Shown: one piece after another, positions 1 to 33,184 of the stretch
How positions within the stretch are numbered: position 1 is the first letter of the stretch
How the letters are laid out: each line of letters opens with the position of its first letter
Assembly: GCA_023301795.1 (NCBI GenBank)
Contig: JALZVU010000191.1
Span: 1-33,184, forward strand
Direction: 5' to 3'
Source of the DNA: Granulosicoccus sp.
Lineage (GTDB): Bacteria; Pseudomonadota; Gammaproteobacteria; Granulosicoccales; Granulosicoccaceae
DNA length: 33,184 bases
Program-made: the position numbers and the translations under genes
Notes under the pieces: model-generated
Database searches by the model: none
What the model was told of the DNA's origin: nothing
What the model saw: the letters and a program-made list of their open reading frames with translations, nothing else

Positions 1-22
1 TAACGTCAATTGACGTTAACGT
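1..22. promoter_or_regulatory. Overlapping palindromic operator candidate upstream of the rhamnose operon
   Basis: Bases 1-18 read TAACGTCAATTGACGTTA, a perfect palindrome. It overlaps a second perfect palindrome, ACGTTAACGT, at 13-22. The pair lies 54-75 bases before the rhaS start codon. Two overlapping perfect dyads this close to the first gene of a sugar operon suggest an operator for a sugar-responsive repressor. Rhizobial rha operons are controlled by a DeoR-type RhaR, while the central CG resembles LacI-family sites, so the regulator family is undecided. The site touches the window edge, so it may extend further left and serve a divergent gene. I see no convincing -35/-10 pair inside the window. 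Confidence 0.5.
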
Positions 23-75
23 TGTACAGCAAGACCTTCATCACGAAAGACCAACACTTAACAAGGAGAGGATGC

Positions 76-1068
76 ATGAAACCCACAACAAAACTCTTGG
101 CCACTGCCGCATTGTGCAGCAGTATGGCTATTTCACCGGCACACGCTGAAGACGTGCGTATTGCGCTCGTCGTCAAAGCATTAGGCATTGGCTTTTTCGA
201 GGCAGCGGCAAAAGGTGCAGAAGAGGCAGCTGCAGAGCTTGGCGGGGTGGAAATTATCTATACCGGCCCGACTGATACAACTGCTGAAGGACAGATCGAA
301 GTCATTAACTCACTCATTGCCCAGCGGGTAGACGCTATTGCAGTTTCGGCTAACGATCAGGACGCACTGGTGCCAGCGTTGAAAAAGGCCATGGACAGAG
401 GCATCACCGTCATATCTTGGGATTCAGGTGTTGCGCCAGAGGGTCGTCAGATGCACTTGAACCCCTCATCCAATCCGTTGATTGGCAACATGATTATAAA
501 ACTCGCTGCAGACCACTTACCTGATGGTGGCGATGTCGGTGTGTTGTCTGCGACAACCACATCAACTAACCAGAACATCTGGATTGAAGAGATGAACAAG
601 GTTGCCGGTAACTATCCAGGCATTAATTTGGTATCCACTGTATACGGCGACGATCTTTCAGACAAAAGCTACCGCGAAGCGCAAGGCCTCATGTCATCAC
701 ACCCTGATCTGAAAGCTATCATTGCACCCACCTCCGTAGGCATTGTAGCCGCTGCACAGGCAGTAAGTGATGCTGGCAAAGCGGGTGAAATCAATGTAAC
801 TGGCCTTGGTCTTCCGTCAGAGATGGCAGCACATGTTGCTTCAGGAGCCTCCAAATCCTTCGCTATCTGGAATCCAATTGATCTTGGCTACGCTGCTGCA
901 ATGATCTCCTACAACCTGTCACAAGGTGACGCAGAGGCAACTGCAGGCGGAGAGATAGGCATGGGACGCCTCGGTTCTGTGACTCTCAGCGACACACTTG
1001 ATGGCGCCATGGCAGATCCGTTTGTCTACGATGCCTCCAACATTGACGATTTCAAGGATATTTTCTAA
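76..1068 (+). CDS. rhaS: Rhamnose ABC transporter periplasmic substrate-binding protein
   Basis: This is a periplasmic sugar-binding protein of the ribose/autoinducer-2 class (type I periplasmic fold) that delivers sugar to the RhaPQT transporter. The ATG at 76 is chosen because AGGAGAGG lies just upstream and because it begins a clean signal peptide (MKPTTKLLATAALCSSMAIS, ending AHA before EDVRIAL). An in-frame ATG at 10 would bury that signal. The mature part starts with IALVVKALGIGFFEAAAKGA and contains the VISWDSGVAPEGRQMHLNPS stretch typical of rhizobial RhaS-type binding proteins. The length of 330 residues is normal. It is the first gene of a five-gene plus-strand operon. Rhamnose specificity is inferred from family resemblance, the operon order and the presence of a rhamnose mutarotase elsewhere in the window. 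It is not the E. coli AraC-type regulator that shares the symbol. Confidence 0.85.
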   Translation: MKPTTKLLATAALCSSMAISPAHAEDVRIALVVKALGIGFFEAAAKGAEEAAAELGGVEIIYTGPTDTTAEGQIEVINSLIAQRVDAIAVSANDQDALVPALKKAMDRGITVISWDSGVAPEGRQMHLNPSSNPLIGNMIIKLAADHLPDGGDVGVLSATTTSTNQNIWIEEMNKVAGNYPGINLVSTVYGDDLSDKSYREAQGLMSSHPDLKAIIAPTSVGIVAAAQAVSDAGKAGEINVTGLGLPSEMAAHVASGASKSFAIWNPIDLGYAAAMISYNLSQGDAEATAGGEIGMGRLGSVTLSDTLDGAMADPFVYDASNIDDFKDIF

Positions 1069-1093
1069 ATCCTGCAAGCTGAACTGTAAATCG

Positions 1094-1131
1094 CTCTACC
1101 CTGGACTAAGCGTGAATAGTCCGGGCTAGAG
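1094..1131 (+). promoter_or_regulatory. Long intergenic stem-loop between rhaS and rhaT
   Basis: CTCTACCCTGGACTA (1094-1108) pairs with TAGTCCGGGCTAGAG (1117-1131) over 15 positions, with one C-C mismatch and one G-T wobble, around an 8-base loop. No run of T follows, so it is not a standard Rho-independent terminator. It begins 26 bases after the binding-protein stop codon. In ABC operons such a structure commonly protects the upstream transcript end or causes partial termination, so the binding protein is made in excess over the membrane parts. That role is inferred from its position. Confidence 0.6.
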
Positions 1132-1267
1132 GCCGATGCCATACGGTCGGTCTGCTCTCTCTCAATCCTTTAGTAGTGCGATGTGCACGCTGAATGTCTG
1201 TATTTTTTCACAGGCCTTCAGCAAGTTCTAAACACACTTTTCAACCATCAAAAACGCTGAGCCAACG

Positions 1268-2794
1268 TTGTCCAAGCAGCACCCACAAAAACAAGACGCG
1301 ATACTGAGTCTTGATGCCATCATCAAGGATTTCCCGGGCGTGCGTGCGCTTTCAGAAGTCTCGTTACAACTGTACCCAGGCTCCGTTACCGCGCTCATTG
1401 GAGAGAATGGTGCCGGTAAATCTACAGTAGTCAAGATTCTTACAGGTATCTATCAACCCGACGGTGGTCAAATAGTCATCGATGGAACACCCACCAGGCT
1501 TGCCACACCACATCGCGCAGCTCAGCTGGGCATCACCGCGATTCATCAGGAAACTGTACTGTTCGATGATCTGTCAGTAGCTGAAAACATTTTTATCGGG
1601 CACGCACCCAAAACCCGATGGGGCCTGGTGGATTGGTCAGCAATGAACGCCAACGCACAATCGCTTCTGGATCGAATAGGCGCACCCATTTCGCCAAAGG
1701 CGCGGTTGCGAGATCTTGGCATTGCCAACAAACACCTAGTGGCTATTGCTCGTGCTCTGTCCATTGATGCACGTGTGGTTATCATGGACGAACCCACTGC
1801 GGCCCTTTCACACAAGGAAATACAGGAATTGTATTTACTGGTAGAACAGCTCAAAGCCGATGGCAAAGCCATATTATTCATCAGTCATAAATTTGATGAA
1901 ATTTTCCAGATAGCAGATTACTTTACGGTGTTTCGCGATGGCCAGCCAGCAGGCGAAGGTTTAATCAGTGATACCAATTCCTCAGCATTGGTAGAAATGA
2001 TGGTGGGCCGCTCGGTAGACGGTGTGTTTCCACCACGCGCCAACGAGCTGGGTGAAACCATCATGCGCGTTGAAGGCTACTCTCATCCTACCGAGTTCGA
2101 TGACATATCGTTTTCGTTAAAACGGGGCGAAATACTCGGTTTTTACGGCTTGGTAGGTGCCGGTAGAAGCGAATGTATGCACGCATTGTTCGGCATCACT
2201 CGACCCAGCGCTGGCACTATGGTCATAAACAACAAAACAGTGGTACCCACCTCACCCGCTGATGCTATAGCACACGGGCTTGTCTACGTCCCGGAAGATC
2301 GTGGCGGCCAGGGGGCTATTACAGCCCTTCCCATTGTTGACAACATCGCATTGGCCTCATTGACTTCAACGTCGAATAAAGGCTTTGTGAAAATGGCTAA
2401 AGAGTACGCATTGGCAAGAGAATATACCCAGCGACTTGAACTCAAGGCCGCCGCACTTGATCAGAACGTTAGCGAACTATCCGGTGGTAATCAGCAAAAG
2501 GTGGTAATCGCCAAATGGTTGGCCACACGCCCTGCGGTTATTATTCTGGACGAGCCCACCAAAGGTATCGACATCGGTTCCAAGGCTGCGGTGCATGCAT
2601 TTATGCGTGAGCTTGCAGCGCAAGGCCTGGCTGTGATCATGGTGTCTTCAGAGATACCGGAAATCATCGGAATGTCTGATCGTATTATTGTCATGCGCGA
2701 AGGTCGGCGTGTTGCTCAAGTGTCAGGAGAGGTCGTTACACCTGAGATTCTGGTGAAGGCTGCTGCAGGCATTGACGAGGCCAACGCAGCGTGA
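1268..2794 (+). CDS. rhaT: Rhamnose ABC transporter ATP-binding protein (double nucleotide-binding domain)
   Basis: This is a sugar-import ATPase of the RbsA/XylG class, two ABC cassettes in one chain of 508 residues, energising the RhaP/RhaQ permeases at the inner membrane. The first cassette has Walker A GENGAGKST (residues about 45-53), a degenerate signature (LGIANKHLV) and Walker B VVIMDEPTAALS. The second has the degenerate GLVGAGRSE in place of Walker A but an intact LSGGNQQKV signature (about 404) and IILDEPTKGID. That pattern is usual for the family. The start is TTG at 1268. An in-frame TAA at 1229-1231 with no ATG or GTG after it leaves no better choice, and the ribosome site is weak. 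It sits 199 bases after rhaS, with the hairpin between. Its stop overlaps the GTG of rhaP by four bases, which implies translational coupling. Confidence 0.9.
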   Translation: MSKQHPQKQDAILSLDAIIKDFPGVRALSEVSLQLYPGSVTALIGENGAGKSTVVKILTGIYQPDGGQIVIDGTPTRLATPHRAAQLGITAIHQETVLFDDLSVAENIFIGHAPKTRWGLVDWSAMNANAQSLLDRIGAPISPKARLRDLGIANKHLVAIARALSIDARVVIMDEPTAALSHKEIQELYLLVEQLKADGKAILFISHKFDEIFQIADYFTVFRDGQPAGEGLISDTNSSALVEMMVGRSVDGVFPPRANELGETIMRVEGYSHPTEFDDISFSLKRGEILGFYGLVGAGRSECMHALFGITRPSAGTMVINNKTVVPTSPADAIAHGLVYVPEDRGGQGAITALPIVDNIALASLTSTSNKGFVKMAKEYALAREYTQRLELKAAALDQNVSELSGGNQQKVVIAKWLATRPAVIILDEPTKGIDIGSKAAVHAFMRELAAQGLAVIMVSSEIPEIIGMSDRIIVMREGRRVAQVSGEVVTPEILVKAAAGIDEANAA

Positions 2795-3765
2795 CATTAC
2801 TGACAAAACGCGATGCCTTGTTGGGCTGTGCCCTGTTAGCACTGCTTGCACTCGTGTACACGCGGTTTCCAGCGTTTGTATCTGCCAAATCATTGCTCGG
2901 TGTTTTCAACGATACCTCGATACTGATTATCCTTGCACTTGGACAAATGGCCGTCATCCTTACACGCTGTATTGATCTGTCCATGGCAGCCAATCTGGCA
3001 CTGGTGGGTATGTGCACAGCGATGGTAAACGCAGCCTTTCCCGGTGTGCCTGTGCCATTACTCGTGGTCATGGCCATTATCATTGGTAGCTTACTGGGAA
3101 GTATCAACGGACTGCTTGTCTGGAAACTGGATATCCCACCTATTGTGGTCACACTGGGCACACTGACCATTTTCAGGGGCCTTATATTTCTGCTCTCCAA
3201 CGGTCAATGGGTAAATGCGCATGAGATGAGCGCTGAGTATAAGGCTCTACCACGATTTGATCTGATTGGACTACCGGTGCTTTCCTGGGCGGCCATTGTT
3301 ATCGTTGCCTTCATGGTGGTACTGCTTAATCGTACTGCTATGGGCCGGGCATTTTATGCTGTAGGAGGCAATCCTAGTGCTGCTATCTATACCGGAATTG
3401 ATGTTGGCAGAACACGGTTCAACGCCTTTGCTCTGTCCGGGGCGGTGTCGGGCCTTGCCGGATATTTATGGGTCTCGCGCTATGCTGTAGCGTATGTGGA
3501 TATTGCATCAGGGTTTGAGCTGGATGTTATCGCTGCCTGTGTCATTGGTGGCATCTCAATCGCTGGTGGCATGGGTAGTGTTGCAGGCGCTGTGATGGGT
3601 GCTCTGTTTCTGGGTGTTATCAAAAATGCTTTGCCGGTTGTCAATATTTCACCCTTTTGGCAGCAGGCGATATCGGGCGCCGCCATCATTATTGCCGTGG
3701 TATTCAACGCTCGCTCCGAGCGTCGCGTTGGACGCATCATCCTCAAGCAGGCCGAATCCACATGA
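2791..3765 (+). CDS. rhaP: Rhamnose ABC transporter permease
   Basis: This is an inner-membrane permease of the RbsC/BPD_transp_2 family, 324 residues, very hydrophobic with roughly eight to ten membrane segments. Family-typical stretches are IILALGQMAVILTRCIDLSM near residue 50, the GTLTIFRGL segment around residue 125, and CVIGGISIAGGMGSVAGAVM around residue 250. The GTG start overlaps the rhaT stop (GTGA), and its own stop overlaps the ATG of rhaQ (ATGA). It probably pairs with RhaQ as a heterodimeric channel energised by RhaT. Confidence 0.85.
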   Translation: MTLLTKRDALLGCALLALLALVYTRFPAFVSAKSLLGVFNDTSILIILALGQMAVILTRCIDLSMAANLALVGMCTAMVNAAFPGVPVPLLVVMAIIIGSLLGSINGLLVWKLDIPPIVVTLGTLTIFRGLIFLLSNGQWVNAHEMSAEYKALPRFDLIGLPVLSWAAIVIVAFMVVLLNRTAMGRAFYAVGGNPSAAIYTGIDVGRTRFNAFALSGAVSGLAGYLWVSRYAVAYVDIASGFELDVIAACVIGGISIAGGMGSVAGAVMGALFLGVIKNALPVVNISPFWQQAISGAAIIIAVVFNARSERRVGRIILKQAEST

Positions 3766-4778
3766 GCAACGAGCAGATCAAGGGCTCTAGCATTCCAGAC
3801 AGACGCAACGGCTCGATTGCGCGCATTATTGCCAGCTGGGAGTTCCTGTTACTCGGCGTTGCCATACTTATTTTCTTCCTGAATGTGCAGGCGTCGCCCT
3901 ATTTTCTGGATCCCTGGAATCTATCCGACGCCACCTTTAACTTCACTGAAAAGGCCATGATTGCGTTCGCCATGGCAATGGTTATCATCGCAGGGGAAAT
4001 TGACCTCTCTGTGGCATCCATCATTGCGCTGGTGTCCACATGCATGGGCTTTGCTGTCCAGCTGGGAGCGGACACCACAACGCTGATAATAGTGGCTCTG
4101 GTTGTTGGAGCGCTTTGTGGTGCCTTCAACGGATTTCTTGTTGCAGGGCTTGGCTTACCTTCTATCGTTGTCACCATCGGTACGCTGTCGCTTTTCCGAG
4201 GTATCGCCTACATCATTCTCGGTGACAAAGCGTATTCTGGGTACCCAACAGATTTCGCCTATTTCGGGCAGGGTTATGTTTGGTGGGTCATCACGTTTGA
4301 GATGGTATTGTTTGTGGTTCTGGCCATTATGTTCTACGTGCTTTTGCACCGCACGTCGTTTGGTCGTAGCGTGTATGCCATCGGCAACAACCCCACCGCC
4401 GCCCTGTTCTCTGGCATCCGCGTACCCAGAGTCAAATTCATTCTGTTTGTCCTCACCGGTGTCCTGTCTGCCATTGCCGCTATCTGCCTGACCTCACGCC
4501 TAGGGTCCACGCGCCCATCCATAGCCGTTGGTTGGGAGCTGGAAATTGTCACTATGGTGGTGTTGGGCGGCGTGAGCATACTGGGTGGTTCAGGAAAAAT
4601 ATTGGGCGTCGCTATTGCCGCTGTGGTGATGGGTATGGTCACATTCGGACTGGGACTGTTGAACGTGCCGGGCATTGTCATGTCTATCTTTGTGGGCTTG
4701 TTACTGATCGGTGTCATCGCACTACCCATCCTGCTACGCAGGTTTCGGGCACGTCTTGTAACGAGCACTGGTCGATGA
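3762..4778 (+). CDS. rhaQ: Rhamnose ABC transporter permease, second subunit
   Basis: This is the second RbsC-family inner-membrane permease, 338 residues. ATG 3762 is preferred over the longer reading frame from 3657 because it overlaps the rhaP stop (ATGA) and the extra residues upstream are charged read-through of rhaP. The N-terminal 30 residues are cytoplasmic. Multiple membrane helices follow, with the family segments AFAMAMVIIAGEIDLSVASI, GTLSLFRGIAYI and MVVLGGVSILGGSGKILGVA. Two non-identical permeases side by side are characteristic of rhizobial rha loci. Its stop overlaps the start of the kinase gene. Confidence 0.85.
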   Translation: MSNEQIKGSSIPDRRNGSIARIIASWEFLLLGVAILIFFLNVQASPYFLDPWNLSDATFNFTEKAMIAFAMAMVIIAGEIDLSVASIIALVSTCMGFAVQLGADTTTLIIVALVVGALCGAFNGFLVAGLGLPSIVVTIGTLSLFRGIAYIILGDKAYSGYPTDFAYFGQGYVWWVITFEMVLFVVLAIMFYVLLHRTSFGRSVYAIGNNPTAALFSGIRVPRVKFILFVLTGVLSAIAAICLTSRLGSTRPSIAVGWELEIVTMVVLGGVSILGGSGKILGVAIAAVVMGMVTFGLGLLNVPGIVMSIFVGLLLIGVIALPILLRRFRARLVTSTGR

Positions 4779-6196
4779 ACCGCTATGTTGCTGTCATTGA
4801 TCTGGGTAAGAGCAATTCGAAACTGGCGTTGGTAGATACCCATAGTGCACAAGAACTTCATGTCACCACCCAACCAGCAAAGACTGATGAGTCCAGTTTA
4901 TACCCAGCCATCGATCATCTTGTTATTGAGAGGTTTCTTGCTGATGCCTTTCGTCAGTTGTGTAACAATTTTCAGGTCGATGCTATTACCGTCACGACCC
5001 ACGGTGCAACCGCCGCGCTCCTAGACGAAAATGGACAACTGGCACTGCCTGTTCTGGATTACGAGTGTGCATCACCTGATGAATTAAACGACGACTATCA
5101 GAAGCTACGGCCAGTGTTTTCTGATACCGGCTCGCCCCGACTCCCAGGTGGGTTGAATATCGGTGCACAGCTGTACTGGCAACAGACACGCTTTCCAGAT
5201 GAGTTCGCCAAGGCACAAACACTGCTGACCTGGCCGATGTATTGGGTCTACCGTCTCACAGGGCACAAATACAACGACGTGACCTCACTGGGTTGTCATA
5301 CCGACCTGTATCTCCCACACCAACAGTGCTACTCAGAGCTTGTGCACCACATGCACTGGACAAACCTTATGCCACCGACCAAACACTCCGGTGAACTTGT
5401 GGGCCGCGTGAGCAAGACAACAGCAGACAGATTCGGATTACCAGCGCAACTACCGGTATACACAGGCATTCATGATTCCAATGCATCACTTGCACCCTAC
5501 CTGCTAAAGCACAAGGGCTCGTTTACAGTGATATCCACAGGCACCTGGTTCATCAGCATGGCGATGGGCGGTGACCAAATGACACTGGAAGAATCCAAGG
5601 ACACACTGATAAACGTGAATGCTATCGGTGACACCGTGCCATCTGCACGATTCATGGGAGGGCGTGAATATCAGATATTGATGGAAGGCGTAGATGCTCG
5701 CAAGCCCGACGATCTGCAGCGTTTTTTCGATACGAGCGACAGCGCCCCACCGCTGCAATTGATGCCTTCAGTCGTTGCAAATACCGGCCCCTTCCCTGAC
5801 TTGCAACACCGTTGGTTGGGCAAAACATGTGGTAATGAGAAACTTCAAGGTTGTGCAGTGGCGATGTATCTAGCACTAATGACTGAACAATGTATGAAAC
5901 TGATTGGCTCTCGTGGACCAACGTATATTGAAGGGCCGCTGGCTCACGACAAGGTCTTTACCGCTATGCTAATGGCTGCAAGCGGCCGAACAGTACACAT
6001 CAGTGAATCAACAACAGGTACCAGTGTAGGCGCTGCGATGCTGATCAATGCACCAAGAACACACGCAGCGTCAGCGGCTATTGAGTTGGATCAAGCCACC
6101 GAGTTAGCACTCAAACAGTACGCCTTGCAGTGGCAGGCAAACCTGCGCGATCATGTAGAGATCCAGCCAGAATCAATCTGGCCGGACACCGTCTAA
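4775..6196 (+). CDS. rhaK: FGGY-family sugar kinase, probable rhamnose/rhamnulose kinase
   Basis: This is a 473-residue cytoplasmic FGGY carbohydrate kinase that should phosphorylate the imported sugar or its keto form. The N-terminal phosphate-binding motif is VAVIDLGKSNSKLALVD (residues 4-20). A sugar-binding loop reads VYTGIHDSNASLAPYLL (about 229-245) and is followed by the C-terminal ATPase half. ATG 4775 is used because it overlaps the rhaQ stop (ATGA) and starts exactly at the family N terminus; the longer frame from 4532 lies inside rhaQ. In rhizobia the order is rhaS-T-P-Q-U-K, and here the mutarotase rhaU is missing between Q and K. The kinase stop lies one base from the stop of the convergent gene at 6198. 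Substrate is inferred from context; FGGY kinases also act on fuculose, xylulose and others. Confidence 0.75.
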   Translation: MNRYVAVIDLGKSNSKLALVDTHSAQELHVTTQPAKTDESSLYPAIDHLVIERFLADAFRQLCNNFQVDAITVTTHGATAALLDENGQLALPVLDYECASPDELNDDYQKLRPVFSDTGSPRLPGGLNIGAQLYWQQTRFPDEFAKAQTLLTWPMYWVYRLTGHKYNDVTSLGCHTDLYLPHQQCYSELVHHMHWTNLMPPTKHSGELVGRVSKTTADRFGLPAQLPVYTGIHDSNASLAPYLLKHKGSFTVISTGTWFISMAMGGDQMTLEESKDTLINVNAIGDTVPSARFMGGREYQILMEGVDARKPDDLQRFFDTSDSAPPLQLMPSVVANTGPFPDLQHRWLGKTCGNEKLQGCAVAMYLALMTEQCMKLIGSRGPTYIEGPLAHDKVFTAMLMAASGRTVHISESTTGTSVGAAMLINAPRTHAASAAIELDQATELALKQYALQWQANLRDHVEIQPESIWPDTV

Positions 6197-6197
6197 C

Positions 6198-7697
6198 TCA
6201 CTCCACGATTTCAACCTTTTCGAAAACAGCGAAACCATCTGCACTCCATCCGATATTCGACAGTTCGTTCTGACTAACGAACAATCGGATGCGAGGAATG
6301 ATAGGTAGAATGAATCGGTCCTCTCGAAAGATACGAGCCACTTCTTTATAAGCAGCTCTGCGCTCCTCCAGTACCGGTGTGGATCCGCCAGCCTTAACGG
6401 CTTCTACATACGCTGGGTTTTCATACCCAGTCACATTATCGTTTGGACGGAAAACTACAGTGGTTTCGAGAAGAGCCGAAGGATCCTTACCAGCACGTCC
6501 AAATGCATGACTGGCCATTTCATAAGTACGGTTCTTTGCATACGCAGCACGATAACCGGCAGTGTCGAGATTTTCGATGGTCAAGTTAATACCAATTTCC
6601 CCTAGATCTGCCTGCAAGATTTCAGCAACGGTGGTGTACTCCGTACGAAGCTCTGTAGAGGTGAGAATTTTCAACTCTATAGGTAGGGTTTCACCTGACG
6701 ATTCCAGTGCCGCCTTTGCTTTGTCGAGATTGAACTCACAATTGTCGTATTCTTCGAAATAGGCAATCGAATTGGGATTATACGGCAGGCACCATGTAGT
6801 ACCTTCAGGACCAAAAAAGAGTCTTGCTATGCGTTCTCTATCGAGTCCAAGATCAATAGCTTCGCGTACCTTGGGATTTTGCAATACTGGCACTTTAAGA
6901 TTAAGTGACAAATCATGCGCAACACCGGAAGGTGCACTGCCTGTAGTAAAATCTTCATCTCTGCTAAACGGCAATACATCAATCCAACCTAGCTCAGTGA
7001 CCAGATCAAGCTCACCGCTTTTCAGTGCTAAAAGCGCTGCTTGCTGATTGGGTGATGTGATAATTTCGACGGCCTCTAAACTTGAAGCGCCGTTCCAATA
7101 ACTTGCATTACGATCTAGGCGGGTCAGCGTTCCAGGTTCGTGACTGGCGAGTTTGAACGGACCTGTTCCATTGGCATCCTTGCTAAAGTCTGACGATGTC
7201 TCTATATCAACAATAAAGAATAGCTCAAACAAATCAAACACGCCTGGGAACGGTGCTTCAAAAGACATGACCACTGTATGCTCATCGGGTGTTTCCAGCT
7301 GTGTGACCCGCTTTGCGAAACCGCTGATCAAAGCCCCGTTGTCCGGATTTAGCACAAAGTCCATCGATGCCTTTACATCAGCTGAAGTAAACGGTTTACC
7401 AGAATGAAAGGTCACGCCTTGACGAAGCTTTATGGTCAAACTCAAACCGTCTTCAGAAAAAGTCCAGCTTTCAGCCAGACGAGCTTCCGGTGCCATATTG
7501 GCGTCGTAGCGTGTGAGCGTATCGTAGAGATTGTTCACCATTGGCTCATACGCAGGCGCCAGAACATACGGATTGAGATTTGGCAATGACGACGTCTGAC
7601 CCAAGCGTAATACATTGTCAGCCGTTGCCGAGCTGGCCGCAAGCGCCATGGCACTTGCAGCGATACTTGAAAGCAGTTTTGAACGAATATTCGACAT
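6198..7697 (-). CDS. ABC transporter substrate-binding protein, oligopeptide/dipeptide class (SBP_bac_5)
   Basis: This 499-residue periplasmic binding protein belongs to the DppA/OppA/NikA class. It starts with a signal peptide (MSNIRSKLLSSIAASAMALA, then ASSATA). Family motifs include LAESWTFSEDGLSLTIKLRQ (about residue 78), FHSGKPFTSADVKASMDFVL (about 100) and NGTGPFKLASHEPGT. It is the last gene of the minus-strand operon, 58 bases after the ATPase gene, whereas binding proteins of this class often come first. The SBP_bac_5 family binds peptides, but also nickel chelates, opines, glutathione and oligosaccharides. The adjoining sulfatase therefore makes a sulfated ligand reasonable, although nothing in the sequence names it. 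Confidence 0.85.
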   Translation of the reverse strand: MSNIRSKLLSSIAASAMALAASSATADNVLRLGQTSSLPNLNPYVLAPAYEPMVNNLYDTLTRYDANMAPEARLAESWTFSEDGLSLTIKLRQGVTFHSGKPFTSADVKASMDFVLNPDNGALISGFAKRVTQLETPDEHTVVMSFEAPFPGVFDLFELFFIVDIETSSDFSKDANGTGPFKLASHEPGTLTRLDRNASYWNGASSLEAVEIITSPNQQAALLALKSGELDLVTELGWIDVLPFSRDEDFTTGSAPSGVAHDLSLNLKVPVLQNPKVREAIDLGLDRERIARLFFGPEGTTWCLPYNPNSIAYFEEYDNCEFNLDKAKAALESSGETLPIELKILTSTELRTEYTTVAEILQADLGEIGINLTIENLDTAGYRAAYAKNRTYEMASHAFGRAGKDPSALLETTVVFRPNDNVTGYENPAYVEAVKAGGSTPVLEERRAAYKEVARIFREDRFILPIIPRIRLFVSQNELSNIGWSADGFAVFEKVEIVE

Positions 7698-7755
7698 ATT
7701 TATCTACTCCTGATGTGATGGGACAATAACAGCCCCATTTGTTGAGTTAAGCCGA

Positions 7756-9774
7756 CTAGATTGCCGATCTTGAAAGTTGTCTTAGTTGAACTAAATCATT
7801 GCGGTAGTGGCAGGCAACGCAGTGCCCGTTTTGAGAAACTGGGTCGAGCGTTGGAACCTCTTTGCTGCATCGATCATCTGCCAATGGGCAACGTAGGCGA
7901 AAGCTACAGCCCGACGGGATGTTGGCAGGATCTGGCGGCTCCCCTGAGACAACAAATTTTTCAGCTGTGCGCTCCTTCGGATGGTCCACTGGAATCGACG
8001 CTAGCAGAGCGTGTGTGTATGGATGTCTTGAATTTGAAAACACATCGTCTTTCAAGCCAATTTCAACCACCTTGCCTAAATACATAATGGCAATGCGGTC
8101 GGACACATGGCGTAGTACACCTAAATCATGGGAAATGAAAATGAAACCGGCCTGGCTTTTTGCGCTCAAGTCATCAAGTAGGTTGACCACTTGCGCTTGA
8201 ACAGAAACATCCAGTGCAGAGGTTGGCTCATCCAGCAGTATGACTGTTGGATCAAGCGCCAACGCCCTGGCAATTGCAACCCGTTGACGTTGACCACCAG
8301 ATAGTTCAGATGGGAGGCGATCGAGATAGATTTCGAGTAATCCCACGGCATCGATTAGTTCGGCAATGCGCTTGGATATAAGGGCTCGATTCCATCCGGC
8401 AATTTTCATTGGCTCAGCGATTATCGAGCGAATGGTCATACGTCTATCTAAAGACGATGTGGGGTCTTGAAACACCATTTGTATGTCGCGACGCACCTCT
8501 CGCAGTGCTTGCCCTCGTAGACCTGATATTTCGCGACCGTTAACTTCAATGCTTCCAGCATTTGCCGAAAGCAATCCCATTGCAAGTCTTGCTAACGTGG
8601 ACTTACCGCACCCAGACTCACCAGCCAGTCCAAGTGTCTCTCCACGACGAACTTCCAAGTCAATACCATTGACCGCATGTACCTGAGCAAATGACTTTCT
8701 CAGGCCTTTGACTTTCAGAACAACATCACCCGTTGGACGCGGATTTTTCTCCTTGCTGATCTCAATAGCGCCTGTCAAAGGCGTGCTCATGAGCGACTCA
8801 TGAAAATGACAAGCGACCGCACGTTCGGAGCTAATCCGGTTCAACCCCGGGGGGTGTGTCTTGCAGATATCCCTGACGTAACGACACCTTGGATGGAATG
8901 CACATCCCTGCACTGCATCAGCAGAAGAAGGAGGCAGGCCTGTGATTGAGGCAAGACGGCCACGATCATGTGTTGAAGACGGGCGGCTTTCAAGTAGCGC
9001 ACGTGTATAGGGATGGGCCGGTCTGTCAAAGAGATCATTAACGGGTGTCTCCTCGATAATGCGCCCTGCGTACATTACGATGACACGTTGGGCGAGTTCA
9101 GCGACCAGACCTAAATCGTGGGTAATTACCACAGAAGCGACCTGATGTTTTTCTTGAAGATCGCGAATAACACCTACTATCTGAGCCTGTACGGTAACGT
9201 CCAGTGCCGTGGTTGGTTCATCTGCGATGATGATGCCCGGCTCACCTGACAGTGCCATTGCGATGAGCGCCCGTTGGCGCATCCCACCGGAAAACTCATG
9301 CGCAAACTGATGGGTCCGGAGCTCGGGGTTGGCGATACCCACCTCGCCAAGTAAACGAACCGCATGCTCATGCAGTTGCCGTTTCGAAGCACGTCGATCA
9401 TGCGCCGCAATAGTCTCAGAGACTTGCTTGCCAATCTTCATCGTCGGGTTGAGTGAGGTCATCGGGTTCTGGAAAATCATCGAAATTTCAGTACCGCGTA
9501 ACTCGTCTAGACGCACTTGTGTTGTATCTTTTATATCTTCGCCATTGAGAGTAATTGAGTCTGCCTGGACAATAGCGCTCGAGGGCAGAAGCCCTAGAGA
9601 TGCAAGCATGGTTACCGACTTGCCAGACCCGGACTCACCCACAATGGCAACCTGTTCTGCCTGGTTGATCGCAAAACTAACGCCGTCTATCACATGATGC
9701 TGACCCTTGTTGGTGCGGAACGACACGTTCATGTTCTCAACAACAAGCACTGGTTTTCTGCAATTATCGCTCAT
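7756..9774 (-). CDS. Fused dipeptide/oligopeptide-type ABC transporter ATPase (DppD-DppF in one chain)
   Basis: This is a 672-residue double ATPase that drives the two permeases downstream of the sulfatase genes. Half one carries Walker A GESGSGKSV (about residues 46-54), signature EFSGGMRQRALIA and Walker B GIIIADEPTTALD, then the cysteine-bearing oligopeptide C-terminal extension (GCAFHPRCRYVRDIC). Half two repeats the plan with GESGCGKST (about 383), ELSGGQRQRVAIARAL, VILLDEPTSALDVSVQAQ and GCSFRLRCPLADDRC. Fusion of the D and F subunits is known from GsiA-like systems. The ATG overlaps the preceding permease stop by four bases. Both catalytic sites look intact. Confidence 0.92.
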   Translation of the reverse strand: MSDNCRKPVLVVENMNVSFRTNKGQHHVIDGVSFAINQAEQVAIVGESGSGKSVTMLASLGLLPSSAIVQADSITLNGEDIKDTTQVRLDELRGTEISMIFQNPMTSLNPTMKIGKQVSETIAAHDRRASKRQLHEHAVRLLGEVGIANPELRTHQFAHEFSGGMRQRALIAMALSGEPGIIIADEPTTALDVTVQAQIVGVIRDLQEKHQVASVVITHDLGLVAELAQRVIVMYAGRIIEETPVNDLFDRPAHPYTRALLESRPSSTHDRGRLASITGLPPSSADAVQGCAFHPRCRYVRDICKTHPPGLNRISSERAVACHFHESLMSTPLTGAIEISKEKNPRPTGDVVLKVKGLRKSFAQVHAVNGIDLEVRRGETLGLAGESGCGKSTLARLAMGLLSANAGSIEVNGREISGLRGQALREVRRDIQMVFQDPTSSLDRRMTIRSIIAEPMKIAGWNRALISKRIAELIDAVGLLEIYLDRLPSELSGGQRQRVAIARALALDPTVILLDEPTSALDVSVQAQVVNLLDDLSAKSQAGFIFISHDLGVLRHVSDRIAIMYLGKVVEIGLKDDVFSNSRHPYTHALLASIPVDHPKERTAEKFVVSGEPPDPANIPSGCSFRLRCPLADDRCSKEVPTLDPVSQNGHCVACHYRNDLVQLRQLSRSAI

Positions 9775-10613
9775 GTGATTCTCTTTGATGTCACATGTTG
9801 TGGATCAAGGCCATCACGCAGAGCGTCTGCAAGTAGGTTGATGGCAACCAACACCACTGTCAACGCAATGCCGGGGAAGATCGCATACGCCGGGATAATG
9901 TCGATAAAACGCAGCGCGTCGGCCAACATTTGGCCCCAACTGGGTGTAGGAGGCTGAACACCCAGGCCAAGAAAAGACAGCCCTGCTTCAAGCAGGATTG
10001 CAATGCCGACCGACAGACTTGCCTGTACGATGAGAGGTCCCATAGAGTTTGGGAGTATGTGGCGCATCATGATCCGTCCTGAACGTGCGCCCATGGATTG
10101 AGCGGCCTCAACATATTCTTGTTGGCGTTCGATAAGCGCAATGGCTCGAGCAAGGCGCGCAAACAATGGAGATTGGGCAATTGCAATTGCAATCGCCACT
10201 TGTATAAAACCCGGACCCAGAATCGCCACCACAGCTGCCGCAAGCAAAATTGCCGGAAATGCACTGATCGCATCTGAAATACGCATCATTACCGCATCAG
10301 TTATTCCCCCGAGATAACCCGCTGTTATTCCCATAAACGTGCCCAGCAACGCTCCTAATACAACTGCAAGCGCACCTGCAATCAGTGACACTCGAGATCC
10401 ATACAGTGTTCGGGTATAGATATCGCGACCTAGGAAATCGGTACCAAAAGGGTGTGTCCAGGACATGCCTAACAGTTCATTACCGCGAATTTGCTCGTTA
10501 GGTCCGTACGGCGTTAGAAGTGGTGCGAATATCGATAGTAGAATGACAATCGATATCAGGATCAGTCCAATCCGACCACCACGATGATGCCAAAGGTACT
10601 GTAAACCTGCCAT
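9771..10613 (-). CDS. Oligopeptide-type ABC transporter permease (DppC class)
   Basis: This is a 280-residue inner-membrane permease with an N-terminal anchor (LILISIVILLSIFAPLLTPY) and the BPD_transp_1 core. The FGTDFLGRDIYTRTLYGSRV motif just after the first helix is diagnostic for the DppC/OppC subunit. The EAA loop reads EYVEAAQSMGARSGRIMMRH (about residues 160-180). Its start overlaps the stop of the DppB-type gene (TGATG), and its stop overlaps the ATPase start. It acts with the neighbouring permease as the transport channel. Confidence 0.9.
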   Translation of the reverse strand: MAGLQYLWHHRGGRIGLILISIVILLSIFAPLLTPYGPNEQIRGNELLGMSWTHPFGTDFLGRDIYTRTLYGSRVSLIAGALAVVLGALLGTFMGITAGYLGGITDAVMMRISDAISAFPAILLAAAVVAILGPGFIQVAIAIAIAQSPLFARLARAIALIERQQEYVEAAQSMGARSGRIMMRHILPNSMGPLIVQASLSVGIAILLEAGLSFLGLGVQPPTPSWGQMLADALRFIDIIPAYAIFPGIALTVVLVAINLLADALRDGLDPQHVTSKRIT

Positions 10614-11572
10614 CAGGACTTCCCACCGACAGAGCCTCGAACGCGCGGATCAAACAATCCATAGGATAGATCAATAAGCAGATTGACCAGTATGTAAATA
10701 ACGACAAAATACATCAGTGCGCCCTGCACAAGTACGATGTCTCGATTCTTGATTGCCTCTATGGTCAAGCGACCTAGTCCCGGCCAATTAAAGACCGCCT
10801 CAATCAGAATTGCGCCGCTTAGCATCTGGCCAAATCGCAATCCCAGGACCGTCAGAACCGGGATTGCTGCATTGCGCAGAATATGATGGCGCATCAGCCA
10901 TCGTGGTCCTAGACCTTTTGCTCGCGCTACAGTCACGTAGTCCCGTGATAGCTCGTCCAGCACGCTGGCGCGAACCAGTCGCGCAATCATCGCAATTGAA
11001 TCCAGTGACAAGGCGACAGCAGGCATAACCAGGTATCTTAGTGCGTTGAGTGGCTCATCAGAGAACGATTTACGTCCACCCGATGGCAACCACCCGAGCC
11101 AGACCGCAAAGCACAAAATGCCCAGGATACCGAACCAGAAATTAGGGATCGACAAGACAAAGGAGTTAACCACTGTGATGGTGCCATCGATCCAACGGCC
11201 TTGGTTTTGTGCGGCCACCATACCAACGAAAACACCGAACGTAGAAGCTATCAAAATGGCTGCTATAGCAAGTTCCAACGTCGCCGCCAATCGGCTGGTG
11301 ATCAGCTCTTCCACTGGGCGCCCGATAATATGCGATGTGCCAAGATCGCCCTGCAGAGCAGCAGTCGCCCACTTCACGTATTGCACCGGCAACGGTTGAT
11401 CAAGGCCGAGCTTTCGTTCTAATGCAGCGACGACTTCAGGCGTAGGGTCAGGCCCGGCAAGCACGGTGACCGCATCGCCAGGTACCAAGTGCATTATCAA
11501 AAACACGACTACTGAGACCATCACGATGACTACCAGGGTCTGCATCAAACGATTCAGTAGGTAGGGCAGCAT
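10613..11572 (-). CDS. Oligopeptide-type ABC transporter permease (DppB class)
   Basis: This is a 319-residue inner-membrane permease. The N terminus is the typical DppB/OppB helix (LLNRLMQTLVVIVMVSVVVF) followed by HLVPGDAV. The EAA region reads DYVTVARAKGLGPRWLMRHH, and a downstream GAILIEAVFNWPGLGRLTIE segment is also family-typical. It overlaps the formylglycine-generating enzyme gene by a single base (TGATG) and is followed directly by the DppC-type permease. This tight packing ties the transporter to the sulfatase pair in one transcript. Confidence 0.9.
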   Translation of the reverse strand: MLPYLLNRLMQTLVVIVMVSVVVFLIMHLVPGDAVTVLAGPDPTPEVVAALERKLGLDQPLPVQYVKWATAALQGDLGTSHIIGRPVEELITSRLAATLELAIAAILIASTFGVFVGMVAAQNQGRWIDGTITVVNSFVLSIPNFWFGILGILCFAVWLGWLPSGGRKSFSDEPLNALRYLVMPAVALSLDSIAMIARLVRASVLDELSRDYVTVARAKGLGPRWLMRHHILRNAAIPVLTVLGLRFGQMLSGAILIEAVFNWPGLGRLTIEAIKNRDIVLVQGALMYFVVIYILVNLLIDLSYGLFDPRVRGSVGGKS

Positions 11573-12405
11573 CAGCTCTTCTCCGCCACATCCCAGACGA
11601 GTCGAAAACCGATATGGTTAGTGGACATGTCGGCACTAACAGGATGGCGCGCTGCTGGGCGGTAACGCTGGCAATAGGATGGCGAACACAGGTGCGAACC
11701 GCCCTTGATTACAAATCTAGTTTCCTTCGACTGTAATCCACAGCAAGCATGGGTGCGATGAGAGTCGGCGAATGGGTCAGCTGTCCACTCCCATACGTTG
11801 CCGATCATGTCGTACAAACCCGCCGGGTTCGGTGCAAAACTCCCAACCGGAGTTGTTCCCCAAGGCGCTAAACCTGTCTCTCGCGAATAGGGATATCCGC
11901 GTGCCCAAATATTGGCCGCTCGTTCGCCATTGGGCGTCAGCTCATCACCCCAAATATATTCTTGTCTGCCTTGGCCAACGCTTGCGGCGTATTCCCACTC
12001 AGGCTCTGTAGGCAACCTCGCGCCGGCCCATTCAGCAAAGGCACGCGCATCTGATAACGAGACCTGTACCACTGGATGCTCATCATGCGCTTGTGTGATA
12101 AGAGACTGACCATCTGGTTTTCGCCAACAGGCACCTGGCGTAACAACCCAGCCATCAGACACGGCATTGATCTCGTGGGCAGGCGGCGTGAACACCGCTC
12201 CTGAGCTCAAACGCTCCGCATCGCTTACGTAATTGGTGGCTTCGACAAAGACTGTAAAGTCTGCATTAGTAACTGGTCTGGTTTCTATACCAAACTCACT
12301 GACACTGCGTAAATGACGAGGAGATTCCTCAGGATAATGTCGATCGGAGCCTGCCCAGAAAGTGCCTGATGAAAGTCGTACCCGCACACACTCACGCTTG
12401 GCCAT
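11572..12405 (-). CDS. Formylglycine-generating enzyme (SUMF1/FGE family), probable sulfatase activator
   Basis: This 277-residue protein has the FGE-sulfatase fold. It starts with VRLSSGTFWAGSDRHYPEES, then TRPVTNADFTVFVEATNYVS, and a C-terminal block GNVWEWTADPF, KGGSHLCSPSYCQRYRPAAR and NHIGFRLVWD. The two cysteines of LCSPSYC (residues 240 and 245 from this start) align with the copper-binding catalytic pair of aerobic FGE (Cys336/Cys341 in human SUMF1). This supports a real oxidase rather than one of the many catalytically unrelated FGE-fold proteins. Such enzymes convert the sulfatase Cys to formylglycine. The neighbouring sulfatase has exactly that Cys-type site. ATG 12405 is preferred to an in-frame TTG at 12426 that overlaps the sulfatase gene; neither has a clear ribosome site. 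No signal peptide is seen. Confidence 0.85.
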   Translation of the reverse strand: MAKRECVRVRLSSGTFWAGSDRHYPEESPRHLRSVSEFGIETRPVTNADFTVFVEATNYVSDAERLSSGAVFTPPAHEINAVSDGWVVTPGACWRKPDGQSLITQAHDEHPVVQVSLSDARAFAEWAGARLPTEPEWEYAASVGQGRQEYIWGDELTPNGERAANIWARGYPYSRETGLAPWGTTPVGSFAPNPAGLYDMIGNVWEWTADPFADSHRTHACCGLQSKETRFVIKGGSHLCSPSYCQRYRPAARHPVSADMSTNHIGFRLVWDVAEKS

Positions 12406-12419
12406 TGTTTGTGCTGCAA

Positions 12420-13910
12420 CTACCAATTAGCAACCCTCGGCTGAGACCGATCTTCGGTGTGGTCTAGAACATCTAATAGCTGATCTTTAAGACGCTCTCT
12501 TAGTTCTCGATGCGCCTTGTCGTGATATAGATTGACTAACTCGCCTGGGTCTGTCTCCAAGTCATAAAGCTCGCCGTCGCGTTTGCGATCTGTCGCCGGT
12601 TCACCATGCCAGATGACAAGTTTATACTGTTCGTGACGAAACATCGTTGTGTGAACAGCCGGCTGCGCCGGATGGCCACTGTCGCGGTATTCACACAATG
12701 CCCAGTTTCGCCAATCCGTATTACCGGAAAACAACCCCATGAGTGATGCACCCTGCGCACTGTTTGTTCCTTTTGCACGGCCCACGTCCAGATAAGTTGA
12801 GGTCAGATCAATCCATTGGACGATTTCAGGCACCTGCGTATCCCCTGGTATATGCCCAGGCCAGCGAAGAATCAGTGGAACCCGTGTGCAGCAATCGTAC
12901 ATCATCGGACCCTTCAGCAATATGCCATGGTCGCCGAGCATTTCACCATGGTCAGATGTAAATACAACCAATGTATTTTCGGCTTGGCCGGCCGCCTCTA
13001 AAGCATCCAGAATACGCCCAACTTCCTGATCGACCATTGTGATCATGGCGTAATAGGAAGCCCGAACCTCTCTAAGCTCTTCTTCGGAATAATCCAGAAA
13101 CCCTGGCGCATTGCCGCCCATCGATTTCTCGGAATACAGGGTTTGAACGTCGGGTTTTGTGTCCAGTTCACCCTTTGTCTGAATGGGGCCCGGAATAGTC
13201 TCGGCATCAAACAGCTTACGAAATTCTTCAGGGGCGCCAAAAGGATGGTGTGGATCAAAAAAGTTAGCGATCAGAAAGAACGGTTGATTACTTTCGCGAG
13301 CACCCTCTTCATCTTCAATGAAGTGAATGGCTCGATCTGCCACCCAATGACTGAAATGTGCTTCCACCGGCACGACATCCATCGGTGTCGCACCGCGTGA
13401 TTTATTCCCGGCCTCGGCATTGTCTGCATCACCTTCTGAAGGGAATACGCTGGTGTATACGTCCGGGTGGTTAATCTTCAACCACCGCAGGTAAGCGTTT
13501 TGCGGCGAACGGTGGATAGGGTCGTGCGCCCATTCAAAAAATCGATAGCCATCATCAAAGCGTTTTTCTGTCTGCCAGCCTCCACACGCTGAAAGGTGCT
13601 GCTTACCGACCATACCGCAATCGTAACCGGCATCAGCCAACACTCGGGTGAACATCTTGCGGTGGTCCGGCATGGCAACGCCGTTGGCCCAAAGCCCATG
13701 GTTGCGTGCGTACATGCCGGTAAACAGCGAAGCCCGTGACGGACTACAAATAGTGTTCTGAACATAGCATTGCTCGAACATCGCCCCCTGGGCCGCCAGT
13801 CTATCGAGGTTTGGGGTTTTTGCATGGCTGTTTCCGTAACACCCAAGCGTATCAAATCGCTGTTGATCGGTGCACAGCATCAGAATATTAGGCCTCGCGG
13901 CTTGACTCAT
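12420..13910 (-). CDS. Type I sulfatase, cysteine class (CSPSR), probably cytoplasmic
   Basis: This 496-residue member of the alkaline phosphatase/sulfatase superfamily hydrolyses a sulfate ester or sulfamate. The N-terminal metal site is NILMLCTDQQRFDTLG. The modification motif CSPSR starts at Cys55, so activity requires conversion to formylglycine. The second metal site is TSDHGEMLGDHG, followed by LLKGPMMYDC with the conserved Lys. ATG 13910 (MSQAARPNILML) is chosen because the family begins there; the frame is open up to 14003 but the extra residues do not look like a signal peptide. Lack of a signal peptide points to desulfation inside the cell after import, matching the ABC importer in the same operon. 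It is the first gene of the operon and is divergent from the LysR gene. The substrate cannot be read from the sequence. Confidence 0.88.
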   Translation of the reverse strand: MSQAARPNILMLCTDQQRFDTLGCYGNSHAKTPNLDRLAAQGAMFEQCYVQNTICSPSRASLFTGMYARNHGLWANGVAMPDHRKMFTRVLADAGYDCGMVGKQHLSACGGWQTEKRFDDGYRFFEWAHDPIHRSPQNAYLRWLKINHPDVYTSVFPSEGDADNAEAGNKSRGATPMDVVPVEAHFSHWVADRAIHFIEDEEGARESNQPFFLIANFFDPHHPFGAPEEFRKLFDAETIPGPIQTKGELDTKPDVQTLYSEKSMGGNAPGFLDYSEEELREVRASYYAMITMVDQEVGRILDALEAAGQAENTLVVFTSDHGEMLGDHGILLKGPMMYDCCTRVPLILRWPGHIPGDTQVPEIVQWIDLTSTYLDVGRAKGTNSAQGASLMGLFSGNTDWRNWALCEYRDSGHPAQPAVHTTMFRHEQYKLVIWHGEPATDRKRDGELYDLETDPGELVNLYHDKAHRELRERLKDQLLDVLDHTEDRSQPRVANW

Positions 13911-13926
13911 GTCGTGAAACCTCAGT

Positions 13927-14011
13927 TTGCTTAGCTGTGGAGCGGCAAGAATACTCACTGTAAACCATAAGTACCAATAATCATTTACAATCTTGCCATG
14001 CATTTTTGTAA
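13927..14011. promoter_or_regulatory. Divergent regulatory region between the sulfatase operon and the LysR gene
   Basis: The 113-base gap between the two start codons holds a dyad TTACAA (13985-13990) and TTGTAA (14006-14011) with a 15-base spacer. That is compatible with a LysR-type site. For the regulator, TTGCTT (13927-13932) and AATACT (13950-13955) with 17 bases between could form a sigma-70-like promoter, which would put the dyad downstream of it. A divergently encoded LysR protein acting on the shared intergenic region is the common arrangement. The exact promoters are guesses. Confidence 0.4.
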
Positions 14012-14023
14012 TATCATTCGAGG

Positions 14024-14929
14024 ATGAACACCACGCATCTAAAATTTTTCGTCGAAGTCGCCGAACACCAATCGATTACAAAAGCCGCCAAGGCCTTAAA
14101 TCTTACACAGCCTGCTGTAACACGCGGCATTCTCCAATTGGAGGAAGAGCTACAGGTCAGTTTGTTTGACAGAATGCCGCGTTCAATGCACTTGACTCGA
14201 TTTGGTGAGAGTTACCTTAGGCATGTGCGGGCAGTGTTTGCACAGCTACAAAATGCCCAAGCAGAATTACGACATCTTGCCGATTCACCTATTGACGAAA
14301 TTGTTATAGGAGCCGGACCCACATGGTTGATGGGCGTACTGCCTGAGGTACTCGGCGAGTTCACTCGCAACAATCCAAATGTGACGATCCGTGTCCGTGG
14401 TGGCTATGACAAACAGTTGTCAGAGATGCTCGATCGCGGTGAGGTTTCATTTATCCTGTCAGATACCAATAAGGCGCAGATCAACGATGACATGGTGGAA
14501 ATACCGTTGATTCATTGCGAATATATTGTGGCGTGCCGAAAAAATCATCCGCTGGCTGGACGTGCAAAGGTTCCGTTGTCTGAATTGCTGGACTATCCCT
14601 GGGCAATGCCTGATCAGGCCGAACGTGCACTCGCAAGATTAACAGGGATTTATTTTGCCGAAAGTCTGAACGCCCCAGAGCCCTTGATTCGTTCAACATC
14701 GCTGAGCTTTATTTTAAGGCTCTTGGGCGCGTCAGACACGCTGACATTCGTGGTGAAGTCATCGTTACGCCAGCTTCACTCCGGGAAACTGGCAATAGTA
14801 GATGTCGATCATGTTTTGCCAACACGCAACGCTGGCATTGTAAGGCGCAAAGATGACTGGGAAAGTCCGGTCGTTGCTAATCTTGTGCAGCTATTGTGTC
14901 GCTATTGCAAGAAGAACCCTAATCAATAA
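14024..14929 (+). CDS. LysR-family transcriptional regulator
   Basis: This is a 301-residue LysR regulator with an N-terminal winged helix-turn-helix (residues about 3-60, including FVEVAEHQSITKAAKALNLT and PAVTRGILQLEEEL) and a C-terminal effector-binding domain (from about 90, IVIGAGPTWLMGVLPEVLGE). It is divergent from the sulfatase/FGE/ABC operon and is therefore the likely regulator of it, presumably sensing the imported compound, a desulfated product or sulfur status. GAGG directly abuts the ATG with no spacing, so the ribosome site is unusual. No other ATG fits the family N terminus. Confidence 0.9.
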   Translation: MNTTHLKFFVEVAEHQSITKAAKALNLTQPAVTRGILQLEEELQVSLFDRMPRSMHLTRFGESYLRHVRAVFAQLQNAQAELRHLADSPIDEIVIGAGPTWLMGVLPEVLGEFTRNNPNVTIRVRGGYDKQLSEMLDRGEVSFILSDTNKAQINDDMVEIPLIHCEYIVACRKNHPLAGRAKVPLSELLDYPWAMPDQAERALARLTGIYFAESLNAPEPLIRSTSLSFILRLLGASDTLTFVVKSSLRQLHSGKLAIVDVDHVLPTRNAGIVRRKDDWESPVVANLVQLLCRYCKKNPNQ

Positions 14930-15077
14930 CAGTAAGTGAGAACACGCATTGCCTCTGCACCTTTAGGCATTGCCCGGGATGCGTTGGGTATGACTAGCGC
15001 GTTGCGATCACTGGAACTCAAATTCGCCATGTATTTCAAAATACTGCACACCCTGCATAGTACGGTCATATCAGACT

Positions 15078-15170
15078 GAGATATTGAACTTTTACGAGAT
15101 ATGATCGGTCCGAATGCCAGTGATTTGAAGCAAGCTATCTTTGTTATGTTGAGTGCGCGCTATGAGATAT
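15078..15170 (+). repeat. Three GAGATAT copies upstream of the adenylation gene
   Basis: GAGATAT occurs at 15078-15084, 15096-15102 and 15164-15170. The inverse element ATATC at 15068-15072 forms a short dyad with the first copy. The first two copies start 18 bases apart. They may be binding half-sites for a regulator of the adenylation and carrier genes, but a heptamer can repeat by chance in AT-rich sequence. Confidence 0.25.
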
Positions 15171-15210
15171 CGCGTTGGCTGGACAATTCCCAAATCTACT
15201 ACATTTATAC

Positions 15211-15241
15211 TTGCCCAATGCTTGTATTTAGTCGTGATAAT
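15211..15241 (+). promoter_or_regulatory. Possible sigma-70-like promoter for the adenylation/carrier genes
   Basis: TTGCCC (15211-15216) is followed after 18 bases by TGATAA (15235-15240), or after 19 bases by GATAAT. This lies 60-90 bases before the ATG at 15301. The match is moderate and spacing is slightly long. It is the best candidate I could find in the 371-base gap. Confidence 0.3.
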
Positions 15242-15300
15242 TTTGTCGTTTTAATACATTCACATGAGCCGAAATAGCAACATCAAGCGTACAACGTTAT

Positions 15301-16851
15301 ATGATTCATGACGATTTTAGTCTGGCGGCAGCCAGATATCCCGACAATATTGCGCTTTGGAGCGAAGAGCAGGTACTTAGCTACAAGGAGTTAGATCAAC
15401 TCACTAGCTCACTAAGTGCTTGGCTGAACGATAGCTTGCCTGGGCACGGACATCGTGTTGCTGTATTAATGCCCAAGTCTACTGATGCAATAATTGCGAT
15501 CATCGCAGTGCTCAAATCAGCTAATACGTATGTACCACTCAGTGAAAGCTGGTCGCAGGGACGATTATCAAAAATATGTGAAGACAGTCAATTCAGCTTT
15601 GTACTGACTTCCATCGATATGTCGGGTTTACCGGTGCACGAACAAAACACCTTAATGACAGGTACAGCGCAATGGCGCGAAGCAATCCACTACACACCAA
15701 CAAGCAACTATTCGGCACCGCCTGTTGCTGAAACATCGCTTGCCTATATACTCTACACATCGGGATCAACCGGTACGCCTAAAGGTGTTTGCGTGTCTCA
15801 CCGAGCCGCTTATCATTTTCCTAATTGGGCGAAATCCGAGTTCGCAATGAATGATCAGGATCGTGTCGCTTCTGTTTCCCCGTTAACATTTGATCTTACA
15901 ACCTTTGATATGTTTGCCACATTGGCAGCCGGCGCCGCCCTATACCTTGTGCCAGAGAAGCTTAAGGTGTTTCCTGCGCGCTTATCTGAGTTTTTACAAA
16001 ACCATCAAATAACAATTATCTACGCAGTGCCTTCAACCTTGATTTTGCTTATGCAACGAGGAAAGCTAGACAGTCGAAATCTGAAGTCTATGAAGAATGT
16101 GTTGTTCGCTGGCGAAGAATTTCCAGTTGCACAATTCAAGCAGCTAAGACAATTGTTACCAGCTCACATCGACTATTGCAATTTATATGGACCAACAGAA
16201 ACTAATGTGTGTACCTACTATCGTGTGCCTGAGACATTAGACCTGGCAACAATGCCTATTGGCTGCGCGTTACCTGAAACACATTTGTTTCTACGCAATG
16301 AATCTGTAGATGCTAGCAATGTATCCACAGGAGAGCTCTGCGTTGCGGGCCCAACGGTGATGAATGGATATCACGCGCGCAACGATTCAGCTGCCAACTA
16401 TTTTCTAAATGATCCACACGATATAGAACGTCAAGCTTACGCTACAGGTGATCAAGTCAGCTTTTCTACAGATGGAATTTTGAACTACCACGGCAGGCTT
16501 GATAAAATGGTAAAAATATGGGGTTATCGTGTTGAGCTAGGTGAGATTGAATCGTGCTTGCGAGAATTAGATAATGTGGCACAGGCAGCAGTTGTTAAAC
16601 GCCAAAAGCTAGAATCAGCAGGCGAAGAATTAGTCGCGTTTGTAAGCATGCAAAACAGCAAAGCCAACAACGATGAAACTGCATCCAGCGTTTTTACCAA
16701 AGTAGCTTTTGCACACTGCAAACAAAACTTACCCTCTTATATGGTGCCAAAACACATTAATATACTTGAAACGCTACCACTAAACGGTACGGGTAAAATA
16801 GACCGCTTACAACTTGAAACGCTTGTCAATCAACTAAACCTAAATACATGA
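15301..16851 (+). CDS. Stand-alone amino acid adenylation enzyme, predicted L-proline-specific
   Basis: This 516-residue AMP-forming adenylation enzyme should activate an amino acid and load it on the downstream carrier protein. Core motifs are present: A3 YTSGSTGTPKG (about residues 151-161), A4 FDLTTFDMF, A5 NLYGPTETNVC, A7 YATGDQVSF, A8 GRLDKMVKIWGYRVELGEIE and A10 LNGTGKIDR. Reading the pocket positions by eye against PheA gives D-L-F-Y-L-A-L-V-C-K. As I recall, stand-alone prolyl-AMP ligases such as PltF, PigI and RedM carry DLxYLALVCK. There is no fused condensation or carrier domain. The carrier gene follows 13 bases after the stop. No clear ribosome site precedes the ATG. A DltA-like enzyme is the main alternative, but the code argues for proline. 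Confidence 0.8.
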   Translation: MIHDDFSLAAARYPDNIALWSEEQVLSYKELDQLTSSLSAWLNDSLPGHGHRVAVLMPKSTDAIIAIIAVLKSANTYVPLSESWSQGRLSKICEDSQFSFVLTSIDMSGLPVHEQNTLMTGTAQWREAIHYTPTSNYSAPPVAETSLAYILYTSGSTGTPKGVCVSHRAAYHFPNWAKSEFAMNDQDRVASVSPLTFDLTTFDMFATLAAGAALYLVPEKLKVFPARLSEFLQNHQITIIYAVPSTLILLMQRGKLDSRNLKSMKNVLFAGEEFPVAQFKQLRQLLPAHIDYCNLYGPTETNVCTYYRVPETLDLATMPIGCALPETHLFLRNESVDASNVSTGELCVAGPTVMNGYHARNDSAANYFLNDPHDIERQAYATGDQVSFSTDGILNYHGRLDKMVKIWGYRVELGEIESCLRELDNVAQAAVVKRQKLESAGEELVAFVSMQNSKANNDETASSVFTKVAFAHCKQNLPSYMVPKHINILETLPLNGTGKIDRLQLETLVNQLNLNT

Positions 16852-16864
16852 TAAATAGCTCTAA

Positions 16865-17140
16865 ATGACACAACTAACCACACATGAACGTATTATCAAT
16901 TTGATATGCAACGACGTTGCCGTAGGTTTATCAGCTGATGAAGTTTCCAACGAATCTTCATTGTTTGATGACTTGAGTCTAGATTCTATCCAACTGGTCG
17001 AACTCTTCACTAAGTTGGAGGCCGAATTTTCAATCGAACTAGATGACGATGATCTAGATTTTCAGTACTTTGCGTCAATTAATTCTCTTGCTGGGTTTGT
17101 AGATACTATGGTGGCAGCCGGCAACGGGGATGGGTCCTAG
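16865..17140 (+). CDS. Stand-alone peptidyl/acyl carrier protein
   Basis: This 91-residue acidic carrier protein has its phosphopantetheine attachment site at Ser41 in the motif DLSLDSIQLVEL. Helix two continues as FTKLEAEFSIELDDDDL. Size and position, 13 bases after the adenylation gene, match the PltL/RedO/PigG type of discrete carrier that holds proline while it is oxidised. No phosphopantetheinyl transferase gene is recognised in the window, so one encoded elsewhere would be needed. Confidence 0.88.
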   Translation: MTQLTTHERIINLICNDVAVGLSADEVSNESSLFDDLSLDSIQLVELFTKLEAEFSIELDDDDLDFQYFASINSLAGFVDTMVAAGNGDGS

Positions 17141-17146
17141 CAAGGC

Positions 17147-17170
17147 GCTGACTCTATTTAAGTAGTCAGC
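17147..17170. terminator. Stem-loop between convergent carrier and hydrolase genes
   Basis: GCTGACT (17147-17153) and AGTCAGC (17164-17170) form a perfect 7-bp stem with a 10-base loop in the 50-base gap between two convergent genes. ATTTT follows on the plus strand but is short, so it may be a weak bidirectional terminator. The location between two stop codons is the main support. Confidence 0.5.
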
Positions 17171-17190
17171 ATTTTCAGAACATAAGCAAT

Positions 17191-18078
17191 CTAAATGGGT
17201 TTGTTGATATAAATACTGCTGGTCCGAACAACATACCTTTCCACTAACCAAGCTGATATAGAATCGGTCAGTAGCTGTCTATCTTGTGTCAAAGGAAAGA
17301 CGTGGTCTGCGTCTTTCAGATAGAGTATTTGCATGTTGTCGCCAAATGTGATCTCTGGAAATGCATCTGAATGCTGATCTTTATAATTGTATGGCCAACT
17401 GCCGGTAAAAATACATAGATTACTAGCATCCCTATCAATAAATTTTTGATACTCCAGCGCTGTTTTCTTACGATCAGGCACTGTCCATCTGAACGGGATG
17501 GTGATGGATTCGAAATTTGGTATCGCGTTTTTATTTCGAAATTTATCTACATAAGCTTTAATGGTAGACAATCTGGATACCCAGGCACGTTTTCTGAATA
17601 ACTTGGGTATCTCTCGATTTATTAGTGCATTAAAATAGTAACGCGGTGTCTTAAAGTAATAACCATCAATACCAACGGCGCCCACGATACGCGTATCTGC
17701 TAGCATTGCCCGGTGAGCATTGTCAGCTCCTGTGCATATTCCCATTACCACAAACTTCTGTTCGTTGAATTCGCTTTGCAAATAATCCATTGCGGCTTGA
17801 ACATCTTCGATTTGTTGTCTGCCTCTTGCAAGACTGTCACTACGCCTTTCACTATCACCAATTCCTGATATGTCAAAGCGAAACGTGTTAAACCCGATGC
17901 CACTAAAGTGTCTGGCTAGCCGTACGTACAGCCGATAAGGACCAACATTAGGCAGTAGGCCAGAATTCAGCAGAAGCACCACAGGACGTCTTTGCAGTTC
18001 GTTATCTGCCTTTGTAGCATCCGTGTAAACACCGACTAAAGCTGACTGTGTGCCAAAATTACAAGCAATTTCACGCAT
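17191..18078 (-). CDS. Alpha/beta hydrolase with a cysteine at the nucleophile position
   Basis: This 295-residue alpha/beta-hydrolase fold protein has no evident signal peptide. The strand-and-turn FRFDISGIGDSERR (about residues 66-79) precedes the nucleophile elbow VVMGICTGADNAH, where Cys115 replaces the usual Ser (G-x-C-x-G). A candidate catalytic His lies in KDADHVFPLT near the C terminus. Cys nucleophiles occur in dienelactone hydrolases, and GxC elbows also occur, as I recall, in exosortase-associated hydrolases. It overlaps the NRPS gene by eight bases and is last in that operon, so a role in releasing, transferring or editing the NRPS product is likely. The reaction is unknown. Confidence 0.75.
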   Translation of the reverse strand: MREIACNFGTQSALVGVYTDATKADNELQRRPVVLLLNSGLLPNVGPYRLYVRLARHFSGIGFNTFRFDISGIGDSERRSDSLARGRQQIEDVQAAMDYLQSEFNEQKFVVMGICTGADNAHRAMLADTRIVGAVGIDGYYFKTPRYYFNALINREIPKLFRKRAWVSRLSTIKAYVDKFRNKNAIPNFESITIPFRWTVPDRKKTALEYQKFIDRDASNLCIFTGSWPYNYKDQHSDAFPEITFGDNMQILYLKDADHVFPLTQDRQLLTDSISAWLVERYVVRTSSIYINKPI

Positions 18079-21000
18079 TTGCTTTTTCCATGATGCTTTT
18101 AACTATGTGAAACACACTTTTGCCAGGCAACCAAGCCAATAAATCGTCGTAAGTTTGAATAGCCGAAATATTGTCATTAACCTGTCCAAGCACCAAACGT
18201 TTGGCGACGCGATTCAGATTTCCTGCTAGCGCTGTAAAATGTGGAGATTGCTCATTGATAACTAGGTGCACGGTTGCACATTTTTCTAGAAGAGGGCCAT
18301 TTAGTAGTTCTAGTTTCTCTAGATCACGCCGTACTTTCGCACTGCAATGAAACCCCAAAATTTCACGCTCGGATTCATTGACAATATTTTTCTGGAGACC
18401 TTTCGGATTCTCTATCAAATGTAGGTATCTTTTTTCGAATAGACTAATATACTCACGGCTGCTGATCACTGGCTCCCACAGAATAAACTTATCAACTGTC
18501 ACGTTTGACAAGCTAGCAGCCAGTGTTGCTCCGTATCGAAAGCCAACGATTGATAGTTCTTTAAAGCCTGAAACTTCGATCAACTTCTGGGCTGCTGTGG
18601 CTATATCCTGTTGCCAACGCTCTGGGCTGCCGTCTTCATCGTCACCCCAGGAATTGCCACATCCAAAATAATCAAACCGCAAAACATAATAACCTTCCGC
18701 GGCGAGCAAGGAGGCCAGACGGTGATATCCCCATGCAATGTTGTTGGCTTCGGTGAATATCGAATTACACAGTAGAACCGCACCACGTGGGGATTGAGCT
18801 TGCGACGGCTCATGCAGTCGTGCATATAACTCGTCGTTAGCAAAGAAAAACGTTTTCATTCGCGGAAGAGACTGTTTGTTTGAAGAGGTAACAGGCTCCA
18901 CAGTTTCATCGTCAAAATCTTTCAGTAACTCACGTATGGTGCCTGATGCCATAGCAACAGGATCTATCTTTATGCGCAATTCTTTTCGTATTCTGGCCAA
19001 CACCTGCATTGCGAGCAGCGAATGCCCGCCGAGATCAAAAAACGTCTGATTTACCGGTACCGTTTCGAGTTGCAGTACATCTGTCCAGATATCAGCCACA
19101 GATTTTTCCAGGCGCGTTTGGGCGACCAACAAGTTCGACTTTGTATGTAGGCTCTCTGTTAACGAGATTGCTTTTGACTGTCTGTCTAACTTTCCGTTTG
19201 GTGTCAACGGTAGCGTGTCCAGATAAATCAGGTTCTGTGGGACCATGTAAATAGGGAGGGCCTGTTTCAGGCTGTCGCGTAGCTGATCAATGATGTCACT
19301 CGCTGGCTCATCCGTCTCAAAACAGGCGACTAAACGCTGATCTCCGTTACTATCCAACAGAACAGTGGCCATAGATTGTTTTATAGCGGGGTGAGCATTC
19401 ATTTGGAATTCAATTTCACCCAACTCAATGCGGTGTCCGCGCACCTTTACCTGGTTATCTAGCCTGCCAATGCATTCAATGTTGCCATCAGAGCGATACC
19501 GTGCTGCATCTCCTGTGGCGTAAACTAGCTCTTCAGTATTAAATGGGTTTTGGGTATATTTTTCCCGGGTTAGCGCTTCTCGCCCCAGATACCCAAGCGT
19601 CACCCCGGTGCCGCCAATGTACAACTCCCCCACCCCTCCGGGACACACAAGTTGTTTGTGCTTGTTTAAGATGTATAAGGTGGTATTGTCAATAGGCTTG
19701 CCAATCGCGATACGAGCCTCTGTCTGGGTCACCTGGTAACAACTCGACCAAACGGTTGTCTCTGTTGGGCCGTACATATTCCACAACTCAGCCGTACGCA
19801 CACGAAGTTCGTCAGCTAGATCAGGGGGCATAGCTTCCCCGCCGCACAAGGCCTTAAGGGAGGTGTTGCCACGCCAACCAGCGTTGATAAGCATTCGCCA
19901 AGTCACGGGGGTGGCTTGCATTATCGTAGCCTGTTCACTAACCAGAAGCTGTGAAAGGCGTTCTCCATCAACAGCATCATCACGAGAGGCCAAAATACAG
20001 GTAGCACCACAAAACAAGGGTAGCCATATCTCAAGTACCGCTATATCAAACGATAATGTAGTGAGTGCAAGCAAGCGATCATTCTCACTCAGGCCGGGTT
20101 TCTTTTGCATACTGCAAAGAAAATTGACCAGATTTTTGTGACTGACAGTAACGCCTTTTGGCTTGCCCGTGGAGCCAGATGTATAGATGAGGTAAGCAGT
20201 GTTTTCGCAAGTGTGACCCTCTGGCATCGCTATGGCCGATTCGCTCAAATTGTTTATCTCAACCTGGAGCTCGTCGAGTACGATAGCCTTAGCGCCAGTA
20301 TTGGGAAAACGTTTTAGTATGTCCGAATGGCAAACCAAATAGCGAGTTTGCGAGTCTGTCATCGTATGGGTAATGCGATCATCAGGATACTCATGATCGA
20401 TTGGCAGGTATGCCGCACCCGCTTTAAGGATAGCCAGTGCGGCTATGACCATATCAAGAGACCGATGGAGGCACATTGCCACTACATCGCCAGACTTAAC
20501 CCCGAGTTGTTGCAGAAAACAGGCCAACTGATTAGAGCGTGTATCCAACTCCTGATAGCTTAGCGATGTACCTTCACATCTAAGTGCTAGAGCTGTTGGT
20601 ACTAAGCTGCATCGATCAACTATAAGCTCATTGATCGTTTTTTCAGTTGGAAAATCCTGCTTAGTATCGTTATATTCAAGAGTAAGCTTACGCCTTAACT
20701 CATTGTCAATTAGCGTTAGGTGTTTTAGTCTTTTTTCAGGCTTGTTAACGAGCTCTTTAAGTAAGAAAATATATTTGTTCAGCAACCAATTTATCTTGGC
20801 GCTATCAAACAGTGAGCTACGGCATTCAGCCTGTATAAAACACTGACCTGCGTTTTCACGAATAGTGAACGTTAAATCATAACGAGCTCGGCATTTTTCC
20901 AACTGGATACTTTCTATAGCTATACCTTCGAAGTCCAAGTCACTTTCTTGATCAACAAGGTGTGAAAAGCGTACATCAAAGAACGGATTACGTTGATAGT

Positions 21001-22063
21001 TTCGCTCCTCATGCAGCTCTTCAACCAGTTGTTCGAAGGTTATGTCAGAGTAGCGATAGGCGTTAAAACACGTTTTCTGAACGGCTTTAAGAATTTCGCG
21101 GAAATCTTGCTCGTCATTGAGTGTTGTTCGTAATACCAGTGTGTTTAATAAGAAGCCAATCATTTTGTCGCTCCCGGGGGAGCGTCTATCGGCATAGTGT
21201 GTACCGACGGGAATATCTGTTTCACCAGTCCACAACGATAACAATATTTTACACACTGAAAGCATCGCCATGAAAAAACTGGCTTGCTGCTCATGAGCTA
21301 TTGCTCTTATGGCAATGACTAACTCATCAGGCAATGGTTTTTCTAAGCGAATACCCGCGCTTGAAGGTATAGACTCTCTATCACGATCAAGCAGCAAGCT
21401 TATTGGTTTACTATCGTTGAGTTTCTTTGCCCAGTATTTGTGTTGTCTCGCAATAGCAGTGCCGTGGCTGCGGTACTCACAAAAATCTACATAATCTGAA
21501 TACTGAACCACCAACGGTGTAATATTTAGCGGCTTGTTATGCGCGAAATGATTGTAGAATTCACTCAGCTCCAGATAGAGAATCGACTTGGATATGTGGT
21601 CGAAAATATTGTGGTGAGCCACAAATACAAACAAGTGTTCGTTACCTGTATCGGTAGAAAACAGAGTGCACCTGAAAAGTGGCGCCTCATGTAAATCGAA
21701 TGGCTGATTTATCTGATTGTTCAATACACTCTGCTGTTGTTCCGCTGACAAGTGCGCAGGCATTCTTTGCTGATTTAACAGCTGAAACTGATTTTCTGTT
21801 TCCGTAGTTGAAATTGTCTGGATTAACCGCGTAAGGCGGTCAGATTCAAGTCGGAAGCTGGTTCTTAGCGTTTCATGTCTGTTGACAACGGCTCGTAAAC
21901 TTCTCTCAAGGGCCGTCGTGTTCACTTGCCCCGTGAAACTGAAATTGCAGCTGACGTTGTAGGCCGGATTTTCTGGATTGATACAATGTAGGACGTATAG
22001 TCCCTCTTGCGCACGCGTGCTGCTAGTGGAGCGAATGTCATCGCTCTCATTTTGTATATTCAT
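18071..22063 (-). CDS. Nonribosomal peptide synthetase, C-A-PCP-alpha/beta hydrolase, predicted glycine-activating
   Basis: This is a 1330-residue single-module synthetase. The condensation domain (about residues 15-440) has HHNIFDH near residue 150 in place of HHxxxDG, so the catalytic second His and Asp are kept but the last Gly is His. The adenylation domain (about 465-965) has YTSGSTGKPKG (about 624), FDIAVLEIW, NMYGPTETTVW, YATGDAARY, GRLDNQVKVRGHRIELGEIE and PNGKLDR. The pocket residues read D-I-L-Q-L-G-M-V-W-K, differing by two conservative changes from the glycine code DILQLGLIWK. The carrier has FFDLGGHSLLAMQ with Ser1015. A C-terminal alpha/beta-hydrolase domain (from about 1069) has GFRYG at the nucleophile elbow, with Arg1176 where Ser is expected. 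There is no epimerase or canonical thioesterase. It lies between the dehydrogenase and hydrolase genes. Confidence 0.9.
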   Translation of the reverse strand: MNIQNESDDIRSTSSTRAQEGLYVLHCINPENPAYNVSCNFSFTGQVNTTALERSLRAVVNRHETLRTSFRLESDRLTRLIQTISTTETENQFQLLNQQRMPAHLSAEQQQSVLNNQINQPFDLHEAPLFRCTLFSTDTGNEHLFVFVAHHNIFDHISKSILYLELSEFYNHFAHNKPLNITPLVVQYSDYVDFCEYRSHGTAIARQHKYWAKKLNDSKPISLLLDRDRESIPSSAGIRLEKPLPDELVIAIRAIAHEQQASFFMAMLSVCKILLSLWTGETDIPVGTHYADRRSPGSDKMIGFLLNTLVLRTTLNDEQDFREILKAVQKTCFNAYRYSDITFEQLVEELHEERNYQRNPFFDVRFSHLVDQESDLDFEGIAIESIQLEKCRARYDLTFTIRENAGQCFIQAECRSSLFDSAKINWLLNKYIFLLKELVNKPEKRLKHLTLIDNELRRKLTLEYNDTKQDFPTEKTINELIVDRCSLVPTALALRCEGTSLSYQELDTRSNQLACFLQQLGVKSGDVVAMCLHRSLDMVIAALAILKAGAAYLPIDHEYPDDRITHTMTDSQTRYLVCHSDILKRFPNTGAKAIVLDELQVEINNLSESAIAMPEGHTCENTAYLIYTSGSTGKPKGVTVSHKNLVNFLCSMQKKPGLSENDRLLALTTLSFDIAVLEIWLPLFCGATCILASRDDAVDGERLSQLLVSEQATIMQATPVTWRMLINAGWRGNTSLKALCGGEAMPPDLADELRVRTAELWNMYGPTETTVWSSCYQVTQTEARIAIGKPIDNTTLYILNKHKQLVCPGGVGELYIGGTGVTLGYLGREALTREKYTQNPFNTEELVYATGDAARYRSDGNIECIGRLDNQVKVRGHRIELGEIEFQMNAHPAIKQSMATVLLDSNGDQRLVACFETDEPASDIIDQLRDSLKQALPIYMVPQNLIYLDTLPLTPNGKLDRQSKAISLTESLHTKSNLLVAQTRLEKSVADIWTDVLQLETVPVNQTFFDLGGHSLLAMQVLARIRKELRIKIDPVAMASGTIRELLKDFDDETVEPVTSSNKQSLPRMKTFFFANDELYARLHEPSQAQSPRGAVLLCNSIFTEANNIAWGYHRLASLLAAEGYYVLRFDYFGCGNSWGDDEDGSPERWQQDIATAAQKLIEVSGFKELSIVGFRYGATLAASLSNVTVDKFILWEPVISSREYISLFEKRYLHLIENPKGLQKNIVNESEREILGFHCSAKVRRDLEKLELLNGPLLEKCATVHLVINEQSPHFTALAGNLNRVAKRLVLGQVNDNISAIQTYDDLLAWLPGKSVFHIVKSIMEKANA

Positions 22064-22126
22064 AGCTTAACGTGCACCGTTACCGTTGTGCTGGGGATGC
22101 ATACATCGGATACACTAAGCGACGAT

Positions 22127-23383
22127 CTACCAATACGTTTCTGACATGCGAGTCATGTCAAAACCCAAAGCCGATTTTCCTGCATAGAGCACACATTCGT
22201 CACTGGTTGCTGGCATTAGCCCTCCACAACGAGCATCGCGGTAGTGTCTTTCAAGAGGAAGTCGTTTTGCTATCGTAGCTCCACCGCACAACCGCATAGC
22301 CTGAGAAGCCAAATGTGGTGCTAATTCCCCCACTAGGTACTTTGAGCGATGCACCGCTTCATTAGTTTCTATCGTGCCAGGGTTTTCATCAACTTGTCTG
22401 GCCGCGTCGTAAACTACAGTACGGCATGACTCCATTGCTATGGAAAGCTCGCCAACTTGATGCTGGACTTGTTCGCTGCTGATCACCGACTCATCAGTGC
22501 CTGGTTTGTTTTTATTTTTTAAGTAGCTTGTCATGAAATCAAACGTGACACTGCATATACCTAAATAGACGCCAATGTATCCTGCTATTGTCCAGTGTGG
22601 CTCTCTAACCAGCTTCAGCATACCGAGCCCTTGTGTACCAAGAAACAAGCGGTCAGTAGGCACAAAGACGTCTTTCAAGTGCATCATGTTTGTGTTGGTA
22701 GCTCGCATTCCAAGCGTGTCCCAGATCACCTGGATTTCTATCCCCGGATTCTCAGCCTCTATGACGAAAAACGACAGATCAGGAAACTCACCATTCGCGC
22801 CTTCTTTTTTTGCGGCAGTGACGTAGTAATCTGCAAAGCCAGACATTGACACCCATGATTTGAGTCCATTGATAATGTACCCTTCGTCCGTTTTGCGGTA
22901 AGTGGACTTCAACTTACTGAAATGTGCACCGATACCGGGTTCCGAGTTCGCCGAAGCGAAGAGTTTTTGGTTTTCAACAATCTCTTTAAATGCCCAATCT
23001 CTGAAATTGTTGAGTACTTCGCCTCGTTTGCCTGATAACGCGCCCACCTTCGCTTCTGCTAATGTACCAGCCGCGATGTTATGCATATTAAAAGCCAAGG
23101 CGGTAGAGGCATCTCCCATCGCAAGTTGCTCTAAGGCTTTGGTGTATGTCAAAAAATCCGCACCAATTCCGCCTTTGTCTTTTGGAACCATAAGAGAGAG
23201 CAAGCCACTTTCGCGCAGCTCCTTAAAATTTTCCACAGGAAACTCTCGTGTGGCATCGTAATGTGCGGCACGTTCGCTGAATCCTATTGACAGAAACTTG
23301 CAGTGATCAATTATGGCGCTCGAACTCGATTCAGAATTTAGCGGTGGCGCACTGTGCTCCACCTGTGGGCTGGATTGAGTCAT
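22127..23383 (-). CDS. Acyl-CoA dehydrogenase-like flavoprotein, candidate prolyl-PCP dehydrogenase
   Basis: This 418-residue FAD enzyme has the acyl-CoA dehydrogenase fold: an N-terminal helical domain, a middle beta domain around INGLKSWVSMSGFADYYVTA (about residues 190-215) with NTNMMHLKDVFVPTDRLFLG after it, and a C-terminal helical domain with CGGATIAKRLPLERHYRDAR. The usual EGT(S)xIQ catalytic-glutamate segment is replaced by LMPATSDECVL, so the base is not at the MCAD position. A Glu in LVREPHW lies in the helix where isovaleryl-CoA dehydrogenase, and probably the prolyl-PCP dehydrogenases, carry it; this is my alignment by eye. It is first in the NRPS operon, 63 bases before the synthetase. 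The context suggests PltE/RedW-like oxidation of prolyl-PCP to pyrrolyl-PCP. The N terminus is about 20 residues longer than usual. Confidence 0.75.
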   Translation of the reverse strand: MTQSSPQVEHSAPPLNSESSSSAIIDHCKFLSIGFSERAAHYDATREFPVENFKELRESGLLSLMVPKDKGGIGADFLTYTKALEQLAMGDASTALAFNMHNIAAGTLAEAKVGALSGKRGEVLNNFRDWAFKEIVENQKLFASANSEPGIGAHFSKLKSTYRKTDEGYIINGLKSWVSMSGFADYYVTAAKKEGANGEFPDLSFFVIEAENPGIEIQVIWDTLGMRATNTNMMHLKDVFVPTDRLFLGTQGLGMLKLVREPHWTIAGYIGVYLGICSVTFDFMTSYLKNKNKPGTDESVISSEQVQHQVGELSIAMESCRTVVYDAARQVDENPGTIETNEAVHRSKYLVGELAPHLASQAMRLCGGATIAKRLPLERHYRDARCGGLMPATSDECVLYAGKSALGFDMTRMSETYW

Positions 23384-23644
23384 ATTCTAAAAAGCTCTTG
23401 GTCAAAAGGGCGTCTGGTTGGCGTATTTCGTACAACGTGTCCCACTTACCTACGACACCAGCGAATGCCTCTACTCATTCAGACGTGTGTGGATACACCG
23501 TCTTACGGTTGCTGGTTATCTGCAGAGCTTGTGGATGGTCGGCTCAGTCAACCCAATGAGAACGACGCATCTCGAATTATTGCCGGAACTCGGACCTCAA
23601 CAACAAAGAGGCAATAGTGATCAGCAACATCCTGTCTAACTTGA

Positions 23645-23684
23645 AGGGCAGATGGCGTTCACAGGGTTAGTGAATCATCGCCCT
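23645..23684. promoter_or_regulatory. Imperfect long hairpin in the leader region of the NRPS operon
   Basis: AGGGC, GATG and TTCAC on the left (23645-23649, 23651-23654, 23658-23662) pair with GTGAA, CATC and GCCCT on the right (23670-23674, 23676-23679, 23680-23684). This gives 14 base pairs broken by one bulge and one internal loop around a 7-base apical loop. It lies about 260 bases upstream of the dehydrogenase start. It could be leader structure or the end of the mutarotase transcript. There is no T-run. Confidence 0.35.
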
Positions 23685-23747
23685 CCAGTAGGCGCGTCCT
23701 GCCAAGGGTTTGTTGGTAGACACAAGGGGGTCGTCTAAGTTCCTACA

Positions 23748-23790
23748 GACAAACCTCGGAAATTCCTGTCAATTCAGACTGAATTTGTCT
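23748..23790. promoter_or_regulatory. Nested inverted repeats, possible operator or RNA structure
   Basis: AATTCAG-A-CTGAATT (23771-23785) is a perfect odd-centred palindrome. An outer pair AGACAAA (23748-23754) and TTTGTCT (23784-23790) partly overlaps its right arm, so two alternative foldings are possible. This could be an operator for the NRPS operon or an alternative-structure element. The function is inferred only from symmetry and position. Confidence 0.4.
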
Positions 23791-23989
23791 CTCTGCAAGT
23801 TTACATGCAGGGGGATTGTCAACGCATGGGTAGAGCACCGCTCCAAGAAGAAACAAGCAACACATATGTCGTAGGAGATGGGTGCACACATCATGTTAAC
23901 TACTGTGAAATCTGGGACAAAGGTTGCACAAACCATGTCTATCAATCACACAATTTCACGCCGAGTATTACACGCTCTACTTCCCGACA

Positions 23990-24304
23990 TCACGCTAGAT
24001 AAAACACACGCTCCAGTGGCTCGACAACAGGCTCATAGTTGTCATTCGTACACATGATGTCAGCCATATGCTGCCACCAGCGTTGCATGAGCGGCTCCAG
24101 CGGTAAGCTATCCATCGAGTGGTCTGTTTTGCGCTTCAGGACAGCAAACAGACTATTCGTTGGCTCATGCAAGAAAATAGAATAGTCTGACACACCAGCC
24201 TCTTTCAGAAGCGTAACTAGCTCCGGCCAGATGTCGTCATGCCGTTGTCGATAAACACCAGCTTGTTCAGGGTTAAGCTGCATTCGGAATGCAATTTGTT
24301 CCAT
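23990..24304 (-). CDS. rhaU: L-rhamnose mutarotase
   Basis: This 104-residue protein matches the length and plan of RhaM/RhaU, which interconverts the alpha and beta anomers of L-rhamnopyranose. Conserved features are [12 protein letters not shown] (the His aligned with E. coli His22), the Tyr of SDYSIFLHE (Tyr41) and [12 protein letters not shown] with the double Trp, ending in RVFYLA. ATG 24304 (MEQIAFRM) fits the family N terminus and has AGAGG eight bases upstream, inside the last codons of the preceding gene. An alternative ATG at 24325 would overlap that gene by ten bases. It should work with the rha operon at 76-6196, yet sits about 18 kb away on the other strand, 11 bases downstream of a J-domain-like gene. 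Confidence 0.88.
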
Positions 24305-24315
24305 ATGTGCGACCT

Positions 24316-25437
24316 CTATCGCCATCCACGTCGAATGAGCTGCGCATCATAGCGCTCAGTCAGCACTTGCTTGAGTGTTTTCAAGGTTTTCACCTGCTTA
24401 ATAAATGCACTCAGACTCTCACGCCGTTGCTCAATCTTCAAAACATGAGTTTTGATAAGCCGCGTCACTGTCGCAGGTTTCTTGTGGTAGAACCGCGTGA
24501 ACGCCAAGTGATGCACAGGCGATTGGTGCACAATCTCTTCCATACGTTGTTGTTGCTGGTTTAGGTACTCGACAAGAATTTGCTCCAGTGCCTGCTCATC
24601 GTTTGCATCAAGACCCGACGCAGCTTTTGCATGCTCTTCATGCAAGCGCAACAAGGTGATCAGATCGTAGTCTTTTCGCGCCTTGAGAAGCTGTGACATC
24701 AGTTCATGCTTTTCCTGTCGTCTGCCCTCGTCACTCTCCTTATCGGGATGCAACGCTGCTGCGGTTTGTCGAAACAACCGTTTGAACACCGCATCGTCGA
24801 CAGGCTTGGCTGCGCTGTGTTGGCCGGGTGACTCGAACGGATGCTCATCACCAAACTCTGCATTAAGCCTGCGGAGTAATTCAGCTAAGTCGTCCTCATC
24901 GAGATCATCTTCATCAGGGGATGAATCATCGTCATCACCAAACATCTCAGCCTCACTACCGAAAAGCTCGTCGTCTTCATTTTCCATTTGCTGGCGAAAC
25001 TCTGCCGCGTCTTCCTCAAGATGTTTTTCCAGCTGGTCTACCGCTGACATTTCACTGTCAGGATCAATCTGGATGCCCAACTCAGCCGCTTTCAATGCAG
25101 CAAGCTTGTTCTGCAACGCCTCGTCAATCAACCCCATGGCTGACAGCTCAGCCAGGTTATCGTCTATCCACTCATCAAGCTCTGCACGTTGCCATTTGAG
25201 AAGAGACTTTTTCTGCGCAAAATCCAGTTGTCGGTGCACCACCTGCTGTATGGTTTTGCCCATCTCAAGCTCAAGCTGCAGCACTTCCTTGTCAACGCGC
25301 TGCACGAGAGCATCGAGTTCGGTCTCTAGGTTCAGATTTTCTTGAGCTAGATTGGACGCCTCCGCCCACAGTCGCTGGAAGCGAGATTCAGGTTTTGTTG
25401 TGTCATTTTTTCGTGGGGTAATGCTTTGCGTGCTCAT
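24316..25437 (-). CDS. J-domain-like acidic coiled-coil protein, function unknown
   Basis: This 373-residue soluble protein has a long N-terminal coiled coil (about 20-130, rich in Glu, Gln, Leu), a strongly acidic linker (about 150-195, including [20 protein letters not shown]) and a J-domain-like segment with [20 protein letters not shown], whose HPD motif starts near residue 230. A second basic helical region forms the C terminus. The HPD tripeptide suggests an interaction with an Hsp70 partner, but the segment may be only a partial J-domain. Similar proteins are usually annotated as hypothetical or molecular chaperone DnaJ. The mutarotase gene follows directly, and the two are probably co-transcribed for no evident functional reason. 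Confidence 0.7.
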
Positions 25438-25741
25438 TACATCATTATCCCATTTTAGAGCTTGAGACGCATCTTATAACTGACCCACGAAAGCGACCAC
25501 CGTATGAACTTTCTCATGCTTTGCAGCAAAAAAAGCAAGCGTCCCAATCAGTAAAGATAGTGCACTGATAACTGCCAAACCCGTTGCATTTCTATGTTTT
25601 ACACCTGCACAGCGAGTAAATGCGGGAAGTTACCCAATTTGGTCCATCGGGTTTTGATAGACTTCCGGCTTTACAGGCTGAGGCAGAACCGACCTTGTCG
25701 ATCACTGAATCAAATTTCCCTGCCCTGCAGCGGATTACACC
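25438..25741. other. 304-base gene-free stretch between the J-domain-like gene and cytochrome c
   Basis: These two genes are divergent, so promoters for both should lie here, but none stands out. On the minus strand a frame ending at 25474 encodes a hydrophobic segment (LAVISALSLLIGTLAFFAAK) that looks like a membrane helix. It has no ATG or GTG start, only a TTG at 25578, so I do not call it a gene; it may be a remnant. Confidence 0.45.
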
Positions 25742-26122
25742 ATGACTGCTCACCGTCACGCATTGGGCCTCTGTTTTGTTGTGCTGCTTGGCATCAACAC
25801 GCAAGCACCCGTTCTGGCTCAGGATTTGGAAAACGGGCAAAAGCTGGCTGAGCAATGCTCCAGTTGCCATGGGGAAACAGGCATTGCGGCCGACCCCACA
25901 GTACCGCACATCGCCGGTCAATCAGCCGTGTATCTGGAATCCACCTTAATTGAATATGGCAATGGCACTCGCCAGAATCCACTGATGAGTCCGATAGCGT
26001 CGGATCTCACCAGTGAACAGATTAGGGATCTAGCCGCATGGTTTGCCTCGTTCGAGCTGCAAGTGACAGTCCCGACTCTTAAGAAAAAGAAGTTTTACAA
26101 GGCGAAACCACCACTGGGCTAG
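25742..26122 (+). CDS. Periplasmic monoheme cytochrome c (class I, c553/c4-like)
   Basis: This 126-residue secreted protein has a signal peptide (to about residue 26, ending VLAQ), the heme attachment motif CSSCH (Cys39, Cys42, His43) and a probable axial Met82 in NPLMSPIASDLT. The C-terminal helix (LTSEQIRDLAAWFASF) is typical of class I cytochromes, followed by a short basic tail (KKKKFYKAKPPLG). It would carry single electrons in the periplasm. It stands alone, convergent with the TRAP operon, so its redox partners are not indicated. Confidence 0.9.
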   Translation: MTAHRHALGLCFVVLLGINTQAPVLAQDLENGQKLAEQCSSCHGETGIAADPTVPHIAGQSAVYLESTLIEYGNGTRQNPLMSPIASDLTSEQIRDLAAWFASFELQVTVPTLKKKKFYKAKPPLG

Positions 26123-26142
26123 TGGCGCTACAACTCAAAGCA

Positions 26143-26226
26143 GCAATTTAAGGCTGCAATTTAGACTAGGCACCTTGGACTCGGTATCTTGAGCCAGGCA
26201 CCTTGCCATTAAGCACTGCACTCCAG
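26143..26226. repeat. Degenerate 14-bp tandem repeat, six units
   Basis: Successive units start at 26143, 26156, 26170, 26184, 26198 and 26213: GCAATTTAAGGCT, GCAATTTAGACTAG, GCACCTTGGACTCG, GTATCTTGAGCCAG, GCACCTTGCCATTAA and GCACTGCACTCCAG. Three successive starts are exactly 14 bases apart (26170, 26184, 26198), with one-base slips in two other units. The array fills almost the whole gap between the convergent cytochrome and dctM genes. Its role is unknown. It may be a decayed minisatellite or help end transcription. Confidence 0.55.
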
Positions 26227-26231
26227 TCACG

Positions 26232-27629
26232 CTAAACCAGACTCGGCAGCCACAATACAATTCCGGGGAAAGCCACCAGCAGCGCAATTGTGACCCCATC
26301 TGCCAGGAAGAACGGCATCACGCCCTTGAACACGTCTTGCACGGTTAAGTCATCACGCACGCCAGCTACCACAAAGCAGTTAAGCCCAATGGGCGGTGTG
26401 ATGAGGCAGAATTCCGCCATCTTGACCACCAATATCCCAAACCATATCGCACACATGGGACCTGACATACCAAAGGCCGAGTCGGCAGCTGCCACATTCT
26501 CGCCACCGTTCAGCGCCATAACCGCCGGATAGACAACCGGTAAGGTTAACAACAGCATACCGATGGCGTCCATAAACATGCCCAACACGGCGTAGGCCAG
26601 CAGGATGCAAATCAGGATAGTCAGTGGTGCCATATCCAACGTTGTGATCCATGAGGCGAATGCATCAGGGAGCTCTGCAAAACCCAGGAAGCGTACATAG
26701 ATCAACACGCCCCAGATAATGCTGAAGATCATGATCGTAAGCTTGGCTGTATCCAGCAGTGCTTCTTTGAGCTGGCCCCAGCGCATGCCCTTATAGAGCG
26801 CCATCAGAAACACAATGAATGCTCCCACAGCACCACCTTCTGTCGGTGTACCCCAGGCATCACCAAACGGGTTATACACAAAGAATATGATGATGATTAC
26901 CACCGCAAATATGGGCGATGCCGGCGCTATCGATGCGAATCGCTCAGGCCAGGTGTAGCCGGTCACAGGTGGGCCCACGTTTTTCCAGATCATTGCAATG
27001 CCGATGATCAGGCCAGCATAGACAATGGCCGAAAAAGCGCCCGGGATAAAGCCTGCTAGCAGTAATTTGCCCACGTCCTGCTCAACGATGATGGCGTAGA
27101 TAACCAGAATTGCTGATGGCGGGATCAGGGACGCCAATGTGCCACCCGCAGCCACAACCCCTGCGGCAAACTGTTTGTTGTAGCCGATTTTGAGCATTTC
27201 AGGAATGGCTATTCGCGCGAATACCGCAGCGGTTGCCACCGATGCACCCGACACAGCTGCAAAGCCTGCGGTGGAGAAGACTGTGGAGACTGCCAAACCT
27301 CCCGGCACCCAGGCAAACCAGCGTTTGCAGGCCTCAAATAAAGCGGTTGTCAGTTTGGCGTAATAAGCCAGATAGCCAATCATGATGAACACAGGAATCA
27401 AGCTGAGCACCTGTGCACTGACCTTGGAATGTGGCGTTAGGCCAGCGATCTTGACGCTGACTTCAAAGGCCTTCCAGAATCTTGCAGGGTCGTAGTCAAA
27501 CCCGTTCCAGCGCAGCCAAACGAGGCCGATAAAACCTGCCATCGCAGCAGCAAACGCCACGCGCATACCCAGCACAACAAACACCAGCATGCCGCCGGAG
27601 ACCCATAGGCCGATCTCGATAGGTTCCAT
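26232..27629 (-). CDS. dctM: TRAP transporter large permease (DctM)
   Basis: This is a 465-residue inner-membrane protein with about twelve hydrophobic segments, the ion-coupled channel of a TRAP transporter. Family stretches include FSTAGFAAVSGASVATAAVF, GTLASLIPPSAILVIYAI (the conserved proline-rich re-entrant segment) and FMDAIGMLLLTLPVVYPAVM. ATG 27629 (MEPIEIGLW) is chosen because it overlaps the dctQ stop by one base (TGATG). The longer frame to 27812 is read-through of dctQ in another frame. The substrate is not evident; TRAP systems import acids such as dicarboxylates, sialic acid, ectoine or taurine. Confidence 0.92.
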   Translation of the reverse strand: MEPIEIGLWVSGGMLVFVVLGMRVAFAAAMAGFIGLVWLRWNGFDYDPARFWKAFEVSVKIAGLTPHSKVSAQVLSLIPVFIMIGYLAYYAKLTTALFEACKRWFAWVPGGLAVSTVFSTAGFAAVSGASVATAAVFARIAIPEMLKIGYNKQFAAGVVAAGGTLASLIPPSAILVIYAIIVEQDVGKLLLAGFIPGAFSAIVYAGLIIGIAMIWKNVGPPVTGYTWPERFASIAPASPIFAVVIIIIFFVYNPFGDAWGTPTEGGAVGAFIVFLMALYKGMRWGQLKEALLDTAKLTIMIFSIIWGVLIYVRFLGFAELPDAFASWITTLDMAPLTILICILLAYAVLGMFMDAIGMLLLTLPVVYPAVMALNGGENVAAADSAFGMSGPMCAIWFGILVVKMAEFCLITPPIGLNCFVVAGVRDDLTVQDVFKGVMPFFLADGVTIALLVAFPGIVLWLPSLV

Positions 27630-28258
27630 CAATCCGCCCCGTCCAGTGCCTTGGCCTCGATCATGGCTTGTTCCGCCACGGTTAGTGTTAGTGGTACAGC
27701 CACAGGATTTTCGAGACCGAGAACGAACGCACGTCCATACCCCCACGTCTGCAACATCAGCCGCAATGTGAGCACACCAAAAGCCACTGGCACAATCAGC
27801 TTGCTGGGCCAAATGGGAATGCCTACATCAATAGAGCTGTCGCGACTGCACAGCGGCCGGGCACAATCGAAAGAGCGGTCAAAATGCGCCCATGCGCCGT
27901 ACGTCAGAGCGATAATTAGAATCAGGATCAAGAGCACCGAGACAAGCTCGAAAAGCCACAACATCCGGCCTTTAAGCGCACCCACTAGCATGTCCATACG
28001 GATGTGCGAGCCGTCGCGTTGAACGTATGAGATACCCATAATGGCAATCACAGGCATGGCGGCTTCGATGTAATCAACGTAGCCCATCATGGGAGAACTA
28101 AAAAACTTGCGCCCTGTTACAGAATAGGCCGCAAGAAACATCAGCGAGAATATTGCAAACCCCGACAATAAAGCACAAAACCGTTCGATGGGTAGTAGAA
28201 GCCTGTCGAGCTTGCTGAGCAGGCTGGAATCTTCCAGCACCGCAGATGAGCCTGCCAT
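27629..28258 (-). CDS. dctQ: TRAP transporter small permease (DctQ)
   Basis: This 209-residue membrane protein has four main hydrophobic segments (FCALLSGFAIFSLMFLAAYS; the YVDYIEAAMPVIAIMGISYV region; LFELVSVLLILILIIALTYG; LIVPVAFGVLTLRLMLQTWG). Between helices it has the family feature QRDGSHIRMDML. GAGGG eight bases before the ATG is a good ribosome site. It has a longer periplasmic loop with two Cys (SFDCARPLCSRDSS) than the shortest DctQ proteins. It acts with DctM and the binding protein encoded upstream. Confidence 0.88.
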   Translation of the reverse strand: MAGSSAVLEDSSLLSKLDRLLLPIERFCALLSGFAIFSLMFLAAYSVTGRKFFSSPMMGYVDYIEAAMPVIAIMGISYVQRDGSHIRMDMLVGALKGRMLWLFELVSVLLILILIIALTYGAWAHFDRSFDCARPLCSRDSSIDVGIPIWPSKLIVPVAFGVLTLRLMLQTWGYGRAFVLGLENPVAVPLTLTVAEQAMIEAKALDGAD

Positions 28259-28283
28259 TATATTGCCCTCTAAGTGGTGGACT

Positions 28284-28308
28284 GGGGGCGGATATGGTGT
28301 CCGCCCCC
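28284..28308 (-). promoter_or_regulatory. Strong GC-rich hairpin between dctP and dctQ
   Basis: GGGGGCGGA (28284-28292) and TCCGCCCCC (28300-28308) form a perfect 9-bp stem with a 7-base loop in the 74-base gap after the binding-protein gene. No T-run follows on the minus strand, so it is not a full terminator. Such a hairpin between the binding protein and membrane genes is expected to stabilise the dctP message and lower expression of dctQM. The structure is certain; the role is inferred. Confidence 0.65.
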
Positions 28309-28332
28309 AACATCGATACAGCTCAAACCAAG

Positions 28333-29352
28333 CTAGTTGCCAGCAGCCTTTGTTTCCGCCAGCGTAGTTACCACAAGATCATAGAGCTCTTGACCAGGAA
28401 GGCCCTGAGATTCCATGCTCTCAATCCATGCGTCACGAGCAGGTGCTGCGGCCGCCTCACGGAACTCTTCAATGACCTCTGATGAGATCTCGAGTTTCTG
28501 CACGCCTTTTTCTTCCAGGACGGTGTCCCAACGCGTTAGCAGTTCGGCATAGTTAGACAGGTAGTGATCCAGTGACTCTTCGACCGATGAATCCAGAGCC
28601 TCACGCTCCTCATCCGAGAGTGATTCGTAGGCATCGATATTCACAACCACGGGGCAATTCACGGTGCCTGGATTCAAGTTCGCAGTCCACCAATCAGCCT
28701 GGTTGATCGTACCGAACGACAAATGCGCGTGCTGTGCGAATGCCACGGTATCAACAACACCTGATTCCATCGCCTGGTAGGCTTCAGTTGCCGTGACTGA
28801 AGTGGGTACTGCACCCACGGCCTCAAATGCTCTGCCCAGACCACCAGTGGCCCTTACACGCATACCGTCGAAGTCAGCCAGAGTCTCGCGCGGATCACCG
28901 GTACCAACGAGGTTATATTGCGGCATGGGAGATGTCATCAGCAGTTTTGCGTTCCACTGTGCCATCTCATCAGCAGCAGCAGGATGCGAATAGATCGCCT
29001 TAGACACAGCGCGCTCTTGCTCAAGGTTCTCCACACCGAGAAACGGCAGCTCGAGTACTGTGACCACACGGTTTTTATCAGCATGATAGCCCGCACAAAA
29101 CTGCGCCATCTCGAACGCACCAATGGAGATCCCGTCAAGGTTTTCGGTGTTCTTGGATAAGCCGCCGTAGGAGACGCTGATGGTGAACTCACCGTCTGTT
29201 TTGGCACTAACCAGCTCTGCCAGCTTCTCGACATGTTCGGTAAAAGCGCGGCGCTTGCCCCAGACCGAGACATTCCACTCGGTAGCTGCAGCTTCACCCA
29301 CAAAGGCAAAGGCCAGAGCAGCGGCGACCGTTGTTTTCAAAAGATGTTTCAT
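28333..29352 (-). CDS. dctP: TRAP transporter periplasmic substrate-binding protein (DctP)
   Basis: This 339-residue binding protein has a signal peptide (MKHLLKTTVAAALAFAFVGE, cleaved after AAA or ATE). The family regions are YNLVGTGDPRETLADFDGMR and MRVRATGGLGRAFEAVGAVP (the conserved Arg that usually grips the ligand carboxylate lies here), followed by ATEAYQAMESGVVDTVAF. ATG 29352 has an ideal GGAGG six bases upstream. The in-frame ATG 12 bases earlier would overlap that ribosome site. The NQADWWTANLN stretch is aromatic-rich and may shape the pocket. First gene of the TRAP operon; ligand unknown. Confidence 0.9.
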   Translation of the reverse strand: MKHLLKTTVAAALAFAFVGEAAATEWNVSVWGKRRAFTEHVEKLAELVSAKTDGEFTISVSYGGLSKNTENLDGISIGAFEMAQFCAGYHADKNRVVTVLELPFLGVENLEQERAVSKAIYSHPAAADEMAQWNAKLLMTSPMPQYNLVGTGDPRETLADFDGMRVRATGGLGRAFEAVGAVPTSVTATEAYQAMESGVVDTVAFAQHAHLSFGTINQADWWTANLNPGTVNCPVVVNIDAYESLSDEEREALDSSVEESLDHYLSNYAELLTRWDTVLEEKGVQKLEISSEVIEEFREAAAAPARDAWIESMESQGLPGQELYDLVVTTLAETKAAGN

Positions 29353-29440
29353 AGGTTCCTCCAATGGGAATGAGCCGGACTTCGGCCCACTTGGAGGTAA
29401 AGCCTATACATTGTGGAGAAAGGTGCAAGCTTTATGTCAT

Positions 29441-29460
29441 GAAAAAGACAAGAAACTTGT
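29441..29460 (-). terminator. Possible Rho-independent terminator after the formyltransferase-like gene
   Basis: On the minus strand ACAAG-TTT-CTTGT is followed by CTTTTT, a 5-bp stem with a three-base loop and a short T-run, 11 bases past the stop codon at 29472. The stem is short and AT-rich, so termination may be weak. It lies upstream of dctP and would separate the two transcripts. Confidence 0.4.
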
Positions 29461-29471
29461 GAACTGGCGTA

Positions 29472-31142
29472 TTAGATCATCTCACTTTTTTTGATAAACA
29501 CCTTCGCGTCCACAATTGTCATCCCGTCAACGTAATTCAGGGTGTGCACACCCTTGACACGGTCATTCCAATCGGGGGTCAGGCGAGTAGCCGGAATCTC
29601 CTCATAATACTCTTCGGTTAGCTGTGTAACCTCCTGCAGCTGCAAGGCATAGCCGTAGTCCACACTGCAATCCTGTGCCGGTCGATACAGCTTGCCGTCA
29701 TTCTCGAACAGCGCACCCGCAGGCCGAGCGCAGCGAACGTCCGACACAACGACACCTTCAGGGTGCGGTACCCAGGTATCGTCCATGAAATGGTCGGCCG
29801 AATACACGTGTAACTCATCATGTGTGGTGCCACCGTCAGTGTCGCACCGGTTGGTAAACATCCACCAACGGCCGTTATGCTGATATAGCGTTGTATCGAC
29901 GGCATAGACGCCGTCCATAAGCGTTTTCACGTGCTCCCATTGATCAGGAAACTGTACACATTTGTACAGATCCACTGACCGATTTTCTCCCGACTCTGGA
30001 ACCATGTAAGTTTGCCCGTCATGCTCGAACACGAAGGGGTATGACAAGTGGTAGTCCGGTGCCAGGATAGTCTGCGCCTCACCCACGGTTCCGTCTTCAG
30101 AGACAGGAATGACCGCGATACGGCCTCGTCGAGTGTTGTACATGAACTCTTCAACAAACACATAGTACGTGCCATCACGCTTAATAACGTGTGGGTCAGC
30201 CCAGTATCGATCGTTTGGCGATTCAATTTTGGTGAACTGCCACAGTGAGGTAGACATCTGCTCACCCAGCTTAAAATACAGAACCCACTTTTCTTCAAAT
30301 CTACGACTGAAGACTACATTTTTCACGTAGGTGTACAGTCCTCTACCAACGTGACCAATGACCTCCTTCAAACTCATCTTTTTTTCAGTGAGCAAGGGCT
30401 GAGAGTAAAAACTGACTGGCTGCTCAGCACTGCGTGCACGCTTGATAAAAGCGTCAAAGCCTAACTGACGAAGCGCTGTAAAATTACGCGGTAGCATATC
30501 CACCGAACGCATATACAATTTTCCACGTGTTTTGCTGATTGACGATCTATCAGTAGCCGTAGTGGAGCGATCCAGCACAAGGCCATCATCAAGCTTCTCA
30601 CTGAGTATCTGCAAAGTGACGCCGGCACAATGTTGGCCGTAGTGGTGTTCCCACACCGCCGGCGGCCCACCTCGATTGATTCGATTGTCTCCGTGATGAA
30701 ACGACCACACTCCATAACGAGGAAGACTCAGCAACCCGCCTTGTACGATTCGCCAACCTAGCCGAAGGATGACGTCGATGTCATGTTCACGCAGCGTGTC
30801 CAGATCATCTTGCTTCACGGTATCGTTCCACAGAGCTGTCTCGGGTGTTATCGAGACTACAGGCATCGTGGCATCCAGCTTCTCCAGCGAGCTTGGCCCA
30901 TAGGGGTTAGGGTTAAGCGTGAATTTTTTTCGATCCCACTGGGCGTAACGTGTAAACAACGATTGCGCCAGCTCACTTTTCACAGGTATTGCCTTGCCAG
31001 GCTTTGTATCACCGCGCGTTATCGCCAGCACGATTTGTCCATCGCCACTGTCCTGAATCTTCTTCAACATCTGAAACTGCCACTCGAGAATGCGAGTGCT
31101 GTTGATGAGAATAGCGATGCGCAGTGGCGGATTTGTTGGCAT
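29472..31142 (-). CDS. Two-domain protein: formyltransferase-like N-terminal domain and GH43-like beta-propeller domain
   Basis: This 556-residue protein has an N-terminal domain that starts LRIAILINSTRILEWQFQML and contains LREHDIDVILRLGWRIVQGG and YGVWSFHHGDNRINRGGPPA (about residues 140-160). That is the layout of folate-dependent formyltransferases, with a histidine-glycine loop, but the canonical N-x-HPS-LLP pattern is altered. From about residue 290 a beta-propeller-like region follows, with repeated motifs YWADPHVIKRDGTYYVFVEE, LSYPFVFEHDGQTYMVPESG and ARPAGALFENDGKLYRPAQD. This resembles the GH43-like N-terminal domain of plant glucosamine inositolphosphorylceramide transferases. ATG 31142 is preferred over an in-frame TTG at 31181. 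A role in modifying an amino sugar in surface glycans is plausible but unproven. No signal peptide or membrane helix is visible. Confidence 0.7.
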   Translation of the reverse strand: MPTNPPLRIAILINSTRILEWQFQMLKKIQDSGDGQIVLAITRGDTKPGKAIPVKSELAQSLFTRYAQWDRKKFTLNPNPYGPSSLEKLDATMPVVSITPETALWNDTVKQDDLDTLREHDIDVILRLGWRIVQGGLLSLPRYGVWSFHHGDNRINRGGPPAVWEHHYGQHCAGVTLQILSEKLDDGLVLDRSTTATDRSSISKTRGKLYMRSVDMLPRNFTALRQLGFDAFIKRARSAEQPVSFYSQPLLTEKKMSLKEVIGHVGRGLYTYVKNVVFSRRFEEKWVLYFKLGEQMSTSLWQFTKIESPNDRYWADPHVIKRDGTYYVFVEEFMYNTRRGRIAVIPVSEDGTVGEAQTILAPDYHLSYPFVFEHDGQTYMVPESGENRSVDLYKCVQFPDQWEHVKTLMDGVYAVDTTLYQHNGRWWMFTNRCDTDGGTTHDELHVYSADHFMDDTWVPHPEGVVVSDVRCARPAGALFENDGKLYRPAQDCSVDYGYALQLQEVTQLTEEYYEEIPATRLTPDWNDRVKGVHTLNYVDGMTIVDAKVFIKKSEMI

Positions 31143-31231
31143 GGAATGCGTGTTTCGAAGCTGGCTGAAGTGTCGATGCAAGAGGCACGATCAGGTCTGT
31201 GAAAAGCAGAACCGATCCGGCGTTTGCGCGG

Positions 31232-31255
31232 ACACAGTATAACTGAGTGCTGTGT
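31232..31255 (-). promoter_or_regulatory. Possible -10 box within an ACACAG/CTGTGT dyad upstream of the formyltransferase-like gene
   Basis: On the minus strand TATACT (31236-31241) is a good -10 hexamer about 95 bases before the ATG. It partly overlaps an inverted repeat ACACAG (31232-31237) and CTGTGT (31250-31255). No good -35 box is found 16-18 bases upstream, so either an activator is needed or the match is chance. Confidence 0.3.
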
Positions 31256-31313
31256 AAATACAGCGGTTCGCCGCAACGTCCTGTTAGTCGATCACTGCTT
31301 GCCTGGCAAAGGT

Positions 31314-32750
31314 TTACGCTCCAAACACATCCAGTCCGGCCCCCCACGAAGACCCAAAGTTACGTAGATCAGGAAAAACCTCATTGAGATCGTTATCATC
31401 CACACCCATCCAGCGAGCCATCAGAGCCCCATACTGGTTGATCGACAACGACGGAATGATGCGTCCCTTGTCCCCTGTATCGTCTGCAGATCCAACGGAG
31501 AAATCGGGTAACTGGCCCATCAGACGACCACCGTTTACGGCACCGCCCATGACCATGTAATGCCCACCCCAGCCATGATCACTGCCATCGCCGTTGGTGG
31601 TCAACGTTCGGCCAAAATCAGAAGCTGTGAAAGTGGTTACTGAATCAGACAGATTGATTTCGTCCATAGTGGCCTGAAAGCTTGCCAGGCTACTGTCAAG
31701 ATCACCTAGTAATTGTGCGAGGCGCGGAGTCTGGCTGTCATGTGTATCCCAGCCGCCAGCACCCACAAAGAAAATTTGCCGACGCATGCCCAACTGCTGA
31801 TTTCCAGCAATGATTCTGGCCACCATCCGAAGCTGAGCCGACAGCCTGCTTCCAGCGTTGTGCGCAGTGTCAAACCCAGTGTTCGCATCCAGGGTCGCCT
31901 TAAGCTGGACCGACGCTGACTTGGCTCTTCGAAAGGATGATGCTGCCTGTTGCTTTAACAGATTGTTGTTGGATTGAGCTAACACCGCATCCAGACTGTC
32001 GCCGCTGTCATCTCCGATGCCCAAGTAGTTCAATTGGCTGAGTCCCGTGGTGGGGCTCAAGCCGACGGGCTGCACCCGTCTTCCCGGCAACCAGTAATTA
32101 CTGCCATTGACCGAAAAGCTTGGCGGTAAGCCACCCGCTACATTGGCATCACTGAGTAAATCTGCCATACGACCACCCCAGCCAGATCCGACGATTGACG
32201 CAGGTAAACTACTCTGCCCTTTCAGCCACTGCTCTTGTTGATGATTATGAGCAAACAGATCGTTAGGGATAGAACCACTGCCATTGATAAATTGCGCACG
32301 GCTTATTGGCGATATCAGATTGCCCACGTTGCTGAACACAGCCAACCTTTGCCGCCCCTGCACGCCAGGGTTATTTGCGTCGCGGCCAGTGTATTCCTTG
32401 TGCATATTTTTTAACAACGGATGGAATCCGATGCCGGTGTCTGGACCACTTGTGAGTAGCTCATCTTTAGGCACTGCAAGAGCACCACGGCTCGCTGCAT
32501 ACTGTGCATAGGCATCGTCATTCGTTGGCACGAACATGTTGAACGAATCGCTGCCACCGTAGAGAAAGACGCACACCAGCGCTTTATAATCATCAATGGC
32601 TGCGTACTGCGAACTGGCAGCCATTGCTGAACCTATGAGATTCAGCTTGCCATTCATTGCACCAGCGCCTGAACCCAACACAGAGATAGCCGCACACTGG
32701 CGTAGAAACTCTCGGCGTTGACGGGCTTTTCGAGCGTTAAGATTAGCCAT
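31314..32750 (-). CDS. DUF1501 family Tat-exported protein
   Basis: This 478-residue protein carries a twin-arginine signal (QRREFLRQCAAISVLGSG, arginines 12 and 13), so it is exported folded. DUF1501 belongs to the alkaline phosphatase/sulfatase superfamily. The features seen here are ALVCVFLYGGSDSFNMFVPT near residue 60, FFVGAGGWDTHDSQ (about 327-340) and FGRTLTTNGDGSDHGWGGHY (about 387-406), with Asp and His residues that could bind metal. Its ATG overlaps the stop of the upstream DUF1800 gene by one base (TAATG). The two families are frequently encoded together. The biochemical role of the pair is not known. Confidence 0.88.
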   Translation of the reverse strand: MANLNARKARQRREFLRQCAAISVLGSGAGAMNGKLNLIGSAMAASSQYAAIDDYKALVCVFLYGGSDSFNMFVPTNDDAYAQYAASRGALAVPKDELLTSGPDTGIGFHPLLKNMHKEYTGRDANNPGVQGRQRLAVFSNVGNLISPISRAQFINGSGSIPNDLFAHNHQQEQWLKGQSSLPASIVGSGWGGRMADLLSDANVAGGLPPSFSVNGSNYWLPGRRVQPVGLSPTTGLSQLNYLGIGDDSGDSLDAVLAQSNNNLLKQQAASSFRRAKSASVQLKATLDANTGFDTAHNAGSRLSAQLRMVARIIAGNQQLGMRRQIFFVGAGGWDTHDSQTPRLAQLLGDLDSSLASFQATMDEINLSDSVTTFTASDFGRTLTTNGDGSDHGWGGHYMVMGGAVNGGRLMGQLPDFSVGSADDTGDKGRIIPSLSINQYGALMARWMGVDDNDLNEVFPDLRNFGSSWGAGLDVFGA

Positions 32751-33184
32751 TACATTTGCACCAAATAATCAGGAGAAGCAATAATCACAGTGATTGCATC
32801 ACGTACACGCTTAAGAAGGCCTGCCTGTGTGTTGGCAGGTATGCCCTGCAGCTGAGAGACAAGTACGCTGCGAAGCCCGCTGCTCATGCTGCCTGACATA
32901 AGCACGATGTCCAGATGGCTCAGCAATACATCAATGTCACTGGCAAGCCCAACCTCATAGGTGAAGTCAAGATAGGATGTGGTTTGCTCCCCATCAATCA
33001 GTGCCGATACAGAACGCTGATTTACCTGCTTACCAAGCCAGTTGCTGGTGCCAAGTTCGTTGCTTTCGGTAAACAACTCAAATTCTGGAGCCTGTAGCTT
33101 GCGATCAGCAAGGGGACCCGCTGGCGAGAATGATGGCTGGAAGAAGTTGAACACCGAAGGCGACTTCAGCGGCGCTTGCCCAAA
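32750..33184 (-). CDS. DUF1800 family protein, C-terminal part, cut by the window end
   Basis: This is the C-terminal 144 residues of a DUF1800 protein. The visible part begins FGQAPLKSPSVFNFFQPSFS, a recognisable DUF1800 C-terminal motif, and ends in LKRVRDAITVIIASPDYLVQ. The reading frame is open to the last base, and family proteins are usually around 450-600 residues, so most of the gene lies beyond 33184. An in-frame GTG at 33154 is an internal Val, not a start. It is translationally coupled to the DUF1501 gene. Confidence 0.85.
   Translation of the reverse strand, partial: FGQAPLKSPSVFNFFQPSFSPAGPLADRKLQAPEFELFTESNELGTSNWLGKQVNQRSVSALIDGEQTTSYLDFTYEVGLASDIDVLLSHLDIVLMSGSMSSGLRSVLVSQLQGIPANTQAGLLKRVRDAITVIIASPDYLVQM

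Follow-up and report, generated by a model that had tools for sequence, protein, structure and literature searches.

The window, by which we mean the whole analysed stretch of 33,184 nucleotides, held five genes in two convergent halves: a free-standing adenylation enzyme (the ligase) and a discrete carrier protein in one half, and a flavoprotein of the acyl-CoA dehydrogenase (ACAD) fold, a non-ribosomal peptide synthetase (NRPS) and a discrete alpha/beta hydrolase, H1, in the other (Table 1). All five open reading frames (ORFs) of the first-pass annotation were recovered with agreeing Pfam domains, and the 50-base gap between the two halves was located at 17141-17190. The end of the NRPS gene overlapped the start of the H1 gene by 8 bases. 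A Pfam scan of 26 ORFs of the window showed no polyketide synthase (PKS) or halogenase family, as had been claimed, and no exosortase family. When the stretch between 15 and 22 kb was divided into seven 1-kb steps, six had a GC content of 41-45% and one of 50%; GC was 47-48% over the ACAD gene and 47-55% in the remaining window. A literature search, which returned chiefly listings, revealed no published description of the five-gene cluster.

Table 1. Features of the NRPS locus and the neighbouring regulator gene (positions within the window).
Feature	Position	Strand	Basis
LysR-type regulator, candidate only	14024..14929	+	Pfam HTH_1 and LysR_substrate; outside the conserved set
Free-standing adenylation enzyme (ligase)	15301..16851	+	Pfam AMP-binding; code DLFYLALVCK, proline/PltF-like
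Discrete carrier protein	16865..17140	+	PF00550, 42.3 bits; attachment serine in LDSIQ
H1, discrete alpha/beta hydrolase	17191..18078	-	GICTG nucleophile elbow; TIGR03100 2.5e-16, below cut-off
NRPS C-A(Gly)-PCP-H2, 1330 aa	18071..22063	-	Pfam Condensation, AMP-binding and PP-binding
NRPS condensation domain	20684..22018	-	PF00668, 264 bits
NRPS adenylation domain, predicted glycine type	19175..20599	-	Code DILQLGMVWK
NRPS carrier domain	18923..19099	-	PF00550, 47.8 bits
H2, NRPS-fused alpha/beta-hydrolase-like domain	18074..18880	-	GFRYG elbow; TIGR03101 5.8e-24, below cut-off
ACAD-fold flavoprotein, non-RedW clade, REPHW motif	22127..23383	-	Pfam Acyl-CoA_dh domains

Four further genomes of the Granulosicoccaceae (L013, L014, L015 and L017) contained the five genes in an identical convergent arrangement, giving five genomes with the window's own. 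Because order and orientation were kept in these four, the five-gene set is no chance grouping. The cluster dehydrogenase was present in 5/48 Granulosicoccaceae genomes, the window's own included. Queries from the flanks (LysR, sulfatase, rhamnose mutarotase and a 373-aa ORF) had no match in L013-L015 or L017, and the surroundings of the set therefore differ between genomes, with the LysR gene outside it. The source organism is a marine bacterium.

Adenylation codes were read at positions that we take from GrsA, and their assignment to Pro and Gly is likewise our assumption. The ligase code was exact in 4/5 orthologues, L015 showing one I-for-L change (DLFYIALVCK), and was identical in adenylation genes adjoining ACADs of the WER/YER/RER type (L092, L109, L110 and L112). 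The best PDB chain with a single adenylation domain was 6o6e, an L-proline--[L-prolyl-carrier protein] ligase (252 bits). With ACAD-adjacent ligases, the enzyme formed a group of 14 rows (SH-aLRT 84), in a tree built without DltA because the 94 genomes searched for this outgroup yielded none; the DltA model scored the ligase at 279.5 bits, with a cut-off of 559.85. The code and the PDB match agree with the prolyl-type, PltF-like specificity predicted earlier for the free-standing enzyme. At E<=1e-95, the only close kin of the ligase in 274 genomes of the class was the window itself, and its code was not found in the literature searched. The discrete carrier beside the ligase was borne out by its PF00550 match; in the alignment of the five orthologues, its serine motif read LNSIN in L015.

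The glycine-coded C-A-PCP module also held, with its domains recognised by Pfam and the predicted glycine code DILQLGM(V/I)WK in 5/5 orthologues. The adenylation domain fell into a clade of nine rows (SH-aLRT 100). In the condensation domain, HHxxxD was kept in the five orthologues and followed by His, or by Tyr in L017; this residue is usually Gly in condensation domains. The NRPS tail had no match to the Thioesterase Pfam family at 0.001 and lacked the Ser or Cys of a type I thioesterase, with Arg in the elbow in 5/5 orthologues. The pair of an Arg domain (H2) and a Cys protein (H1) had been missed in the first-pass annotation.

Neither hydrolase possessed a serine nucleophile. The elbow Cys115 of H1 was encoded at 17736-17734 and the elbow Arg of H2 at 18538-18536. 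Hydrolase_4 was matched by H1 with 32.9 bits (Pfam cut-off 27) and by H2 with 24.6 bits, just short of this value. H2 preferred TIGR03101 (hydr2_PEP, exosortase-A hydrolase 2; 85 bits, cut-off 202.75) and H1 preferred TIGR03100 (hydr1_PEP, exosortase-A hydrolase 1; 59.8 bits, cut-off 168.45), both below cut-off, which speaks against the twin model developed below. The elbow Cys was present in 59/59 aligned H1 domains and the His in 58/59. Across 58 loci, the H2 elbow held Arg in 55/60 and Gly in 5/60 domains and never Ser, Cys or Asp; alignments and counts comprised domains longer than about 100-110 aa, and eighteen short loci repeating longer ones were omitted from the elbow comparison. The predicted structure of H2 was a hydrolase fold of medium confidence (pLDDT 63.8, pTM 0.71) that matched many alpha/beta hydrolases in the PDB, with no informative single relative among the best 50 matches listed. 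The H1 model reached a pLDDT of 39.7, a further point against the twin model, and the PDB comparison of models covered H2.

H1 lay directly downstream of H2 on the same strand for 59/60 H2 domains (58 loci), the single exception sitting at a contig end, and 18/60 pairs shared one open frame. H2 was detected in 33/274 genomes (E<=1e-15) and H1 in 35/274 (E<=1e-10), including all 33; independent distribution would predict about four shared genomes by simple arithmetic that ignores kinship. Adjacent H2 and H1 matches also occurred in G092 (contig C3) and G260 (contig C129), both outside the aligned set, and H1 was found in 14 plasmid records, six of which were examined. What these loci show directly is the pairing, its order, the fusions and the residues in the elbows. 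A carrier was situated just upstream of H2 in 19/34 domains by script, to which L013 and L017 are added; the script required a motif, wrongly dropped the carriers fused to H2 in these two, and missed the annotated carrier of L084. The loci with no carrier directly upstream by script (L066, L067, L068, L070, L071 and L083-L088) count against the twin model, as does the pair of L070, which is transcribed before the NRPS and not after. The labelled NRPS-linked H1 rows and the window H1 formed one clade (15 rows, SH-aLRT 97); L073 (the same place as L032), with an NRPS-like neighbour and an H1 in the exosortase clade, is a further point against the twin model.

Outside NRPSs, the pair was present in exosortase-type loci, a label taken from the family name, and beside amino acid:carrier-protein ligases. 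Polysaccharide biosynthesis genes adjoined it by annotation in Variovorax L083 and Shinella L088 and by Pfam in L065, L069 and L070. A tie to polysaccharide biosynthesis was not convincing and is kept as a lead: when 11 proteins of L083 and L088 served as queries in a crude test, matches occurred in 7/25 pair loci (a set without the two donor loci and the five from Granulosicoccaceae) versus 2/12 controls. The test was insensitive, since it missed L065. Of the Granulosicoccaceae loci, one in five had a match (L013, a family 2 glycosyltransferase); the window had none.

The flavoprotein did not bear out its earlier assignment as a prolyl-PCP dehydrogenase of the RedW/PltE type. It scored 104.7 bits against RedW (NF045652, cut-off 650) and 100 bits against PigA (NF053553, cut-off 500). 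A 100/99 branch separated it from ACADs adjoining ligases in a 31-row tree whose sequences included no PltE or RedW of experimentally established function. The column of the catalytic Glu was placed by the position that we presume from isovaleryl-CoA dehydrogenase. In the gapped MAFFT alignment, the first catalytic column held Glu in 0/13 members of the flavoprotein's clade versus 11/11 of the clade adjacent to adenylation genes, and Thr in 5/5 orthologues; no Glu aligned at either known catalytic column. Of the proposed pyrrole cassette, the prolyl-like ligase, the discrete carrier and the Gly-coded C-A-PCP module stood, but the dehydrogenase type did not. Given its score, clade and missing Glu columns, which also speak against the pathway preferred below, pyrrole formation by the cluster would be no more than possible. 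A link of the ACAD to G259 (34%) was dropped: in L018 the gene and the beginning of a CoA-ligase-like ORF overlap, no carrier or NRPS was seen by eye among the ORFs listed, and the gene was taken as catabolic.

We infer that the five genes constitute a compact NRPS pathway with a Pro-type starter, Gly as the second unit and release by the H2/H1 twin, at a probability of roughly 0.6. The assembly line is small, and its product would probably be a modified proline coupled to glycine. Judging from its code and relatives, the ligase would activate L-proline and load the discrete carrier. The flavoprotein would oxidise the prolyl group while it is bound to the carrier, or the dipeptidyl group at a later stage, possibly as far as a pyrrole, and the condensation domain, as its domain context and the glycine code indicate, would couple the acyl group to the glycine loaded on the C-A-PCP module. 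H2 may be a pseudo-hydrolase attached to the carrier, with the elbow Arg in place of a nucleophile, and H1 would accept the dipeptidyl moiety through its Cys and transfer it to water or another acceptor. We thus propose the Arg/Cys twin as a putative carrier-protein off-loading unit. A more tentative generalisation, at somewhat less than even odds, is that H2/H1 is an unnamed general machine for off-loading or acyl transfer, common to exosortase-A loci, amino acid:carrier-protein ligase rows and NRPSs, in which H2 would receive the carrier and the H1 Cys would pass the acyl group to an acceptor; here it would be fused to an NRPS and replace the thioesterase. No biochemical work on any of these proteins is known to us, and none was found in the literature, which weighs against the model.

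Whether the flavoprotein nevertheless acts as PltE/RedW do, taking prolyl-PCP to pyrrolyl-2-carboxyl-PCP in a four-electron oxidation, with a pyrrole-2-carbonyl-glycine core in the product, is doubtful, although two observations speak for it. The ligase shares its code with ligases adjoining prolyl-type ACADs. In G008 and G020, which have the cluster, no other ACAD is closely RedW-like (the best reaches 31% to an enzyme on contig C117 of the window's genome), and any oxidation there would therefore fall to the cluster's own enzyme. The different clade, the 105 versus 650 bits and the absence of Glu from both catalytic columns argue against it. A role of the flavoprotein as a monooxygenase of the ACAD fold, or as another kind of oxidase, served by a flavin reductase in trans and yielding an oxygenated or partly desaturated proline as starter, is unlikely. 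Ordinary dehydrogenases outscored such enzymes in PDB and NCBIfam searches and the conserved set lacks a flavin reductase, yet the nearest tree relative beyond the five orthologues was a Streptomyces ACAD2 that keeps REPHW, precedes a flavin reductase gene and belongs to a cluster already equipped with a WER-type ACAD1. A flavin reductase gene also lay two genes before the Aminobacter relative, and the nitrososynthase chain 3mxl was among the PDB matches (84.7 bits).

Both hydrolases being of the alpha/beta type, they could represent an odd thioesterase domain and an editing type II thioesterase, paired without mechanistic meaning; both kinds of thioesterase are often present in NRPS loci. This is unlikely, as the pair stays together outside NRPSs, 18/60 pairs share a frame and an elbow nucleophile was found in 0/60 H2 domains. 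Improbable is a RedW-like dehydrogenase encoded elsewhere that makes the pyrrole in trans, the cluster ACAD acting later: the ACAD on C117 belongs to the clade adjacent to adenylation genes (285.6 bits to RedW), lies near an ORF resembling by eye the start of an NRPS condensation domain and has 52% and 50% relatives in G009 and G027, but G008 and G020 (drafts, 94 and 97% completeness) have the cluster without such a gene.

To release their products, NRPSs usually rely on a single domain: a thioesterase, a reductase or a cyclising domain. If the preferred reading of a Pro-Gly pathway with twin release is true, the pseudo-hydrolase and the Cys hydrolase would achieve this in another way. The window would also suggest a biochemical role, open to experiment, for the two hydrolases named 'exosortase A system-associated'; NCBI types their families, TIGR03100 and TIGR03101, as hypoth_equivalog. 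Such experiments would be simpler with a small NRPS of predictable substrates (Pro and Gly) than with a polysaccharide locus, and the flavoprotein makes it possible to ask if amino acids bound to a carrier can be oxidised by an ACAD from beyond the RedW clade.

The closest known systems each share part of the locus. With the cassettes PltF-PltL-PltE, PigI-PigG-PigA and RedM-RedO-RedW, which we take to be ligase, carrier and prolyl-PCP dehydrogenase, it has in common a free-standing adenylation enzyme with a proline-like code, a discrete carrier and an ACAD-family flavoprotein. It differs in the flavoprotein's clade and missing Glu columns, in the C-A(Gly)-PCP acceptor and in the absence of PKS and halogenase among the scanned ORFs. 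The exosortase A hydrolases TIGR03100/TIGR03101, which occur with the ligase TIGR03098 and a carrier, form the same pair with Cys and Arg elbows in the order carrier-H2-H1, the carrier being just upstream in 10/10 over-cut-off loci examined (L073-L082). In contrast, the window proteins scored below all three cut-offs, H2 is fused to an NRPS and the ligase was far from exosortase ligases in the tree. Among NRPS loci, the pair was shared by L062 (C-A(Gly)-PCP-H2), L063, L064, L065, L069, L070 and Variovorax L083. Unlike the window, these showed no ACAD in the examined stretches, and the code of L064 and L065 was DIEH(I/V)TAV(S/T)K; like it, they have a carrier-H2 fusion (L062-L065) or the pair beside an NRPS, with H1 adjoining H2 and falling into one clade with the window's H1. 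Azospirillum L084 and L085 contained gene rows of carrier, ACAD, amino acid:carrier ligase, DUF1839, GH2 and H2/H1. They have an annotated 'amino acid--[acyl-carrier-protein] ligase' instead of an adenylation domain, no NRPS, and H2 and H1 in a single protein, but as in the window they combine a carrier loaded with an amino acid, an ACAD of the same broad clade and a twin hydrolase.

The positions of the five open reading frames claimed by the first-pass annotation agreed with the ORF calls, the domains named for them were found with Pfam and the two gene rows converged on the predicted 50-base gap. The NRPS gene overlapped the start of the gene for H1, a separate hydrolase, by 8 bases. GC content dropped to 41-45% across most of the locus. 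The source was a draft genome of 5.78 Mb, 97% complete and 2.95% contaminated. Genes for a sulfatase, a sulfatase-modifying-factor-like protein and an ABC transporter of the peptide type adjoin the cluster and may serve to import and degrade a sulfated compound.

Coordinates of the cluster and of related features
Feature	Sequence	Positions	Strand
Free-standing ligase	Window (contig C191)	15301-16851	+
Carrier	Window	16865-17140	+
H1	Window	17191-18078	-
NRPS with hydrolase-like tail (H2)	Window	18071-22063	-
ACAD (acyl-CoA-dehydrogenase-fold flavoprotein)	Window	22127-23383	-
Sulfatase and ABC transporter genes	Window	7759-14003	
GINT1_N (PF24793) protein	Window	29475-31181	
GINT1_N (PF24793) protein	L015	7261-8997	
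Locus with a further ACAD, same genome	L117 (G000, contig C117)	1-3003	
Row with two ACADs	L113 (Streptomyces sp. NBC_01369 plasmid)	2114-9757	
Row with H2-H1 fusion	L084	3336-10924	
Row with H2-H1 fusion	L085	3273-10984	
Row with H2-H1 fusion	L067	4456-12348	
A-PCP-H2 locus	L064	8550-12555	
A-PCP-H2 locus	L065	9945-13844	

The complete five-gene set was also present in loci L013, L014, L015 and L017 of genomes G008, G020, G009 and G027, each with ligase and carrier opposed to ACAD, NRPS and H1. The named genomes with the locus were Granulosicoccus and Granulosicoccaceae MAGs. Compared with the window, the ACAD was the best conserved product (96, 95, 73 and 74% identity) and the NRPS the least (84, 83, 41 and 46%). 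The genes flanking the window copy did not accompany the cluster in these four loci. The ACAD was found in 5 of 48 family genomes, its own included. At a threshold of 1e-50, a draw of 369 class genomes yielded just the window and one 34% relative. The cluster is patchy in distribution and probably mobile. In G009, a phosphopantetheinyl transferase gene adjoined the ACAD. A GINT1_N protein was common to the window, about 6 kb off the cluster, and L015, where its gene adjoined the phosphopantetheinyl transferase; this is possibly chance.

The two hydrolases matched exosortase A system-associated families. H2 matched hydrolase 2 (hydr2_PEP, TIGR03101; 5.8e-24) and H1 matched hydrolase 1 (hydr1_PEP, TIGR03100; 2.5e-16). 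Each fitted its own family better than the other and stayed below the cut-off. The nucleophile elbows read GFRYG in H2 and GICTG in H1. Of 274 class genomes, 33 carried H2 (16 above cut-off), as did 16 of 299 phylum genomes (4 above cut-off); the two draws have at a minimum the source genome and G154 in common. A sample of 58 loci combined 29 class and 15 phylum loci with six from plasmids, L066-L068, the window and the four orthologues of the window. H1 lay directly downstream of H2 on the same strand for 59 of its 60 H2 domains, 18 of the 60 sharing one open frame with H1. The only exception, L046, lay at a contig end; another contig of its genome, G260, began with an H1 match, which fits a pair split by assembly. 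Since loci had mostly been found through H2, a reverse search from H1 was run. It returned 35 of 274 class genomes (E<=1e-10), including all 33 with H2; the remaining two, G048 and G186, had matches of merely 41-46 bits. All six plasmid loci opened, out of 14 found through H1, contained H2. The H1 elbow held Cys in 59 of 59 cases, and elsewhere in the domain the aligned His was kept in all but one of the 59. The H2 elbow held Arg in 55 of 60 domains and Gly in five (L140, L141, L143, L144 and L088), so the constant feature of H2 is the missing nucleophile rather than the Arg.

A carrier stood immediately upstream of H2 in all ten of the over-cut-off loci examined (L073-L082), which are called exosortase loci by family name alone. 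H2 was fused to NRPS-type carriers in L062-L065, with a Gly-coded A domain right before carrier and H2 in L062 and L063. It followed an NRPS in L069, and the pair preceded one in L070. One-frame H2-H1 proteins occurred in L066 (one of two pairs), L067, L068 and L080 and in plasmid loci of Azospirillum, Burkholderia, Methylobacterium and Shinella. In Azospirillum, the pair stood last, after genes for an acyl carrier protein, an ACAD, an amino acid:carrier-protein ligase, DUF1839 and GH2. L084, L085 and L067 showed a carrier, an ACAD, two middle genes, a large protein and an H2-H1 fusion; in the Azospirillum version the middle genes were the ligase and DUF1839 and the large protein was GH2. L064 and L065 represent another small locus type with the twin hydrolase. 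Their A-PCP-H2 proteins carried the unusual code DIEH(I/V)TAV(S/T)K, and in each locus genes for H1 and a class III aminotransferase lay next door.

In the H1 tree, the labelled NRPS-linked rows, the five Granulosicoccaceae rows and three unlabelled rows formed one clade of 15 (support 97), and over-cut-off rows fell into a separate clade of 26 (support 99). This shared clade suggests that the pair was recruited to NRPSs once. Against this, the pair of L073 (same place as L032) followed a protein with C-, A- and carrier-like matches, yet its H1 belonged to the over-cut-off clade.

Fusion, gene order and co-occurrence support a joint function of H2 and H1. The pair would form a carrier-protein off-loading unit, with H1 as the putative catalyst and H2 as a pseudo-hydrolase for docking or regulation. 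As a guess, the unit could hydrolyse or cyclise the bound group, or hand it to a sugar or some different acceptor.

Apart from TIGR03100, terms for the pair were absent from the open-access literature searched. Neither exosortase hydrolase 1 together with hydrolase 2 nor a link of PEP-CTERM to nonribosomal peptide synthetase, hydrolase and exopolysaccharide was found there; exosortase combined with acyl carrier protein, hydrolase and nonribosomal peptide synthetase matched work on aminoacylases, and pyrrole-carboxyl, prolyl and glycine NRPS terms matched lincosamide adenylation domains and animal alkaloids. As only open-access papers were covered, such absence is weak evidence. The main text of the 2006 PEP-CTERM/EpsH paper contains none of the terms hydrolase, ligase, AMP-forming and acyl carrier (PMC1569441). 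Passages of two papers that mention Granulosicoccus and nonribosomal peptides do not describe the cluster (PMC8547425, PMC12662954).

Substrate codes were read by alignment to GrsA positions. The ligase code was DLFYLALVCK (DLFYIALVCK in L015) and the NRPS A-domain code DILQLGM(V/I)WK. DLFYLALVCK also occurred in Mycetohabitans (L109), Streptomyces clavuligerus (L110), Microvirga (L112) and G190 (L092), each time adjoining an ACAD of the ligase-adjacent clade described below. The best PDB chain with one matched A domain was the L-prolyl ligase 6o6e (PltF; 252 bits). TycA (249.8 bits) and another L-prolyl ligase, 7thn (234.8 bits), came next. In the ligase tree, the enzyme joined the ACAD-adjacent ligases with moderate support (84), and both the NRPS A domains and the exosortase-type ligases lay elsewhere. 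Solely by codes and kinship, proline (ligase) and glycine (NRPS) are the likely substrates.

The prolyl-PCP dehydrogenase assignment of the first-pass annotation was not supported. The ACAD scored 104.7 of 650 bits against RedW and 100 of 500 against PigA, and its clade differed from that of ligase-adjacent ACADs. Its best NCBIfam match was FadE16-like (169.5 of 600 bits). In a 31-row tree, it fell with Streptomyces ACAD2, Aminobacter, Pararhizobium, Dolichospermum, G259 and Azospirillum-type ACADs (13 rows, 100/99), and ligase-adjacent ACADs formed a separate clade (11 rows, 100/100), 9 of 11 beside an A-domain gene; placement of some long rows, including Pararhizobium and Streptomyces ACAD1, is unsure. 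In this tree, the closest relative of the window ACAD outside the five orthologues was the second ACAD of L113, Streptomyces ACAD2. The gene row of L113 further encodes a hydrolase, an A enzyme (code DLFIAGLACK), a carrier, a first ACAD from a different clade, a flavin reductase, an aspartate decarboxylase and oxidoreductases. At the column that holds the catalytic base in isovaleryl-CoA dehydrogenase, Glu was aligned in 11 of 11 ligase-adjacent rows versus 0 of 13 in the window's clade. The second known catalytic Glu column also lacked Glu in the window ACAD. The five orthologues and Streptomyces ACAD2 share a REPHW motif, and because the alignment is gapped in the loop of the Glu column, the Glu of REP may be a shifted catalytic Glu.

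An ACAD of the ligase-adjacent clade, with 285.6 bits to RedW, was present in the same genome at L117, near an ORF resembling, by eye, the start of an NRPS condensation domain. L117 is probably a second NRPS locus cut by contig ends. Relatives of its ACAD were present in G009 and G027 and absent from G008 and G020. Given the clade, score and Glu evidence, and an L117-type ACAD in only some cluster genomes, pyrrole formation may or may not take place. The simplest products predicted for the cluster would be N-(pyrrole-2-carbonyl)glycine or a cyclic form of it, or else a less oxidised prolyl-glycine analogue.
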